The translations under genes and the position numbers were made by a program. This document shows, piece by piece, positions 1 through 64,000 of a stretch of 64,000 nucleotides of DNA. Positions within the stretch are counted from its first letter, which is position 1. Each line of letters starts with the position of its first letter. Source of the stretch: Arthrobacter hankyongi (GTDB lineage: Bacteria > Actinomycetota > Actinomycetes > Actinomycetales > Micrococcaceae); contig NZ_JAKLTQ010000002.1 of NCBI RefSeq assembly GCF_022012395.1, positions 124,001 through 188,000 on the forward strand, given 5' to 3'. The notes under the pieces are model-generated. The model was not told the origin of the DNA, did no database searches, and saw only the letters and a program-made list of their open reading frames with translations.

Positions 1-1758
1 CTTCAGCGTGGGGTAGGGGTCTCCGCCGTTCCAGCCACCCAGCGCGATCACATTCGTGCCGGTGGCCAGTTCCAGCCTGGCGGCGGACGGGGCACCGGAG
101 ACGATCGCCGACCACTTGGTGCCGGCAGCCTTGAGCAGCGCGGTCAGCTCGGCGGAGGCGGACGCGTCCTGTGGCCCGCCGCCGGCAGGGCCGCCTGCCG
201 GAGCATCCGCCAGGCCGCCGCGTCCGTTTGCCATGCCGCCGAAGCCGCCCATTGAGTCCCGTCCGGACGGGCCGGACACGGGGATCGAACCGGTATGCCC
301 CACCGCGGCCGTGGCGACGGCGTAGGCGGTGGAGCCGAGTCCGCCGGCGAGCAGCGCCGCAGCCACGAGCACCATCGCCCCGGCCCGGCGCCGGTCCAGC
401 CGCAGCAGCAGCCCGGCGGCCGCCAGGGCCGCCAGGGCGATCACCACGAACTTCAACCCGGGCACCCAACTCGCGTCCCGTCCCAGCAGTACGGCACCCC
501 ACAGGCCGGCAGCGAGCACCGCCGCGGCCAGCGTCAGCCGGGCTGGCCAAAACGCCCGCCCGCGCCAGAGTTGGACGGCGCCGATCCCGGCAAGGGCGGC
601 GATGCCGGGAGCCAGGGCCACCGCATAGTACGGGTGGATGGTTCCGCCCATGAAGCTGAACACCGCGGCGGTGATCAGGGTCCAGCCGCCCCAGATGACC
701 AGCGAGGCGCGGACCCGGTCCGTGCGTGCTGCGCGGCGGGTGAACCACAGCCCGGCGGCCAGCATCAGCAAGGCCGCGGGCAGCAGCCAGGACACCTCGG
801 TGCCGAAGGCCGCGCCGAACATGCGCAGCAGGCCGGGGGAACCGCCGAAACCGGTGTTGCCCCCGCCCATCCCGCCGCCGTTACCGGTACCGCCAAAGAT
901 CCGCCCCAAACCGTTGTAGCCGAAGGTCAGCTCCAGGAAGCTGTTGTTCTCGGAGCCGGCCATGTAGGGGCGGACCGAGGCGGGGGTGAGCTGGAAGACG
1001 AGCAGATAACTACCGGCCACTGCCACGATCCCGGCCAGCGCCGCGCCCAGATGGGCCAGCCGCTTGCCCAGCGTCGCCGGGGCGGCCCAGAGGTAGGCCA
1101 GCGCCAGTGCCGGAACGATGAGCACGCCCTGGAGCATCTTGGTTAGGAAGGCCAGGCCGATCAGCGCGCCGGCGGCGGCCAGCCAGCGCCACGAGGCCTT
1201 TTCGACGGCGCGCACGGTGCAGTAGGCGGCCAGCACCAGGCAGAGGGTGAGCATGGCGTCGGGGTTGTTGAAGCGGAACATCAGTGCGGCCACCGGGGTG
1301 GCCGCCAGTACGCCGCCGGCGATCAGGCCGGCGGCCGGGCCGCTGACCCGCTTGACCGCCAGGTACAGGACGCCGACGGCGGCCACTCCCATCACCGCCT
1401 GCGGCAGCAGCATGGTGAAGGAGCTGAACCCGAAGATCCGGACGAACAGGCCCGGGATCCAGAGCGCAGCCGGCGGTTTGTCCACGGTGATCGCATTGCC
1501 CGCGTCCAGCGAGCCGAAGAGCAGCGCCACCCAGTCCTTGCTGCCGGCCTGCACGGCCGCGGCGTAGAAGCTGTTGCCATAGCCGGAGTTGGCCAGGTTC
1601 CACAGGTACAGGAAGCCGGTAGCGGTCAGCAGGGCGGCGGCCGAGGGCCGGACCCAGCGTGGCTGGGCGCCGAAGGCCAGCCGGACCCAGCGCCGGGAGC
1701 GGACGGGCGGCTGGGTCTGGGCAGAGGCGGCTTGCCGGGCGCGGAGTGTGCTGGTCAT
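1..1758 (-). CDS. GT39 (ArnT/PMT-like) membrane glycosyltransferase, C-terminus cut by window edge
   Basis: About 586 residues are visible before the window edge. After a basic N-terminus there are many hydrophobic segments and the motif DKPPAALW near residue 100, a hallmark of ArnT-like family 39 transferases that move a sugar from a polyprenyl-phosphate donor at the outer face of the membrane. A Gly-rich stretch (GGTGNGGGMGGGNTG) lies in an external loop, and the visible C-terminal part (after about residue 480) is a soluble Gly/Ala-rich domain, a layout common in actinobacterial members. The start ATG at 1758 follows a basic leader typical of the family. The next gene on the same strand is a GT2-GtrA protein that could make the lipid-linked sugar donor. 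The sugar and acceptor cannot be told. Confidence 0.85.
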   Translation of the reverse strand, partial: MTSTLRARQAASAQTQPPVRSRRWVRLAFGAQPRWVRPSAAALLTATGFLYLWNLANSGYGNSFYAAAVQAGSKDWVALLFGSLDAGNAITVDKPPAALWIPGLFVRIFGFSSFTMLLPQAVMGVAAVGVLYLAVKRVSGPAAGLIAGGVLAATPVAALMFRFNNPDAMLTLCLVLAAYCTVRAVEKASWRWLAAAGALIGLAFLTKMLQGVLIVPALALAYLWAAPATLGKRLAHLGAALAGIVAVAGSYLLVFQLTPASVRPYMAGSENNSFLELTFGYNGLGRIFGGTGNGGGMGGGNTGFGGSPGLLRMFGAAFGTEVSWLLPAALLMLAAGLWFTRRAARTDRVRASLVIWGGWTLITAAVFSFMGGTIHPYYAVALAPGIAALAGIGAVQLWRGRAFWPARLTLAAAVLAAGLWGAVLLGRDASWVPGLKFVVIALAALAAAGLLLRLDRRRAGAMVLVAAALLAGGLGSTAYAVATAAVGHTGSIPVSGPSGRDSMGGFGGMANGRGGLADAPAGGPAGGGPQDASASAELTALLKAAGTKWSAIVSGAPSAARLELATGTNVIALGGWNGGDPYPTLK

Positions 1759-1808
1759 GGTGTGCTTTCGGTTGGTGCGGGTCTGCGGGAGGGGAGAGGC
1801 GGCCGGCG

Positions 1809-3137
1809 TCATGGCCGCGGGGCGGGACGCCGGCGGAACACCCAGAGCCGGAAGAGCAGGAACTTCACCGCCGTGGCCACCAGGTTCGCGCCGGTGACCA
1901 CCGCCAGCTCCGTCCAGCGGCCGGGGTCGGCCAGCCCGTGCACCCAGGCCAGCCCGGCCGCGGTGAGCGCCCAGCCGATGCCGAAGACCACCAGCCCCTC
2001 GAAATGGTGGCGGGCGAGCCGTTCGGTACCCAGCACCCCGAAGGTGAAGCGGCGGTTCGCCGCGGTATTGGCGACGGCGGCGATCAGCAGGGCGGCGAAG
2101 TTGGCCGCCTGCGCGTCCAGGATGGCGCGGCCGAGCAGGAACAGCACCCCGTAGAACAAGGTGGAGGCCGCTCCGACGGCGCCGAAGCGCACCAGCTGGC
2201 CGAACAGGCTCGCCCGGCGGCCGGACTCCTCGGCCCGCGCCGCCGCTGGCAGCGGCCCGCGGGCCAGCGCCGCCTGCAGCCGGGCCACCGGGATCCGGCC
2301 GCGGGCCAGGTCCGCCGTCATCCGGTACATTCCGCGCAGGTCTTCCAGGGCCGTGTGCACGATGTCCACCGAGGAGTCCGGATCGTCCGTCCAGTCCACC
2401 GGCACCTCATGGCAGCGCAGTCCGCAGCGTTCGGCCAGCACCAGCAGTTCGGTGTCGAAGAACCATGCCTTGTCCAGGGTGTGCGGCAGCAGTTCGCGGG
2501 CCACATCGGCCCGGATGGCCTTGAAACCGCACTGGGCGTCGCTGAAGCGGGCGCCCATCAGGGACTGCAGCAGGAAGTTGTAGCTGCGCGAGATGAACTC
2601 GCGCTTGGGCCCGCGTGAGACCCGGGAGCTGCGGGCCAGCCGGGTGCCGGTGGCCAGGTCCGAATGGCCGGAAAGCAGCGGAGCCACCAGCGGCGCCAGC
2701 GCGGCCAGATCCGTGGACAGGTCCACGTCCATGTAGGCCAGGACCGGGGACCCGGAGGCCAGCCACACCCTGCGCAGTGCATTGCCGCGGCCCCTCTCGT
2801 CCAGGTGCACCACGTGTACCTGGGGAAGTTCGCGGGCCAGCCGTTCCGCCAGCCGCAGCGTGCCGTCGGTGGAGGCATTGTCCGCCACCGTGATGCGGAA
2901 GCTGTGCGGGAAGCGGCGGCACAGGTAGGAATGGAGCCGGCGCACGCACGGCTCCAGGTCCTTTTCCTCGTTGTAGACCGGGACGGTCACATCCAGCACG
3001 GCCACGCCGAGGTCCTCCAGCGCGGCGGTATTGATCGCTGCGCGGGGCTCTGCCACCCGCGGGCCTGGCGCGGCGGGCGGGCCCTGGTCCGGGATGGAGC
3101 CGGCGGTGGTCTGCGGGACACGGATGGGGGTTGTCAT
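1809..3137 (-). CDS. Family 2 glycosyltransferase fused to a GtrA-like membrane domain
   Basis: The 442-residue protein has an N-terminal GT-A glycosyltransferase domain (VTVPVYNEEKDLEPC, then VADNASTDGT and the metal-binding AYMDVDLSTD) resembling dolichol-phosphate mannose or polyprenyl-phosphate glucose synthases. From about residue 310 a GtrA-like domain follows (LVRFGAVGAASTLFYG and four predicted membrane helices). Such fusions make polyprenyl-phosphate sugars and may help flip them. The gene lies 50 bp upstream of the GT39 gene on the same strand, so donor synthesis and transfer are probably coupled. The start at 3137 is preferred because the longer open frame upstream overlaps the divergent MFS promoter and has no family similarity. 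Confidence 0.88.
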   Translation of the reverse strand: MTTPIRVPQTTAGSIPDQGPPAAPGPRVAEPRAAINTAALEDLGVAVLDVTVPVYNEEKDLEPCVRRLHSYLCRRFPHSFRITVADNASTDGTLRLAERLARELPQVHVVHLDERGRGNALRRVWLASGSPVLAYMDVDLSTDLAALAPLVAPLLSGHSDLATGTRLARSSRVSRGPKREFISRSYNFLLQSLMGARFSDAQCGFKAIRADVARELLPHTLDKAWFFDTELLVLAERCGLRCHEVPVDWTDDPDSSVDIVHTALEDLRGMYRMTADLARGRIPVARLQAALARGPLPAAARAEESGRRASLFGQLVRFGAVGAASTLFYGVLFLLGRAILDAQAANFAALLIAAVANTAANRRFTFGVLGTERLARHHFEGLVVFGIGWALTAAGLAWVHGLADPGRWTELAVVTGANLVATAVKFLLFRLWVFRRRPAPRP

Positions 3138-3258
3138 GTCCCCGACTTTTCCGCGGCCGATTGTGCCGGCCTTAGCACCAGGCTGTGCCGCCGCTGTGAC
3201 CGCAGATGCGGCCGGAGACATGCCTAGGATGATCTGGCCCCTCACGCAAAGGACGTTC

Positions 3259-4488
3259 ATGACCATTCCGCACCCCGATGACCGCTTCCGGTCCCGGCTG
3301 AAGCTCTCCGGTGGCAAGGACCGGACCGTGTTGGTGGCCGCGCTGGGGATCCTGAGCGCGGTCAGCCCCATGGCCACGGACATGTATCTGGCCTCGATGC
3401 CGGCGATGGCGGATTTCTTCGGGACCTCGGCCTCCGCGGTGCAGTTGACCCTGACCAGCTACATGGTGGGCATGGCCGTCGGGCAGTTCCTGCTCGGCCC
3501 GGTCTCCGACGTGCTTGGCCGGCACCGGCTCATGGTTGCGGGCAACCTGCTGTTCCTGCTCAGCTCCGTGGCCATCGTGCTGGCTCCCGGCATCGGGGTG
3601 GTAGTGGCCCTGCGCCTGGTCCAGGGCTTCGCCGGGGCCGCTGGGGTGGTAATTGCCCGGGCCATCGTCTCCGACATCGCCACCGGGCGGCAGGCTGCCA
3701 AACTGTTCTCGGTGCTGGCGACCATCACCTCCTTCGCCCCGGTCCTGGCCCCCTTGCTCGGCGGGATCATCGCCACCGTCGCCGCCTGGCAGGTGGTCTT
3801 CTGGGCGCTCGCCGGCTTTGGACTGCTCATGCTTGCGTGCTCGGTACTCGTGGTCCCGGAGACGCTGCCGCCGGAACGGCGGCACCGCGGCGGGCTGCGC
3901 GCCGTCGCAGGCAATGCCGGGGCGGTCCTGCGCACGCCGTCATTCATGGCGTACGCCCTGACCTTCGGTTTGGTTTTCGGCACCTTGTTTTCCTACATTT
4001 CCGCGTCCTCGTTCGTAGTGCAGAACGTGGTTGGTTTCTCCGCCCTGGGCTATTCGGTGGTCTTCGCGGTCAACGCGGGCGGGGCTATCGCGGGCGCCAT
4101 CGTCAATACGCGGCTGGTTGACCGGGTGGCGCCGGCCGCCATCCTGCGCACCGCGGTCACGGTCATGGTGGCCGTCAACGTCGCAGGCCTCGGGCTGGTG
4201 CTGGCGGGGATCACCGGGTGGAGCATCCTGATCCAGCTGTTCCTGAGCCAGTGCTGCCTGGGCTTCATCATGGGCAACACCGTGGCCCTGGCCCAGAGCC
4301 GGGTGCCGGGGCGGGCCGGGGCGGGCTCGGCGGTGCTGGGGCTGATCCAGTTCTTTTTCGGGGGCCTGGTCAGTCCGCTGACCGGGGTGGCCGGGCAGCA
4401 CTCCGCCGTGCCGATGGCCCTGTCCATGGCGGTATGCTCGGCGCTGGCGCTGGTGACGGTGCTGTCAGCACGCCGGCTAACGCGGTAG
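3259..4488 (+). CDS. MFS drug-resistance transporter, Bcr/CflA type
   Basis: This 409-residue, 12-helix major facilitator protein has the Bcr/CflA-type opening MATDMYLASMPAMADFF, with an acidic residue in helix 1, and the loop 2-3 motif GPVSDVLGRHR. Family members are proton-driven exporters of drugs such as bicyclomycin or chloramphenicol, or of small metabolites. The ATG at 3259 sits just before the soluble leader; the frame is open further upstream but runs into the divergent GT2 promoter. The gene is divergent from the GT2-GtrA gene across about 120 bp. The substrate is not predictable from sequence. Confidence 0.88.
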   Translation: MTIPHPDDRFRSRLKLSGGKDRTVLVAALGILSAVSPMATDMYLASMPAMADFFGTSASAVQLTLTSYMVGMAVGQFLLGPVSDVLGRHRLMVAGNLLFLLSSVAIVLAPGIGVVVALRLVQGFAGAAGVVIARAIVSDIATGRQAAKLFSVLATITSFAPVLAPLLGGIIATVAAWQVVFWALAGFGLLMLACSVLVVPETLPPERRHRGGLRAVAGNAGAVLRTPSFMAYALTFGLVFGTLFSYISASSFVVQNVVGFSALGYSVVFAVNAGGAIAGAIVNTRLVDRVAPAAILRTAVTVMVAVNVAGLGLVLAGITGWSILIQLFLSQCCLGFIMGNTVALAQSRVPGRAGAGSAVLGLIQFFFGGLVSPLTGVAGQHSAVPMALSMAVCSALALVTVLSARRLTR

Positions 4489-4582
4489 CGAACCGGGACG
4501 CCTGCTGCCGCACCCGCTAGGATCGTCAGCAGCGCCGGACCGGCCCGGGCCCGGCACCTTACGAGGTGAGGAGCGTGGCCGG

Positions 4583-6331
4583 ATGGCCAGGGAACTTGCA
4601 GACCAGCTCGTCGAACAACTCCGGGACGCAGGCGTCCGCCGGATCTACGGGATTGTCGGGGACAGCCTCAACCCCATTGTCGACGCCGTGCGCCGCACCG
4701 GCGGCTCCGCCCGGGGCGGGATCGACTGGGTGCACGTGCGGCACGAGGAAGCCGCCGCGTTCGCTGCCGGGGCCGAGGCCCAGCTGACCGGGGAACTGGC
4801 CGTCTGCGCCGGTTCCTGCGGGCCGGGCAACCTGCACCTGATCAACGGGCTCTTCGACGCCAACCGGTCCGGTGCCCCGGTGCTGGCCATCGCCTCGCAC
4901 ATCCCCAGCAAGCAGATCGGCAGCGGCTACTTCCAGGAGACGCATCCGGACCGGCTGTTCACCGAGTGCTCGGTCTATTCGGAACTGGTCAGCACCGCCG
5001 AACAGGCCCCGCGGGTGTTCAACAGCGCCATCCAGCACGCCGTCGCCCTGCGCGGGGTGGCCGTGGTGACGCTGCCCGGGGACATCGCCAGTCTCGAAGC
5101 CGCGGCCCCCACCCCGGCGCGCCGGCGCTTCCTGCCCGGGACCGTCCTGCCCGACCCTGCGTGCGTGCGGGAACTGGCGGCGGCCATCAACGCCGCGGAC
5201 AAGGTGGCCATCTTCGCCGGGGCCGGCGTGCAGGGTGCCCACGGCGACGTCATCCGGCTGGCCGAAACGCTCAACGCCCCCATCGGACACACGCTGCGCG
5301 GCAAGGATTTCATCCAGTACGACAATCCGTACGACATCGGCATGACCGGGCTGCTCGGCTACGGCGCGGCCGCCGAGGGGATCGAGGACGCGGACCTGCT
5401 GCTCCTGCTGGGCACGGACTTCCCGTACGACCAGTTCCTGCCGTCCACCCGCACCGCCCAGGTGGACCGGGCCGCGGAGAAGCTCGGCCGGCGCACCGAC
5501 GTCGAGATCCCCGTCCACGGCGACGTGAAACCGACGCTGCAGGCACTGCAGCCGCTGCTCGAGCCCAAGCGCAGCCGTGCCTTCCTGGACCAGATGCTCA
5601 AGAAGCACGACAAGCTGATGAACAAGGCCGTGGGCGCGTACACCCGCAAGGTGGAAAAGGTGAAGCCCATCCACCCCGAGTACGCGGCCTCGCTGCTGGA
5701 CCAGGTCGCCGCGCCGGACGCCGTCTTCACGGCGGATACCGGCATGTGCAACGTCTGGAGCGCCCGGTACATCAACCCGCTGGGCACCCGCCGGCTGATC
5801 GGCTCCTACCTGCACGGCTCGATGGCCAACGCACTGCCGCAGGCCATCGGCGCGCAGCTGGCCTTCCCGGGCCGGCAGGTGGTGTCCGTCTCCGGCGATG
5901 GCGGGCTGTCCATGCTGCTGGGCGAGTTGCTGACCGTGGCGGCGTACCGGCTGCCGGTGAACGTGGTGGTCTTCAACAACTCCACCCTGGGCATGGTCAA
6001 GCTGGAAATGCTGGTGGACGGGCTGCCGGACTTCGGCGTGGACGTGCCGACGGTGGACTACGCGGCCATCGCCGCGGCGATGGGCTTCCATGCCGTCCGG
6101 GTGGAGGATCCGCGCGACATTGAGAAGGCGTACCGGACGGCCTTCGCCCACCCGGGCCCGGCCCTGGTGGAACTGATCACGGATCCGAACGCGCTGTCCA
6201 TTCCGCCGAAGGTCACCGGCGCGCAGGTCTTCGGCTTTGCGACGGCGATGTCCAAAATCGTGCTCAACAAGGGCGCGGGCGAGGCCGTGAGCATGGCGCG
6301 CAGCAACCTGCGCAACCTGCCGCGGCGCTAG
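4583..6331 (+). CDS. poxB: Pyruvate dehydrogenase (quinone) / pyruvate oxidase
   Basis: This 582-residue thiamine-diphosphate enzyme has the POX layout: N-terminal PYR domain (IYGIVGDSLNPIVDAV; conserved Glu in VRHEEAAAFAAG near residue 55), central FAD-binding domain, and C-terminal PP domain with the ThDP motif GDGGLSMLLGEL running to FNNSTLG. It oxidatively decarboxylates pyruvate to acetate and CO2 and passes electrons to membrane quinone; the last ~25 residues are the usual membrane-contact tail. A ribosome site GAGGTGAGGAG precedes the ATG. A small RibD-C reductase gene follows after 14 bp and is probably cotranscribed. Acetolactate synthase is less likely, because the N-terminal sequence and length match PoxB. 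Confidence 0.9.
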   Translation: MARELADQLVEQLRDAGVRRIYGIVGDSLNPIVDAVRRTGGSARGGIDWVHVRHEEAAAFAAGAEAQLTGELAVCAGSCGPGNLHLINGLFDANRSGAPVLAIASHIPSKQIGSGYFQETHPDRLFTECSVYSELVSTAEQAPRVFNSAIQHAVALRGVAVVTLPGDIASLEAAAPTPARRRFLPGTVLPDPACVRELAAAINAADKVAIFAGAGVQGAHGDVIRLAETLNAPIGHTLRGKDFIQYDNPYDIGMTGLLGYGAAAEGIEDADLLLLLGTDFPYDQFLPSTRTAQVDRAAEKLGRRTDVEIPVHGDVKPTLQALQPLLEPKRSRAFLDQMLKKHDKLMNKAVGAYTRKVEKVKPIHPEYAASLLDQVAAPDAVFTADTGMCNVWSARYINPLGTRRLIGSYLHGSMANALPQAIGAQLAFPGRQVVSVSGDGGLSMLLGELLTVAAYRLPVNVVVFNNSTLGMVKLEMLVDGLPDFGVDVPTVDYAAIAAAMGFHAVRVEDPRDIEKAYRTAFAHPGPALVELITDPNALSIPPKVTGAQVFGFATAMSKIVLNKGAGEAVSMARSNLRNLPRR

Positions 6332-6345
6332 GGAAGGAGCACGGC

Positions 6346-6969
6346 ATGGGACTCATCCATATCGACCTTTTCACCACGCTCGACGGCGTCGCGCAGGCGC
6401 CCGGCGGGCCGGAGGAGGACACCGACGGCGGCTTCGCGTTCGGCGGCTGGCAGGCGCCCCTCATCGACAAGGTTGTCGGCGGGCAGATCGACGCCGGGAT
6501 GGCGGGAATGGACGCGCTGCTGCTGGGGCGCCGGACCTACGACATTTTCGCCGCGTACTGGCCGCACGCGGACGGGGCCATCGCACGGCTGTTCAACCGC
6601 CTGCCCAAATACGTGGCCTCACGCCGGACGCCGAGCCTGGAGTGGGCAGGCTCCACACTGCTCGGCCCCGATGCCCCCGCCGCCGTGCGCGGACTGCGCG
6701 ACCGGCACGCAAACATCCACGTCATCGGCAGCCTCGACTTCGTGCAGACCCTGTTCGCCGAGCGGCTCTTCGACCGGCTCACGCTCTGGGTGTATCCGGT
6801 CCTCCTCGGCGGGGGAAAGAAAGTCTTCGCCGACGGGGTGGTTCCGACCAACCTCAGACTCATCGAACCGGTCGTCGCCTCACCGAAGGGAGCGGTGCTG
6901 CAGCGCTACGCACTCGCCGACGGCACACCTGGCGTCGGCGACATGTCGGCCGTCGACCAGAAAGGCTAG
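6346..6969 (+). CDS. Dihydrofolate-reductase-like (RibD C-terminal domain) protein
   Basis: The 207-residue protein is a single RibD-C/DHFR-fold domain, with an N-terminal strand and LFTTLDGVAQAPGG, the LLLGRRTYDIFAAYWP segment, an NIHVIGSLDFVQTL phosphate-binding loop, and LWVYPVLLGGGKKVF near the end. Relatives are NADPH-dependent reductases of largely unknown substrate. GGGAAGGAG precedes the ATG by about 8 nt. It follows poxB closely and is convergent with the histidine kinase gene, whose stop is 11 bp away. A role in riboflavin synthesis is unlikely because the deaminase half of RibD is missing. Confidence 0.85.
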   Translation: MGLIHIDLFTTLDGVAQAPGGPEEDTDGGFAFGGWQAPLIDKVVGGQIDAGMAGMDALLLGRRTYDIFAAYWPHADGAIARLFNRLPKYVASRRTPSLEWAGSTLLGPDAPAAVRGLRDRHANIHVIGSLDFVQTLFAERLFDRLTLWVYPVLLGGGKKVFADGVVPTNLRLIEPVVASPKGAVLQRYALADGTPGVGDMSAVDQKG

Positions 6970-6979
6970 GCAACTAGGT

Positions 6980-8473
6980 CTAAGCGGCCGGAACCGCGCG
7001 GGCCCGGGCAGGCAGGTAGACCGCGAACTCCGTCCGGCCCGGCCGGGAGGACAGCTCCACGCTGCCGCCGTGCGCCTCGACGATCGCCTGCACGATGGAC
7101 AGGCCCAGGCCGGTGGTGCCGTCGGTGCCGGTGCGCGCCTTGTCCGCCCGGGTGAAGCGCGCGAACACCGTCTGCTGCAGCTCGGCCGGAACGCCCGGGC
7201 CGTCGTCGGTGACGGTGATGACCGCCTCGCCGGAGGCGGACCGGGCGACGGCGGCGGTCACCGTGGTGCCCGGGTCGGTGTGCTTGCGGGCGTTGCTGAG
7301 CAGGTTCACCAGCACCTGGTGGATCTTGGCCGCGTCGGCGGTGACTTCCACGGGTTCCTCCGGCAGTTGCAGCACCCAGCGGTGGTCCGGGGCAATCACC
7401 TTCTGGTCCGCGACGGTCTCCACCAGCAGCTGGGTCAGATCCACCGGGCCGAGCTTGAGCGGCTGGCCCTCGTCCAGCTTGGCCAGGGTCAGCAGGTCCT
7501 CCACGAGCCGGCCCATCCGCAGCGACTGGCTCTGGATCCGCGCCAGCGACTTCTCACCGTCCGGCGTGAAGGTTTCGGTGAGCTTGAGCATCTCCGTGTA
7601 GCCGCGCAACGCGGTCAGCGGTGTGCGCAGCTCGTGCGAGGCATCCGCGACGAACTGGCGCACCTTCATTTCGGACTGCTGGCGTGCGGTCAGCGCCCCG
7701 GCCACGTTGTCCAGCATCCGGTTCAGCGCATGGCCCACATTGCCCGCCTCGGTGCCCGGGTGGGCGGCCGACGGCGGCACCCGGACCGCCAGCGCCACCT
7801 CGCCGGCGTCGAGCGGCAGCCTGGCTACCTTGGTTGCCACACCGGAGAGCGCCTCCAGCGGCTGGAGCGTGCGCCGGATGATGGCCGTGCCGAGCAGGCC
7901 GACCAGCACCAGCCCGGTCAGCGAAACCAGCACCAAGGTCAGGACCAGCGAGTTGAGGGTGTTCTGCTTGGTGGCCAGCGGCAGCCCGGTGACAATGACG
8001 TCACCATAGGGGGTCTTGACCGAGACCAGACGGTAGGCCCCGACGCTGAGCCGGCGGTCCGCGGGAGCGGCGGTCTGCGGCAGGTCCATGAGCACCTCGA
8101 GATCCTCGGGATGCAGGGTCAGCCGCCTGCCATCCTGGCCGATCAGACCGGCCACGTCCACGTCGCCCCCGGAAAAGCGTGCGTTCAGTGTGCCGGCGCC
8201 CTGGCCGCGTGCCTCGAGCGGATCGGGCCGGGAACCGGATGACGGCGGCGGGCCGCCGAACTCGCTGGCTCGGTGGCTGGCCTGGGCCAACTGGGTATCG
8301 AGCTGGCCGGTCAGGAAGGAATCCATCGACGCGTAGCTGATCACCCCGACCACCGCGCAGATGGCCACGAGCAGGGCCATCGTGGCCAGCACCAGCTTGG
8401 TGCGCAGTTGCCAGCGGTCCGGATTGAGCCGGCCGCGCCCGGCCTCCAAGGTGGCGGCAGAGAGGCTGGACAT
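6980..8473 (-). CDS. Two-component sensor histidine kinase
   Basis: The 497-residue kinase has a first membrane helix near residues 28-48, an extracytoplasmic sensor of about 120 residues, a second helix (TLVLVSLTGLVLVGLLG), a HAMP linker, the phospho-acceptor box ASHELRTPLTAL and a full ATPase domain (LLSNARKHTDPG, DDGPGVP, GLGLSIV). It should autophosphorylate on the H-box histidine and pass the phosphate to the response regulator encoded 2 bp upstream. The pairing resembles the TcrXY/PrrAB style of actinobacterial OmpR systems. The sensed signal is unknown. Confidence 0.92.
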   Translation of the reverse strand: MSSLSAATLEAGRGRLNPDRWQLRTKLVLATMALLVAICAVVGVISYASMDSFLTGQLDTQLAQASHRASEFGGPPPSSGSRPDPLEARGQGAGTLNARFSGGDVDVAGLIGQDGRRLTLHPEDLEVLMDLPQTAAPADRRLSVGAYRLVSVKTPYGDVIVTGLPLATKQNTLNSLVLTLVLVSLTGLVLVGLLGTAIIRRTLQPLEALSGVATKVARLPLDAGEVALAVRVPPSAAHPGTEAGNVGHALNRMLDNVAGALTARQQSEMKVRQFVADASHELRTPLTALRGYTEMLKLTETFTPDGEKSLARIQSQSLRMGRLVEDLLTLAKLDEGQPLKLGPVDLTQLLVETVADQKVIAPDHRWVLQLPEEPVEVTADAAKIHQVLVNLLSNARKHTDPGTTVTAAVARSASGEAVITVTDDGPGVPAELQQTVFARFTRADKARTGTDGTTGLGLSIVQAIVEAHGGSVELSSRPGRTEFAVYLPARARAVPAA

Positions 8474-8475
8474 CC

Positions 8476-9222
8476 CTAACGTTCGCCGCTGGCAGGCTTG
8501 ATCACGTAGCCGACGCCGCGGACGGTGTGGATCATCGGGACGCGTCCGACGTCGATCTTCTTGCGCAGGTAGGAAATGTACAGTTCGACGATGTTGGCCT
8601 GGCCGCCGAAATCGTACTGCCAGACCCGGTCCAGGATCTGGGCCTTGCTGACCACCCGGCGCGGGTTCTCCATCAGGTAGCGGAGCAGGTCGAACTGGGT
8701 GGCGGTCAGCGGAATGTCCTCGCCGCCCCGGGTCACCTCACGCGTGTCGATGTTCAGCACCAGGTCCCCGACCACCAGCTCGGCGTCGTCCTGGGCGGAG
8801 GCTCCGGAACGCTGCACCAGGCGGTGCAGCCGCAGCATGACCTCCTCCACGCTGAAGGGTTTGGCCACGTAGTCGTCTCCTCCGGCGGCGAGGCCGGTGA
8901 TCCGGTCCTCCACCGCATCCTTGGCGGTGAGGAACAGTGCCGGGACCTCGGGCAGGAAGGAACGGATCTTGCCCAAGACCTCCACGCCGTCGAACCCGGG
9001 CAGCATCACATCGAGCACCAGTACGTCGGGACGGAAGTCGCGGGCCTGGTTCACTGCGGACGGACCGTCCTCGGCCACCGCCACGGACCAGCCGGCCATC
9101 CGCAGGCCCATACTCATCAGCTCGGAGAGGCTGGGTTCATCATCGACCACGAGGGCGCGGATCGGGGTGCCGTCCGGGTGGGTCAGGGCGGGCAGTCTGT
9201 TGGTGGTGTGGGGGCTTGCCAT
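8476..9222 (-). CDS. OmpR-family response regulator
   Basis: The 248-residue protein has a receiver domain (VVDDEPSLSEL; phospho-acceptor Asp in VLVLDVMLPGFDG; conserved Lys in DDYVAKPFS) followed by an OmpR/PhoB winged helix (RYLMENPRRVVSKAQIL, VELYISYLRKKID, VRGVGYVI). The ATG at 9222 is chosen because AGGAAGG lies 8-10 nt upstream; the longer frame runs into the divergent promoter and has no receiver sequence. It is the first gene of a two-gene operon with the kinase. It is divergent from the DUF5666-like membrane protein at 9408, a likely target or accessory. Confidence 0.92.
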   Translation of the reverse strand: MASPHTTNRLPALTHPDGTPIRALVVDDEPSLSELMSMGLRMAGWSVAVAEDGPSAVNQARDFRPDVLVLDVMLPGFDGVEVLGKIRSFLPEVPALFLTAKDAVEDRITGLAAGGDDYVAKPFSVEEVMLRLHRLVQRSGASAQDDAELVVGDLVLNIDTREVTRGGEDIPLTATQFDLLRYLMENPRRVVSKAQILDRVWQYDFGGQANIVELYISYLRKKIDVGRVPMIHTVRGVGYVIKPASGER

Positions 9223-9407
9223 GCGTACCAGCCTTCCTGCGGCAAGTAGTCCAAACCTGAGCTCCAGCTGTGATTGGGCTGTGAACGTTGGCCGGTCCAA
9301 GGATACGGCAGTCACAGCACGCGCAGCCATCCGGCACAGCGGCGGCACAGGAATGCTTCGGATGCTGGTCCGGGGCAGGCAAACGCCCCGGATGTTGAGG
9401 AGCGACG

Positions 9408-10160
9408 ATGGCAGAGAATCCGCAGGACAAGCACAGCGGGGCACCGCAGCCGCGGGTGGGTTGGACCCCGCCGGAGGCCGGACAAGGCCCGGCCGTGCCG
9501 CCGGCGTGGGGTGCGCCGAGCCCGAAACCGGCGGCCCGGACCTCGCCGCTTAAGAAGGGGTTGGTTGCCGCCGGGGTCGCCGTCGTGCTGGCGGCCGGGG
9601 CCGGGGCGGCCGTCTACGCCGCCAATGGCAGTTCCGGCCACGGCGCGTCGGCGCAGGCTCCCGGCCTGGGCCAGGACGGCCAGTTCGGTGGTCCGGCGGG
9701 TCCGGAAGGCTCCGGGCAACTGGATGGACAGCTGGGCGGCTCGATGGACCTGGGCGGCAGGGGAGGCCCCGGAGACCTGGGCATGGCCGCCGGCGCGCTG
9801 CACGGTGAATACGTGGTCCAGGACGACGGCGGCTACGCGACCATGGCCACCCAGACCGGCACCGTCTCCGCGGCCGGGGACGGCACGCTCACGGTGGAAA
9901 GCGCCGACGGCTTCAAGCAGTCCTACACGCTGGCCGATGACACGGTGGTTTCCGCCGGAGGTTTCGGCCGCAGACGTGACCAAACGCAGCAGGGCGCGAC
10001 CGGCAGCGTGGACCTGGCGGCGGGCCAGACCGTGCGCGTGACGGCGCTTAAGGACGGCTCGACCCTGACGGCCACCATGGTGCTGGTCACGGACACCGGC
10101 TCCGGCACCGGAACAGGCTCCGGCACCGGTACGGACACCGGTACCGGCCCCACCAGCTGA
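9408..10160 (+). CDS. Membrane-anchored DUF5666-like protein with Gly/Thr-rich tail
   Basis: The 250-residue protein has a hydrophilic Pro-rich N-terminus, one membrane helix (LVAAGVAVVLAAGAGAAVY, about residues 49-67), a Gly/Gln-rich linker, and a beta-rich domain (SAAGDGTLTVESADGFKQSY then DDTVVSAGG) that resembles DUF5666 repeats. It ends in a low-complexity tail of GTGSGT/TDTGTG units. The topology suggests a cytoplasmic N-terminus and an external domain. GAGGAGCG precedes the ATG. It is divergent from the two-component operon, with 185 bp between, so it is probably controlled by that system. No enzymatic motif is visible; the DUF assignment is by eye. Confidence 0.65.
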   Translation: MAENPQDKHSGAPQPRVGWTPPEAGQGPAVPPAWGAPSPKPAARTSPLKKGLVAAGVAVVLAAGAGAAVYAANGSSGHGASAQAPGLGQDGQFGGPAGPEGSGQLDGQLGGSMDLGGRGGPGDLGMAAGALHGEYVVQDDGGYATMATQTGTVSAAGDGTLTVESADGFKQSYTLADDTVVSAGGFGRRRDQTQQGATGSVDLAAGQTVRVTALKDGSTLTATMVLVTDTGSGTGTGSGTGTDTGTGPTS

Positions 10161-10216
10161 ACCTCGGCCCCCATGTTTAGCCTTCAAGCTTTGCAAACCC
10201 GCAGGTCAGGGGGTTG

Positions 10217-10249
10217 CTTGAACCGTAAAGCAGGGGGCGGGGGTTCAAG
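10217..10249. other. Inverted repeat in G-rich intergenic spacer
   Basis: Perfect 8-bp arms CTTGAACC / GGTTCAAG flank a 17-nt G-rich loop between the DUF5666-like gene and the iclR gene. There is no T-tract, so a terminator role is weak. It could be an operator of the downstream IclR regulator or a weak stop hairpin. Confidence 0.35.
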
Positions 10250-10341
10250 GATGGGGGCGGAGGCGCACCGGCCCCGCGCCAAAGCCCGCGCCCGGCCGAT
10301 GCCGCGGCGGTAAAGCTTGGCGGCAGGACTACAATTCTGAC

Positions 10342-11154
10342 GTGCAGAAGCAGCGGACCCCGCGCCGGAAGCCCACCTATGCCATCGAAGCCGTGGACAA
10401 CGCGCTTCAGCTCTTGCAGCTGCTGCGGGACTTTGGCAGCCTCCGGCTCAAGGACGCGGCAGCCGAGCTGGGCGTGGCACCGTCCACGGCGCACCGTCTG
10501 CTGGCCATGCTGGTCTACCGCGGTTTTGCCGCACAGGATGAGTCCAAGCGGTACCTGCCCGGCCCGTCCCTGGGGGTCGGTCCGGCGGGTGTCAGCTGGA
10601 CTACCCAGCTGCGCGCTATCGCCCAGCCCCATTTGGAAGTGCTGGCCCTGCGGCTGAACGAGACCGTGAACCTGATGATCCGGGTCGGGACTCAAGTGCG
10701 CTTTCTCAGCACGGTCGAGGGCACCGGCATTTTGCGGGTGGGGGACCGCCAGGGGACGGTGCTTCCGGCCCGCCGGGCCTCCGGCGGCAAGGCCATCCTG
10801 GCCGAGTTGCCGCCGGAGATGCTGGAGCAGTTGTACCGCAGCCCGGCCGCCGAGGCGGCCGGGGACGCCTTGACGGACGATGAGTTCCCGGGTTTCACCG
10901 AGGAGCTGAGGGCCATCCGCAACACGGGCTTTGCGGCCAATTTCGAAGGTACCGAAGAGGGCGTCAGCGCCCTGGGTTTGGCCTTGCACAATGGCGCGGG
11001 CCGGGTCCTCGGAGCAATCAGCGTGGCCACGCCCGCCACCCGCTTCCGCAAGGTGTTCGACGCCGGCCTGGTGCCGGAGGTCCTCCGCGCCAAGGCGGAG
11101 CTTGAGGTGGATCTGGCCGACTTCCTGCCCGAAACCGAAGGCATGCCAGGCTGA
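10342..11154 (+). CDS. IclR-family transcriptional regulator
   Basis: The 270-residue protein has an N-terminal winged helix (AIEAVDNALQLLQLL, LKDAAAELGVAPSTAHRLLAML) and an IclR effector domain (ETVNLMIRVGTQVRFL, GKAILAELPPEM, and ALGLALHNGAGRVLGAISVATP near the C-terminus). IclR regulators commonly control aromatic or organic acid catabolism and bind a small-molecule effector in the C-terminal domain. The GTG at 10342 is the first in-frame start next to the family's N-terminus. It is convergent with an aromatic-acid-type MFS transporter that has palindromes before it (12514-12552), so this transporter is a likely target. Confidence 0.9.
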   Translation: MQKQRTPRRKPTYAIEAVDNALQLLQLLRDFGSLRLKDAAAELGVAPSTAHRLLAMLVYRGFAAQDESKRYLPGPSLGVGPAGVSWTTQLRAIAQPHLEVLALRLNETVNLMIRVGTQVRFLSTVEGTGILRVGDRQGTVLPARRASGGKAILAELPPEMLEQLYRSPAAEAAGDALTDDEFPGFTEELRAIRNTGFAANFEGTEEGVSALGLALHNGAGRVLGAISVATPATRFRKVFDAGLVPEVLRAKAELEVDLADFLPETEGMPG

Positions 11155-11210
11155 CGCCACGAAAGACCACCACGTCCAGCATCCCCGCCGAAACCATCGT
11201 TACCGCTCTC

Positions 11211-12473
11211 CTAGGCGAAGTGATGTGTCCTGACCTTGGCGGTGATGACGCCCAGTACCACAGCTGCCACCGCGGCAGCGCCGGCGAAAGCCAGGAAGTT
11301 GGAATTGACGCCTAGTCCGGCAGCCAGCAGCAGTCCGCCGACCTGTGGTGCGGCGACCGCACCGATGCGGCCGACGCCGAGGGCCCAGCCCAGCGCGGTT
11401 CCCCGCAGGTGCGAGGGGTAGTGACCGGCGACGGCGGCGATCACCAGTGCCTGGGTGCCGTGTGTGCCGACACCCGCCAGGATGAGCATCAGATAGACGA
11501 CGGCGACCGGGGGCCCGCTGATGATCACGACCAGTGCGATGGCCGCGATAGCCGCAGCGGCCGTGGCGCTCCGGACCGCACCGAACCTGTCGCCGGCCCA
11601 GGCTGTGACCGCGGATCCCGCTACCGCGCCGAGGTTCAGGGCCAGCGCAAAGGTCAGGGCCGAGCCCAGGTTGTAGCCTGCCAGTTCCATCAGGTTAGGC
11701 AGCCAGGTGCCCAAGCCGTACCAGGCAAAGAGCGTCGCCAGCGTGACAACGGCGAACAGGATGCTGGCGCCCAGATACGGAGGGCGAAGCAGGGTGCCGA
11801 AGCCCGCCCGGGACCGGTCGGCGTGCAGCCTGTGGTCGGCGAGGGTTTCCGGCAGGTATTTGAAGCCGAGCGGGACCACGACCACTAGGGCGATGGCTGC
11901 AACCAGGAACATGGACTGCCAGCCGAAGGCGGGAATAAGGACGATGCCGGTCAGTGCTGCGAGGGAGCCGCCGATGGGTACGCCCGACATCATCAGGGTC
12001 GCCGCCGTAGCCCGCCAGCGTACCGGCACCAGTTCGGCAGCCAGGGCGTTGGCAGAAGGGACCAGACCGCCCAGGCCAATGCCGGCGAGCAGCCTCAGCC
12101 CGGCAAACGTCGTGGCGTTCGGGGCGAAGGCACACAGGATCGTGAACACGGAAAATGTGATGGCGCAAGCCAGAATGGTCCGGCGTCGGCCCAGGGCATC
12201 CGCAAGCCGGCCGGCCAGGAGGGCACCGATCAACATGCCGACGAAGGCCATCGAGCCGATGGTTCCCAGCGTCGCCTTGTTCAGGTTCCAGTCGGTGTTG
12301 TTCAACAGGGAGGACTGAACGGTCCCGTAGACGATGAGGTCGTAGCCGTCGAAGACAATCAGCAGCCAGCAGACCAGTACGGCGAGGAGCGATGAGCGCG
12401 GGAACGCTGCCTTCGCGGACGATATACCGTCTTCGGCGGTGCCGGTTTTGGCGAGAGGGGAGGGGAATTGCAT
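11211..12473 (-). CDS. MFS transporter, aromatic acid:H+ symporter (AAHS) type
   Basis: The roughly 420-residue, 12-helix transporter has AAHS marks: the helix 1 motif FDGYDLIVYGTVQSSL, loop 2-3 GRLADALGRRRT, and GLGGLVPSANALAAELVP in the first half. PcaK/BenK relatives import benzoate, 4-hydroxybenzoate, gentisate and similar acids with protons. Two in-frame ATGs exist (12524 and 12473). 12473 is preferred because the longer form would place its first codons inside the palindromic operator-like DNA; neither start has a clear ribosome site. The convergent iclR gene ends 57 bp from its stop. Confidence 0.85.
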   Translation of the reverse strand: MQFPSPLAKTGTAEDGISSAKAAFPRSSLLAVLVCWLLIVFDGYDLIVYGTVQSSLLNNTDWNLNKATLGTIGSMAFVGMLIGALLAGRLADALGRRRTILACAITFSVFTILCAFAPNATTFAGLRLLAGIGLGGLVPSANALAAELVPVRWRATAATLMMSGVPIGGSLAALTGIVLIPAFGWQSMFLVAAIALVVVVPLGFKYLPETLADHRLHADRSRAGFGTLLRPPYLGASILFAVVTLATLFAWYGLGTWLPNLMELAGYNLGSALTFALALNLGAVAGSAVTAWAGDRFGAVRSATAAAAIAAIALVVIISGPPVAVVYLMLILAGVGTHGTQALVIAAVAGHYPSHLRGTALGWALGVGRIGAVAAPQVGGLLLAAGLGVNSNFLAFAGAAAVAAVVLGVITAKVRTHHFA

Positions 12474-12513
12474 GAGAACAAGGGTGAGGGAGGACACGGT
12501 GGGATGGTTATGG

Positions 12514-12552
12514 AATTCTGGCATGCAGAATTTCGCGATGCCGCATCGCGAA
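12514..12552. promoter_or_regulatory. Two adjacent palindromes upstream of the AAHS transporter
   Basis: 12514-12532 is an imperfectly spaced inverted repeat, AATTCTG / CAGAATT around GCATG. 12532-12552 is a perfect 10-bp inverted repeat, TTCGCGATGC / GCATCGCGAA, around a single C. They lie just upstream of the chosen transporter start, where an operator is expected. The convergently encoded IclR protein is the obvious candidate to bind; this is inference. Confidence 0.55.
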
Positions 12553-12667
12553 TGCGGGCGCCGGCAGTAGCAACAGCCGCCCGGCGGGTAACCGTAATGT
12601 TGATGGTACGACGGCGGTGCGCCGCCCGCGAAAGTGGGCCGCGCACCGCCGTCGTTATCCCGGAGGG

Positions 12668-13241
12668 TCAGGCCGGAACGTGCTCATCCCGGCGCAGCGA
12701 CTTGCCGACGCTCTCCTTGATCAGCCAGGTGGCCAGATAGGGGGTGCCGCCGAAGACGGCGTAGGTGACGTTGTAGCAGATGCCGGAGGAGGTGTAGCGC
12801 ATGTTGGTGGGGAAGCATTCGGAGAGCAGCACCGCGGTGACCGCGTTCGCGCTCACCGCACCGACGGCCATGACCACCTGGCTGGCCAGTGCGGTACCGA
12901 AACTGCCCTGTGTGGCCAGGAAGTAGGAGGGGGCGATCAGCACTGCCAGGGACAGGCCGGCGAACTGCATGGTGCGGCGGCGCCCCACCCGGTCGCAGAT
13001 CCTGCCGATCAGCGGGGCGATGGCGGTGGCGAAGACCAGGGCCAGCAGGTTGGATAAGAGCACCTGGTCCGCCGGCATGCCGACCACCTTGGCCAGGAAG
13101 GTGGTCATGTAGGTGGAGAAGATGTAGAAGGCCAGCGCGGTCAGCCTGATGAAACCGCCCAGCCGGAGCATCTGCCCGCCCTGGCTGCGCAGCACGTGGC
13201 CCAGCGGCGGCGAGACGCGCTGCGTTCCGCATTCATAAAGT
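12668..13241 (-). pseudogene. C-terminal remnant of an MFS metabolite:H+ symporter
   Basis: The frame encodes about 185 residues matching only the C-terminal half (about six helices) of an MFS protein of the metabolite:H+ symporter type: FYIFSTYMTTFLAKVVGMPA, then IAPLIGRICDRVGRRRTM and VLLSECFPTNMRYTSSG. The frame is closed upstream by a stop at 13242-13244, and the DNA beyond it, up to the methyltransferase gene at 13403, does not encode the missing half. A complete member would need some 220 more N-terminal residues. It is therefore a decayed 5'-deleted gene. An internal GTG at 13195 could still be translated, but a half transporter is unlikely to work. Confidence 0.75.
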
Positions 13242-13402
13242 TAGTTTCTGCATCTGCAACGTGATAAGCGCGGGCTGTAAACAGGTTGATGCATTCTTGT
13301 TTCGTGCCCTCCGTCCGGGCGGAAGGGCCGGTCATCCTTGGCGGCTCCTGTGCTGTACTGGGTCGACCAGCCCGACCTTGCCCAGGGATCACGGAGGCCC
13401 GT

Positions 13403-14389
13403 ATGCGCCAGCTCCTTTCCGCAGTTGCCTACCGCATCATCCAGGTGCTGTTGTTTCCGTTCACGTTGGCCGGCTATGTGGTCTTCATGGCGAGGATGTT
13501 TTCCTTTAGCCGCAGGACGGGCGCGTCGACCACAGCATTGAGCCCGCTCTACCTGCGGTGGATGCTGCACCGGCTGGGTTCCCGGGCGGACCTGCCATGC
13601 GAACGGCTGGTCCTGGCCCTGCCCGCCGTGCCGCATCAGGGGCTTCGCCTGGCCACCGCAGCCACGCTGCTGGCGCACCGGCTGACCGGCTACGTGCCGG
13701 CCGGCTACCGGTATCCGTACCGCGCGGCCGTTCCCGCGGCCTATGAGGAGGCGGGCCGGACCACGTTCTTCGATGCTGCCTTGGAGCGCCATCTGGATGC
13801 CGTGGACCAGTTTGTCCTGCTCGGTGCCGGCTATGACACCCGGGCCTTCAGGCTGCCGGCCGGAACGGCGGTGAAGTGCTTCGAGGTGGATACCGCCAGG
13901 ACCCAGGCGGTCAAGCGCCGGGCCCTGGCCGCGGCGGGCATCGAATCCTCCCGCATCACCTTCGTCGAAGCCGATTTCGAACGGGACGACTGGCTTGGCA
14001 GGCTGGTGGCGGCCGGCTTCGATCCGGGCAAGCCAAGCTTTTTCCTCTGGGAAGCAGTCACCATGTACCTGGACCGCCGAGCCGTGGAGGCCACCCTGCG
14101 CGCCATTGCCGGCACCGCTGCCGGCAGCGTGGTGGCCTTCGACTACTTCACGGCCGAGGGCCTGAAGGAAAAATCGTTCTTCATGGGCGTCGCACGAAGC
14201 TCGCTCAAGGCGCTGGGCGAGCCGCTGACCTTCGGCATCGATGCGGTGCCGCCCTCGTGGGGTCCCGTCGCCGCATTCCTGGCGGACCGGGGCTTCGGAC
14301 TCGAGGAACTGCGTGCTTTTGGACGGACGGCAGGCCGCCCACAGGGCCTGGGTGGCCTGGTCGCCGCGGTCGTCGAAGCCCGCCATTGA
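13403..14389 (+). CDS. SAM-dependent methyltransferase, leucine carboxyl methyltransferase (Ppm/TcmP-like) family
   Basis: The 328-residue protein starts with a hydrophobic segment (RIIQVLLFPFTLAGYVVFMA) and continues into a methyltransferase domain of the LCM/TIGR00027-like type: VLLGAGYDTRAFRL (SAM loop), CFEVDTARTQAVKRR (acidic residue binding the ribose), and FFLWEAVTMYLDR, the family's second hallmark. In actinobacteria these enzymes methylate unknown small molecules or polyketide acids. ACGGAGG precedes the ATG at 13403; the frame extends upstream without family similarity. The N-terminal hydrophobic segment suggests membrane association. It stands alone between the MFS remnant and the fusion hydrolase gene. 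Confidence 0.85.
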   Translation: MRQLLSAVAYRIIQVLLFPFTLAGYVVFMARMFSFSRRTGASTTALSPLYLRWMLHRLGSRADLPCERLVLALPAVPHQGLRLATAATLLAHRLTGYVPAGYRYPYRAAVPAAYEEAGRTTFFDAALERHLDAVDQFVLLGAGYDTRAFRLPAGTAVKCFEVDTARTQAVKRRALAAAGIESSRITFVEADFERDDWLGRLVAAGFDPGKPSFFLWEAVTMYLDRRAVEATLRAIAGTAAGSVVAFDYFTAEGLKEKSFFMGVARSSLKALGEPLTFGIDAVPPSWGPVAAFLADRGFGLEELRAFGRTAGRPQGLGGLVAAVVEARH

Positions 14390-14485
14390 CATCCCGGGGC
14401 CCCGGGAGAAGTATCAGGTGCGGGAACCAGCCAAGGCCGCCGGCCATCCCCGTCCCGGGCGTGCCGTCGGCCGGAAGGACGGCAC

Positions 14486-15802
<1,317 letters not shown>

Positions 15803-15860
15803 CCGGGAGCACGATCCGGACTTTTTGCCGGTCCGGGACCGTCTGTTCCGGCCGCCGGGC

Positions 15861-17087
15861 TCAGATCCGCGGCCGGTTGGCCCAGCGCACCGCCTTCATG
15901 GCCAGGTGCAGCTCCAGCCGGATCCCGCCCCGCAGCGGATCCGCCCCGATGATCGAGCGGACCCGGGCCAGCCGGTTGTATACGCTGCTGCGGTGCAGGT
16001 GCAGGCGGTTGGCCACATCGGCCACCGAGCCGTCCGTGTCATAGAGCAGCTCCAGGACCGGCAGCAGTTCGCCGTTGCGGTCCTGTTCCTGCAGGTCCTG
16101 GAAGTAGACGGATTCGGCCGCGCCCGCGCGCGCAGTGGCGGCGAGGAACTGGTACACCCCGGTGTTGCGGTAGTCCACCAGCGGTCCGATGCCCGGGTCC
16201 ACCGCCGCGGCCTGCACGGCCGACTTGGACTGGGCATAGGCCGCGGGCAGCCGGCGCAGGTCGGCGAACGGCTCGCTCAGCCCGAGCATGTCCGGCCGTT
16301 CCGGATGGCCGCCGCGCAGGGAGATCTCGGCGCCGTAGCGTTTCAGCACCACCTCGTGCTCGGAGTGTCCGGGCAGCTCGCGGAACAGGATGACGGCGTG
16401 CAGTTGGGCGCCGGCGCTGAACAGTGCCGGCCGGATGCCCACCGTGGCCTGCAGGGCGGCGACGCGCTGCAGCAGCACGCCCGCCTCCGGGTCCGCCAGC
16501 TCGGCCAGGGCCGCGTCCGGGTCCTCGATCCGTTCCATGATGGTGCCCACCACCCACGGCGCGCGGCCGTGCACTTCCGGCCAGCCCGCCACGGCATCCA
16601 TGGCGTCCGGGTCCCCGGCGCAGGCGGCCAGGAACTGCGTCTCGCGGCGCCGCCGGGCTTCGGACTCGGGGGTGTTGGTGTCCAGCAGCAGCTCGGCCAG
16701 CCGGTCGAGCCGGTCCCGGATCCCGGGCAGGGCCCCGAGAATCGCGTCCGGGGATTCCTCCGCCTCGTGGATCACCCACAGGTAGCCCACCCGGAAGCCG
16801 CGCACCAGCAGCGGCACGCAGACGCGGCCGAGCATGCCCAGCTGCTCGTTCGCCGGGACCACCACCGGGCGCACGGCCGTGGCGACACCGTGGCTGAGCT
16901 GCCAGGCGCTCACGTCCGCGGGGACCTTCTTGCTGAGCAGGAAGTTGACCCGGACCTGGTCGGCGGTGGACTGGTGGCTGCTGTAGGCGAGCAGGACGCC
17001 GTCCAGGTCTTCGACCGAGACACCGTGCCCGAGGGCGGTGGCGATCGTTTCCACAGACTCTTCGACGCCGACATCCTTGATGGTCAT
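15861..17087 (-). CDS. PucR/CdaR-type transcriptional regulator, probable activator of ald
   Basis: The 408-residue protein has a GAF-like N-terminal sensor region, a middle GGDEF-like domain and the C-terminal PucR helix-turn-helix (LLYDTDGSVADVANRLHLHR, then SSVYNRLARVRSIIGADP). It is divergent from alanine dehydrogenase across 342 bp. In Bacillus subtilis the PucR-type AdeR activates ald, so the same role is proposed here from family plus position. AGGAGGA sits upstream of the ATG at 17087. A palindrome at 17156-17173 lies in the shared promoter region. Confidence 0.85.
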   Translation of the reverse strand: MTIKDVGVEESVETIATALGHGVSVEDLDGVLLAYSSHQSTADQVRVNFLLSKKVPADVSAWQLSHGVATAVRPVVVPANEQLGMLGRVCVPLLVRGFRVGYLWVIHEAEESPDAILGALPGIRDRLDRLAELLLDTNTPESEARRRRETQFLAACAGDPDAMDAVAGWPEVHGRAPWVVGTIMERIEDPDAALAELADPEAGVLLQRVAALQATVGIRPALFSAGAQLHAVILFRELPGHSEHEVVLKRYGAEISLRGGHPERPDMLGLSEPFADLRRLPAAYAQSKSAVQAAAVDPGIGPLVDYRNTGVYQFLAATARAGAAESVYFQDLQEQDRNGELLPVLELLYDTDGSVADVANRLHLHRSSVYNRLARVRSIIGADPLRGGIRLELHLAMKAVRWANRPRI

Positions 17088-17429
17088 AGGGTCCGTTCCT
17101 CCTGGTCCCAGTGTAGGGAGCCGGACGGACAGCGGGCGACAGTTGACGCGCGGGAAGTCGACATTTGTCGACTATGCCCGGCCCATGGTTTGTGGTAGCC
17201 GTCACAGTCGAATGACCGGCTGTCGGAGCAGGGACGGCCGGGGAAATCCGCGCCGTGGCGCGGATCGTGGCCCGCAGCGGGGTACGACGGCGCGGCGGCC
17301 GGCCGCGCCCGCGTTCCGCCGTCGTCGTGCCCGGCGCACGAACGACCCCAACGGCCGCCGAAAATCCGGTCTTACAGTTGATTCACCGCCGCTTCCGGCG
17401 CCGCATCCACCAGCTTCAGGAGTCTTTTC
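17088..17429. promoter_or_regulatory. Divergent control region between pucR-type gene and ald
   Basis: No gene is seen in these 342 bp. The palindrome AGTCGAC-ATTT-GTCGACT (17156-17173) lies 69 bp upstream of the regulator start and is a good operator candidate. Further along, ACGACGGCG (17284-17292) can pair with CGCCGTCGT (17317-17325), a GC-rich hairpin in the presumed ald leader. CAGGAG shortly before 17430 is the ald ribosome site. Confidence 0.55.
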
Positions 17430-18551
17430 GTGATCATCGGCGTTCCCAAGGAAATCAAGAACAACGAGTTCCGTGTGGCCATCACGGCCGCCGGGGTGCA
17501 CGAGCTGCGTGGCCACGGCCACACCGTGCTCATCGAGGCCGGTGCCGGCGTCGGATCCCGCATCCTGGACGACGAGTACGCTGCCGCCGGGGCGGAGATT
17601 GTCGCCACCGCGGACGAGGCCTGGGCCCGCGCGGACATGGTGCTGAAGGTCAAGGAGCCCATCGCCGCCGAGTACCGCCACTTCCGCGCCGGCCTGGTGC
17701 TGTTCACCTACCTGCACCTGGCCGCCGAGCCGGAGCTGACCCGCGCCCTGCTGGACTCCGGGGTCACCGCGATCGCCTACGAGACCGTGCAGACCGCCAA
17801 CGGCGCCCTGCCGCTGCTGGCCCCGATGTCCGAGGTGGCCGGCCGGCTCTCCGTGCAGGTCGGCGCCACCGCGCTGACCAAGCCCGCCGGCGGCCCCGGA
17901 ATTCTCTTGGGGGGAGTTCCGGGCGTGCGTCCGGCCAAGGTCACCGTGCTCGGCGCCGGGGTGGCCGGCACCAACGCCGCGGCCATGGCGCTGGGCCTGG
18001 GCGCGGACGTGACCATCCTGGACATCAACATCAACCGGCTGCGCGAGCTGGACGCCCAGTACGCCGGGCGGCTGAAGACCATCGCCTCCAATGCCCTGGA
18101 GGTCGAGCGGTCCGTGGTCGAGGCGGACCTGGTCATTGGCTCCGTGCTGATTCCCGGCGCCAAGGCCCCGAAGCTGGTGTCCAACGAGCTGGTGGCCAAG
18201 ATGAAGCCCGGGTCCGTGCTGGTGGACATCGCCGTGGACCAGGGCGGCTGCTTCGCTGACAGCCGGCCCACCACGCACGAGGACCCGACCTTCACCGTGC
18301 ACAACTCGCTGTTCTACTGCGTGGCCAACATGCCCGGCGCGGTGCCGAACACCTCCACCTACGCACTGACCAACGTCACGCTGCGCTACGCGGTGGCGCT
18401 GGCCAACCTGGGCGTGCAGGCCGCGCTGGCCAAGGACCCGGCCCTGGCCGCCGGCCTGAACACCGCCGGCGGCAAGGTCATGCACCGCTCGGTGGCCGAG
18501 GCCTTCGGGCTGGAGCTGGCCGAGGGCCTGCCGGAGTTCGTCAGCGCGTAA
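17430..18551 (+). CDS. ald: Alanine dehydrogenase
   Basis: The 373-residue enzyme interconverts L-alanine and pyruvate plus ammonia using NAD. It begins with the family signature IGVPKEIKNNEFRVAI, has catalytic-site segments VKEPIAAEY and FTYLHLAAEPEL, and the Rossmann loop VLGAGVAGTNAAAMALG, followed by ILDININRLREL. The start is GTG with CAGGAG upstream. Length and motifs are those of an intact enzyme. It is divergent from a PucR-type regulator and ends in a strong hairpin (18574-18619). The role is likely alanine use as a carbon and nitrogen source or redox balancing. Confidence 0.95.
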   Translation: MIIGVPKEIKNNEFRVAITAAGVHELRGHGHTVLIEAGAGVGSRILDDEYAAAGAEIVATADEAWARADMVLKVKEPIAAEYRHFRAGLVLFTYLHLAAEPELTRALLDSGVTAIAYETVQTANGALPLLAPMSEVAGRLSVQVGATALTKPAGGPGILLGGVPGVRPAKVTVLGAGVAGTNAAAMALGLGADVTILDININRLRELDAQYAGRLKTIASNALEVERSVVEADLVIGSVLIPGAKAPKLVSNELVAKMKPGSVLVDIAVDQGGCFADSRPTTHEDPTFTVHNSLFYCVANMPGAVPNTSTYALTNVTLRYAVALANLGVQAALAKDPALAAGLNTAGGKVMHRSVAEAFGLELAEGLPEFVSA

Positions 18552-18573
18552 CGGTTCTTTTTGACTCTTTTCG

Positions 18574-18619
18574 ATGCCGCGGGGCGGACGCCGGATATCC
18601 GGTGTCCGCCCCGCGGCAT
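18574..18619. terminator. Strong hairpin after ald
   Basis: A perfect 16-bp stem (18574-18589 with 18604-18619; arms ATGCCGCGGGGCGGAC and its complement) encloses a 14-nt loop that itself contains CCGGATATCCGG. It begins 23 nt after the ald stop. No T-tract follows on the plus strand, so it may act as a GC-rich terminator or a 3' stabiliser. Confidence 0.7.
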
Positions 18620-18747
18620 TGCGGCGGCAGCAACGCTGTACGGACGGGCGTGCTTGTTGCCCGGGATGCCGGTGGCCGGCCTCGGGCTCCGCGTCGGGGA
18701 GGGGATGCCTCCGTTGTGCCTGGTGTTCCGGTGCCAGGCGTGGCCGT

Positions 18748-19281
18748 TCAGACCGCCTTGCCCGTGTCTCCGGCGGCCCTCCGCAGTTCGGTGAGGATCT
18801 CGCCCAGCTTCCGCAGATTCTCCGGAGCGCCTCCCGCCAGGCCGAAGTCCATGCCGCTCAGGGATTTGGTCGCGCCGCGAACGAGATCCCGTCCGGCAGG
18901 GGTGATGGTAACGCAGATGGCCCGGCGGTCGGTCGGATGCGGGCTGCGCTTGAGGAGCTTGCGGGTCTCCAGCCGATCCGTGGCCAGCGTGGCCGTCGTC
19001 GCGTGGACCATCAGGCTCCGGGCCAGGCTGCTGATGAGCCGGGTGCCTGAGTCACTGAGTTCGAGTGTCATCAACAGCAGGTAGTCGGTCAGGTTGAGGT
19101 CGTGGGCCCGCAACTGGTCTTCCACGGCCGCGACCGCCATCCGGTGGTAGCGAAGGAGGGAGCTGAAAACCAGGAACGGAACCTCGCCGCCCTCCAAGCC
19201 ATGCTCGCGCCAATAGTGTTGGGCCCATTCCAGGGGGTCCGTAATGACGTCCGGCGTCGGGGCGCTTGTTGCTCGTGGCAT
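18748..19281 (-). CDS. MarR-family transcriptional regulator
   Basis: The 177-residue protein has the MarR winged-helix core: AVAAVEDQLRAHDLNLTDYL, LSDSGTRLISSLARSLMVHA (recognition region), TDRLETRKLLKRSPHPTDRR (wing with the DxR motif) and AICVTITPAGRDLV. MarR proteins are dimeric repressors often released by aromatic acids or their CoA esters. AGGAGGAAAC precedes the ATG. It is divergent from the acyl-CoA ligase gene and is the first gene of the catabolic island. A palindrome CGCTAG-CATT-CTAGCG (19402-19417) upstream may be its operator. Confidence 0.9.
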   Translation of the reverse strand: MPRATSAPTPDVITDPLEWAQHYWREHGLEGGEVPFLVFSSLLRYHRMAVAAVEDQLRAHDLNLTDYLLLMTLELSDSGTRLISSLARSLMVHATTATLATDRLETRKLLKRSPHPTDRRAICVTITPAGRDLVRGATKSLSGMDFGLAGGAPENLRKLGEILTELRRAAGDTGKAV

Positions 19282-19401
19282 GTTTCCTCCTGTGGTGATG
19301 CCAGCTTGGGGCGGATTGCCCGCAGATGCGTGATGGTAGGCCGCCGGACACCTCCCGATGACATGGAAGCCTCTCTTAGTCGCACTACAAATAAATGATT
19401 A

Positions 19402-19417
19402 CGCTAGCATTCTAGCG
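19402..19417. promoter_or_regulatory. Palindrome upstream of the marR-type gene
   Basis: CGCTAG / CTAGCG arms around CATT lie 120 bp upstream of the marR start in an AT-rich stretch between two divergent genes. This is a candidate MarR operator; assignment is by position only. Confidence 0.4.
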
Positions 19418-19476
19418 CCTGCCGGTGACGTCCGAGAAGGCTCGGCCTTCATGAGGTTGGGAACTCTCTCACTTTT

Positions 19477-19485
19477 GGTCGTACC
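19477..19485. promoter_or_regulatory. GntR/FadR-type operator, copy 1 (before acyl-CoA ligase)
   Basis: GGTCGTACC, inside TTTTGGTCGTACCTA, 74 bp upstream of the ligase start. It fits the FadR-subfamily half-site pattern GT-N3-AC. The context is nearly identical to copy 2 at 22300-22308 before the gntR gene, and the TATGGTAT that follows recurs after copy 3. Confidence 0.65.
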
Positions 19486-19558
19486 TATAGTATGGTATTG
19501 CCATTCACGCTGAATGCCCGCTCTCACATCGAGATCGGGACTGCGCAGAGGAGTAGAT

Positions 19559-21493
19559 ATGGCCTATATCTGGCACCCCACACGCGAGTATTTGGAGAAT
19601 TCGAACGTCGCCCGGCTCATGGCCACGCTCAGTGTTTCCACCGCAGACGAGTTGAGGGCACGTTCCGTCGCGGACATCGGCGCGTTCTGGGATGCGGTCG
19701 TACAGGATTTGGGCATCTCTTTCACCACCCCGTATTCGCAGGTGCTCGATACTTCCCGCGGCATCGAGCACACTGAATGGTATGTCGACGGCCGCATCAA
19801 CATCGTTGATGCGGCGCTCACGCGGTGGGCTCGTGAGCGGCCGGATGCGGTAGCGCTCGCCCATGAATCCGAGGACGGCACGGTGACGCGGATGACCTAT
19901 GGCGAGCTCGCCGGGCAGGTCGCCCGCGTTCGCGGAGGTTTGCGTGCCCGCGGCATCGGCAAGGGTGACGCCGTGGCCCTCTACATGTCGATGACCCCCG
20001 CCGCGGTGGTTGCGGCCTATGCGGTCGCCAGCCTGGGTGCCATGCTGGTACCGCTTTTCTCGGGGTTTGCCGCATCGGCCATCGCGTCCAGGGCGCTGGA
20101 CGCGTGCGCAAAAGCGATTATCACCGTCGATGGAACCGTTCGCCGGGGCAAAGCGCATGACATGCTCGCGCAGGTCCGTGTTGCCAGGTCAGAGTGTCCC
20201 AGCGTCGAGTTCGTCGTTGTCGTGGACAATGTCGGCTCGGAAAACCTTGCCCTGGAGGCAGGGGAAGTGGCCTGGAATGAGCTGCTCGCTGCCGACCCTG
20301 ACGGGCGGGTCGAAGACACGGCAGCCAACGACGTGTTGCTGCTGGCGTACACATCCGGAACCACCGGCAAGCCCAAGGGGGCCGTGCACACCCACGCCGG
20401 ATTCCTGACGAAGGTGGCCAGCGAGGTGGCGTACGGTTTCGATATCTCGCCGGGCAGGACGTTCTGCTGGGTCACCGACATGGGTTGGATTATGGGTCCG
20501 CTCTCCGTGTTCGGGACGCACGCTTGCGGCGGTGCCCTGCTGCTCTATGAAGGCTCGCCCGATATGCCCGACGCCGGCCGGCTGTGGCAGGTCGCGGAGC
20601 GTCACCGGGTGTCGATGCTGGGCGTTTCGCCCACTCTGATACGTTCCATCAAGCCCAAAGACGGGTCGAAACCCGCAGGAGACCTCTCTGCTGTCCGGAT
20701 CCTGGGCTCCACCGGTGAGCCTTGGGACCCCGATTCCTACGAGTGGCTTGCGCGTGACGTTTTCGACGGCCGTGTGCCGATCATCAATTTCTCCGGCGGC
20801 ACGGAGGTCGGCGGATCCTTCCTGAGCCCGTATCCGGTCGAAGATATTGCGAGCTGTTCGCTCGGCGGCCCTGCGCTGGGCATGGATGTCGATGTCGTCG
20901 ATGACAACGCCAGAAGCCTGCGCGGAAGCATCGGGGAACTGGTGTGCCGGCAACCCTGGCCGTCGATGACCCGGGGCATCTGGCAGGACGACGAGCGCTA
21001 CCGCGAGTCCTACTGGTCGACGTTTCCGGGCATCTGGAGGCACGGTGACTACGCGCTGGCCGACGATGAAGGGAACTGGTTCATCCTGGGCCGTTCGGAC
21101 GATGTCATGAACGTGGCCGGTAAGCGGGTCGCTCCGGCGGAGATCGAGTCGGTTCTCTCGGGTGATCCGGATGTGTCCGAGTCTGCCGTGGTCGGGATCC
21201 CCGATCCCAAGAAAGGCGAATCGGTCTGGGCATTTTGGATTGCGCGCGGCAACGTCGGCGACGATGAGGTGGTCGCCGCGCGCCTGCGCCGGGCCGTTGC
21301 CGACGAACTCGGCAAGCCGTTCGCCCCGACCCAGGTGGTCCGGGTGGACGAGTTGCCGAAGACCCGCTCGGCCAAGATCCTCCGCCGTGCGATCCGCGCT
21401 GCGGTGCTGGAGTCCGACGCCGGCGACCTGTCCGGTGCCGAGAATCCCGGGGCGGTCGATGCGATCCGTGCGACGGTCAGGAGCCTGCGGTGA
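19559..21493 (+). CDS. Acetyl-CoA-synthetase-like AMP-forming acyl-CoA ligase
   Basis: The 644-residue ligase activates a carboxylic acid with ATP and CoA. It shows the P-loop-like motif LAYTSGTTGKPKGAVHTH, the acetyl-CoA-synthetase-style TFCWVTDMGWIMGP, the hinge region DDVMNVAGKRVAPAEIES and a C-terminal acylatable lysine in KTRSAKILRR. Size and the TDMGW motif place it near acetyl-, propionyl- or acetoacetyl-CoA synthetases rather than fatty-acid ligases. The start at 19559 is chosen because GAGGAG lies 8 nt upstream. A FadR-type operator precedes it. It is convergent with the gntR gene, whose stop is 5 bp away, and belongs to that local regulon. Confidence 0.85.
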   Translation: MAYIWHPTREYLENSNVARLMATLSVSTADELRARSVADIGAFWDAVVQDLGISFTTPYSQVLDTSRGIEHTEWYVDGRINIVDAALTRWARERPDAVALAHESEDGTVTRMTYGELAGQVARVRGGLRARGIGKGDAVALYMSMTPAAVVAAYAVASLGAMLVPLFSGFAASAIASRALDACAKAIITVDGTVRRGKAHDMLAQVRVARSECPSVEFVVVVDNVGSENLALEAGEVAWNELLAADPDGRVEDTAANDVLLLAYTSGTTGKPKGAVHTHAGFLTKVASEVAYGFDISPGRTFCWVTDMGWIMGPLSVFGTHACGGALLLYEGSPDMPDAGRLWQVAERHRVSMLGVSPTLIRSIKPKDGSKPAGDLSAVRILGSTGEPWDPDSYEWLARDVFDGRVPIINFSGGTEVGGSFLSPYPVEDIASCSLGGPALGMDVDVVDDNARSLRGSIGELVCRQPWPSMTRGIWQDDERYRESYWSTFPGIWRHGDYALADDEGNWFILGRSDDVMNVAGKRVAPAEIESVLSGDPDVSESAVVGIPDPKKGESVWAFWIARGNVGDDEVVAARLRRAVADELGKPFAPTQVVRVDELPKTRSAKILRRAIRAAVLESDAGDLSGAENPGAVDAIRATVRSLR

Positions 21494-21497
21494 GGTG

Positions 21498-22265
21498 TCA
21501 GGCTTCCTTGGCCACGCCGATGGACTTTCGATTCTCGAATTCGGCGACGGATTGGCTATAGGTGTGCACGTGGCGGATCATCCGGCGTACCGCTGCCTCT
21601 TCGTCTTTGGCGCGGATGGCGTCGATGATCGTCTGGTGGGCGCGCACGGCCGTTTGGCGCACAGTGTCGTCAATGTAGCCCTTGTTGTCCGTGGATTCGT
21701 AGATGGCGTGGGACAGGGCGGCCATGAAGCCGGTCAGCAGCTCGTTGTGGCTGGCGGTCGCCACCGCGATGTGCCAGTCGACATTGGACTGAAGGAAGTC
21801 TTCGAGCGAACCGGTTTCATTGGACGCGGCAATGGCCCTGTTCGCTGCCTCGATCGTCTCCAGGTCCTGGTCGGTGCGGTACCTTGCGGCAAGCCGCGCG
21901 CACGACGGTTCGATGGCTTCACGGGTCTCGATAAGGTCCGCCATGCGGATCTGACGGCCGCGAATCACCAGGCTCACCGAACTGGCGAGGGACTCGCCGC
22001 CCGGCCTTTTCGCAAAGGTTCCTCCGGAGCGCCCGGTTCGAATTTCAACGAATCCCTGTGCCTCGAGAACGCGCAGTGCCTCCCGTACCGTCGTGCGGCT
22101 CATCCGTGTCTGTGCGACCAGTTCACGCTCCGGGGGCAGTGCCGAACCTTCGGCAAAGTCGCCCGCGACGATCTTGTCCCGCAGGCTTGCTGCCAGGACT
22201 TCGGACGCCTTGGGCACATGCAGGGGTGTCAAACGGACTGAAGATCGAGCCGGCTGTTCATTCAT
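21498..22265 (-). CDS. GntR-family regulator, FadR/FCD subfamily
   Basis: The 255-residue protein has an N-terminal GntR winged helix (ALPPERELVAQTRMSRTTVR, then EALRVLEAQGFVEIRTG) and an FCD ligand domain of helices (IETREAIEPSCARLAARY, NVDWHIAVATASHNELL, AHQTIIDAIRAKDEEAA). The FCD metal or ligand site residues Asp, His and His are present. Such proteins respond to organic acids or acyl-CoAs. Matching operator copies lie before the ligase, before this gene and before the divergent acyl-CoA dehydrogenase, so it probably controls 19.5-26.4 kb and itself. Confidence 0.92.
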   Translation of the reverse strand: MNEQPARSSVRLTPLHVPKASEVLAASLRDKIVAGDFAEGSALPPERELVAQTRMSRTTVREALRVLEAQGFVEIRTGRSGGTFAKRPGGESLASSVSLVIRGRQIRMADLIETREAIEPSCARLAARYRTDQDLETIEAANRAIAASNETGSLEDFLQSNVDWHIAVATASHNELLTGFMAALSHAIYESTDNKGYIDDTVRQTAVRAHQTIIDAIRAKDEEAAVRRMIRHVHTYSQSVAEFENRKSIGVAKEA

Positions 22266-22299
22266 TCGAGGGCATTTCCGATCGGTCGTCTCCGTTTTT

Positions 22300-22308
22300 G
22301 GTCGTACC
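22300..22308. promoter_or_regulatory. GntR/FadR-type operator, copy 2 (before gntR)
   Basis: GGTCGTACC in TTTTTGGTCGTACCTAAAGT, 35 bp upstream of the gntR start. It shares 15 consecutive bases with copy 1, suggesting autoregulation. Confidence 0.65.
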
Positions 22309-22354
22309 TAAAGTTACCACCTCACGATGCAGCCGGTTTCGGGCCTATGCATTT

Positions 22355-22363
22355 GGTACGACC
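22355..22363. promoter_or_regulatory. GntR/FadR-type operator, copy 3 (before acyl-CoA dehydrogenase)
   Basis: GGTACGACC, the reverse complement of copies 1 and 2, 42 bp upstream of the acyl-CoA dehydrogenase start. It is followed by TTATGGTAT at the same spacing as in copy 1. Confidence 0.65.
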
Positions 22364-22404
22364 TTTGTTATGGTATGAAAAAACTGCTGATGAGGAGCGT
22401 GGCC

Positions 22405-23571
22405 ATGGACTTTGAACTCACCGATGACCATCAGACGATCCGTTCTGCCGTGCGCGGCCTTGCGGCCAAGTTCGATGATCAGTACTGGATGGAGAAGGAC
22501 GAAAACCATGAGTTCCCCGCCGAGTTCTATGGCGCATTTGCCGACGGCGGATGGCTGGGCATGACGATTCCCGAAGAATACGGCGGCCACGGCCTCGGCA
22601 TCACCGAGGCATCGATCCTGCTCGAGGAAGTCGCTGCATCCGGGGCGGGCATGAACGGTGCGTCGTCGATGCACCTGTCGATCTTCGGCATGCACCCGGT
22701 GGTGGTCCATGGTTCCGAGGAGATGAAGCGCGAAAACCTGCCGCGGATCGTCGAGGGGGACCTCCATGTGTGCTTCGGAGTCACCGAGCCAGGCGCAGGA
22801 CTGGACACCACGCGTATCACGACTTTCGCCAAGCGCGACGGCGATGACTACGTCATTAACGGCCGAAAGGTGTGGATCTCCAAGGCAATGGAGTCGGAAA
22901 AGATCCTGCTGCTGACCCGGACGTCGAAGTTCGAGGATTCGGTCAGGAAAACCGACGGCCTCACCCTCTTCCTCACCGATCTTGACCGCGACCACGTCGA
23001 GATCCGTCCCATCAGGAAAATGGGCCGGAACGCCGTCACGTCCAACGAATTGTTCATCGACAACCTCCGGGTTCCGGCGGCCCACCGCATCGGCGAAGAG
23101 GGCCAAGGGTTCAAGTACATCCTCGACGGACTAAACCCGGAGCGCATGCTCGTCGCCGCGGAAGCCCTCGGCCTGGGCCGTGCGGCACTGCGCCGCGGAG
23201 TGGACTACGGCCGGGAACGTGAAGTCTTCGGCCGGCCGATCGGCATGAACCAGGGACTCCAGTTCCCGCTGGCGGATTCCCTGGCGCGGCTGGATGCCGC
23301 CGAACTCATCCTGCGCAAGGCAACCTGGCTTTATGACAACGGGCTGCCGTGCGCCAAGGAGGCGAACATGGCCAAATACTTGTGCGCCGACGCCGGCTTC
23401 CAGGCGGCGGACCGCGCCCTGCAGACGCACGGCGGCATGGGGTATTCGGAGGAGTACCACGTGGCGCGGTACTTCCGTGAAGCGAGGCTGACGAAAATTG
23501 CGCCGTTGAGCCAGGAGATGGTCCTCAACTACCTCGGCGAGCATGTCCTCGGGCTGCCGAGGAGCTACTGA
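22405..23571 (+). CDS. Acyl-CoA dehydrogenase
   Basis: This 388-residue FAD enzyme oxidises an acyl-CoA to the 2,3-enoyl-CoA. It starts MDFELTDDHQTIRSAVRGLA and has FAD-contact segments VCFGVTEPGAGLDTT and YVINGRKVWIS, then the C-terminal QTHGGMGYSEEYHVARYFRE. The segment DGLNPERMLVAAEALGLGRA is usual for this family. GAGGAGCGTGGCC precedes the ATG at 22405; upstream ATGs overlap the operator region. It is the first gene of a run followed by HMG-CoA lyase, quinone-oxidoreductase-like and enoyl-CoA hydratase genes, and is preceded by a FadR-type operator. Confidence 0.92.
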   Translation: MDFELTDDHQTIRSAVRGLAAKFDDQYWMEKDENHEFPAEFYGAFADGGWLGMTIPEEYGGHGLGITEASILLEEVAASGAGMNGASSMHLSIFGMHPVVVHGSEEMKRENLPRIVEGDLHVCFGVTEPGAGLDTTRITTFAKRDGDDYVINGRKVWISKAMESEKILLLTRTSKFEDSVRKTDGLTLFLTDLDRDHVEIRPIRKMGRNAVTSNELFIDNLRVPAAHRIGEEGQGFKYILDGLNPERMLVAAEALGLGRAALRRGVDYGREREVFGRPIGMNQGLQFPLADSLARLDAAELILRKATWLYDNGLPCAKEANMAKYLCADAGFQAADRALQTHGGMGYSEEYHVARYFREARLTKIAPLSQEMVLNYLGEHVLGLPRSY

Positions 23572-23600
23572 GGAACTTACCCCGAAGGAAAGGGACCCGC

Positions 23601-24578
23601 ATGACAGTGAACAACCAGACGCCGGACGAGACCCGCCGGGTCACGATCCGCGAGGTCGGACCACGGGATGGTTTCCAGAATGAGCCGGAGACCATCGCCA
23701 CGGCGGACAAGATCCGGCTCATCAACCGGCTCGGCGCGGCCGGATTCAAACGTATCGAGATCGCAAGCTTTGTCCGTCCCGATGTGATTCCGCAGTTGGC
23801 CGACGGCGTGGAAGTGCTCAAAGGCATCGATCTACCGAGCGATGTCGACCGGCTCGTGCTCATTCCCAACAGCAAAGGTCTCGACAACGCCCTCGCAGTG
23901 AGGGAACTGTTCGATTCCGCGGCTTTGTTCGTCAGTGCGTCCCAGACGCACAATCTGAAGAACATCAACCGGACGGTCCGCGACACGATGGATGACGTCA
24001 AGCGCATGGGGCGGCGGATCGTGGCCGAGGGGATCCACTACGCGGCGGTGGTAGCAACCTCGTTCGGCTGTCCCTATGAAGGCGCCGTCGACATGGAGCG
24101 GGTCTTCGACCTGGCGGAAGAATTCGTGGACAGCGGGGCGACCGAGATCGGCTTCGGCGACACGACCGGCATGGCCAATCCTGCATACGTTTCACGGTTC
24201 TTTGCGCGCGCGGCGCAGCGCCTGCCGGAGGTGGAGCTCACCGCGCACTTCCATAACACCCGCGGCCAGGGTCTCGCCAACGCGTACGCGGCGCTTGAGG
24301 CCGGCTGCCGCAGCTTCGAATCGAGTTTCGGCGAGCTGGGCGGCTGCCCGGTGCCCGCCGGATCGACTGGGAACATCGCCACGGAGGACCTGGTGAGCAT
24401 GTTCCACGAAATGGGCGTCCATACCGGGCTGGACCTGGGCGCCGTCATCGCGGCTGCGCGGGAGGCCCAGCAGACGCTGGGGCGCCGGCTGACGAGCCAC
24501 AGCATCGTTGCCGGCCCTGTCTTGTGGGAAACCGGCGATCCTGCGGTCACCTGCCTTGACCGGTCCCCTGCGCACTAG
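23601..24578 (+). CDS. Hydroxymethylglutaryl-CoA lyase family protein
   Basis: The 325-residue TIM-barrel lyase begins IREVGPRDGFQNEPETI (catalytic Arg/Asp) and has FKRIEIASFVRPDVIPQLAD, the metal-binding HFHNTRGQG, and SFGELGGCPVPAGSTGN, which holds the catalytic Cys of the HMG-CoA lyase signature. The enzyme splits a 3-hydroxy-3-methyl acyl-CoA to a ketoacid and acetyl-CoA. No methylcrotonyl-CoA carboxylase or methylglutaconyl hydratase pair is nearby, so it may act on another branched 3-hydroxyacyl-CoA made by this island rather than in leucine breakdown. It lies 29 bp after the acyl-CoA dehydrogenase. Confidence 0.88.
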   Translation: MTVNNQTPDETRRVTIREVGPRDGFQNEPETIATADKIRLINRLGAAGFKRIEIASFVRPDVIPQLADGVEVLKGIDLPSDVDRLVLIPNSKGLDNALAVRELFDSAALFVSASQTHNLKNINRTVRDTMDDVKRMGRRIVAEGIHYAAVVATSFGCPYEGAVDMERVFDLAEEFVDSGATEIGFGDTTGMANPAYVSRFFARAAQRLPEVELTAHFHNTRGQGLANAYAALEAGCRSFESSFGELGGCPVPAGSTGNIATEDLVSMFHEMGVHTGLDLGAVIAAAREAQQTLGRRLTSHSIVAGPVLWETGDPAVTCLDRSPAH

Positions 24579-24645
24579 CGCGGCGAATGCCCGGGGCACC
24601 GGGCGGGTCCACCTCATTCGGATGACTACGTGAAAGGCTCCCGTT

Positions 24646-25629
24646 ATGGAAGCAGCGGTGATGCGCGAGTACGGCGGCCCTTCCGTGCTGGGCCTGGAGC
24701 AGCGCCCCGATCCGGCGCCGCGGACCGGCTGGGCCACGGTGCGGCTCCAGGCCAGCGCACTCAATTGGCACGACGTCCTCGTCCGGCGGGGCACCTACAA
24801 GTCACCACTGCCACATGTGCCCGGTGCCGACGGCGCCGGCGTGCGTCTGGACACGGGGGAGCCGGTGATGATCCTGCCGTCGCTCGGCTGGGGGCATCGG
24901 CAGGCGGCGCCCGGGCCGGACTGGCAGATCCTGGGCGACTTTACGCCGGGAACCTACGCCGAACTGGTCTCTGTCCCCGAGGAATGCCTGTTCCCGCGGC
25001 CCGGGGGATACGATGCGCTGCAGGCTGCGGCCTTTCCGCTGGTGGGGGTGACGGCCTACCGGGCGCTCTTCACCCGGGGCCGGCTGACCGCCGGCGAATC
25101 GGTGCTCGTCCTCGGCGCCGGGGGAGGGCTCGCGCCGGCCGCCGTAGCCATGGGGGCCGCCCTGGGTGCCTCGATGTTCGTGACCTCGTCGAGCGAGGAC
25201 AAGATCCAACGGGCGCGCACCCTGGGGGCCGTCGACGGCGTGCTTCATTTCGCGCCGGACTGGGTGGAGCAGGCGCGGACCGCTTCACCGTCGGGGGAAG
25301 GGTTCGACGTCGTCGTCGATGCGGTGGGGCGGTGGCAGGAGTCCCTGGCCTGTCTTCGACCCGGGGGACGGCTCGTCGTCCTCGGGGCCTCGGCGAAAAC
25401 GGAGCAACTGGTCGACGCCCGGCAGTTCTACTTCGGGCAGTACGAGATCATCGGCACCACGATGGGCAGCCCGGCAGACTTCGCCTCCCTCCTCGCTTTT
25501 GCCAACGACTACCGGCTGCCGCCGCCCGTCATCGAACGCTCGTTCAGCCTTTCCGACGCCGCAGAGGCCCATGCCTGGCTCGAAGCGGGCCAAGGGTTCG
25601 GCAAGATCGTCCTGACCGTAGACGCCTAA
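24646..25629 (+). CDS. Zinc-independent quinone oxidoreductase-like (MDR) protein
   Basis: The 327-residue medium-chain reductase resembles NADPH:quinone oxidoreductase and enoyl reductases: LQASALNWHDVLVRRGTY, HVPGADGAGV, the nucleotide loop VLVLGAGGGLAPAAVAMGAA, and FDVVVDAVGRWQESLACLRP. The catalytic and structural zinc ligands of alcohol dehydrogenases are absent. It probably reduces an activated double bond or quinone with NADPH. It is the third gene of the run starting at 22405, with 67 bp and 25 bp to its neighbours. Confidence 0.85.
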   Translation: MEAAVMREYGGPSVLGLEQRPDPAPRTGWATVRLQASALNWHDVLVRRGTYKSPLPHVPGADGAGVRLDTGEPVMILPSLGWGHRQAAPGPDWQILGDFTPGTYAELVSVPEECLFPRPGGYDALQAAAFPLVGVTAYRALFTRGRLTAGESVLVLGAGGGLAPAAVAMGAALGASMFVTSSSEDKIQRARTLGAVDGVLHFAPDWVEQARTASPSGEGFDVVVDAVGRWQESLACLRPGGRLVVLGASAKTEQLVDARQFYFGQYEIIGTTMGSPADFASLLAFANDYRLPPPVIERSFSLSDAAEAHAWLEAGQGFGKIVLTVDA

Positions 25630-25654
25630 GGAACCGAACGTAAAGGAATCCCCG

Positions 25655-26440
25655 ATGCCCGACTCCTTCATTCACTACGACGTCGACCAGCGCGGCATTG
25701 CCCGGATTGTGCTCGACGACCCCGGGACGCGCAATGCGCTGAGCGACCCCCTGCTGGACGAACTGGTGGCGCGCCTGGAACAGGCGCAGGGCGACCAGGC
25801 GGTCCGTGTCGTCGTTCTCAGCTCTGCCGATTCCAAGGTGTTCTCCAGCGGAGGCAACCTCAAGTCCTTCACCGATGACCGGGCGGTGATCGAGAAGTAC
25901 GCCGGGCTGGACCGCTTTCCCCGCCTCTACGAGCTGCTCGGTGCGCTCGGCAAGCCGTCGATTCTCGCGGCCAACGGCGACGTGCTGGCCGGCGCCTTCG
26001 GACTTGCCCTCGCCTGCGACATGATCGTGGCCCGCCGGGGGGTCCGGTTCGGCTGTCCGGAGATCAACGTGGGCGTTTTTCCGTTCATGATTTCCGCGCT
26101 GATCTACCGGAGTGTTCCGAGGGCCAAAGCGAACGAACTCATGATGACCGGCGAGCTTATCTCGGCCGAGGAGGCGCTGGAGCTGCATATTGTCAATACC
26201 GTGGCGCCGGAGGACGAATTCGACGCCGTCGTCGACCGCCTCGCGTCGCGGGTTGCCTCGCGTTCACCGCTGCTCATGCAGTTGGGCAAGAATGCGCTGA
26301 ATGCTACGAAGGACCTCCCCCTGGCCGCTGCCCTCAACACCTTGCGGAGCCAGCTCGCGCTTGCCTTCTCCACGGAAGACATCCGTGAGGGCGTGAGCGC
26401 GTTCACCGAGAAGCGCGATCCGAACTGGCAGCGCCGCTGA
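25655..26440 (+). CDS. Enoyl-CoA hydratase/isomerase family protein
   Basis: The 261-residue crotonase-fold protein has the oxyanion-hole segments FSSGGNLKSFTDD and ILAANGDVLAGAFGLALACD, followed by GCPEINVGVFPFMISALIYR. In hydratases the two active-site Glu residues come from this last region; here Glu is present in CPEINVG. It should hydrate or isomerise an enoyl-CoA made by the upstream dehydrogenase. It ends the 22.4-26.4 kb run; a hairpin follows at 26528-26552. Confidence 0.88.
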   Translation: MPDSFIHYDVDQRGIARIVLDDPGTRNALSDPLLDELVARLEQAQGDQAVRVVVLSSADSKVFSSGGNLKSFTDDRAVIEKYAGLDRFPRLYELLGALGKPSILAANGDVLAGAFGLALACDMIVARRGVRFGCPEINVGVFPFMISALIYRSVPRAKANELMMTGELISAEEALELHIVNTVAPEDEFDAVVDRLASRVASRSPLLMQLGKNALNATKDLPLAAALNTLRSQLALAFSTEDIREGVSAFTEKRDPNWQRR

Positions 26441-26527
26441 ACCGCGGACGCTGCGGGCCGGCGGGGACTCTCCGATAACGGTGCATCCGGCGGTACCCGG
26501 TCGCGGAAAGGGATCGGGACGGCGTTC

Positions 26528-26552
26528 CGCGCGGGGCTTTGTACCCCGCGCG
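26528..26552. terminator. Hairpin between convergent genes
   Basis: CGCGCGGGG / CCCCGCGCG, a perfect 9-bp stem with a 7-nt loop (CTTTGTA), lies between the enoyl-CoA hydratase and the convergent flavin reductase gene. It is probably a bidirectional stop. Confidence 0.7.
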
Positions 26553-26599
26553 TTCCGGCCCTGGCGGGCAGTCCCCAACCGGCCGAACGTAACGTTCGC

Positions 26600-27187
26600 C
26601 TAGATCCGGGAGTGTTCGTTGAGCGTGTGCCACGTGCGGTTGTGGTACACGAGCGGACTGTCGGCCCAGGGCGAGTCGTCCTCCGCGCGATCGGCGGTCC
26701 CGGACTGCAGGGCCTGCACCGCGATGATCGTGGAGCCGCCGGCGTCCATCGTGTCCACCACCCGGCCGCGGATCCAGGAGGACGCCGACGTGAAGAAGGG
26801 CTCGCCGGTGACCAGGCGCGTCCACTTGGAGGTGTCGGCGAAGCGGTCGACGCCGCTGGTGGCGCAAAGCTTGGCGATGTCTATCTGGTCGGCGCTGAGG
26901 ATGTGGACGACGAGGGTTTCCGCGGCGCGGATGGCCGGTGCGCTGGAGGAGAGTTCCGACACCGAAAAGACGAGCAGCGGGGGGTCGAGGCTCACGGACG
27001 TGACCGAGGTTGCCGTGAGGCCCACGGGACCATCCTGGGAGTCGGCTGTAATCACAGCAACACCGCTTGCGTAGTTGCGGAAGGCTTCACGGAACTCCTC
27101 GGCCGTGACGCCGGTGGCGAAGCGGTCGTCGGCCGGCGGCTCCTGGAAGTCCAGTTCTGCGGAGGGGCGGTGTGCCTGTGGCGTCAT
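26600..27187 (-). CDS. Flavin reductase (HpaC-like) domain protein
   Basis: The 195-residue protein is a single flavin reductase domain: FREAFRNYASGVAVITAD, GLTATSVTSVSLDPPLLVFS (FMN phosphate site) and VVHILSADQIDIAKLCA; the C-terminus carries the NTWHTL-type segment NRTWHTLNEH. It reduces free FMN or FAD with NAD(P)H and supplies it to a two-component monooxygenase. The obvious partner is the group D-like monooxygenase at 34836. It is divergent from the enoyl-CoA hydratase/ligase operon at 27436; a TTGTCTA palindrome lies between them. Confidence 0.9.
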   Translation of the reverse strand: MTPQAHRPSAELDFQEPPADDRFATGVTAEEFREAFRNYASGVAVITADSQDGPVGLTATSVTSVSLDPPLLVFSVSELSSSAPAIRAAETLVVHILSADQIDIAKLCATSGVDRFADTSKWTRLVTGEPFFTSASSWIRGRVVDTMDAGGSTIIAVQALQSGTADRAEDDSPWADSPLVYHNRTWHTLNEHSRI

Positions 27188-27349
27188 GGTTTTACTCCAT
27201 TGATATAAAGATGATTCCTAGACAATATTAGGGATCGGCGGCGGTGGCGACAAGGGGTGCTTCCGGCGGAAAGTCCGGCGGCGCCTCGTTTCGATGGGCG
27301 TGCTGGACCGGCCGGGCCGCTCTTGCTAGGATCTGCGTGACACAAGTTT

Positions 27350-27367
27350 TTGTCTAGTTATAGACAA
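27350..27367. promoter_or_regulatory. TTGTCTA palindrome in divergent promoter region
   Basis: TTGTCTA-GTTA-TAGACAA is a perfect inverted repeat. One half-site extended as TAGACAATAT recurs at 27219-27228, 29 bp from the flavin reductase start on the other side of the spacer. Two related sites facing two divergent promoters suggest one regulator for both units. Confidence 0.55.
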
Positions 27368-27435
27368 TATGCTTAACGACTATTGAAGCGTTGGGCCCGG
27401 ACAGCGGGCGCGGTCTGCGCAATGAGGCGGAGCTA

Positions 27436-28254
27436 ATGACAAACTTTGAAGTGCTGGAAACCCACACCGGCTATGAGGCATTGGCCGTACATGTCGATGG
27501 GTATGTCGCGGAAGTGCGAATGAACCGGCCGGAACTGCAGAACCGGTTCGATCATGCGCTGCACCGCGAACTGGCCCAGGTGATCGAAGGGCTCAGCCGC
27601 GACGAATCGGTCCGGGCGGTGCTGTGGACCGCCGAGGGGAAGCACTTTTCCGCAGGCGGCGACATGGATTCCATCCTGGCCGGAAATGCGGACTTTCCCC
27701 AACTCATGAACCAGATCGACGAAGGCCGGCGGCTGTACCGGGCCTTCGCCGACCTGACCAAACCGCTGATTGTAGCGTTGCAGGGACACACCTTTGGCGT
27801 GGCCACCAGCCTTATCCTCACGGCCGATGCGGTCGTCACCATGCCGACGGTGCGGATCTCCGACCCGCATGTCCACATGGGCCTTGTCGCCGGTGACGGG
27901 GGAGCCGTGGGCTGGCCTGCAAACCTAGCGTTCGTGCGGGCCAAGCGGCACCTGCTCTGGGGCGAGCCGATCAGCGGCGCGGATGCCTATCAGTTCGGCA
28001 TGGTTACCGAACTGGCCCAGACGCCCGAAGAGGTCGTTGAGACCGCCTGGGACCTGGCGCGCCGTGTGAGCTCGCTGCCGCCGGTGGCCGTCCAGCTCAC
28101 CAAGCGTGCGCTCAACAAGCAGTTCCACGCCCGCATCGACGACGTGTTCGATACGGCGTTCTACCTAGAGGCGCTCAGCGCCACCACCAATGACGTCCGC
28201 GAGGCGGTCGCGGCATTCCGCGAGAAGCGTACCGGGGAATGGAGTGGAAAATGA
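27436..28254 (+). CDS. Enoyl-CoA hydratase/isomerase family protein
   Basis: The 272-residue crotonase-fold protein has the oxyanion segments FSAGGDMDSILAGN and IVALQGHTFGVATSLILTAD, then DPHVHMGLVAGDGGAVGWP. The last sequence resembles crotonases in which one hydratase Glu is replaced (here Gly/Asp: VAGDGG), so activity may be isomerase, hydrolase or lyase rather than plain hydration. The ATG at 27436 is chosen over an upstream in-frame start because GAGGCGGAG precedes it. It overlaps the downstream acyl-CoA ligase by four bases (ATGA), so the two are cotranslated. Confidence 0.87.
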   Translation: MTNFEVLETHTGYEALAVHVDGYVAEVRMNRPELQNRFDHALHRELAQVIEGLSRDESVRAVLWTAEGKHFSAGGDMDSILAGNADFPQLMNQIDEGRRLYRAFADLTKPLIVALQGHTFGVATSLILTADAVVTMPTVRISDPHVHMGLVAGDGGAVGWPANLAFVRAKRHLLWGEPISGADAYQFGMVTELAQTPEEVVETAWDLARRVSSLPPVAVQLTKRALNKQFHARIDDVFDTAFYLEALSATTNDVREAVAAFREKRTGEWSGK

Positions 28255-29885
28255 CAGAGACAGTACGGCACGCGGACCCGTCGGCGCCGGCCGTGAGGTG
28301 GGGCACGGAAACCGTCGAGGAAGCGTACCTCGGACATCCGGGCCGGCAGTACCGTGACCGCCCCCGGTCGGTGCTCCAGATGCTGGATACGGTGCCGCAG
28401 TGGGCGGAACGCGCGTTCATCGTGCAAGGCGAGCGGCGGATCAGGTACGGGACCTTCCTCGCCGCCGTGGACGAAGGTGCGGCCATACTGGAACGCAACG
28501 GCGTCGTGCCCGGTTCACGGGTCCTCCTCTTCGCGTACAACTCGCCGGAATTCGTGCTCGCGGTCTGGGCGATCTGGCGCGCCGGCGGCGTCCCGGTCAT
28601 GGGCAACCGGTGGTGGAGCCAGGCGGAAATCGACAACGCCATGGCCCTCACGCATCCCGTGGTGGCCCTCACGGATTTCGCCGGCCTCGAAGCCGGCGCC
28701 GCCCGCCGGGTCATGTTGAGCGAACTGTCGCCCGCGTTCGACGCCGCCCCGGGCGTCCCGGGGCACCGTTCCGAACGGCACGAGGGCGGCGAGGATGACG
28801 TCGCGCTCGTGATCTTCACCTCCGGCAGCACCGGCGTGCCGAAGGCCGTGTCACTGTCACAGCGCTCGGTCATCGCCAACCAGCACAACCTCCTGCTGCG
28901 TTCGCGGCAGCTGCCCCAGGACCTGGACCCGGAGGCGCCGCAGACGGTCTCGCTGGTGTGCACCCCGCTGTTCCATGTGGGCGGCGTGTCGAACCTCATC
29001 ACGCAGCCCATTATCGGCGGCCGGCTTGTGCTCAACGAGGGGAAATTCGACCCGGTCCAGGTACTGCAGATCATCGAGCGGGAGGGTGTCCACCGGTGGG
29101 GCGGTGTTCCCACGATGGCCGGCCGGGTCCTCGAGCATCCCGACCTGGAGAAGTACGACCTGTCGAGCCTGAGGTCCTTCCCGCTCGGCGGCGCCCCATT
29201 GTCGCCACAACTGCTCGACCGGCTGCGCAGCAAGCTGCCCCAGCTCGAGCGCCGCGGCCTCGCCAACACCTGGGGCATGACGGAATCCGGGGGGTTCATC
29301 ACCGTTGCTGGTAACCGTGACCTTGCGCAGCGGCCGGGCACCGTGGGATCGCCCTACCCGATTGCCGAACTGCGCATCGACAACCCGGACGAGCATGGTG
29401 TCGGCGAGATCCTGGTGCGCTGTCCCACGGTCATGACCGGCTACGTGGGCCTCGAGGACGACGCCACGGTCGACGGCGACGGCTGGCTGCACACCGGCGA
29501 CCTGGGCCATCTCGACGAGGACGGATTCCTGTACCTTGACGGGCGCTCGAAGGACATTGTCATCCGCGGCGGCGAGAATATCGCCTGCCGGCATGTCGAA
29601 CAGGCCCTGCTGGAACATCCCGATGTCTACGATGTGGCGGTTGTGGGCGTTCCCCACGCCGACCTCGGCGAGGAAGTTGCTGCGGTGGTGGTCCTTCGCG
29701 CCGGGGCAGAGCCCACATCGGAGATGCTCCGTGACTTCGTCAAGCCGCGCCTGGCCTACTTCGAGGTGCCCTCGAGGTGGTTCCTGCAGCGTGATGAGCT
29801 GCCGACGCTCCCGGGCGAGAAGGTGGACAAGCGGACCATCCGGGCCGAACTCGAGGCCAGGCTCGGCGGGGGCAGCGCCCGCTGA
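28251..29885 (+). CDS. AMP-forming acyl-CoA ligase
   Basis: The 544-residue adenylate-forming ligase has the motif IFTSGSTGVPKAVSLSQ, the A5 motif NTWGMTESGG, the A7-A8 region GWLHTGDLGHLDEDGFLYLD followed by GRSKDIVIRGGENI, and a C-terminal catalytic Lys in LPGEKVDKRTIRAEL. It activates a fatty or cyclic carboxylic acid to its CoA ester in the cytoplasm. The start in ATGA overlaps the upstream crotonase gene, so both act in the same step series. A strong hairpin at 29906-29944 ends the unit. Confidence 0.9.
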   Translation: MTETVRHADPSAPAVRWGTETVEEAYLGHPGRQYRDRPRSVLQMLDTVPQWAERAFIVQGERRIRYGTFLAAVDEGAAILERNGVVPGSRVLLFAYNSPEFVLAVWAIWRAGGVPVMGNRWWSQAEIDNAMALTHPVVALTDFAGLEAGAARRVMLSELSPAFDAAPGVPGHRSERHEGGEDDVALVIFTSGSTGVPKAVSLSQRSVIANQHNLLLRSRQLPQDLDPEAPQTVSLVCTPLFHVGGVSNLITQPIIGGRLVLNEGKFDPVQVLQIIEREGVHRWGGVPTMAGRVLEHPDLEKYDLSSLRSFPLGGAPLSPQLLDRLRSKLPQLERRGLANTWGMTESGGFITVAGNRDLAQRPGTVGSPYPIAELRIDNPDEHGVGEILVRCPTVMTGYVGLEDDATVDGDGWLHTGDLGHLDEDGFLYLDGRSKDIVIRGGENIACRHVEQALLEHPDVYDVAVVGVPHADLGEEVAAVVVLRAGAEPTSEMLRDFVKPRLAYFEVPSRWFLQRDELPTLPGEKVDKRTIRAELEARLGGGSAR

Positions 29886-29905
29886 GCTGCGGCATGCCGA
29901 GTCCC

Positions 29906-29944
29906 CGGGGCGCCCGGGCGGGACCACCCCGTCCGGGCGCCCCG
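29906..29944. terminator. Bidirectional hairpin between convergent genes
   Basis: A perfect 12-bp stem (29906-29917 with 29933-29944; arm CGGGGCGCCCGG) encloses a 15-nt loop. It lies between the acyl-CoA ligase and the convergent tesB-like gene, whose stop is at 29950. There is no T-tract. Confidence 0.7.
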
Positions 29945-29949
29945 AGGCA

Positions 29950-30813
29950 TTACCGGGGACCCCGGATCATGGCCTGCTGGGCCACGCTCGCCAGGAGTTT
30001 GCCGTCGCGCGAATACATGTGGGCAAATGTGAGGCCGCGCGCCGCGTTGGCGGCCGGTGAGACCAAGTCGTAGAGCACCCATTCGTCAGCGCGTCCGAAC
30101 CGGTGCCACCAGATCGCATGGTCAAGACTGGCGGTACTCAGGCTCGTGTCGAGGTACGTCAGTCCGTGGCGGCCGAAAATGGGATCGAGTATGGCGTAGT
30201 CGCTCGCGTATGCCAGGGCCGCGCGATGTACGGTCTCGTCGTCGGGCAGCGGTCCGGTCGTCCTGAACCACACTGACTGGTGCGCCACAGGCTCCTCCGC
30301 GGGGGCGACGTACACCGGGTGCCGCACGTGCCGGACATCAAAGGGCCGGCCATTGGCCCACCAGCGGGGGAGCGGATCCTCGTGGCCCTGCATAATATCC
30401 GCAGTCGTGGGCAGCGATTCCGGGTCCGGGATACCGTTTGGCATCTCGGGCTGATGCTCGATGCCCACGTCCTCCCGTTGGAACGACGAGATCATCGAAA
30501 AGATGGGCGTCCCGTTCTGGCTGGCCTGGGTCCGCCGGGAAGCGAAGGAGCGGCCGTCGTTGATGTGTTCGACGTCGTACCTCACCGGGAGATCGGTATT
30601 TCCGGGGCGCAGGAAGTAGCCGTGCATGGAGTGGATCGGGCGGTCCGCAGCGGCCGTCCTGCTCGCGGCGATGACGGCCTGGGCCAGCACCTGTCCGCCA
30701 AAGATCCGGCCCCGGGGAGTGTATTCGGACTGCCCAAGGAAGCCGGATTCCGGGGCGTCGTGGCTCGGCACGAGATTGAGTGTGTCGAGGAAGCGGGAGT
30801 GGGGATCAAGCAC
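29950..30813 (-). CDS. tesB: Acyl-CoA thioesterase II (TesB-like)
   Basis: The 287-residue double-hotdog thioesterase hydrolyses acyl-CoAs. Typical TesB segments are RIFGGQVLAQAVIAASRT, SMHGYFLRPGNTDLPVRYDV, the Asp-bearing DGRSFASRRTQASQNG, and in the second hotdog TASLDHAIWWHRFGRADEW. The start codon is GTG at 30813. It is transcribed toward the ligase terminator and its promoter region is shared with the divergent hydrolase-BVMO operon. It could release CoA from a dead-end thioester produced by the pathway. Confidence 0.9.
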   Translation of the reverse strand: MLDPHSRFLDTLNLVPSHDAPESGFLGQSEYTPRGRIFGGQVLAQAVIAASRTAAADRPIHSMHGYFLRPGNTDLPVRYDVEHINDGRSFASRRTQASQNGTPIFSMISSFQREDVGIEHQPEMPNGIPDPESLPTTADIMQGHEDPLPRWWANGRPFDVRHVRHPVYVAPAEEPVAHQSVWFRTTGPLPDDETVHRAALAYASDYAILDPIFGRHGLTYLDTSLSTASLDHAIWWHRFGRADEWVLYDLVSPAANAARGLTFAHMYSRDGKLLASVAQQAMIRGPR

Positions 30814-30981
30814 TGTGGCTCCGTTCGGTTAGGTGCTGCAGGGGCATCGGTTCGCGAGTCCGCCGGGTGTCCGGGACAGCTGTCAATAATCTATTAATCA
30901 ACTATTACGCACCAGAGTATCCCGTCATGTGCCGCCTGCGTGTGGTGCGGAACACTTTTCTTGGTGAAAGTGGTTGATTTT

Positions 30982-31003
30982 TAGATAGTCCACTTCTAGA
31001 GTA
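30982..31003 (+). promoter_or_regulatory. AT-rich promoter element, copy 1 (before hydrolase-BVMO unit)
   Basis: This 22-bp element, built around TAGTCCA and ending TAGAG, matches the one at 51777-51798 at 17 of 22 positions without gaps. Both lie in AT-rich DNA upstream of plus-strand catabolic genes (24 bp and 63 bp before the starts). Confidence 0.5.
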
Positions 31004-31027
31004 AAAGCCTGAGCCGCGGAGTTCCCC

Positions 31028-31936
31028 ATGCGGCGCCGATCAATGAGGACTGTCACAGTGGATGCAATCGTCGAATCCGCAATTTCCCAATTGCGGTCGC
31101 AGCTCGCCGGGAACCCTGCCGCCGGCCGTGAAGCGGTGGCGGCCTTCATGAATGCCTGGCCGGCTCCGCAGGGCCTCCTGCGCGGCACGCAGCGCCCCGA
31201 CGGGATCAATGATTGGCATACCGTCCTGTCCGGCCGGGTCGAGCCGCAGCGACGCATCGTCCACGTCCATGGTGGCGGTTTTACCAGCGGCTCGGGAGCG
31301 TCCTACGGTGCGTTCCTGGGCGCGCTCGCCCAGGATGCGGAGGCCGAAGTCATTTCCTGCGACTACCGGCTGGCTCCGGAGCACCCGTTCCCGGCAGGTC
31401 TTAACGACGTGCACGCCGCATTTGAACGGCTTATTACCGACCAGGACGCCGCAACCACCGCAGTCGTGGCGGACTCTGCGGGCTCGGCCCTGGTACTTGC
31501 CGCAGTTTCACGCCTGCCGCTGGTGCGGCGCCCGGCGGCCCTGGTGTTTTTCTCCCCGCTGGTCGATTTGGCCACCGAGGGAGGTTCCTACGACGAAAAC
31601 GCGGACGGCGATGCGTTGTTTTCGCTGGAGCAGCTTCGGGGGGTGCGCAAGGCGTATGCCAGGGGCGCCAGCCTGCAGGACCCCGAACTCTCGCCTCTCT
31701 TCGGGCCCTTGGCTGGAATGCCGCCCACGTTGATTTTCGCGAGCACATCGGAGGTGCTCCGCGACAACGCGGTCCGCCTGCACGAGGCGCTTGTGCGGGC
31801 CGGCGGGCACAGCGACCTGCGGCTCGTGCCCGGCGTGCCGCACGCCTGGCCGGTTTTCGGTCCTTCCGTTTCAGAGTCCGCGGACGCACTGGCCCAAGCC
31901 AGCGAATTTCTTGTGACTGCCACGCCGGCTCCGTGA
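31028..31936 (+). CDS. Alpha/beta hydrolase, HSL-type esterase
   Basis: The protein (302 residues from the first ATG) is a hormone-sensitive-lipase-type esterase: oxyanion motif HVHGGGFTSGSG near residue 79, CDYRLAPEHPFPAG, nucleophile elbow VADSAGSAL (Ser about 150), and the C-terminal His in VPGVPHAWPVF. It lies 51 bp before the Baeyer-Villiger monooxygenase gene, so hydrolysis of the ester or lactone made by that enzyme is the natural guess. Start choice is open: ATG 31028, ATG 31043 and GTG 31058 are in frame; GAGGA lies 8 nt before the GTG, which may be the true start. Confidence 0.85.
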   Translation: MRRRSMRTVTVDAIVESAISQLRSQLAGNPAAGREAVAAFMNAWPAPQGLLRGTQRPDGINDWHTVLSGRVEPQRRIVHVHGGGFTSGSGASYGAFLGALAQDAEAEVISCDYRLAPEHPFPAGLNDVHAAFERLITDQDAATTAVVADSAGSALVLAAVSRLPLVRRPAALVFFSPLVDLATEGGSYDENADGDALFSLEQLRGVRKAYARGASLQDPELSPLFGPLAGMPPTLIFASTSEVLRDNAVRLHEALVRAGGHSDLRLVPGVPHAWPVFGPSVSESADALAQASEFLVTATPAP

Positions 31937-31987
31937 CCCGGCCGGCCACTATCGATTCTTCACCTACCACCCAACAAGCGAGGATCA

Positions 31988-33928
31988 ATGAGTGTAAACA
32001 TCGACCTGGCGGCGCGCCAGGAGATCGACATCGAGCGGCTGGATGGTGCCTTGGCCGTCGCGAACCTGCCGTCCCTGGTCATGGTGCTGTTCCAGTTGAC
32101 CGGTGACGAGCGCTGGATCAGGGACCCGTACCGCCCTACGAAGCCGAAGGGCATGAGCGACCACGATTCCGGCGGATTCAGTGACGAAGTGCAGCAGCAG
32201 ATCCGTGCGGCGGTCCGCGAAGCGATCCTCGAGTGGGCGCAGGGAGCGCCGATCGCTGTTCCCACGCCGACGGGCAGCTTGCTGCGCGAACTCATGACGA
32301 TCTGCGTCAACGAAGAGGTGCCCGACAGCTACGAGCCGATGATCGCCGAGCAGATGGGCTTCGCGGACCCGATCCGGATTCCCGATGTGTCGAATGGCGG
32401 CACGACGCCGGTCGACTTCTCCGTGGTCATCATCGGTGCGGGCATTTCCGGCCTGCTCGCTTCCCTGCGCCTGCGCGAGGCCGGTGTGCCGAACGTCGTG
32501 TTCGAGCGTGAATCCGACATCGGCGGTGTGTGGCGCACCAACCGGTACCCGGGGGCCGGCGTCGACACCCCGAGCCACCTCTACTCGTTCTCCTTCTACC
32601 GCCGCAACTGGTCGCGCTACTACGGCAAGCGCGACGAGGTCATCGAATATCTCGAGGATTTCACGGACCATTTCAACCTGCGCCCGGGGATCCGCTTCAA
32701 CACCCGCGTCATCAGCGCGGTGTACGACGAGGCGTCGCAGAAATGGACGGTGACCGTCGAGAATCCCGATGGGTCGGTCGAATCCGTGGTGGCCAACGCG
32801 GTGATCAGCGCGGTGGGCATTTTCAGCGAGCCCAATGTCCCCGACATCCCCGGTGCGGAATCATTCAATGGTCCGGTGTTCCACTCGTCCTACTGGCCGG
32901 CAGACCTGGACGTCGAGGGCAAGCGGGTCGCGGTAATCGGCTCCGGGGCAAGCGCGATGCAGATCGTTCCGGCGATCGTCGGCAAGCCGTCGCAGATCAC
33001 GATCTTCCAGCGGACACCGCAGTGGGCAGCGCCTGCCAACAAGTACTTCGAGCATGTCGACGACGATGTGCGCTGGCTGATGGACACCGTGCCGTTCTAC
33101 CAGGACTGGTACAGGTTCCGGCTCGCGTGGATGTTCAACGACAAGGTCCAGCCGACCCTGTTCCGCGACCCGGAGTGGGAACACCCGGACCGGTCGCTTA
33201 ACGCGGCGAACGACCGCCACCGCGCCTCGCTGACCAAGTACATCCTAGGCAAGCTCGAAGGGCGGGAGGACCTGCAGGCCATCGCCGTCCCCGACTACCC
33301 GCCGTACGGCAAGCGCATGCTCATCGACAACGGCTGGTTCGACGCCATCAAGCGTCCCGACGTGGAGATCATCCCCAGTTCGGCGGCGCGGATCACGGAG
33401 ACCGGTGTCGTTTCTGCTTCCGGCGAGGAACGCGAGGCCGACATCATCGTGCTGTCCACCGGATTCCACAGCGGCCGCTTCCTGCTGCCGCTCGAGGTCA
33501 GGGGCAGGGCAGGGGAGTCGCTGCGCGAAACTTGGGAGGACGACAACGCCCGGGCATTCCAGGGAATCGCGGCCCCATCCTTCCCCAACCTCTTCTTCCT
33601 CTACGGCCCCAACACGAACGGCTCCGGCGGCAGCTTCCTCTACCTCGGCGAGTCCCAGGTCGGCCATGTCGTGTCGCTGATTACCTCGATGATCTCGCAG
33701 GGCAAGGCGGCGGTCGAGCCCCGGCGCGACCGCTACGAGGAGTACAACGCCAGGATCGATGACCTGCTCGGCCAGATGGTGTGGTCGCACCAAGGCGTGG
33801 ACACGTACTACCGCAATTCGAAGGGACGGGTAGTGACGAACATGCCGTGGTCGGTGGTCGAGTACTGGAGCCTCATGCGGGAACCGGACCTGGACAACTT
33901 CGTATTTGAAGACAAGAAGGGTGCGTAG
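31988..33928 (+). CDS. Baeyer-Villiger monooxygenase, 4-hydroxyacetophenone monooxygenase type
   Basis: The 646-residue flavoprotein has an N-terminal extension of about 140 residues like HAPMO, then the FAD loop VVIIGAGISGLLAS (about 147-160), GGVWRTNRYPGAGVD, the Baeyer-Villiger fingerprint FNGPVFHSSYWP (293-304) and the NADPH loop VIGSGASAMQ. These enzymes insert one oxygen beside a ketone carbonyl, giving an ester or lactone. Aryl ketones are known substrates of HapE-type enzymes, but the specificity here is unknown. The gene lies between a hydrolase and an SDR gene (2 bp spacing), which would serve the ester product and an alcohol precursor. Confidence 0.9.
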   Translation: MSVNIDLAARQEIDIERLDGALAVANLPSLVMVLFQLTGDERWIRDPYRPTKPKGMSDHDSGGFSDEVQQQIRAAVREAILEWAQGAPIAVPTPTGSLLRELMTICVNEEVPDSYEPMIAEQMGFADPIRIPDVSNGGTTPVDFSVVIIGAGISGLLASLRLREAGVPNVVFERESDIGGVWRTNRYPGAGVDTPSHLYSFSFYRRNWSRYYGKRDEVIEYLEDFTDHFNLRPGIRFNTRVISAVYDEASQKWTVTVENPDGSVESVVANAVISAVGIFSEPNVPDIPGAESFNGPVFHSSYWPADLDVEGKRVAVIGSGASAMQIVPAIVGKPSQITIFQRTPQWAAPANKYFEHVDDDVRWLMDTVPFYQDWYRFRLAWMFNDKVQPTLFRDPEWEHPDRSLNAANDRHRASLTKYILGKLEGREDLQAIAVPDYPPYGKRMLIDNGWFDAIKRPDVEIIPSSAARITETGVVSASGEEREADIIVLSTGFHSGRFLLPLEVRGRAGESLRETWEDDNARAFQGIAAPSFPNLFFLYGPNTNGSGGSFLYLGESQVGHVVSLITSMISQGKAAVEPRRDRYEEYNARIDDLLGQMVWSHQGVDTYYRNSKGRVVTNMPWSVVEYWSLMREPDLDNFVFEDKKGA

Positions 33929-33930
33929 CC

Positions 33931-34707
33931 ATGACACAGCAGCGACGGTTCGAGGGTAAGACTGTCCTCGTCACCGGATCCGCCGGGCCCGGCCTCGGCT
34001 TCTCCACGGTCAAACTCTTTGCCGAGGAAGGGGCGCACGTGGCCATCTCCGACCGCAGCGCACGCCGCGTCAAGGAGGCCGCGGAGCGAATCCGGACGGA
34101 GGTCGATGGGCTCGCCGGCGTCACGGAAATCACCCTCGACGTGACTGACGAGGAAAGCGTCCGGGAGGGTGTGGCGGGGATCGTGGCCGAAACGGGTTCG
34201 ATCGACGTGCTGGTCAACAATGCCGCCTTCGCCGAGCAGGCCGCCCTGGTGGACATGAGTCTCGAGAGTTGGCAGCGCGTGCTGAATGTGGGCCTCACCG
34301 GTCCGTTCCTCATGATGCGGGCGTGCCTGCCGCACATGTATGCCCAGGGAAGCGGTTCGGTAGTCAACGTATCCTCGATTGAGGCGTGGGCGGCTGCCGA
34401 CCCCCACATCGGATCCTACGTCGCGGCGAAGTCGGGACTGCTCGGCCTGACGCGGGTCGGTGCCGCCGAGGCGGGACCCCATGGTGTACGCGTCAATGCG
34501 GTTGCGCCGGGCCTGATGGTGAACAAGGCCGTCGAGGAACTCTTCGATAAGGACGCGCTTGCCGACATCGTGGCGCGCACCCCGCTGGGGCGTGCCGGCG
34601 GGCCGGACGAAGTCGCCCGAACCATTCTCTATCTCGCCAGCGAGGATGCCGCCTTCGTGACCGGAGACGTGCTCACGGTCGCCGGGGGCCTCTACTACCA
34701 CGCGTAG
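33931..34707 (+). CDS. SDR-family oxidoreductase
   Basis: The 258-residue classical short-chain dehydrogenase has a slightly divergent cofactor loop VTGSAGPGLGFSTV, NNAAF in place of NNAG, and the catalytic Ser, Tyr and Lys in VNVSSIEAW and GSYVAAKSG. AISDRS after strand 2 suggests NAD. It probably oxidises a secondary alcohol to the ketone used by the adjacent monooxygenase. Two bases separate it from the monooxygenase gene, so it is the third gene of the hydrolase-BVMO-SDR operon. An AT-rich promoter region follows before the next unit. Confidence 0.9.
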   Translation: MTQQRRFEGKTVLVTGSAGPGLGFSTVKLFAEEGAHVAISDRSARRVKEAAERIRTEVDGLAGVTEITLDVTDEESVREGVAGIVAETGSIDVLVNNAAFAEQAALVDMSLESWQRVLNVGLTGPFLMMRACLPHMYAQGSGSVVNVSSIEAWAAADPHIGSYVAAKSGLLGLTRVGAAEAGPHGVRVNAVAPGLMVNKAVEELFDKDALADIVARTPLGRAGGPDEVARTILYLASEDAAFVTGDVLTVAGGLYYHA

Positions 34708-34835
34708 GCGTTCCGGGCCGGAGTACCCGCCGTCCGAAAATACTCTATTGAAAAGTATTTTAGTCGAAGATAATCTAGCTCCACCTCCCAATGGGGAAGG
34801 CAGGAAGCCCCTGCAACGATGCAAGGAGATCAACC

Positions 34836-36008
34836 GTGACACAGTCGCAAATCCTCGAAGAAACCGCGCCCGGTACCGATCCGGATTCCGGGACGGACTT
34901 CGTCGAACGCGCCCGGGCGCTGGCCCCGCTCATCGAGAGCGAAGCGGCAGCCGCCGAAGCGCAGGGCAAAATCACCGAAAAGGTTGTTGAGGCCCTGAAG
35001 GACTCGGGCCTGATGTGGATGCTCGTGCCGACGGAATACGGCGGCGGCCTCAACACGGCCCAGGCCACCGAGGTCATCGAGGAAGTATCGCGGGCGGACG
35101 GGTCGACGGGCTGGGTGCTCATGGCCAATTCGTTCGGCAACGCCGTGATTTCAGGCTTCCTGCCGGAGGGAGGATCGCGGGACCTGTATGCCGGCCCGGA
35201 CAAGGCGATCATCGCGGGAATGGGCGCCCCGGTCGGTAAGGCGGTTGCCACCGACGGTGGATACATCGTCCAAGGCAAGTACCGTTTTGGCAGCGGCAGC
35301 CACCATGCGACCCATATCGGCTTTGGACTCACCCTCGTCAACGAGCAGGGCGAGGCTCTCGATTACCTGCAGGCCGTGGTTCCCCGCGAGCAGGTGGTGT
35401 TCAAGGGCGGCTGGGATGTCACCGGCTTCGTTGCCACCGGCAGCCAGGACTTCGAGATCCCGGAGCAGTTCGTTGACGCGAAGTACGTGTTCAGCCTCCA
35501 GGGCGCGGCGGTGCAAAAGCATGCCCCATTTGCAACGGGTGTCGTGATCGGCATCCTGGGGCACGCCGGCGTCGCGCTCGGCCTGACCGCTCGGGCGCTC
35601 CAGGAAGTTGCGGGATCGAGCCGTCAGCGCTTCCGCGGCGGCTACCCGACGCCGGTCGACCAGTACCCGGTCTTCCTCTCGGAATTCGCCAAGATCGAGG
35701 CCGAGTACCAGGCGGCGCGGGCCTACACGCTTGAGACGTTCGCCAAGATCGACGAATACGCCGTGCGCGAGGGTGCACCCTCCGAGGAGCTGGTGGCCAG
35801 GGCCCGCCAGGCCACCACCTGGACTCACGACGTCCTTGAGCGCGTCATTTCCAAGGCCCGCCTCTGGTCCGGCAGCGACGCGTTCCGGAACCCCAGCGGC
35901 ATCGGCCGTGCGGTGCGCGACGCCGGCGTTGTGACACAGCACATCTTCATCGACCCGATCACGTATGTCGAAGCGGCTCCGGCGCTGCTTCGGTCGTGGC
36001 AGCGCTAA
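34836..36008 (+). CDS. Acyl-CoA-dehydrogenase-fold flavin-dependent monooxygenase (group D-like)
   Basis: The 390-residue protein has the acyl-CoA dehydrogenase fold but reads like reduced-flavin-dependent hydroxylases (HsaA, HpaB C2 or DszC type): WMLVPTEYGGGLN, SRADGSTGWVLMAN, YIVQGKYRFGSGSHHATH, and a C-terminal helical region ending DAGVVTQHIFIDPITYVEA. The C-terminal catalytic segment of true dehydrogenases is missing. It would need reduced flavin from a separate reductase, available at 26600-27187. The GTG at 34836 follows AAGGAG. It heads an operon with a hydrolase and a MerB-like gene. A dehydrogenase role is less likely but not excluded. Confidence 0.75.
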   Translation: MTQSQILEETAPGTDPDSGTDFVERARALAPLIESEAAAAEAQGKITEKVVEALKDSGLMWMLVPTEYGGGLNTAQATEVIEEVSRADGSTGWVLMANSFGNAVISGFLPEGGSRDLYAGPDKAIIAGMGAPVGKAVATDGGYIVQGKYRFGSGSHHATHIGFGLTLVNEQGEALDYLQAVVPREQVVFKGGWDVTGFVATGSQDFEIPEQFVDAKYVFSLQGAAVQKHAPFATGVVIGILGHAGVALGLTARALQEVAGSSRQRFRGGYPTPVDQYPVFLSEFAKIEAEYQAARAYTLETFAKIDEYAVREGAPSEELVARARQATTWTHDVLERVISKARLWSGSDAFRNPSGIGRAVRDAGVVTQHIFIDPITYVEAAPALLRSWQR

Positions 36009-36031
36009 CCAATACCGAGAGGAACCTTGAC

Positions 36032-36949
36032 ATGACTGAGACACGGACCGAAGCGGCGACCGCGCAGAAGCTCGGCGACCTCTACCGGTATTGGGCCCGG
36101 CGCCAGACGCCGGGGGACGATCCCGGGATGGACCTGCTGCGCGACCTCTACGACGGGTGGGGGCAGTTTGCCACCGAAGCCGAGGACGTGAGCTTCAAGA
36201 CGGTGGACGAGGACGGCATCCGGGGAATCTGGGCCAAGCCCGGACCGCACCGGCCGGGAGCAATCCTCTACCTGCACGGGGGTGGCTACATCGGCGGCAG
36301 CGCGAACGGGCACCGCAAGCTGGCTGCGCATATCGCCAAGGCGGCCGGGCTGCCGGTGTTCGTGCTGGACTACCGGCTGGCCCCCGAGCACCCCTACCCG
36401 GCCGCCCTGGAGGACTCGCTGGCCGCCTACGAGTGGATCCTGGCCAAGGGCGCCCCGGCCGAACGGGTGGCGATCGTGGGCGATTCGGCCGGCGGGGCCC
36501 TGGCCACCGCCGTGGCCCTGCACCGACGGGACGCGGGCCTGCCCCTGCCCGGGGCGATTGCCACCATGTCCCCGTTCTATGACATTGCTGCCACCGGACG
36601 GACGTTCGAGACCAATGCCGGCAAGGATGCGATCGCGGACCGGTCCGGCATCGACGGGCTGCATGCCCTGATCCTGGGCGAAGGAGTCACGGTCGACAAC
36701 CCGTACCTCAATGCGCTGAAGTCCGACCCTGCGGGCCTGCCCCCGGTACACATCGCCTTCGGCGGCGACGAGACGCTGCTGTCGGGCGGTGAGGACTTCG
36801 CCGAGCTTGCCCGGGGCAAGGGTGTCGAGGTTGAGCTCGAGGTCTACGAGGGACAGCAGCACGTCTTCCAGGTCCTGGCCGGAGCCGACCCCGACGCCGA
36901 CGACTCGATCGCCAAGATCGGCACCTTTATCAAGCGCCACATCCAGTAA
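36032..36949 (+). CDS. Alpha/beta hydrolase, HSL-type esterase
   Basis: The 305-residue esterase has the oxyanion motif LYLHGGGYIGGS (HGGG about 82-85), LDYRLAPEHPYPAA, nucleophile elbow VGDSAGGALATA (Ser 152), the acid in FGGDETLL and the His in EGQQHVFQ. It is a clear paralogue of the hydrolase at 31028. The ATG at 36032 has GAGAGGAA upstream. It lies between the group D-like monooxygenase (23 bp) and the MerB-like gene (27 bp) in one operon, suggesting hydrolysis of an oxygenated intermediate. Confidence 0.88.
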   Translation: MTETRTEAATAQKLGDLYRYWARRQTPGDDPGMDLLRDLYDGWGQFATEAEDVSFKTVDEDGIRGIWAKPGPHRPGAILYLHGGGYIGGSANGHRKLAAHIAKAAGLPVFVLDYRLAPEHPYPAALEDSLAAYEWILAKGAPAERVAIVGDSAGGALATAVALHRRDAGLPLPGAIATMSPFYDIAATGRTFETNAGKDAIADRSGIDGLHALILGEGVTVDNPYLNALKSDPAGLPPVHIAFGGDETLLSGGEDFAELARGKGVEVELEVYEGQQHVFQVLAGADPDADDSIAKIGTFIKRHIQ

Positions 36950-36976
36950 GTTCCTCCAGCCGAAGGCGGACAATCC

Positions 36977-37759
36977 ATGCACACGTTCCATTGCGCCTAC
37001 GGCGAGTATCCGCCGCAGGGCGCCGAAGAGTTCGAATACACCGAGACCACGAAGCGGGTGCGCCGTTTCTTCGAGGACTTCATCCCGGAGCAGGGCCGCG
37101 CGCCCGGCATCCCGGAGATCATGAAAGCCCTCGACCTCGATCAGCAGGAAACCTGGGACGCCCTTTACCAGCTGCACCTCGGCGTCCAGATCATGTTCGT
37201 CCCGGGTACCGAGAATATTGTGAAGATGCCACCGGTCAGCTTCGTCCCCACGCGGCACCGGGCCAAGCTCGAGGACGGACGGGAGTTCTGGGCCGGTTGC
37301 GCCGGCGAAGCCAGCGCGTTCCACTTCCGGTTCCCGGGCCAGGTGACCACGATCGAATCCATGTGTCCCGACTGCTGGGAGCCCATCGTGACGAAGTGGA
37401 AGGATGGCGAACTGCTGTCGGTGGAACCGGAGACCGCCCTGATCCACATCGGGCGTCACCCCGGCGAGTGGGGCGACCAGATGATGCTGACCTGCGAGAA
37501 CATCAATTTCTTCCGGTCGCCGGAGCATGTGAAAGTGTGGGAGGAAAAGATGCCGGAGAAGCGCGGCATCACGCTCCCGGTCGACAAGGCCGTCGAATGG
37601 GTCGAAGGCGAGGCGCGCGTCCGCTACTGGGACTATGACCGTCCTCCGGGGCTGGTGGGGGCCAACAGCCTCGCCGGTTCAACGGTCGAGCATTTCAGGG
37701 CCCTCGGAGCCGATGTGACCTATTGGGAGGAACTGCTGGCCGCGCAGTCCGCGCAGTAG
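36977..37759 (+). CDS. MerB-like (alkylmercury lyase family) protein 1
   Basis: The 260-residue protein reads like the organomercurial lyase fold: an N-terminal helical winged-helix-like part (residues 24-70), then strands and a core with FWAGCAGE (Cys108, Glu111), SMCPDCWE (Cys130, Cys133) and LTCENINFF (Cys173). In MerB the catalytic set is Cys96, Asp99 and Cys159 with structural Cys117; the spacing here (108, 111, 130, 173) closely parallels it, with Glu in place of Asp. It is the last gene of the flavin monooxygenase-hydrolase operon. No merA, merR or transport genes are near, so mercury detoxification is doubtful. Its true reaction is unknown; a C-C or C-heteroatom lyase or metal-binding role are options. 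Confidence 0.75.
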   Translation: MHTFHCAYGEYPPQGAEEFEYTETTKRVRRFFEDFIPEQGRAPGIPEIMKALDLDQQETWDALYQLHLGVQIMFVPGTENIVKMPPVSFVPTRHRAKLEDGREFWAGCAGEASAFHFRFPGQVTTIESMCPDCWEPIVTKWKDGELLSVEPETALIHIGRHPGEWGDQMMLTCENINFFRSPEHVKVWEEKMPEKRGITLPVDKAVEWVEGEARVRYWDYDRPPGLVGANSLAGSTVEHFRALGADVTYWEELLAAQSAQ

Positions 37760-37776
37760 CGCGAGCCCTGGCCCAT

Positions 37777-37818
37777 GGGTGGCCGGCCATGGCCCTGCAT
37801 GGTGCGGCCACCCTTTTT
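37777..37818 (+). terminator. Rho-independent terminator after MerB-like gene 1
   Basis: GGGTGGCCG (37777-37785) pairs with CGGCCACCC (37805-37813), followed directly by TTTTT. It ends the monooxygenase-hydrolase-MerB-like operon. Confidence 0.85.
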
Positions 37819-37936
37819 ATGCCCGATAAATAGTTTTGACATAAATCATTGTGTATAAGACTAATTGGGGTTAGCGTATTCATCGCACACCGTCCTGCAG
37901 TTCAGAGCCGCAGGCGGTCCAGCAGAGGAGAAATCA
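37819..37936 (+). promoter_or_regulatory. AT-rich promoter region of the ABC transporter operon
   Basis: After the terminator there is an AT-rich stretch with TTGACA at 37836-37841 and TATAAG at 37854-37859. The gap between them (12 bp) is too short for a standard pair, so only one may be a true element. GAGGAG lies before the 37937 start. Confidence 0.4.
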
Positions 37937-39130
37937 ATGAAGATCACTCGCCTACTTGCCGCAGGCGCTATGTCCGCCATTGCGGCCCTGGCTCTCGCGG
38001 CCTGTTCGAGCGGGAGCGCCGGATCCGATGCCGCGGAAGCCAGCGATCCCTTCCGGGTCGTGGCGATCCTGCCCATGACCGGGCCGCTCTCGAAGCAGTC
38101 GGAAGTCCAGGTCAATGGCCTCAAGGCATCTGCCAAGATCGTGAACGCGGACGGCGGCATTGGCGGCCGCGACGTCGAGGTCAAGGTCCTCGATTCAAAG
38201 CTCGATCCCACCGAAGCCGTGACGCTCCTCCAAGAGGAGATCAACTCAGACACCCCGCCCGACTACGTGTGGGCCGGGGCCACGAGCAACGAAGCCTTGG
38301 CGATGCTGCCGGCACTCTCAAGCGCGGGAATCCTCTCCGGCAGCACAGCGGCCGATATCAAGATCAACAATCCGGAACTTTACCCCTATCACTTCGGGAT
38401 GCAGTCGGCGAACAACCAGAACTACCAGGCGTTTGTCGACTACGCGAAGAACAAGGGCTTCAAGAAGGTCGGCTTCATTTCCGCCAATGATGCCTTGGGC
38501 ACCTACAACCATTCAGCCATCACCGAAATGCTGGCCAACACCGGAATCGAGCTCGTCACGCAGTCGTACGACACCACCGCGACCGATCTGACCGCGCCGA
38601 TGGACGCGCTCAAGGCGGCCGACCCCGACGTGCTCTTCGCATCGTCCTACGGATCCGGCGTCGGCTACATCTTCGACGCCCGCCAGAAGCTGGACTGGGA
38701 CGTGCCCGTGGTCGGGGATAACGCCGTGGGTGGTTCGAACCCTGCCGCGATCGTGGCACCGGAGGCGCTGAAAGGTGTTCAGCTCCTGAGCCCTCTGGTT
38801 TCCGCAACGGCCCACAAGGACGAATGGCTCCCCGACACCCAGAAGATGATCGACGCGATCAGCGCCGAGGGGGACATCAGCCAGATCGTGACTCAGGCAT
38901 CCCTGCCGTACGACGCCCTCCAGCTGCTGGCACTGGCGGCCAAGCAGGCAAGTGCAACAGACGCGGACGCGCTCAAGGGGGCGCTGGAAGGTCTGAAGAC
39001 CCCCGACCACGTGACCTGGACCTCCTACCCGGCCTACGGCTTCTCTCCGGAGAACCACTTCCCGAAGATCGAATCCGGGTACATCGTCTTCACCGGGGCC
39101 ACCAAACTCGTCAACGGCCAGTTCCAGTAG
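37937..39130 (+). CDS. ABC transporter substrate-binding lipoprotein, LivK/branched-chain amino acid type
   Basis: The 397-residue protein has a lipoprotein signal peptide (basic start, hydrophobic core, lipobox LAAC with Cys23), followed by a type I periplasmic-binding domain: VVAILPMTGPLSKQSEV, VNADGGIGGRDVEVKVLDSK, VGFISANDALGTYNHSA. This family binds branched-chain amino acids, amides, urea and also aromatic or short organic acids in catabolic clusters. The setting, between MerB-like operons, suggests import of the island's substrate. GAGGAGAAATCA precedes the ATG at 37937. Permease and ATPase genes follow after a hairpin. Confidence 0.9.
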   Translation: MKITRLLAAGAMSAIAALALAACSSGSAGSDAAEASDPFRVVAILPMTGPLSKQSEVQVNGLKASAKIVNADGGIGGRDVEVKVLDSKLDPTEAVTLLQEEINSDTPPDYVWAGATSNEALAMLPALSSAGILSGSTAADIKINNPELYPYHFGMQSANNQNYQAFVDYAKNKGFKKVGFISANDALGTYNHSAITEMLANTGIELVTQSYDTTATDLTAPMDALKAADPDVLFASSYGSGVGYIFDARQKLDWDVPVVGDNAVGGSNPAAIVAPEALKGVQLLSPLVSATAHKDEWLPDTQKMIDAISAEGDISQIVTQASLPYDALQLLALAAKQASATDADALKGALEGLKTPDHVTWTSYPAYGFSPENHFPKIESGYIVFTGATKLVNGQFQ

Positions 39131-39138
39131 CCGATCCG

Positions 39139-39175
39139 GGTGGCCGCGGACCTGGCAACCCAGGACGCGGCCACC
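39139..39175 (+). other. Intra-operon hairpin after binding-protein gene
   Basis: GGTGGCCGCG (39139-39148) pairs with CGCGGCCACC (39166-39175), and an inner CCTGG/CCAGG pair extends the stem. No T-tract follows. Such hairpins commonly raise binding-protein mRNA relative to the downstream permease part; that role is inferred. Confidence 0.6.
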
Positions 39176-39212
39176 TCCACCCACCGGCCTCGCAGATTAA
39201 GGACCTTCGGAC

Positions 39213-40076
39213 ATGATGACAACGCTGTGGGCGGGTCTGACCATGGGAGCGATCTACGCGATCGTGGCGATCGGCTACAACATCACGCTGACGCTGACCG
39301 GCGTCATCAATTTCGCGAACGCGCAGTTCGTCATGATCGGCGCCTTCGTGGCCTATTGGGGGCTGACCCAGAACGACCTGCCGCTGCCCCTGGTACTGCT
39401 CGTGGCGGTCATCCTCTCCGCGCTGGTCGGAATCCTCACCGAACTGATCGCGATCCGCCCCCTCCGCAACCGCGGCGGCCATACCGAACTCGTCACCACC
39501 CTTGGCGTGTCGACGGTGATCGCCGGGCTCGCACTCGTGGTCTTCGGCCCCGACCCCGTTCCGGTGAACGTTGTGCCCACGGAAACGTTCAACGTGCTGG
39601 GCGGCCAGGTGCGCCTCAATGAGCTGCTGCTCATTCTCGTTGCGGCAGTCGCGGCCCTTGCCGTCCATTGGTGGATGCACCGCTCGAAGCTTGGCCTCGC
39701 CGGCCTCGCCCGTGCGGAGGACCCGGAGGCGGCCTCGATCCGCGGCATCAATGTGAAGGGTCTGGCCATCCTGGGGCTGGTCCTGGCGGGTGCCTTCGGC
39801 GGCCTGATCGGCCCGCTCGTCGCGCAGAAGACGTTCGCCGTCGCCACGCTCGGCCTTGTCCTGGCCCTCAAGGGGTTCGTGGCAATGGCCGTTGGCGGAG
39901 TCGGCAGCATCCTCGGCTCCCTCGTCGGCGGCCTCATCGTGGGCCTCGTGGAAGCCCTCGCCGCCCGCAGTATCGGAAACGACTTTGGCGAGATCGCCGT
40001 GGTCGTCGTGCTCCTCGCAGTACTCCTGCTGCGGCCCACCGGTGTCGTTGGAAGAGGGCAGGTGCGTCTTGTTTGA
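39213..40076 (+). CDS. ABC transporter permease, LivH type
   Basis: The 287-residue inner-membrane permease has about eight hydrophobic segments and the LivH start MGAIYAIVAIGYNITLTLTG followed by NFANAQFVMIGAFVAY. It carries the cytoplasmic coupling region GLAGLARAEDPEAASIRGIN and ends with LLAVLLLRPTG. It pairs with the LivM-like half encoded next to form the channel. Two ATGs in a row (39213, 39216) are possible starts. The next gene overlaps its end by eight bases. Confidence 0.92.
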   Translation: MMTTLWAGLTMGAIYAIVAIGYNITLTLTGVINFANAQFVMIGAFVAYWGLTQNDLPLPLVLLVAVILSALVGILTELIAIRPLRNRGGHTELVTTLGVSTVIAGLALVVFGPDPVPVNVVPTETFNVLGGQVRLNELLLILVAAVAALAVHWWMHRSKLGLAGLARAEDPEAASIRGINVKGLAILGLVLAGAFGGLIGPLVAQKTFAVATLGLVLALKGFVAMAVGGVGSILGSLVGGLIVGLVEALAARSIGNDFGEIAVVVVLLAVLLLRPTGVVGRGQVRLV

Positions 40077-41931
40077 TTCAATTGCGCGGATGATCGGCAG
40101 GCCGCTGCTCGCGGTGAACCGGCGCTGGAACGTCCTCGGGCCGGTCCTGGCCCTGCTGCTTGCGGCCTTCGTCGCGGCACTTCCCTGGCTCGGCCTGGAT
40201 ATCGGCTGGCAGCGCCAGATCATTCTCATTGCCGTGCTGGCGCTTGTTGTCAGCGGCCTCAACCTCAGCTTCGGCTATGCCGGAGAACTCGCCCTCGGGC
40301 AGGTCTTCATGTATGCGGCCGGCGCTTACACCGCGGGCTGGCTCGGCAAACAGGGCGTCACGAACATCGTCGTGGTGCTCGTCGTGGCAATCGTCGCGGC
40401 CTTGCTGCTCGGCGTGATCACCGGTGCGGCAGGTCTTCGACTCGGCGGCTGGATGCTGGCGCTCACCTCGCTGTTCTTCATCACCCTCATTCCACGTGTC
40501 GTCAACCTGATGGGGGACGAGCTGGGCGGTTTCGCCGGCATGGCGGGCATTAGCCGGCCGACCCTGTTCGGCGAGCCCATGAAGAACACGGCGTTCTACC
40601 TGCTGGTCATCATCTGCAGCGCGCTGTGGATCGCCGTGATGCGCAACCTGGTGAAGTCCCGCGAGGGCACCGCGTTCCTGGTGCTCAAGGAAAGCCCAGT
40701 ACTCGCCCGAACGCTCGGCGTGAGCGTCTACCGGACGAAGCTGCGCGCCTATGCGCTGGGCGGTGTGCCCGCGGGCATCGCCGGCGTGCTCTATGCATAT
40801 CTCGACGGCTACGTCTCCCCGGGTGCCTTCACCTTCGAACTCGGCCTGATCGTGCTGGCCGCAGGCATCCTCGGCGGCGTCCTCTCGATCTACGGCGCGA
40901 TCCTGGGGGCCGCGGTCCTGCAGCTCGGCCCCGCACGCCTGTCCGTTTTCGACACCTACGCCGAGGTGGCCTACGGTGTGCTCCTGATCGTCGGCGGCGT
41001 GCTGCTGAGCATGGGCATAGCCGGCATCGGGCACCGGTTCATGAACCGGCTGCTGGCGGCGGCCCGGCACGACGCCGATGCGGCTCCCGAAGCCGTTGCG
41101 AAGCCCGAATTCGCGGCACTCAACGGCAAACAGCTGGAGGTCTCCGGCGTCGTCGTGCGGTTCGGCGGCTTCACGGCCCTGGACGGCGTGTCGATGCAGG
41201 CCAAGCCTGGCGAGATCACGGCGCTCATCGGCCCGAACGGGTCGGGCAAGACGACGCTGCTCAACGCCATCTCCGGGCTGATCGTACCCAAGGACGGTGA
41301 AGTCTCTCTCGACGGCACAGTGTTCAACGGCGATCCCAAACTGGCGGCCGGGAGCGGCATCGCACGCACCTTCCAGACCCCGCTCATTCCCTCGACGCTC
41401 ACCGTGCACGAGGTGGCCGCGTCCGGCCGTCTGCTGCGCGGCAAGACCACCTTCGTCGAGACGGTGCTCAGGCTGCCCCGCTACCGCCGCGCCCGGATAG
41501 CCGACCGCATCGCTGCCGGGGACGCGCTCGCAGCGGTGGGGATCTCGTCCCTCGCGGACGCCCAGGCGAGTACGCTGCCCCTGGGGACCCGGCGCCTTCT
41601 GGAGTTCGCCCGGGCGATTGCCAACGAACCCTCGGTCCTGTTGCTGGACGAGGTGGCCTCCGGACTGGACGAGAACGAGCTCAAGGAACTCGCGGCGCTC
41701 ATCCGCGGGGCACGGGATGCCGGCGCCACGGTGGTCCTGGTCGAGCACAACTTTGAACTGGTGCGGCAAATCTCGGACCACGTCGTCGTCCTCGCCGAGG
41801 GCAAGATCATCGCCCAGGGCGACGCTGGCACCATTGCCAGCGACGAGCGGGTGGTCAACCTCTACCTCGGAGCAGACATCATGCATGCCCACTCACGCGA
41901 CGACGTCGCGGAAGGAGCCGTGGCCCCATGA
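40069..41931 (+). CDS. Fused ABC permease (LivM type) and ATPase (LivG type)
   Basis: The 620-residue fusion has a LivM-like membrane half (about residues 20-330; LNLSFGYAGELALGQVFMYA, then coupling region VLKESPVLARTLGVSVYRTK) joined to a LivG-like ATPase from about residue 350: FGGFTALDGVSMQAKPGEI, Walker A GPNGSGKTT near 388, Walker B SVLLLDE, switch His in LVEHN. The signature segment is degenerate (TLPLGTRRLLEFARAIA). The most likely start is TTG 40069, overlapping livH by eight bases after AGAGGGCAGG; ATG 40090 is an alternative. It works with the separate LivF ATPase encoded next. Confidence 0.85.
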   Translation: MFDSIARMIGRPLLAVNRRWNVLGPVLALLLAAFVAALPWLGLDIGWQRQIILIAVLALVVSGLNLSFGYAGELALGQVFMYAAGAYTAGWLGKQGVTNIVVVLVVAIVAALLLGVITGAAGLRLGGWMLALTSLFFITLIPRVVNLMGDELGGFAGMAGISRPTLFGEPMKNTAFYLLVIICSALWIAVMRNLVKSREGTAFLVLKESPVLARTLGVSVYRTKLRAYALGGVPAGIAGVLYAYLDGYVSPGAFTFELGLIVLAAGILGGVLSIYGAILGAAVLQLGPARLSVFDTYAEVAYGVLLIVGGVLLSMGIAGIGHRFMNRLLAAARHDADAAPEAVAKPEFAALNGKQLEVSGVVVRFGGFTALDGVSMQAKPGEITALIGPNGSGKTTLLNAISGLIVPKDGEVSLDGTVFNGDPKLAAGSGIARTFQTPLIPSTLTVHEVAASGRLLRGKTTFVETVLRLPRYRRARIADRIAAGDALAAVGISSLADAQASTLPLGTRRLLEFARAIANEPSVLLLDEVASGLDENELKELAALIRGARDAGATVVLVEHNFELVRQISDHVVVLAEGKIIAQGDAGTIASDERVVNLYLGADIMHAHSRDDVAEGAVAP

Positions 41932-42662
41932 CCGCCCAGCATCCTCTCCTGGAAGTCTCGTCCATCGCGGGCGGCTACGGCGACATCACCGTCGTGCGCG
42001 ACGTGTCCTTCACCGCCTCGGCGGGCCGGATCACCGCGATCCTTGGCCGCAACGGGGCCGGTAAGACTACCTCCCTGCGCATGGTGAGCGGACTCAATCC
42101 CATCTCGGCCGGATCGATCCGCCTCGGGGGCAAGGACGTGGGCAGGCTCGCACCGCATGCCCGCACCGCCAAAGGCATCGCCTACGTGCAGGAAGGCAAG
42201 CGCATCTTCAGGCAGCGTTCCGTCCAGGAAAACCTGATGCTGGGTTCGTATCCGCTGCGTATCCCGCGCAGCCAGGTGATGAAGAAGGTCGAAGAGGCGT
42301 TCGACCGCTTCCCGGCCCTCGCGAAGAAGCGCGACGTCGCGGCGGGACTGCTCAGCGGAGGCCAGCAACAGATGCTCGCCATCGCCCAGGCCCTTGCCCC
42401 GGGGCCGAAGGTGCTTATGCTCGACGAACCCACCACGGGCCTGGCCCCGGCGATCGTGGGGGAACTCTTCGACCTCATCACGCGGCTTCGTGACGAGGGC
42501 CTGGCGGTCGTGCTGGTCGAGCAGGCCGTCGACTTCTGCCTCAGCATTGCCGACGAAGCGGTCGTGCTGAATCTTGGCCAAGTGGTCTATCGGGGGGACG
42601 CCAAGAGCGCGTCGACCCGCGGTGCCGTCGAAGCCACCTACATGGGGGTAGAGCTCGCCTAG
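41928..42662 (+). CDS. ABC transporter ATPase, LivF type
   Basis: The 244-residue ATPase has Walker A GRNGAGKTT, Q-loop YVQEGKRIF, signature LLSGGQQQMLAIAQALA, Walker B KVLMLDEPT and switch segment VVLVEQAVDF. The YVQEGKRIF motif is typical of LivF. It overlaps the permease-ATPase fusion gene by ATGA and is the last transporter gene. It energises import of the binding-protein ligand. The signature is intact here but degenerate in the fused partner, so the dimer may have one main hydrolytic site. Confidence 0.93.
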   Translation: MTAQHPLLEVSSIAGGYGDITVVRDVSFTASAGRITAILGRNGAGKTTSLRMVSGLNPISAGSIRLGGKDVGRLAPHARTAKGIAYVQEGKRIFRQRSVQENLMLGSYPLRIPRSQVMKKVEEAFDRFPALAKKRDVAAGLLSGGQQQMLAIAQALAPGPKVLMLDEPTTGLAPAIVGELFDLITRLRDEGLAVVLVEQAVDFCLSIADEAVVLNLGQVVYRGDAKSASTRGAVEATYMGVELA

Positions 42663-42738
42663 AGCCAGCCGCTCCGGGTATGGCCCGTTAGCTGTCTATT
42701 TTTCTCAAAACTCCAACAAGGAATCGGAAGGAAACACG

Positions 42739-43500
42739 ATGCATAAGTTCCACACCCCCTACGGCGTCCTCCCGCCGCTGGCGACCGAGGTCTTCGACCT
42801 GACCGACACCACCAAGCGTGTCCGGAGGTTCTACGAGGACTTCATCCCCGACAATGGCCGTCCGCCGACATTCCTGGAGGCGATGGACGGGCTCCGCATC
42901 AGCTACAACGATCTTTGGGACTCCCTTGACCAGCTGTACCGCGGCGTGCAGGTCATGTTCCTCGAGGGCACGGAGAGCCTCATCAAGATGCCTCCGTTCG
43001 CGTTCTACCCCACACGCCACCGCGTGACCTTGGAGGACGGCCGGGCGTTCTGGTCTGGATGTGCCGGCGAATCGAGCGCCTTCAGCGTGCAGTTCCCGGG
43101 ACTGGTGACCACCGTCGAGTCGATCTGCCCCGACTGCGGCGAGAAGATCACCTCCACCTGGAAGGACGGTGCCCTGCTGAGCGTCGATCCCGAGGGGACG
43201 CTGATCAACATCGGAACGTACCCCGACAATTGGGGCAAGAACATGACGATGGTCTGCGAGAGCATCAATTTCTTCAAGAACCGCGACCACATCGAGAACT
43301 GGGTGGCCCAGGTGCCCGAGCAGGCCGGCGCCATCCTGCCGATCGAGAAGGCCCAGGCCTGGGTGGCCGGGGTGGCCAAGGTCCGCTACTTTGACTACGA
43401 CCGCGCCCCCGATGTCGTCGGCTCCTTGTCCGCAGCGGGAACAACGATCGACGCCTTCCGCGCCGCCGGGGCCGACGTCACCGCCTGGGAAAACCGCTAA
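42739..43500 (+). CDS. MerB-like (alkylmercury lyase family) protein 2
   Basis: The 253-residue protein aligns without gaps to MerB-like protein 1 over nearly its full length, with more than half of the positions identical. It keeps all the candidate residues at the same numbers: FWSGCAGE (Cys108, Glu111), SICPDCGE (Cys130, Cys133) and MVCESINFF (Cys173). Blocks such as TTKRVRRF, EDFIP, FPTRHR-like FYPTRHR and LEDGR are conserved between the two. The gene follows the transporter operon by 76 bp and precedes a zinc alcohol dehydrogenase. GGAAGGAAAC precedes the ATG. Two divergent copies both retaining the site argue for a selected, enzymatic or metal-binding function, not yet known. Confidence 0.75.
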   Translation: MHKFHTPYGVLPPLATEVFDLTDTTKRVRRFYEDFIPDNGRPPTFLEAMDGLRISYNDLWDSLDQLYRGVQVMFLEGTESLIKMPPFAFYPTRHRVTLEDGRAFWSGCAGESSAFSVQFPGLVTTVESICPDCGEKITSTWKDGALLSVDPEGTLINIGTYPDNWGKNMTMVCESINFFKNRDHIENWVAQVPEQAGAILPIEKAQAWVAGVAKVRYFDYDRAPDVVGSLSAAGTTIDAFRAAGADVTAWENR

Positions 43501-43514
43501 CCACCAGTACCGTG

Positions 43515-43555
43515 TCCGTTGCGGGGGCCGTCCGCCAACCGGCCCCCGCAACGGA
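43515..43555 (+). other. Strong hairpin between MerB-like 2 and alcohol dehydrogenase genes
   Basis: A perfect 16-bp stem (43515-43530 with 43540-43555; core GCGGGGGCCG) with a 9-nt loop starts 15 nt after the MerB-like stop. No T-tract follows. It could be a partial terminator, an mRNA 3' stabiliser, or limit expression of the downstream genes. Confidence 0.65.
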
Positions 43556-43584
43556 CCCCGGCTTCAAAAGGAACAGGACCTGCC

Positions 43585-44679
43585 ATGACTCTGAAAAACA
43601 GAAGCGCCGTCTTCACTGCCCCGGGGCGGCCGGTGGAATTCCACGAATCATCGCTGCCGGCGCCTCCGGGCGGCGGCATGATCGTGAAAGTGGGATTGGC
43701 CGGCATCTGCGGGACGGACGCGCATCGTCTTGGCGGCGACCTGCCCGCCCCCGCGGCGCCGATCACCTTCGGCCACGAGGGTGTCGGCACCGTCGAGGAA
43801 CTCGGGGCGGGAACCGTGCGCGACTGGGCCGGGGTCGAACTCAGCGTCGGCGACAGCGTCTATTGGTTTCCGCCGTCGGGCTGCGGCCGCTGCTACCACT
43901 GTTCCGTCCAGCTGGACCCGGCCATTTGCGCCAACGCCACTTGGCCACCGGAAGCGGGCAAGCCCAACGCCGCGGCGTTCCAGGACTACGCCACCCTGGA
44001 CAGCAAGGTCGGCGTCTACCGCATACCGGAGGGAACTCCGCTGGAAGCGGTCATCGCCTTCGGCTGCGCCATGCCGACCGCTCTCGGCGGCAACATGCGC
44101 GCCGGCATGATCGAGCCTGGCCAGACCGTGGTGGTCCAGGGCGCGGGGCCGGTCGGCCTCGCCTCGACGATGCTGGCCGGCCTCAGCCAGGCACGCCAGG
44201 TCATCACCATCGGCGGGCCGGACAACCGGCTCAAGGCGGCCGAAACCCTGGGGGCCACGACGACGCTCTCGATCGAGACGACGACGCCGGAGGAACGCCG
44301 CGAGACGATCCTCGAGCTCACCGGTGGACACGGTGCCGACGTGGTCTTCGAAGCCGCCGGGCACCTGTCGGCCTTTGCGGAGGCCATTCCGCTGCTCAAC
44401 CACAACGGGCGTTATGTGGTCCAAGGACTGTATTCGGGCAGCGGCACCGTGCCGGTCGACCCGCATCTGCTCAACAACCGCTCACTGAGCATCATCGGCA
44501 GCCTGGGCTTCAAGCCCAACAGCATCCAGCGCACCGTCGAGCTGGCCGCACGGTACCACGATCGGTTTGGACTGGCAGATCTGGTCACCGGCAAATATCC
44601 GCTGACCGAGCTCGAACGCGCCATCGACAGCATGCGCGCCGGCGACACGATCAAGAACGTCATCGACCCATCGATGTGA
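43585..44679 (+). CDS. Zinc-dependent alcohol dehydrogenase (MDR family)
   Basis: The 364-residue enzyme has the catalytic zinc ligands Cys42 (GICGTD) and His64/Glu65 (TFGHEGVG), a structural zinc lobe with four Cys (SGCGRCYHCS plus the Cys in DPAIC), and the nucleotide loop VVVQGAGPVGLASTM. It oxidises an alcohol or reduces a carbonyl with NAD(P). The ATG at 43585 lies after AGGAACAGG. It is followed by an acyl-CoA ligase and two thioesterases, consistent with a step from alcohol toward acid or with a 3-hydroxy intermediate. Substrate unknown. Confidence 0.9.
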   Translation: MTLKNRSAVFTAPGRPVEFHESSLPAPPGGGMIVKVGLAGICGTDAHRLGGDLPAPAAPITFGHEGVGTVEELGAGTVRDWAGVELSVGDSVYWFPPSGCGRCYHCSVQLDPAICANATWPPEAGKPNAAAFQDYATLDSKVGVYRIPEGTPLEAVIAFGCAMPTALGGNMRAGMIEPGQTVVVQGAGPVGLASTMLAGLSQARQVITIGGPDNRLKAAETLGATTTLSIETTTPEERRETILELTGGHGADVVFEAAGHLSAFAEAIPLLNHNGRYVVQGLYSGSGTVPVDPHLLNNRSLSIIGSLGFKPNSIQRTVELAARYHDRFGLADLVTGKYPLTELERAIDSMRAGDTIKNVIDPSM

Positions 44680-44734
44680 CCGGGACCGCATACTGAAGCA
44701 AGGCCGGCCCACCAAGCATAAGGAGCACACAGAC

Positions 44735-46300
44735 ATGACCACCTTCATCGAGTTCATCGAGCGCCATGCGCAGGAACGCCCCTTGGACAAGGCGTTGAGC
44801 GCGCCCGACGGCGGTGTGTCGATTACTTGGGAACAGTTCAACCGCCGGACCGACGAAATCGCCGGAGCGCTCGTCAAGGAGGGTGTCCGGAAGGGCGACC
44901 GCATCGGGATACTCGACCACAACACCATCGACGCGGTGGAGGCCTCGGTCGGCGCGGTCAAGGCCGGCGCCATCGCCGTACCGCTCAACTGGCGGCTTGC
45001 GGGCCCGGAGCTCGGTGCGATCCTTGCCTCGTTCGGGCCCCGCATGGTGTTCTCTTCCGCCGGCCTCCGCCCCCTGCTCGACGAGGCGAACGCCGGGGTC
45101 GGGGCCCAGGTCATCGAGTTGGGCACTGGCGGCTACGCGGCATGGCGCAACGCCGGCGCCGGGGTAGCCATCGAAAAGCCGTCGAACGACCCGGCGCTTC
45201 CGGTGTGCATCATGTACACCTCGGGCAGCACCGGCGCGCCCAAGGGCGTGGTTTTCCCGAACTCGGCATTCTCCACGGTGCTGCCCGGCGTGGTGCAGGA
45301 CGAGGGCATCGCGGCCGACTCGGTCCTGCTCCAGGTGCTCCCGCTCTTCCACATCGGTGGCTTCGCCTGGCTCGCCTCCGCGTTCATTGCCGGCAGCGAG
45401 TCGGTACTCCTGCCGGCGGCCGCGCCCGATTCCATCCTGCAGGCGGTGGAAACCTACGGAGTGACGCACCTTTGCGTCGTCTCCACGCTCCTCGGCCTCC
45501 TTATCCAGGAGTACCGCCGCAATCCCACGGACACTACCACGCTGAGCATGATCCAGTGCGGCGGCAGCCCCATCCCGGATGCCCACCTGCGCGAGGCAGC
45601 CAGGATCTTCGGGGCGTCGTTCGTCACCCTCTACGGGCTGAGCGAGGCCGGAGGGCTCGTGGCGAACCAGATCCTTACCCCGGCGATGATCGACGCCGGC
45701 CTGGACGAGCAGCGCCTGCTGTCCGCCGGCACCGCCGTCGGGGGAGTCGAGGTCGCGATCCGGGACCTGGACACCGGGGAAGACCTCCCGGCCAACGCCG
45801 ACGGCGAGATCGTCACCCGAACCACCGGCGGCATGAGCGGGTATTGGAACGAGCCGGCCAAGACCGCAGAGGTGCTTTCGGCCGATGGATGGCTCCGCAC
45901 CGGCGACGTCGGCAGCCTGGACGAGGACGGATTCTTGTTCATTAAGAGCCGGGTCAAGGACATGATCATCTCCGGCGGCGAGAACATCTATCCGGCTGAG
46001 ATCGAGAACGTGCTGGTGGCGCATCCCGGCATCTCGGCCGCGGCCGTCGTGGGAGTTCCGCATCCGAAGTGGGGCGAAAGCCCGGTGGCCTTCATCACCC
46101 TGCACCATGGTGCCGTGGTGACGGACGAGGAAGCGATCGCCTGGTGCCGCGAGCGCCTTGCTTCCTACAAGCGGCCGCAGGCGGTGTTCGTTGCAGACGA
46201 CCTGCCACGCCTCGGCGGCGGAAAGGTCGACCGCCCCGCCCTGCGCGCACAGGCCGGATCGACCTTCGCCGTGTCCGCCGCGGCGGATGCGGTCCGGTAG
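44735..46300 (+). CDS. AMP-forming acyl-CoA ligase (CaiC-like class)
   Basis: The 521-residue ligase has the motif MYTSGSTGAPKGVVFPN, A5 TLYGLSEAGG, GWLRTGDVGSLDEDGFLFIK, the hinge RVKDMIISGGENIYPAEIE and catalytic Lys in LGGGKVDRPALR. It belongs to the class of crotonobetaine/carnitine and medium-chain fatty acid CoA ligases. Its own promoter is not obvious; it follows the alcohol dehydrogenase by 55 bp and abuts a PaaI-type thioesterase gene with no gap. It activates an acid intermediate of the island. Confidence 0.9.
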   Translation: MTTFIEFIERHAQERPLDKALSAPDGGVSITWEQFNRRTDEIAGALVKEGVRKGDRIGILDHNTIDAVEASVGAVKAGAIAVPLNWRLAGPELGAILASFGPRMVFSSAGLRPLLDEANAGVGAQVIELGTGGYAAWRNAGAGVAIEKPSNDPALPVCIMYTSGSTGAPKGVVFPNSAFSTVLPGVVQDEGIAADSVLLQVLPLFHIGGFAWLASAFIAGSESVLLPAAAPDSILQAVETYGVTHLCVVSTLLGLLIQEYRRNPTDTTTLSMIQCGGSPIPDAHLREAARIFGASFVTLYGLSEAGGLVANQILTPAMIDAGLDEQRLLSAGTAVGGVEVAIRDLDTGEDLPANADGEIVTRTTGGMSGYWNEPAKTAEVLSADGWLRTGDVGSLDEDGFLFIKSRVKDMIISGGENIYPAEIENVLVAHPGISAAAVVGVPHPKWGESPVAFITLHHGAVVTDEEAIAWCRERLASYKRPQAVFVADDLPRLGGGKVDRPALRAQAGSTFAVSAAADAVR

Positions 46301-46951
46301 GTGGGAACCGAAGCAGTGGGCACGCTGGCATACGACGCACCTGCGGCGAAGGTGGACCGGCGTCGGCTCATCGAACAGCTCGGTGATGCGGTGCGCGGGC
46401 TCGTCGCGGCGACGTGCGCCGCCGAGGCTCCGCCCGAGGAACTCGAACGGGCCATCGCAGGCACCCGACAGCTGGCCGAGGGCCTGCGCGGGTTCGCCAG
46501 GCCGCTGGGGACGGCCTCTTCGAGTGAGGATCCCTTGCTTCCGCACCTCTACCCGGCTGGCCACGGGGCAGGCAACCCTGTGGCCCCGCCCGTGCACGTC
46601 GAAGCGACGGAGGAGGGGGTGCGTTCGCGGATCACGCTGGGCCGGCAGTACGAGGGGCCGCGCGGCCGTACGCACGGCGGCATCAGTGCGCTGCTGCTGG
46701 ACGAAGTGCTCGCCTATGCCTCCACGAGCGCCGGCCGCGGCGGGTTCACCGCCTACTTGAACACGTCCTACCACCAGGCGGTGCCCATCCAGGTGCCGCT
46801 TGAGATACGGGCCCGGATCGATGCCGAGGACGGCCGCAAGACCACCGTGAAGGGGTTCATTGCACTTGAGAGTGACCCGGAGGTTCCGCTGGTGAGCGCA
46901 ACGGCACTTTTCGTGATCCCGCGGGCGGACTACGAGGGGAACCAGAAATGA
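46301..46951 (+). CDS. PaaI-family hotdog thioesterase
   Basis: The 216-residue protein has about 90 extra N-terminal residues and a C-terminal hotdog domain with the PaaI motif RTHGGISALLLDEVLAY followed by TAYLNTSYHQAVPIQVPLE. PaaI-type enzymes hydrolyse aryl- or acyl-CoAs and rescue trapped CoA. The GTG at 46301 directly follows the ligase stop codon with no good ribosome site, suggesting translational coupling; a later start is possible. It overlaps the next thioesterase gene by ATGA. Confidence 0.82.
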   Translation: MGTEAVGTLAYDAPAAKVDRRRLIEQLGDAVRGLVAATCAAEAPPEELERAIAGTRQLAEGLRGFARPLGTASSSEDPLLPHLYPAGHGAGNPVAPPVHVEATEEGVRSRITLGRQYEGPRGRTHGGISALLLDEVLAYASTSAGRGGFTAYLNTSYHQAVPIQVPLEIRARIDAEDGRKTTVKGFIALESDPEVPLVSATALFVIPRADYEGNQK

Positions 46952-47445
46952 TCCAGCCAAGCTACGGGCAGGTGATGCAGCTGCCGGCACTCTTCACCGG
47001 AACGGTCCCCCGGGACCCGGACGAGCCGCGCATGCATATGACCGTCCAGGACCACTTCGCCCAAGGCTTCGCGGCCGCGCTCGAGCTGTGCCGACGGATC
47101 GGACTCGACGAGGAATTCGCCGCGGTGCGTCGCTCGTGTCCGATCACTGCGGCGAACCACTCCACCTACCTCAGTGAGCTGTTCGAGGGGGAGAGGTTCA
47201 GCGTGCACGGGCGGCTGCTGGCCCGTTCGGAGAAGGTGCTGCACACGATGGCCTTCCTCGTTGATCAGGAACGGCAGGCTGTGGCCAGCACGCTCGAGGC
47301 GGTGTTCCTGCACTTCGACCTCTCTGCCCGCCGCGCGGCGCCGCTGCCCGCCGACGTCGCTATGCGGGCCGACGACCTCCTCGCGGCCGACGGCATGCTG
47401 GACTGGGACGCCCCCGTCTGCGGCGTCCTGGGTATTCGTTCCTAG
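46948..47445 (+). CDS. Thioesterase-family hotdog protein
   Basis: The 165-residue protein looks like single-domain hotdog thioesterases found with carnitine and hydroxybenzoyl-CoA metabolism: NHSTYLSELFEGERFSVHGR, then SEKVLHTMAFLVDQERQAVA and LEAVFLHFDLSARRAAPLP. It starts in ATGA inside the previous gene and ends the alcohol dehydrogenase-ligase-thioesterase unit. A rho-independent hairpin follows 12 nt after the stop. The family is assigned by pattern, and the catalytic residue is not certain. Confidence 0.75.
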   Translation: MIQPSYGQVMQLPALFTGTVPRDPDEPRMHMTVQDHFAQGFAAALELCRRIGLDEEFAAVRRSCPITAANHSTYLSELFEGERFSVHGRLLARSEKVLHTMAFLVDQERQAVASTLEAVFLHFDLSARRAAPLPADVAMRADDLLAADGMLDWDAPVCGVLGIRS

Positions 47446-47457
47446 CGCTCCGCAAAG

Positions 47458-47510
47458 AGACCCGGTTACGGTGACGGCCCAGGCCGCCGCCGTAACCGGG
47501 TCTGTTTCTT
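47458..47510 (+). terminator. Terminator after thioesterase genes
   Basis: A 14-bp stem (47458-47471 with 47490-47503; arm AGACCCGGTTACGG) with an 18-nt loop is followed by GTTTCTT. It ends the plus-strand operon. Confidence 0.85.
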
Positions 47511-47614
47511 ATTCGGGCCCGCCCCGGGAATCGGCCCGGGCGGGGCAGCTGGTGTGTGTCTGGACGGAGCCGAGATGCAGTCCCGCTGGATCCAGCCTGC
47601 TTGACGGAACCTGC

Positions 47615-48067
47615 CTAGCCTAGACGGGCGTAATGGCGGCGGATCCGGTCCAGCAGTTCCGCGGCGCCATCGTCCGCTGGATGCTCGCGCACCCACGCGG
47701 CCAGGCAGTCGGTCAGGGAGACCATGAGTCGTGAGTAGGCCTCGCTGCGTTCGTTGTGCACGGCGAAGGGCTCCACTACATCGACGGCTGGCCGCTGTGC
47801 CTCGGTGAGTCCAGGCAGGAGGCCGGCGAAGGCCGCCCGGCGCTCGGGCGCCGCGTTGACCCAGTCGGCCGCCTGCCCGGCAAAGTCCGAGACTGCGCTG
47901 TTGTCGCGGGCCAGATGGGTCAGGGAATCGTTCCAGTCGATCTGGGCGAGCACCGCACGAACTTCGGCGAGCCGGTTGCGGGCATAGTCGGATCCGACGC
48001 TGGGCTCGACGACATCTTTGAGGATCCGCCGGATTCCGGTGATGACTTCCGCCGGGGTGGGCTGCAT
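47615..48067 (-). CDS. Hypothetical protein downstream of a phosphotransferase gene
   Basis: The 150-residue protein is mostly helical by sequence pattern (EVITGIRRILKDVVEPSV, YARNRLAEVRAVLAQIDW, AAELLDRIRRHYARLG), soluble, with no signal peptide or known motif that I recognise. The ATG at 48067 has AGGAGC nearby; the frame upstream is open but overlaps the phosphotransferase gene end. It lies 34 bp after the phosphotransferase gene on the same strand, with the lipocalin-like gene before that, so the three form one minus-strand operon. Function unknown. Confidence 0.7.
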   Translation of the reverse strand: MQPTPAEVITGIRRILKDVVEPSVGSDYARNRLAEVRAVLAQIDWNDSLTHLARDNSAVSDFAGQAADWVNAAPERRAAFAGLLPGLTEAQRPAVDVVEPFAVHNERSEAYSRLMVSLTDCLAAWVREHPADDGAAELLDRIRRHYARLG

Positions 48068-48101
48068 GGTGGGCTCCTGGGTAATGGTTGTCCGGTGGCT
48101 G

Positions 48102-49130
48102 TCAGCTGATGGCGGCGGCCAGCGCCTGGGCGGCGATTCCGGTGACGGGCGCCGTGGGTCGGTCTGCGGTGCCTTCACGGAAGGAGCGCACGGAGGTCAG
48201 GGCGATGACGGCCAGCCGGAAGGTGGCCAGGACCTGCCAAAACTTCAACGCCGCGGGTTCGACGGCGAATCCTGCCAACTGCTCGTAGCAAGCCAGGAAA
48301 TCGGAGGCTTCCCAAAAGCCGGGAATGAAGTGCTCCTGGCGGTATAGCGGTGCCGTGTACCACCCGAGGTCGTCCAACGGATCGCCGAGGCGGGCCAGTT
48401 CCCAGTCCAGCAAGGCTTCGATCCGCCCCTCGTGGACCAGCACGTTCGCCGGCCGGAAGTCCCCGTGAACCAGCACGAGACGCTCGGGCGGATCCGGCAG
48501 GTTGTCGCCCAGCCAGGTTGCCGCCATGCGCAGCTGCGGCTCCGGAGCCGTTTCCTGCCGGTCCAGCTCCGCGAGCCACATCCGAAGCTGATCCTCCGCC
48601 GGGTTGTTCGGCGGCGGCTGCAGGATCCCGTCGAGCCCCGCGTCGCCGACATCCAGGCGGTGTACGGTTACCAGGAGCCGGCACAGTTCCTGCGCCAGTC
48701 CGACCTGCCCGGGCAGGCCCAAGCCGAGCGGGTCCTTGTCGCGCAGCACGCTTCGGGCGGCAGAGCCGGGGCAACGTTCGAGGATCATGCTGGGGCGGTC
48801 GAAGTGATTGCCGGCCTCGTCGATCCACAGGGCCCTGGGGGCAGGCACGGGCGTGGATTCCAAGGCCCCGAGCAGATTGAACTCGACGTCCCTGTCGGAA
48901 CTGACAACGGAATCCTGGGGATCGCGGCGCAGCAGCAGGGCATGACTGCGGCGCGAGCCCCCGTTGCCCCACAGGGCGTCGAACGGCCAATTCTCCCGCG
49001 AACTGCCTCCGCCCACGCGGTGCAGTCCGGAGACCTCGACCGCACCGCCGTCGACCCGGGCGCCGATGAAATCGGCAATGCGCCCCTGCAGCGGGACGGG
49101 GGTCTCCACGCTCGGTGCCATCCTCGTCAT
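48102..49130 (-). CDS. Aminoglycoside-phosphotransferase-fold (APH/ACAD10-like) kinase
   Basis: The 342-residue protein has the APH kinase core: LVLVHGDFRPANVLVHEGRI (catalytic Asp and metal-binding Asn) and ALLDWELARLGDPLDDLGW (the metal-binding Asp), with an N-lobe containing SSRENWPFDALW and an ATP-contact Arg in LLLRRDP. In catabolic clusters such kinases resemble ACAD10/11 domains that phosphorylate hydroxyacyl-CoAs, rather than antibiotic resistance enzymes. The start at 49130 overlaps the upstream gene by ATGA, so the two proteins are translated together. Confidence 0.85.
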   Translation of the reverse strand: MTRMAPSVETPVPLQGRIADFIGARVDGGAVEVSGLHRVGGGSSRENWPFDALWGNGGSRRSHALLLRRDPQDSVVSSDRDVEFNLLGALESTPVPAPRALWIDEAGNHFDRPSMILERCPGSAARSVLRDKDPLGLGLPGQVGLAQELCRLLVTVHRLDVGDAGLDGILQPPPNNPAEDQLRMWLAELDRQETAPEPQLRMAATWLGDNLPDPPERLVLVHGDFRPANVLVHEGRIEALLDWELARLGDPLDDLGWYTAPLYRQEHFIPGFWEASDFLACYEQLAGFAVEPAALKFWQVLATFRLAVIALTSVRSFREGTADRPTAPVTGIAAQALAAAIS

Positions 49131-50263
49131 GGCGACACCTTTTCCGCGCGGCGGTCCGCAGTCGCTTCCCGGTAGCGGTGATAGCCGGGCAGGACGATGT
49201 ACTCCATGACGCCGTAGCCGGTGCGTCCCCCGTGCCTGACTTCGATGAGGTGGTCGCTGCCGGCCTTGGCATAGCGGTAAAAGTTCGACGCATCGGTCAG
49301 GTCCCACACCTCGTGTTCCAGGGTGTCGTCGCCCTTCCAATGGCCCTGAAGCCAGCCGTTCCAGCCTTCATAGCCCCCGCCGCGCAGGCAGGCGCGGCCG
49401 GGGTGCGCGGTGATCTCCAGGTCCATCGAGGTGCCGTCCTCCAGGGTCAGCGTGACCGTCCCGGACTCCAGTGTCGCCGCCGGGGCGTCCGCTGCCCAGC
49501 GCAGATCGTGTCCGACGGCGACAACGCGGCCGAACGGGGGCTCCGCCATCGAACCGAGCGGCCCGGAGAATCCCGCGGTCAGGTGCAGTTCGCGGCCTGC
49601 AGCATCCTCGTACAGGTACAAATGCAGGCTGAAGTCCTCGAACTGCACCGGGCAGAAGAAGAGCATGCGCCAGTTGGGGCGAACTCCCGGCGGGGATCCG
49701 GCGCTGCGCGGAAGCGGGCGCGTCCCCCAGGAATGGTCCCGCTCGCCCCACCAGGCATCAGGCCGCAGCGCGTGCTGTCCCAAGGGCGTCGAAAGACCGC
49801 CTTCCACCCGGCCCACCTGGACGTAGCGGATGGCGTCGTGCGTGACACGGTTGCGGTGCACTTCCAGATGCGGTTCCTCAAGGATCGGCTCCATGGTGCC
49901 CAGCCATCTCAGGTCGAAGGCCAGCCCGGAGGGGTTGTCTTCCAACACCAGCCGGAGTTCCTGATAGGGGCGGACGACCTCGATCGAGAACGGCCCGACG
50001 CGCAAATGCTCTGGATCAGTGGAAAGCGTCCGTGAGAGCCGCAGGTTGTGCTGGCGGCCGCCCTGGGCGTAGACCACAAAGGCCTCTTGGACGTCCTGGT
50101 TGGGGTACTGGCCGAACCCGCAGGACAAGACGGCGTCCTTGTTGTGGGTGTCCTGCATGCTGATCCAAAACCGTTCCCGCCAACTCGGGTCGCTCGAACC
50201 GACCATCGCGTGCGGGAGCGGTACCTGGTGGGTGAATGACTCGTCCGATGCTGACAAACGCAC
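49127..50263 (-). CDS. Unknown protein, possibly AttH/CrtC lipocalin-like
   Basis: The 378-residue protein is rich in beta-strand pattern and aromatic residues. GWGERDHSWGTRPL-like WWGERDHSWGTRPL near the middle and EVWDLTDASNFYRYAKAG near the end resemble the conserved block of AttH/CrtC-type lipocalin hydratases and of uncharacterised partners of APH kinases; this is a weak, by-eye match. The GTG at 50263 is chosen because AAGGAGA lies 5 nt upstream; the frame remains open far beyond it but only as the shadow of the thiolase gene. It is the first gene of a three-gene operon. Confidence 0.6.
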   Translation of the reverse strand: MRLSASDESFTHQVPLPHAMVGSSDPSWRERFWISMQDTHNKDAVLSCGFGQYPNQDVQEAFVVYAQGGRQHNLRLSRTLSTDPEHLRVGPFSIEVVRPYQELRLVLEDNPSGLAFDLRWLGTMEPILEEPHLEVHRNRVTHDAIRYVQVGRVEGGLSTPLGQHALRPDAWWGERDHSWGTRPLPRSAGSPPGVRPNWRMLFFCPVQFEDFSLHLYLYEDAAGRELHLTAGFSGPLGSMAEPPFGRVVAVGHDLRWAADAPAATLESGTVTLTLEDGTSMDLEITAHPGRACLRGGGYEGWNGWLQGHWKGDDTLEHEVWDLTDASNFYRYAKAGSDHLIEVRHGGRTGYGVMEYIVLPGYHRYREATADRRAEKVSP

Positions 50264-50330
50264 GGGTATCTCCTTGTCCGTCACAGCGGGCCGGAGGCAC
50301 CGCTGGCAACAGGCTTCGATCGCGCTGGAA

Positions 50331-50373
50331 ACAATAATCGAGTTAAAAAAAGTATATGACGCGACAATAATCG
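50331..50373. repeat. Direct repeat ACAATAATCG, 33 bp apart, in a divergent promoter region
   Basis: ACAATAATCG occurs at 50331-50340 and 50364-50373, about three helical turns apart, in the AT-rich spacer between the lipocalin-like gene and the thiolase gene. The helical phasing suggests paired binding of a regulator. CAATAATC also appears at 30884-30891 in the tesB/hydrolase spacer. Confidence 0.45.
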
Positions 50374-50467
50374 TGACGGCCGGCCCTGTCCAGCATGTAC
50401 TTGCTTGTTCTATTGTTGAGTTTAAGACTAAATTCACAGTTCCGGATGTCTGATAAGGAGACCGAGC

Positions 50468-51694
50468 ATGGGCGAAGCATGGATCATCGACGGGGTGCGT
50501 ACACCCCGGGGCAAGGGAAAGCCGACCGGGGCGCTGCATGGTCTGCACCCCCAGGAACTGCTGGCCCAGACCCTCAGGGGGCTGGCGGACCGGACGGGCA
50601 TCGATCCGGCGCTGGTCGAGGACGTCGTGGTGGGCAACGGCAGTAATTCGGGCGACCACTCGAACGACATCGCCCGGTGGTCGGTGCTGGCTGCCGGATG
50701 GCCTGTGGGTGTGCCGGGTGTGACGCTGAACCGGTTCTGTGGCTCGGGCCAGCAGGCGTTTATGAATGCCGCGATGGGGATCGGTTCGGGCTGGCAGGAG
50801 GCCGTCGTGGCGGGCGGGGTCGAGTCCATGTCCCGTTATGACGCGGCCATGAATGCGCCCATGGGTGGCGGGAATGCCGCACTGCACCGTCGGTATCCAC
50901 TGGTTCCCCAGGGAATTTCGGCCGATCTGATTGCGACGCTTGAAGGCTTTGGCCGGGCCGACGTCGATGCCTTCGCGGAGCGGAGCCAGCAGCGGGCCGA
51001 GAAGGCGATGGCCTCGGGGCGGTTCGACCGGAGCTTGGTGCCGGTCGTGGGTGCCGAAGGACGGGTAGTCCTGGACCGGGAAGAGCATCCACGCCCCGGG
51101 ACGACCGTGGAATCGCTGGCCGCGCTGGCGCCTTCGTTCCTGCGTGCCGGAGCCAAGCCCCGCGATCCGGACGGGCGCAGTTACGACGAGATGGCCCGTT
51201 CTGTCTATCCGCAGGTGGAGGCCATTGACCACGTCCACCATGCTGGGAACTCCTCCGGAGTGGTGGACGGGGCTGCGTCGATGCTGCTGGCTTCCCCTAG
51301 TTTTTCCAAGGCCCACGGGTTGACGCCCCGGGCCCGCGTGGTCAGCGGGGCGGTTGCCGGCGCCGAGCCGGTCATCATGCTCACCGCCCCCGGTCCCGCG
51401 GCCGAGGCTGCGCTGGCGAAGGCGGGAATGCAGGTTTCCGACATCGACCTGTGGGAAATCAATGAGGCGTTTGCTGCCGTGCCGATGAAGTTCGCCCGTG
51501 ACCTGGGTGTGGATGAGGACCGCATGAATGTCAACGGGGGAGCGATCGCCCTGGGGCATCCCATCGGCGCCACCGGCATAATCCTCCTGCAGACCGTCCT
51601 GGACGAACTGGAACGCCGTGATCTCAGTACCGGGCTGGTGGCCATGTGCACCGGCGGCGGGATGGCGACGGCGACGGTCATCGAGCGGATCTAG
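50468..51694 (+). CDS. Acetyl-CoA acyltransferase (thiolase)
   Basis: The 408-residue thiolase has the acyl-accepting cysteine Cys91 in [15 protein letters not shown], the [11 protein letters not shown] motif, the catalytic His in [15 protein letters not shown] and the second Cys in [11 protein letters not shown]. It cleaves 3-ketoacyl-CoA with CoA (degradative direction fits the context). It lacks neighbours in tight spacing: 204 bp after the divergent gene and 167 bp before the next promoter, so it forms its own unit. It would finish a beta-oxidation round begun by the enzymes at 51.8-56.1 kb. Confidence 0.93.
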
Positions 51695-51776
51695 CCTCCA
51701 GGACCGCTGCGAACGGTCGGAAAATGTCCGCCGGAAGGGGTGGACAGCGCAACTTACTCTAGTGTTAGATTATTTA

Positions 51777-51798
51777 TAAATAGTCCAGTCATAGAGCA
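51777..51798 (+). promoter_or_regulatory. AT-rich promoter element, copy 2 (before acyl-CoA dehydrogenase operon)
   Basis: Gap-free match at 17 of 22 positions to 30982-31003, sharing ATAGTCCA and TAGAG. It lies about 63 bp upstream of the acyl-CoA dehydrogenase start in the only AT-rich part of the spacer, next to TTATTTATAA. Confidence 0.5.
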
Positions 51799-51861
51799 TT
51801 TGCTCCAGGTCTCCGGCATATCCCATGTCCGGTTATCGGGGAGCAGGCGGAAGGAATTCGG

Positions 51862-53064
51862 ATGTCGGTCAGCCCAGCCACTACGGCACCATCGCTGGAT
51901 GAATTCAAGGCCGAGGCGGCGGCATTCCTCGATCGCGTGGCAGAGCCGCGCACCGAGGCGGCCTCGTCCGCCGGCGAGCGTCAACTGTCCCTGTTCCGGG
52001 GTTCCACCGTGGCCGACGCCGATGCGGCGCGGGCATGGCAGCGGACGGTTTTCGACGCCGGCTTCGGCTGGATCGATGGACCTGTTGAGGAGGGGGGACG
52101 CGGCCTGCCGTCGCGCTATGTCGGCGCCTACCTGCAGGTGGAGCGTCGATACAGCACGCCGCAGAAGTCTGCCCTCGGAGTCAGCCTCGGCATGGTCGCA
52201 CCAACCCTGGTGCAGTTCGGCACCGCCGAGGCCAAGGGGCGGTGGGCCGAGGCTCTGTACCGTGGCGACGCCATCGGCTGCCAGCTCTTCAGCGAACCCG
52301 GTGCCGGGTCCGACCTCGCGGCCGTAGCGACGAAGGCCGTTCGGGACAGCGATGGGTGGGTCGTCGACGGCCAGAAGGTCTGGACGTCGGGGGCGCACTA
52401 TTCCGACGTCGGACTGTTGCTGGCACGCACCTCGACGGGACCGCGCCACCGCAATCTCACGGCGTTCCTCGTCGACATGCATGCGCCGGGGGTCGAGGTG
52501 CGTCCGCTGCGCCAGATGACCGGCGGTGCGGATTTCAATGAGGTCTTCCTGGACGGGGTCAGGATCCCCGACAGCCACCGCTTGGGCGAGGTGGACGAGG
52601 GCTGGGGCGTGGCCATGGCGACCCTGATGTATGAGCGCAGCGCGATCGGCGGCGGGGTTGGCGGCGGCAGCGGTCTGTTTCGGATGGACACGCTCGCCCA
52701 ATGGCTCCGCGAGATCGGCCGTTCGGAGGACCCTCTGGTCCGCCAGGCCTACGCACGCGTGCACACCGGCGTGTCGGCGGCCAAGACGATGCGCGCCCGC
52801 GCCGAAGCCGGTGTGAAGGCGGGCAGGCCTCCGGGCCCGGAGATGTCCCTGTCGAAACTGGCGCTGGTGGCCAACCTCGCGGCGCTCGCCGATCTGGTGT
52901 CGGACGCCCTCGGGCCTCGGCTCGTGGCCGATACCGGGGCTGCCGAGACCTTCGGGTGGACCGAGTACGTCCTGGGCACACCGGGCATGCGCCTCGGCGG
53001 GGGAACCGACGAGGTGCAGCGGAACATTATCGCCAAGCGGGTTCTCGGCCTGCCGGTCAAGTAG
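51862..53064 (+). CDS. Acyl-CoA dehydrogenase, large-subunit (FadE26-like) type
   Basis: The 400-residue enzyme has QLFSEPGAGSDLAAVATKAV (FAD site), WVVDGQKVWTSGAHYSDVG, DVRIPD-like DGVRIPDSHRLG and the ending GGGTDEVQRNIIAKRVLGLP. In actinobacterial steroid catabolism such subunits pair with a shorter partner to form alpha2beta2 dehydrogenases for bulky acyl-CoAs. A partner candidate lies at 54139. The ATG at 51862 is the first after the promoter element; GGCGGAAGGAATTCGG is upstream. It heads an operon with SDR, partner dehydrogenase and crotonase. Confidence 0.9.
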   Translation: MSVSPATTAPSLDEFKAEAAAFLDRVAEPRTEAASSAGERQLSLFRGSTVADADAARAWQRTVFDAGFGWIDGPVEEGGRGLPSRYVGAYLQVERRYSTPQKSALGVSLGMVAPTLVQFGTAEAKGRWAEALYRGDAIGCQLFSEPGAGSDLAAVATKAVRDSDGWVVDGQKVWTSGAHYSDVGLLLARTSTGPRHRNLTAFLVDMHAPGVEVRPLRQMTGGADFNEVFLDGVRIPDSHRLGEVDEGWGVAMATLMYERSAIGGGVGGGSGLFRMDTLAQWLREIGRSEDPLVRQAYARVHTGVSAAKTMRARAEAGVKAGRPPGPEMSLSKLALVANLAALADLVSDALGPRLVADTGAAETFGWTEYVLGTPGMRLGGGTDEVQRNIIAKRVLGLPVK

Positions 53065-53162
53065 GGCACGGGCCGCCCCGCGGAACTTTTCACCAATCGA
53101 TCATCAAACCGGATCCCCCCGGCTACGGACGGCGCGGACCCATATCAAGGTAGGAGCAGACA

Positions 53163-54086
53163 ATGTCACTTGAAGGACTCGTTGCAGTTGTAACCGGCGC
53201 CGGGCGAGGCTTGGGCCGGGAGCACGCTCTTTTGCTCGCCAAGGAAGGTGTGAAGGTCGTCGTGAATGACCTCGGCGGTGCCTCCGACGGGACCGGCGCC
53301 ACGGCGACGCCCGCGGAGGAAGTGGTTGCGGAGATCAAGGCGGCCGGCGGTTCGGCCGTCGCCAACGGCGACGACATCGCCACCGCCGACGGCGCCCAGC
53401 GCGTCGTCGACACCGCCCTGGAGGCATTCGGCGGACTCGACATCCTGGTCAACAACGCCGGCATCCTCCGCGACAGGGTCCTGGTCAACCTCGAGGAGGG
53501 GGACTGGGATGCGGTGGTGAAGGTCAACCTCCGCGGCACCTTCCTGACGACCCGGGCCGCAGCCAGGTATTGGCGCGAGGAAAGCAAGGCCGGCCGCCAG
53601 CGGCAGGCCGCCGTGGTGAACACGTCCAGCGAATCGGGTGTCTTCGGGAACCCCGGACAGGCCAACTACGCCGCGGCGAAGGGTGCCGTCGCCACGCTCA
53701 CCCAGGTCGCCGCCAAGGAACTGGAGCGCTACGGTGTCCGGGTCAATGCGATCCTGCCGCAGGCCCGCACGCGGCTTACCGCGGCAACGTTCGGCGACGC
53801 CGTCTCGGCCAAGGGTGACGGTTCGTTCGACCGCTGGGATCCGGCCAACGTTTCCCCGTTCGTGGCTTACCTGAGCTCGCCTGACTGCGAGCTCAGCGGT
53901 GAGGCATTCATCGTAGGCGGCAGCCGCGTCCAGCGAGTCAAGCCCTGGGAGCGCGACGACCAGTGGAAACTGACCACTGACGGGCGCTGGACCGTTGAGG
54001 CCCTGCGGGATGCCGTGGATGAGATCGGCATCCCGCAGGGCAACGGCTGGACGGCCAACCCGACGAAGGCGAAAACCGGGGCATGA
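53163..54086 (+). CDS. SDR oxidoreductase, 3-hydroxyacyl-CoA dehydrogenase (MFE-2/Hsd4-like) type
   Basis: The 307-residue SDR has the cofactor loop VTGAGRGLGREHALLLA, the MFE-2-like insert VVVNDLGGASDGTG with the NAD-selecting Asp, NNAGILRD, and the catalytic Ser, Tyr and Lys in VNTSSESGV and QANYAAAKGA. This subtype oxidises 3-hydroxyacyl-CoA to 3-ketoacyl-CoA. It sits between the two acyl-CoA dehydrogenase genes with an AGGAG before the ATG. It fits a complete beta-oxidation cycle with the crotonase at 55269 and the thiolase at 50468. Confidence 0.9.
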   Translation: MSLEGLVAVVTGAGRGLGREHALLLAKEGVKVVVNDLGGASDGTGATATPAEEVVAEIKAAGGSAVANGDDIATADGAQRVVDTALEAFGGLDILVNNAGILRDRVLVNLEEGDWDAVVKVNLRGTFLTTRAAARYWREESKAGRQRQAAVVNTSSESGVFGNPGQANYAAAKGAVATLTQVAAKELERYGVRVNAILPQARTRLTAATFGDAVSAKGDGSFDRWDPANVSPFVAYLSSPDCELSGEAFIVGGSRVQRVKPWERDDQWKLTTDGRWTVEALRDAVDEIGIPQGNGWTANPTKAKTGA

Positions 54087-54138
54087 GCCTCGGCAGCATC
54101 ACGGCAGAATCCCGCACCGCCGAACGGAAGGAATGACC

Positions 54139-55272
54139 ATGACGGCTTTGGTGCCCACCCCTGAACGCCTCGAGCTGCGCGAGGCCGTCCGCAAATCCCT
54201 GCAGCGCCATCCCGGGCCGCGCGGATTCCTGGCTGAACAACCGTCCGGGAAATGGTTCGACGCCAGCCTGCTGGAGGATCTGAACCGCCAGCTCGGGCTC
54301 GCGGAGCTGCTGGTGCCGATCGGATGCGGCGGTGCCGGCGGGCAGCTGGCCGACGCGGCCATCGTTTTCGAAGAACTTGGCGCAGCGCTGGCCCCGGTTC
54401 CCCTGTTCGCTACGGTGGCGCTGGCGACGTCGGCCCTGGTCGCTTCGGGTGGGGAAGCGGCTGCGACGCTGCTGGGCCGCATCGCCCGCGGGGAGGCGAC
54501 GGTTGCTCTGGCCGATGCCCGCTGCGGCCTGCCCGATGACCACCGGTTCGTTGCGGTCCCGCGGGCCGGCGGCGGGTGGCTGGTCTCCGGGCGCTCCGGG
54601 GTGGTGATCGAGGGGGCGGGTGCCGACGTGCTCCTGGTGACCGCCGAGACGGGTGACGGCGTCACGCTCTTTGCCGTGGAGGCGGACGCGTCCGGCGTTC
54701 AACGGCGCCCCCTCAGGACTTTGGATCTGACCCGCGGAATTGCCGAAGTGGTGCTGGACGGAGCCCGCGCCGAGCAGACCGGAGCTTCCGGCGGCGGGAG
54801 GGCGGCGGCGGATCTGGCCTGGGACGTCGGATCCGTGCTGCTGGCCGCGGAGCAGGTCGGCGGCGCCCAAAGGGTGCTGGACACTGCGGTGGAGTACGCC
54901 AAGCAACGCGTCCAGTTCGACCAGAAGATCGGCAGCTTCCAACAGATCAGCAGCAAGCTGGTCGATCTGCTGCTCGACGTCGAAATGGCGCGTTCGGCGC
55001 TGGCTACGGCGGTCGATGCCGCCGACGAACACTGGGAGGACCGCGGGGAGGACACCCGGCTCGCGCTGCTGCGGGAAGCCAGCCTGGCCAAGGCGCTGTG
55101 CTCCGACTCGTACATGCACGTGGCAGACGAGGGCCTGCACGTGGTAGGCGGCATCGGGTTCACCTGGGAGCACGACGCGCACCTGTATTTCCGCCGGGCC
55201 AAATCCACGCAGCAGCTGCTGGGTAGCCCGGACAGCCACCGTGAACGGCTCGCGAAGGCGGCCGGGCTGTGA
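54139..55272 (+). CDS. Acyl-CoA dehydrogenase, small-subunit (FadE27-like) type
   Basis: The 377-residue protein is an acyl-CoA dehydrogenase of the short, divergent kind: LAELLVPIGCGGAGG, VEYAKQRVQFDQKIGSFQQI (with the usual RxQF), and the C-terminal GLHVVGGIGFTWEHDAHLYF, typical of FadE27/ChsE5-like subunits. It probably pairs with the protein at 51862. Two ATGs (54133, 54139) are possible; 54139 is preferred for its spacing from GGAAGG. It overlaps the crotonase gene by GTGA. Confidence 0.88.
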   Translation: MTALVPTPERLELREAVRKSLQRHPGPRGFLAEQPSGKWFDASLLEDLNRQLGLAELLVPIGCGGAGGQLADAAIVFEELGAALAPVPLFATVALATSALVASGGEAAATLLGRIARGEATVALADARCGLPDDHRFVAVPRAGGGWLVSGRSGVVIEGAGADVLLVTAETGDGVTLFAVEADASGVQRRPLRTLDLTRGIAEVVLDGARAEQTGASGGGRAAADLAWDVGSVLLAAEQVGGAQRVLDTAVEYAKQRVQFDQKIGSFQQISSKLVDLLLDVEMARSALATAVDAADEHWEDRGEDTRLALLREASLAKALCSDSYMHVADEGLHVVGGIGFTWEHDAHLYFRRAKSTQQLLGSPDSHRERLAKAAGL

Positions 55273-56090
55273 CCGGGGAGGCACCGTCCGCGACCGCCGC
55301 GGGCCGGCCGCCGGCCGAGGAGACGGACATCGACCCCGTCGTCCTCGTCCGGCGGGACGCCGGCGTCGTCGTCGTCGAACTCAACCGTCCATCACGCAAG
55401 AACGGGCTGACCGGGGAACTGGTGGAAGCGTTGATCGATGAAGTCCATGCCGTCGCGCAGAATCCGGCGGACCGGGTCCTGGTGCTGACCGGGGCCGGGG
55501 ATGCATTCTGCTCCGGCATGGACCTGGGTGCACCCGTAAAACCCGACGAGCTGACGTTCATGCGCCGCGTCGCGGCGCTGTGCACGGCCATCTACAACCT
55601 GCCGAAGCCGACGATCGCCAAGGTGAACGGACCCGCGGTGGGATTCGGCGCAAACTTCGCCCTGTGCTGCGATCTGGTGCTGGCCTCCGAAAATGCGGTC
55701 TTCGCCGAGGTTTTCACCGAGCGCGGACTCAGCGTCGACGGCGGAGGATCCTGGCTGCTGCCGCGCCTGGTGGGTATGGCCAAGGCCAAGGAAATCCTGT
55801 TCTTTGGCCAGCGCATCGAAGCGGCCGAGGCCCAGCGGCTGGGGCTGGTGAACAGGACCGTTCCGCTGTCCGAACTCGACGGCCTATGCCGTGACTGGGC
55901 CGTGCGGCTGGCCGACGGCCCACCGCGCGCCATCTCGACGATCAAGGGCCTGCTCAACAACGCGGCGTCCTCTACCTTTGTGCAGGCCATCGAGGCCGAG
56001 GCCGTCGCCCAGTCGTTGAGCTTCCGCTCGAAGGAAGTCAGGGAGGGCATGGCGGCGTTCGCCGAGCGCCGCCGGCCGAATTTCAGGTAG
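55269..56090 (+). CDS. Enoyl-CoA hydratase/isomerase family protein
   Basis: The 273-residue crotonase-fold protein has an oxyanion segment FCSGMDLGAPVKP and IAKVNGPAVGFGANFALCCD, then FTERGLSVDGGGSWLLPRLV. The hydratase Glu at the first site is Glu in EVFTERGLS, while the second position is Asp in VDGGGS, a pattern seen in isomerase-type members. The GTG at 55269 overlaps the dehydrogenase stop, so both are cotranslated. It ends the operon starting at 51862; a gene-poor stretch of 472 bp follows. Confidence 0.87.
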   Translation: MTGEAPSATAAGRPPAEETDIDPVVLVRRDAGVVVVELNRPSRKNGLTGELVEALIDEVHAVAQNPADRVLVLTGAGDAFCSGMDLGAPVKPDELTFMRRVAALCTAIYNLPKPTIAKVNGPAVGFGANFALCCDLVLASENAVFAEVFTERGLSVDGGGSWLLPRLVGMAKAKEILFFGQRIEAAEAQRLGLVNRTVPLSELDGLCRDWAVRLADGPPRAISTIKGLLNNAASSTFVQAIEAEAVAQSLSFRSKEVREGMAAFAERRRPNFR

Positions 56091-56562
56091 GAACGCCGGA
56101 ATGCTGCCGATGCCCGCCGGCCGCGGGACCCAGGGCGGGCGGGCTGGCAGGGACCGGGTACCGTGGAGACCGGGCGGTGGAGAAGCGGCCAAAAACCTGC
56201 ACCGGGTGGGTACTCCTGCTGGCCGGTGCTGCCACAAGGCGGGCATGACTACACATCCGGGCAGGGATTTCGCCATCAAGCGTGAAGCACTTTTGCCCTT
56301 TATACATACCCCGGCGGGCCGCTCTTGCCTACCCGTTCGGCGCGGTGACGGTTGGCATCCTTCCCCGCAGGAGGTCCTGCGCTCGTTGGAGGTTGCACTC
56401 CCACGCCCTCCTCGCAGTGGCCTCAGTGACGCAGACATCAGCTGAAGGGCTTCCCCGGAGCGGCGGCCATGGCCAGTTCCTAGCCGCGGCGCCACAGATA
56501 TACCCTAGCGATAAATTATTGATAACTCTATTATTGGTGGACAGCCAACGTAGGAGGCACAA
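56091..56562. other. Intergenic stretch without a recognisable gene
   Basis: These 472 bp contain no frame with family resemblance on either strand. GC-rich repeated CCGG-type words fill the first part. The last 60 bp turn AT-rich (GATAAATTATTGATAACTC) and probably hold the promoter of the SDR gene at 56563. Confidence 0.5.
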
Positions 56563-57498
56563 GTGATTCGACTTGATGGCAAGGTCATCGTTGTAACCGG
56601 CGCAGGGCGAGGCATCGGCCGAGCCCACGCCGAACTGCTGGCTGCACGAGGTGCGGCGGTCGTGATCGGTGACTTGGGAGTGGACATCGACGGCTCGGGG
56701 GTGAGTTCAGATCCGGCGCAGGAAGTCGCCGAGGCGATCACTGCCGCAGGCGGCTGTGCAGTTGCCTGCGCGGCAGACATACGCGAGGCCGATGGCGCGC
56801 AGGCACTGCTGCAGGCCGCACTGGACCTGGGGGGTCGCGTCGACGGTCTGGTCAATAATGCGGGAATCCTCTCCCATGTGGCATTCGCGGAGATGTCTCT
56901 TGCCGAGATCCAACGCCAGTTCGATGTCCACGTGTTCGGCACTGTGCGCGTGACGCAAACACTGTGGCCCGAACTCGTGCGCAGCGGAGGGTCCGTCGTC
57001 AACACCACGTCCTCCGGAATCTTCGGTGCCCCCGTCTCGATGGCCTATAGCATCGCGAAGGGGGCCGTGTTTGCTTTCTCCCGCGCTCTGGCGACAGTGG
57101 GCGATGCAGAAGGGGTGCGGGTGAACCTGCTCATGCCCGGTGCGGAGACTCGAATGCAGGCCTTCGCCCGGGAACAGTTCGGTGGTGCCGCGGAGCCGTC
57201 GGAAGAGGCGCGTCGTCGCTCTTCGCCGGCGTTGGTCGCCCCTGTCGTCACCTACCTCATGAGTGACGAGTGTTCACTCAACGGGGAGATGATCTATGCA
57301 GGCCACGGGCACGTGCGGCGATTCGTCCTGGCATCCGGGGACGGCATCCACATCGAGGACCTGACACCGGAGCTCATCGCGGAGAACTGGGAGCAGATTT
57401 CCCGTCTCGAACCATTGCACATCGTTAACGACCTCCCTTCATTCCGTGCGTCCCTCGGCGCGCCGATGACCGAATCGGGGCGCGTAGCGACGCGGTAA
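56563..57498 (+). CDS. SDR-family oxidoreductase
   Basis: The 311-residue SDR has the cofactor loop VTGAGRGIGRAHAELLA, DLGVDIDGSGVSSDPAQEVA (MFE-2-like, with NAD-selecting Asp), NNAGILSH, and the catalytic Ser, Tyr and Lys in VNTTSSGIFG and SMAYSIAKGA. It resembles the SDR at 53163 and likely acts on a 3-hydroxyacyl-CoA or related alcohol. The GTG follows TAGGAGGCAC. The gene and the broken dehydrogenase after it look less GC-rich than the preceding operon, perhaps a separate acquisition. Confidence 0.88.
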   Translation: MIRLDGKVIVVTGAGRGIGRAHAELLAARGAAVVIGDLGVDIDGSGVSSDPAQEVAEAITAAGGCAVACAADIREADGAQALLQAALDLGGRVDGLVNNAGILSHVAFAEMSLAEIQRQFDVHVFGTVRVTQTLWPELVRSGGSVVNTTSSGIFGAPVSMAYSIAKGAVFAFSRALATVGDAEGVRVNLLMPGAETRMQAFAREQFGGAAEPSEEARRRSSPALVAPVVTYLMSDECSLNGEMIYAGHGHVRRFVLASGDGIHIEDLTPELIAENWEQISRLEPLHIVNDLPSFRASLGAPMTESGRVATR

Positions 57499-57654
57499 CA
57501 GCGAATCCGAGATCACTAAGGGCCTCGCCCGCACGGCACTCCGTGCCTGCTGACCAACCAAGTCTGGTTTGGAGTGACCCCGGAATCCCTAGGAGGTCCC
57601 TACTCGTGCATGTCGCGCTCGCGCATGAATCGCATAATAAAAGAAGGAAGTGTC

Positions 57655-58158
57655 ATGAAGGCGTGGCAGCTTACTAAGTTCGGTGACTCGTTCGATCGGG
57701 TAGACGTGCCGAAGCCGCAGCCTCGACCGGATCAGGTTCTCATAGAGGTTCGCGCTGTTGGCCTATGCGCGAGTGATCTACACATCATGGATGGCACGAT
57801 ACCCATGGATGGCAAGACGCCCACGGAGGCTCAGCCGCCTGCAATCATTGGGCATGAGATTTCGGGGGTGATCGTGGATGTCGGCGATGAAGTCGCTGAC
57901 TGGAAGCTCGGCGACCGGGTCGGAATCGACTCATCACCGGGTGATGGCCCCGACGCGCATGTCGGAGGCGGGTACGGTGAGTATGTAACACGAGCGCCCC
58001 ACCAGCTCATCCGCATCCCTGACTCGGTGGACTTCATCCAGGCTGCCGTCGCAACCGATGCGGGAAGCACGGCACACAAGGCTATCGTCACAACAGGTGG
58101 CGTGACGCCGGGAACACGGGTCGGCATCATCGGGCTTGGCGCCCTCGGACTCTCCGGT
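57655..58158 (+). pseudogene. 5' part of a zinc-type alcohol dehydrogenase gene split by IS110 elements
   Basis: These 168 codons encode the N-terminal domain of a medium-chain alcohol dehydrogenase: LCASDLHIMDG (Cys38), IIGHEISGVI (His67, Glu68) and the start of the cofactor loop VGIIGLGALGLSG. The coding frame breaks exactly after Gly168 where mobile DNA begins. The rest of the gene resumes at 61227 in matching register. The structural zinc lobe is absent even in the intact reconstruction. RBS-like AGAAGG lies before the ATG at 57655. Confidence 0.85.
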
Positions 58159-58184
58159 GCTAGACGACCCTTCTATGGTTCTCG

Positions 58185-59234
58185 TCAAGCCAGGAGGGTT
58201 TGGAGTTTCCGGAACAGTTGCCTGGCGATGAACCGTTTGAGGCAGCGGCGGATCTCCCGAAGGCTTTTGCCTTCGGCGGTGCGCCTGGTGACGTATTCCT
58301 TCGTTGCGGGGTCGAACATCATTCGTGTCCGGGCGATCGTGTGCAGTGCCCTGTTCAGCTGTCGGTCTCCATGGCGGTTGAGCCGGTGCCGGATATTGTT
58401 GCCCGAGGATGCCGGGATAGGGTTCACCCCGGCCAGCGCGGCGAAGGCCGCTTCCGACCGGACGCGACCAGGGTGCGAGTAGGAGACGATGACCTGCGCG
58501 GCGGTCACCGGGCCGAGCCCGGGCAGGTCCATGAGGCCGGCCGCCATCATGTCAACGATTTCCTGAAGCTGCTCCTTGTTCCGTACCAGCTGGGCCTGGA
58601 ATTGGTGGATGGCGGTGGCCAGCCTCTTGGTTTCGGCGCGTGCGGTCCGGGTTTGCAGGTCATCGCCTTGGCGGGGCCTCCAGCGGCTGATCTCATGGAC
58701 CTGGGCGTCGGTGATGGCTGTGCGCGCATCGATGCCCAGGTCCATGGTGCGCAGCAGCGCGGTGAGGATCAGCCGGTCGGAGGTGGCCTGCCGTTCCATG
58801 GCCTCGCGGGCATTGAGCAGGATCCGCAAGGCTTCCCTGTCCCCTTCCGTGCGGGGGACCAACAGGGCCGGCACCTGTTCGCCGAGCACCGTGCGGGCGG
58901 CGGCAAGGGCGTCGATGTCATCGGATTTTCCGCGGCCGGCACGCGAGGTCCGGCGGGGCGGGCGCACCTCGCAGAGGTCCAGGTCCGTGGAGCGCAGGGC
59001 GCGGGTCAGTCCGGAGCCGTAGGAATTGGTGCCCTCGATGGCCACGAGGGTCTTGCCCGGTTCGCTGCGCCGATTGATCCAGGCGATGGCGCGCTGGAGG
59101 CCGGAAGGGTTCGTGGGGAAGGTGGCGGTGTCAATGACTTGGCCGGAAGCGGCGGAGAGGATGGCGTAGGTGTTGGTTCGGGCGTGGGTGTCCACGCCGA
59201 CGATGTTCGTGTATTCATCACGGACGGTGCTCAT
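58185..59234 (-). CDS. IS110-family transposase (DEDD type), element A
   Basis: The 349-residue recombinase has the RuvC-like DEDD catalytic set: Asp15 (IVGVDTH), Glu67 (LVAIEGTNS), Asp105 and Asp108 (GKSDDIDAL). The C-terminal Tnp domain follows, with LPGLGPVTAAQVIVSY and PASSGNNIRHRLNRHGD (catalytic Ser region). The start at 59234 is preferred because GGAAGGA lies 7-10 nt upstream; a GTG at 59264 is an alternative. IS110 recombinases work with a bridge RNA made from the 5' noncoding end, here 59235-59503. Confidence 0.9.
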   Translation of the reverse strand: MSTVRDEYTNIVGVDTHARTNTYAILSAASGQVIDTATFPTNPSGLQRAIAWINRRSEPGKTLVAIEGTNSYGSGLTRALRSTDLDLCEVRPPRRTSRAGRGKSDDIDALAAARTVLGEQVPALLVPRTEGDREALRILLNAREAMERQATSDRLILTALLRTMDLGIDARTAITDAQVHEISRWRPRQGDDLQTRTARAETKRLATAIHQFQAQLVRNKEQLQEIVDMMAAGLMDLPGLGPVTAAQVIVSYSHPGRVRSEAAFAALAGVNPIPASSGNNIRHRLNRHGDRQLNRALHTIARTRMMFDPATKEYVTRRTAEGKSLREIRRCLKRFIARQLFRKLQTLLA

Positions 59235-59503
59235 TGGTGCGGGTTCCTTCCCAGGACTGGACACGAGATGGCCAGCCGGGGAGGGGTCACGCCGAGGCAG
59301 ATCTCTAACGAGTCACGTTCCGCCGGTTGCAGCGGAACGGACAACCTTCTATCAGGCCACCGGTGCGAGCCAGACTGGCCCCCACGGGTCGGGTGGACAG
59401 GTCGTCTAAAGGACACTGCCCAGGCAGGTCGGATATGAAGCGAGTCACGCCCGGCCCGAGGGGGCCAAGTCTGGCAGCAAGCCTCGGGCTTGCCACTACC
59501 CAT
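59235..59503 (-). ncRNA. Candidate bridge RNA region of element A
   Basis: The 5' noncoding DNA of element A can fold: CGTTCCGC (59316-59323) pairs with GCGGAACG (59332-59339), and GCAAGCC (59477-59483) with GGCTTGC (59487-59493). IS110-type elements carry their bridge RNA here. Target and donor loops cannot be assigned by eye. Confidence 0.45.
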
Positions 59504-59505
59504 TA

Positions 59506-59811
59506 GAAATATGAGGTGGGGGTGGTTGGGGTTCCTGCCTGTCCGGAGCGGCCATTGTCGCCGGGCGGTCCCGCGGCGCCGGCTTGATGCCGGTATGTGT
59601 CCTTCGTGGCGGAGGCGGCGCCGCGGGGCCTGTGGCCCGGCGGGGATGGCCTCATATCCGGATCGGCAGGGACCGGGCCGCGACCCTCATCGAGGGCCGG
59701 GGCCTTCTGTTTCACAGATCCCGTGGGTTGCCATTGAGCAGCCTCCTGGCCTGTCGGCCGGTGGAGAGGTGGAATGGTAGTGCCACATGTGAGGGATGGG
59801 AGGTCCCGGCT
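59506..59811 (+). ncRNA. Candidate bridge RNA region of element B
   Basis: About 300 noncoding bases precede the transposase of element B, the place where IS110 bridge RNAs are encoded. GC-rich complementary words are present, but I cannot define a single fold. A TATGAG at 59510-59515 could serve as the -10 box when the circle junction forms. Confidence 0.35.
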
Positions 59812-60933
59812 ATGATCCAGCATACGTTTATCGGACTGGATGTTCACGCGGCTTCCGTTGTCGGCTGCGCCCTGGCCCCGGATACCGGTGAGCTGGTGCA
59901 GGCGAAGATGGATTCGGACCCGGCGGTCGTTTTGGACTGGATCTGCCGCTTCGAAGCCCCGGTGAAGGCGGTGTATGAATCCGGCCCGACCGGGTACGTC
60001 CTGGCGAGGTTTCTGCGGGAGGCCGGCATTGACTGCGTGGTCGCGGCGTCCTCGAAGCTGCTGCGGGCCCCGGGCGACAAGGTCAAGACCGACAAGCGCG
60101 ATGCCCGGCTCCTGGCCGAAATGCTCGCCCTGGGACAGGTCACCGATGTGAGGGTCCCGACGCGGGAGCAGGAGGACCTGCGGGATTTGTCCCGGCTGCG
60201 GGCCACGGCCGCAAAGAACCTCGCCCATGCCCGCCAGCACGTCAACGCGATCCTGCTCCGTCACGGCATCAGGTACCCGAAAAAGACGAAGTGGACCAAG
60301 GAGCACGTGCTGTGGCTGCACCGGCAGCACTTCGACTCCCCGGTGCTGCAGTTCACCTGGGAGGCCGACCTGGAGCAGGCCGAACTGCTCGCGGCACACC
60401 TCAAGCGGATCGACCAGCGCGTCGCGGCGACCGCCGGAAACTGTGAATACACCCCGGTCATCGACGCATTGATGTGCCTGCGCGGCGTCGATATCACCAC
60501 CGGCTTCGGGCTCGCCGTGGAAATCGGCGACTGGACCCGGTTCACCGGTTCCTCCATCGGCTCCTACCTGGGGCTGGTGCCGTCCGAGCAGTCCTCGGGC
60601 CAGACCCGGCACCAGGGGCCGATCACGAAGGCCGGCAGCAGATACGCCCGGAAGCTGCTGATCGAGGCAGCCTGGGTCCATCGACGCCCCTACTCCCGGC
60701 CCGGGCTCCGGCTGGTCAGGCAAATGGACCTGGTCGGCCCGGCCACCAGGATCCGTGCCCTGGAAGGCAACCACAGGCTCCACCACAAGTGGGAAGTCTT
60801 CGACGCCCGGAAGAAACGCTCCGTCACGGCGAACACCGCGATCGCCCGGGAAATGGCTGGATGGTGCTGGTCCCTGGCCGCACCCCTCCAGCAAGGCGGA
60901 CACGGGCAGGGAGGCCGCATGAACGCGGCCTGA
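59812..60933 (+). CDS. IS110-family transposase (DEDD type), element B
   Basis: The 373-residue recombinase has Asp10 (FIGLDVH), Glu56 (AVYESGPTG), Asp94 and Asp97 (KTDKRDARLLAEM), then the Tnp domain with FTGSSIGSYLGLVPSEQSSG and GPITKAGSRYARKLLIEAAW. The ATG at 59812 has GGGAGG upstream; the longer open frame covers the noncoding region and is not real protein. It appears intact. It belongs to the IS116/IS110/IS902 group by its Tnp-domain motifs. Confidence 0.9.
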   Translation: MIQHTFIGLDVHAASVVGCALAPDTGELVQAKMDSDPAVVLDWICRFEAPVKAVYESGPTGYVLARFLREAGIDCVVAASSKLLRAPGDKVKTDKRDARLLAEMLALGQVTDVRVPTREQEDLRDLSRLRATAAKNLAHARQHVNAILLRHGIRYPKKTKWTKEHVLWLHRQHFDSPVLQFTWEADLEQAELLAAHLKRIDQRVAATAGNCEYTPVIDALMCLRGVDITTGFGLAVEIGDWTRFTGSSIGSYLGLVPSEQSSGQTRHQGPITKAGSRYARKLLIEAAWVHRRPYSRPGLRLVRQMDLVGPATRIRALEGNHRLHHKWEVFDARKKRSVTANTAIAREMAGWCWSLAAPLQQGGHGQGGRMNAA

Positions 60934-61226
60934 CGAACGTGCCTTCCGGAGTGTGGCGGCCGTGACGTGGCAGCACTTTGGGGCCAACCCGGGACAACGC
61001 TATGGGCAGGCGGACCAACACCGTCGACGCCCGATGCCAGACAGCGATACGCCCCAGCCGAACAATCGTCATGCGGTACCCAACCCGCGCATATCAGCCT
61101 GACACTGCAGTCGAAACCAAGACCCGCCGGCACGACCACCCCACCCGGACGGCGCCCAAACCAGCGGCCCCCGACCAAACCAGCCGGGAGCCGCTCACCA
61201 TTGCCTCTTGACAAACCTTCCTACAT

Positions 61227-61685
61227 ATCAGCGTCGCGGTCCTCGCCGGCGGCGAAGTCTTTGCAGCCGATGTATCTGATGCGGCGTTTGAGGCCGCCAA
61301 GGCTGCCGGTGTCAAGGACACTTTCCTCTCTGCCGAAGAGTTCGCTGATCTCGATCTGGATGTGATCATCGATTTCGCCGGTGTGGACACCACGAAGACG
61401 GCAATCGAGATGGTCAAGCATGGCGGCCGTGTAGTCCAGGTCGGCCTCGGCAAGCCCGAGATCACGTTCCCAACGACATCGCTGGTTTTCCGAGAGGTTC
61501 ACTTGGTGGGATCATTGGCGGGTTCGACCGCGGATACCGCCGCCCTCTACGAATTCATGGCGGATGGTTCCTTTTCGATTGACGTTGAGCCAATAACGTT
61601 CGACGAGATCAATGACGGGCTGCTACGGATGCGCCGGGGCGAGCTTCGCGGTCGTCGGCTTGTTGCCGACTACAGTCTCGGCTGA
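61227..61685 (+). pseudogene. 3' part of the split alcohol dehydrogenase gene
   Basis: These 153 codons complete the nucleotide-binding domain broken at 58158: SVAVLAGGEVFAADVSDAAF, DLDVIIDFAGVDTTKTAIEM, GGRVVQVGLGKPEITFPTTS. Joining codon 168 to the ATC at 61227 restores one frame of about 320 residues with no missing or duplicated motif, so the break is a clean insertion. Its end overlaps the convergent LLM oxidoreductase gene by 16 bases. Confidence 0.85.
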
Positions 61686-62716
61686 TCCGCAGTCTCAGAG
61701 AGGTCAACTCGGGTGATGGCTTCGGCGATGAGTGCCCGGGACCGGCTGCGCAGGTCGGGGTCGATGAGCATGTCCTGGATCATGATTTCGGTCGCGCCGG
61801 TGGCTTCGACGAGCTTCTCCAGTTGGGTTTTGAGGGTGTCCGGGCTTCCTGAGATCTGTGCGGGGATGGTCTTTCCGTCGAACGTGCTGCTCTGCTGTTT
61901 TGCGTCCAGCGGCAGTTCGGCTTCGGCCTGGGCAAGTGTGGGCGTGGTCGCAGCCTGGCCGCTGGCGGCCACCCTGCGCCAGAGCAGCCGGGCGGGCCAC
62001 GTCAGCCGGTGGGCGGTGTCTTCATCGTCGGCGGCGACGATGTTCAGCGCCAGCATGGTGTTGCGCTGCGCCGTGCCGAAGGGCGTGGATTGGAAGCTTT
62101 CGCGATGGGCATCCAGTGCAGCGACGGCGGTGCCGGGATTGATGAAGCCGGCGAAAGCGTAGCCGAGCCCCAGGCTGCCGGCCAGTGCTGCGCTGTTGCC
62201 CGAGGAGCCCAGGACCCACACGTCGGGAACGGTTTCCATACCGGCGGTGAGGTTGATCGGGGAGAAGGGGTGGTCCGGTCCGAAGCCGTGGTGGTAGTAG
62301 GCAAGGATTTCCTGCACCTGGTGGGAGAAGTCATCCTGAGGGCGGGAGTTCCGGTCACGGCGCAGGGCTGCGTCGATGAGCGGGCCTGCGGTGGCCCGTC
62401 CCAGGCCCAGATCGATGCGGCCGGGTGTGAGGGCTTCCAGCTGCAGGAAGCGTTCGGCGATGCTGAACGGGCTGTAATGGTTCAGCAGCACAGCCCCGGA
62501 GCCGACCCGGATCCGTTCGGTTTCACGGGCGGCCAGGGCGATCAAGCTGACCGGATCCTGGGCTGCGTATCCCACCGTGTGGTGGTGCTCTGCGTACCAG
62601 ATGCGCTCATAACCGAGTTCGTCGGCTTCACGTGCCGCACGGACCGCGGCGTGGAGCGCCTCGCGTTTCGATCCGTTGTGGGCCACCGGGGCCAGTTCCA
62701 CCAGTGAATACTTCAT
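61670..62716 (-). CDS. LLM-class flavin-dependent oxidoreductase
   Basis: The 348-residue protein has a luciferase-like TIM-barrel pattern: LGYERIWYAEHHHTVGYAAQ, VGSGAVLLNHYSPFSIAERF, GRIDLGLGRATAGP, PDVWVLGSSGNSAALAG. Members use reduced FMN or F420; this MsnO8-like subtype is mostly uncharacterised. It starts in ATGA overlapping the upstream monooxygenase gene (62713-62716), so the two are cotranslated. Its stop overlaps the broken dehydrogenase by 16 bases. Confidence 0.88.
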   Translation of the reverse strand: MKYSLVELAPVAHNGSKREALHAAVRAAREADELGYERIWYAEHHHTVGYAAQDPVSLIALAARETERIRVGSGAVLLNHYSPFSIAERFLQLEALTPGRIDLGLGRATAGPLIDAALRRDRNSRPQDDFSHQVQEILAYYHHGFGPDHPFSPINLTAGMETVPDVWVLGSSGNSAALAGSLGLGYAFAGFINPGTAVAALDAHRESFQSTPFGTAQRNTMLALNIVAADDEDTAHRLTWPARLLWRRVAASGQAATTPTLAQAEAELPLDAKQQSSTFDGKTIPAQISGSPDTLKTQLEKLVEATGATEIMIQDMLIDPDLRSRSRALIAEAITRVDLSETADQPRL

Positions 62717-64000
62717 GATGCTGCGCCCACGTGCTGTCCGTACCCGGCGGGCAGCCCGTTCTGACGGGGGATGCCCAGATGATCCCGCAGTGTGGTGCCG
62801 GCGTATTCGCGCCGGAACAGGCCGCGTTCCTGCAGGATCGGAATCACTTCATCGACGAAGTGCTCCAGCCCGTCGGTGGCATCCGGGTTGATGTTAAACC
62901 CCTTGCCCACGCCTGCTTCATGCCACCGCTGCAGGATGTCAGCGACCTCGTCCGGAGTCCCCAGGGCCACGGGATGGTAGTTCATGGTGCCGTGGGCCAG
63001 GATGCGCCGCACCGTGAGCCCTTCCCCGGCCAGTTCCAGCGCCAGGGGAGAGCGCGGATCTGCCGGATTGGCCCGGGCGTTCTCCAGCAGGCTTTGGTGC
63101 ACCGGCTTGTCGATGTCCTCGATGGAGAGCGGAACGCCGATCTGCTGGCCGAGATAGGCCACCTTCGTCTCCAGGTCGCCCAGTGCGTCGAGCTGTTCGC
63201 GGCGTTCCAGAGCTTCCTTCCGGGTCGAGGCGACGGAGGTGATGATTCCGTTGAAGACGGTCATGTGATCCGGGGACCGCCCGTAGGTCGAGGCGGCCTG
63301 TGCCACTGCCGCGGCATGCTCGACTCCGGAAGGGATGTCGAAGGGATTGTTGTAGACCGCGTTGGCGAACCGCCCGGCCAGGCGCAGGCCGTTGAGTCCG
63401 CCACCGGCCTGGAAGACCACCGGCTGCCCCTGCTCCGAGGGCGGCAGTCCCAGCGGGCCGCGGCTGGCGACATGGCGGCCGGCCAGTCCCACCGGGGTGA
63501 CGCGACTGGCGTCAGCAAACCGGCCGGCCTCCTTGTCCATGATGAGCGCATCATCTTCCCATGAGCCCCACAACGCCATGACGGCAGCAATGAACTCATG
63601 GGCACGCTCATACCGCTCCCCCCGGCTGGGCACACCGGTGCCGTAGTTGAGCAATGCTCCCGGATGCGACGTCGTCACGGCGTTCCACCCCGCCCGGCCC
63701 TGGCTGACCAGATCCAGTGCCCTGAACTGCCGCGCGACGGTGAACGGGTGATTGAGCGTCGTTGACGAGGTGGCCACCAGGCCGATCCGCTCGGTTTCCC
63801 GCGCCACCGCCGTAAGGGTGACGATCGGCTCCAGGGCCTGCTGCGGCGGCGCCGTTGCCACATCGGTGCTCAACACCGGCGTATCGGCGAGGAACAGCGC
63901 GTCGAACCTGCCCCGCTCAGCGGTCTGCGCGGCCTTGACGAAGACATCCGCATTGATGAAAGAGGCGGGATCGATCCCCGGCCAGCGCCAGGCCGCCGGT
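62713..64000 (-). CDS. LLM-class flavin monooxygenase (NtaA/SnaA/DszA type), N-terminus beyond window
   Basis: About 429 residues are visible; the start lies past the right edge. The N-terminal part reads GIDPASFINADVFVKAAQ then FDALFLADTPVLSTDVA, followed by LVATSSTTLNHPFTVARQF and RAGWNAVTTSHPGALLNYG, the hallmarks of NtaA/SnaA/DszA-type monooxygenases. The inset VFQAGGGLNGLRLAGRFA and the C-terminal domain are intact. These enzymes use reduced FMN from a separate reductase to oxidise chelators, sulfones or related compounds. It overlaps the next gene by four bases. Confidence 0.9.
   Translation of the reverse strand, partial: PAAWRWPGIDPASFINADVFVKAAQTAERGRFDALFLADTPVLSTDVATAPPQQALEPIVTLTAVARETERIGLVATSSTTLNHPFTVARQFRALDLVSQGRAGWNAVTTSHPGALLNYGTGVPSRGERYERAHEFIAAVMALWGSWEDDALIMDKEAGRFADASRVTPVGLAGRHVASRGPLGLPPSEQGQPVVFQAGGGLNGLRLAGRFANAVYNNPFDIPSGVEHAAAVAQAASTYGRSPDHMTVFNGIITSVASTRKEALERREQLDALGDLETKVAYLGQQIGVPLSIEDIDKPVHQSLLENARANPADPRSPLALELAGEGLTVRRILAHGTMNYHPVALGTPDEVADILQRWHEAGVGKGFNINPDATDGLEHFVDEVIPILQERGLFRREYAGTTLRDHLGIPRQNGLPAGYGQHVGAAS

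Follow-up and report, generated by a model that had tools for sequence, protein, structure and literature searches.

A divergent pair of MerB-family proteins with an altered site, bracketing a Liv-type importer in Arthrobacter hankyongi

The best-established enzymatic role of the MerB fold is the cleavage of carbon-mercury bonds, and the question raised by this locus is whether the chemistry of the fold is wider. The window, a stretch of 64,000 nucleotides from Arthrobacter hankyongi, encodes an intact, divergent pair of MerB-like proteins with an altered acidic residue, together with a nutrient importer and ketone enzymes, a concrete gene set on which the question can be asked. The two proteins are real, well-formed and divergent members of the MerB family, with a site that is intact but altered and a neighbourhood that is unusual. 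The locus hints at a use of the MerB fold that may extend beyond mercury compounds.

MerB-like 1 and MerB-like 2 (Table 1) align without gaps and are 57% identical (143/252 residues, BLASTP E = 6e-116). They have in common Cys108, Glu111, Cys130, Cys133 and Cys173, as a preliminary description of the locus had reported. These four cysteines are the only ones in MerB-like 2, while MerB-like 1 has one more, Cys6. Both open reading frames are intact, neither has an in-frame TGA, and the divergence of the paralogues (dN 0.36 against dS 0.83, NG86) suggests that both copies are under constraint. They are the only PF03243 genes of the source genome. The N-terminus of the pair is helical in the predicted model and has a weak LexA DNA-binding match (E = 0.076).

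Table 1 Features of the MerB-like locus, in window coordinates.
Feature	Position	Strand	Basis
Second esterase, hormone-sensitive-lipase family	31028..31936	+	PF07859
Type I Baeyer-Villiger monooxygenase (BVMO), 646 aa	31988..33928	+	PDB matches: steroid, phenylacetone and cyclohexanone monooxygenases; FNGPVFHSSYW fingerprint
Short-chain dehydrogenase	33931..34707	+	PF13561
HsaA/HpaH-like flavin monooxygenase, acyl-CoA dehydrogenase fold	34791..36008	+	HsaA model 116.9 bits, below its cut-off of 450 bits; PDB matches: Rv3094c, 3-HSA hydroxylase
Esterase, hormone-sensitive-lipase family	35996..36949	+	PF07859; EstD11 E 4e-62
MerB-like protein 1 (P0001, 260 aa)	36977..37759	+	PF03243 83.6 bits; alignments
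P0001 site codons	C108 37298-37300, E111 37307-37309, C130 37364-37366, C133 37373-37375, C173 37493-37495		
Liv-type substrate-binding protein	37937..39130	+	PF13458, E 2e-41; start set at the ATG of a lipoprotein-like signal
Importer core	39213..42662	+	LivH 39213-40076, LivM-G fusion 40114-41931, LivF 41928-42662
MerB-like protein 2 (P0002, 253 aa)	42739..43500	+	PF03243 85.9 bits; alignments
P0002 site codons	C108 43060-43062, E111 43069-43071, C130 43126-43128, C133 43135-43137, C173 43255-43257		
Zinc-type alcohol dehydrogenase	43585..44679	+	PF00107/PF08240
AMP-forming acyl-CoA ligase	44735-46300	+	PF00501
Two thioesterase-fold proteins	46301-46951, 46948-47445	+	PF03061, PF13279

Both proteins matched the Pfam MerB family (PF03243) at 83.6 and 85.9 bits (E about 1e-24), where the curated cut-off is 27 bits, so that the proposed membership is confirmed. 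Against the canonical MerB models the pair scored 38.9/43.4 and 38.6/35.8 bits, far below the curated NCBIfam cut-offs of 200 and 193 bits. The top NCBIfam match of both was the SaoL model NF040728 ('MerB-like organometallic lyase'), at 63.7 and 45.2 bits, with the equivalog cut-off of 140 bits missed by both. Canonical MerB and SaoL were dropped as names for the pair because the curated cut-offs are missed and the defining residues differ.

Alignment of the pair by hhalign with eight canonical actinobacterial MerB cores gave a probability of 97.8% and placed Cys108, Glu111 and Cys173 onto the Cys, Asp and Cys of MerB. Among solved structures, MerB2 (5c17) is closest in sequence (phmmer E = 1e-7), with Cys130 aligned to its Cys, and this match strengthens to E = 2.8e-12 with a five-row profile. 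The two methods agree with the correspondence first suggested for this pair, in which equivalents of MerB Cys96, Cys117 and Cys159 are present in both proteins as Cys108, Cys130 and Cys173, and Asp99 (Ser in MerB2) is replaced in both by Glu111; the MerB numbering and signature residues are those given in passages of PMC8261052. An AlphaFold model built from a two-row alignment has a mean pLDDT of 57.7 and a pTM of 0.57. Foldseek returned 375 matches to it at E <= 10, and the 11 at E <= 0.001 were all MerB, but with query TM-scores of just 0.36-0.41 and rmsd of 10.7-13.6. The MerB fold is recognised in the predicted model, which is too weak for residue geometry.

The site residues were followed through an alignment of 58 sequences, namely the window pair and 56 of the 62 loci L004-L065, drawn as matches with a fetched locus from samples of 59, 394 and 396 genomes. 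Left out were L008, the second of the two copies in the window, and L017, L022, L023, L032 and L033, judged near-copies from equal scores; the relatives in G998 (L144) and G810 (L159) are excluded from the residue typing. Position 108 is Cys in 55/58 sequences and selenocysteine (Sec, an in-frame TGA) in 3/58; position 111 is Asp in 53/58 and Glu in 5/58; and position 173 is Cys in 39/58 and Sec in 19/58, the Cys of L049 being doubtful because its reading frame looks broken there. The CxxC motif is often lost (Cys130 is kept in 31/58 and Cys133 in 27/58), and in L058 and L060 it is gone with Cys108, Asp111 and Sec173 retained. Cys or Sec at 108 and 173 and Asp or Glu at 111 in 58/58 sequences supports a putative working thiol-thiol-carboxylate site, in a set of relatives chosen by similarity to the MerB-like domain and so biased toward conserved positions.

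The in-frame TGA of the relatives, a probable selenocysteine codon, falls exactly on the Cys173 position. All 19 Sec rows have Sec for Cys at 173 and three of these also have Sec at 108, which makes the roles of 108, 111 and 173 directly testable. The 19 rows come from 18 genomes, and a tRNA-Sec scoring at least 57.9 bits was found in 16/18 of these (not in G478 and G674) and in 8/16 other genomes tested, including the window's own (77.3 bits). The threshold was set after the scores had been seen and each of the 14 control genomes has weak matches; the tRNA-Sec results therefore support, rather than prove, that TGA is read as Sec.

Columns 108, 111, 120 and 173 were removed before a maximum-likelihood tree was built from 57 rows; L049 was omitted for a reading frame that looks broken past the CxxC. 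The window pair lies inside a 25-row branch (support 97/97) that consists of 16 single-Sec rows, four Cys rows bearing a WW motif and five Glu rows; the remaining 32 rows, ordinary MerB included, are outside it. Inspection by eye shows a C-terminal extension in many members of the branch, with a motif rich in aromatic residues at its end. In the literature searched, no activity was found for any member of the branch.

Glu at 111 together with Pro at column 120 occurs in the same 5/58 rows only, the window pair and L042, L043 and L051. The latter three have Sec at both 108 and 173, and the protein runs on into a region that we take, from its P-loop motif, to be AAA+ ATPase-like. The SaoL model was matched by 5/5 of the MerB-like domains of these Glu rows (E <= 0.001) and the MerB models by 4/5. 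The five are not united on the tree, which with the four site columns excluded implies two changes; a forced union was not rejected (AU p = 0.429). The Glu rows may be one group or convergent.

Both MerB-like genes lie in one run of 15 co-directional genes (31028-47445), spaced by -13 to 177 bp, and exactly bracket the Liv-type importer. The genes named earlier as their neighbours do lie next to or near them, but the two separate settings then described are a single one. The order of the run is esterase, BVMO, short-chain dehydrogenase, HsaA/HpaH-like flavin monooxygenase, esterase and MerB-like 1, followed by the Liv-type binding protein, LivH, the LivM-G fusion, LivF and MerB-like 2, and ending with the zinc alcohol dehydrogenase, the acyl-CoA ligase and the two thioesterase-fold proteins. 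Upstream of the run are a flavin reductase, an HMG-CoA-lyase-like protein, hydratases, ligases and a GntR regulator. Judged from the encoded proteins, the gene set probably serves to break down a ketone or ester with a cyclic or branched structure.

The importer proteins are presumably LivH, LivM and LivF, named from protein type and gene order. The LivG model aligns to the C-terminal half of the LivM-G fusion, and LivH, LivM-G and LivF align in the same order by tblastn in L141 and L142. The best relatives of the binding protein among 197 genomes of the class are 34% and 27% identical. Rfam gave no match within 30000-48000, and a promoter and terminator scan was uninformative (no promoter-like signals against 1.5 in shuffles, 12 terminator-like against 8.8). 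The scans agree with a window free of mer genes: the MerA model had 34 matches in the whole genome, none of them above the cut-off, and the MerR, MerT and HMA families were absent from 52 Pfam-scanned window translations (51 distinct ORFs; livH, livM-G and livF excluded).

Recurrence of MerB-like genes with such an island, a pattern that the preliminary description had proposed to survey, was not found. Genomes with any match to the pair numbered 5/59, 20/394, 30/396, 3/10, 2/347 and 6/197 in overlapping draws (E 1e-3, except for the 347-genome search at 1e-5), the window's own being included in each, and none of these samples held an ortholog. In the order of G633, 7/16 genomes had a match and no new Glu-type member was seen. 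Two scans of genome contigs (44 and 117 pattern matches) gave no relative; they used short, near-exact peptide patterns, can overlook orthologs with changes in those peptides, and may not include records very near the window's genome. The 17 matching plasmid records are all below 60% identity, with none covering 80% of the query, and a near-identity search of plasmids with 27000-50000 gave 10 records with short pieces only. Two scans of viral contigs gave no relative, a single 21-residue match in the second being taken as chance.

The 20 contexts of distant relatives have no shared island. The only other family in at least three of them is the short-chain dehydrogenases (3/20), and their matches to island genes are confined to short-chain dehydrogenases and ABC ATPases. 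Conversely, the best importer relatives, in G073 and G133, preserve the order of LivH, LivM-G and LivF at 42-51% identity, and the best BVMO relative is in G866 (48%); the fetched stretches of all three hold no MerB-like gene (matches > 90 residues, E 1e-8). In the family samples a BVMO (E <= 1e-100) occurs in 24/197 genomes and a MerB-family protein in 6/197, and on the assumption that the two 197-genome draws are identical the window's genome alone has both. No island matching that of the window turned up in the genomes searched. The available evidence leans against a general link of MerB-like genes to such islands, and the catabolic link of this pair rests on one genome.

We tentatively favour the reading that the pair are divergent enzymes of the MerB family that act as MerB does, probably on a substrate other than an organomercurial. 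The family and fold match, the branch apart from ordinary MerB, the constraint on two intact copies, their place on either side of the importer and SaoL as top NCBIfam model speak for it. The constancy of 108, 111 and 173, the presence of Sec at both thiols and the loss of the CxxC in L058 and L060 point to a MerB-like site; from such a site, in which a proton donor accompanies two soft ligands, we infer a lyase, whose target bond most likely joins carbon to a soft atom. Catalysis, bond type, substrate import and coupling to the pathway can be pictured as follows. The thiolates of Cys108 and Cys173 would bind a soft atom, such as a metal or metalloid, in an organic compound brought in by the adjacent Liv-type importer; protonation of the carbon by Glu111 would set the organic part free for the ketone, ester and acyl-CoA enzymes encoded around the pair. 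Against this lyase stand the restriction of the island link to a single genome, the importer and BVMO relatives without MerB neighbours, the absence of a reported activity in the branch from the papers searched, the weak model and the choice of relatives by similarity to this domain. A catabolic use of the fold in place of detoxification, in which an organo-metalloid or organo-heteroatom compound taken in as food by the Liv-type transporter is cleaved by two specialised Cys/Glu/Cys MerB-like lyases and its carbon skeleton passed to Baeyer-Villiger oxidation, ester hydrolysis and CoA activation, is a rather unlikely extension of this reading. Of the new reaction first suggested for this locus, the MerB family, the conserved site and the separate branch stand, but not the recurrence of the island, and to go from a conserved site to a new reaction within ketone breakdown is to advance a hypothesis based on a single genome.

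The setting of the pair among a BVMO, a flavin monooxygenase, esterases and a CoA ligase, and the Glu in place of Asp, would also fit a metal-free lyase of the ketone pathway, in which the two Cys and the Glu cleave a C-C or C-S bond by thiolate attack and protonation. We think this improbable: two soft ligands that can be exchanged for Sec would better fit a soft atom, and no such gene is present at the similar BVMO and importer loci.

An equally doubtful alternative makes the pair non-enzymatic, a winged-helix N-terminus and a four-Cys MerB core holding zinc or another metal for regulation or delivery. The four conserved Cys, the helical N-terminus with its weak LexA match, and the zinc-finger origin of the MerB fold given in passages of PMC4999995 are consistent with it. 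However, L058 and L060 lose the CxxC yet keep Cys108, Asp111 and Sec173. MerB itself carries a comparable N-terminal domain, and Sec would be unusual as a zinc ligand.

Simple detoxification of organomercurials by a MerB that has diverged, with accidental catabolic neighbours, would suit the PF03243 membership, the retained Cys pair and, from passages of PMC8261052, the reports of naturally occurring Ser99 variants and of MerB-bearing genomes that lack MerA, but it is the least likely of the alternatives and distinctly improbable because the pair misses the curated MerB cut-offs widely (36-43 bits against 193 and 200) and its genome has no MerA over the cut-off, and the pair also falls outside the ordinary MerB branch, with no MerR, MerT or HMA among the scanned window ORFs.

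Among known systems, MerB (PF03243; NF033555, PRK13239; PDB 3f0o, 5c17) is like the pair in family, fold match and the equivalents of C96, C117 and C159. The pair differs from MerB in the Glu for Asp99, the CxxC, the extra N- and C-terminal length, the scores far under the curated cut-offs and a genome with no MerA over the cut-off; MerB-like variants without Cys117 are also reported in passages of PMC8261052. Searches of open-licence papers found none that joins alkylmercury lyase with Baeyer-Villiger degradation, and none on alkylmercury lyase in actinobacterial monooxygenase gene clusters.

SaoL (NF040728) is the top NCBIfam model of the pair, which is likewise near an ABC importer. Unlike SaoL, the pair misses the 140-bit cut-off and has no Sec, which in SaoL sits in a CU motif (passages of PMC13188914), and the importer in the window is Liv-type; the binding protein and the LivM-G fusion had no match to Sao models among the matches listed (for the fusion, the best 25 of 191).

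MerB-like selenoproteins are already catalogued in passages of PMC9312934 and PMC13188914; in PMC2398784, which a review cites for a MerB-like selenoprotein, the terms occur nowhere in the main text. The tree groups the window pair among such Sec-bearing proteins, to which it is about 30% identical at best, and the pair has Cys for Sec despite the tRNA-Sec of its genome. The double-Sec proteins L042, L043 and L051, unlike the pair in their Sec at 108 and 173, their ATPase-like region and an identity of 24-27%, are the sole other rows to share its Glu111 and its Pro at column 120.

A tRNA-Sec was identified in the window's own genome (G000:C19:35815-35905, 77.3 bits), which therefore probably makes selenoproteins. 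Despite this, the two MerB-like proteins of the window use Cys and not Sec. In three of their relatives (loci L042, L043 and L051, from genomes G633, G642 and G741), each MerB-like domain contains two in-frame TGA codons, which fall on both active-site Cys positions, and an AAA+ ATPase-like region is continuous in frame with the domain. Comparison of the three contexts by eye revealed no neighbours common to these loci.

Further features of the window
Feature	Coordinates	Strand	Remark
Major-facilitator ORFs, two adjoining	11211-13195	-	437 and 175 aa
Flavin reductase	26600-27187	-	
LivM permease and LivG ATPase	40114-41931		apparently one joined 605-aa protein
IS110-family transposase ORF	58185-59264	-	
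IS110-family transposase ORF	59584-60933	+	
Short zinc-dehydrogenase ORF	61362-61685		107 aa; PF00107 match

One of the two major-facilitator ORFs may be a remnant, as the match of the shorter to the MFS model is confined to the initial part of the model. The region 58185-61685 comprises the IS110-family transposase ORFs followed by the short zinc-dehydrogenase ORF; the latter, which matches only the second half of PF00107, is possibly a gene remnant.

A long match resembling the LivM-G fusion is also present in two loci with importer relatives, L141 and L142. The flavin monooxygenase (34791-36008) has a possible partner in the flavin reductase, which lies ~8 kb upstream on the opposite strand.
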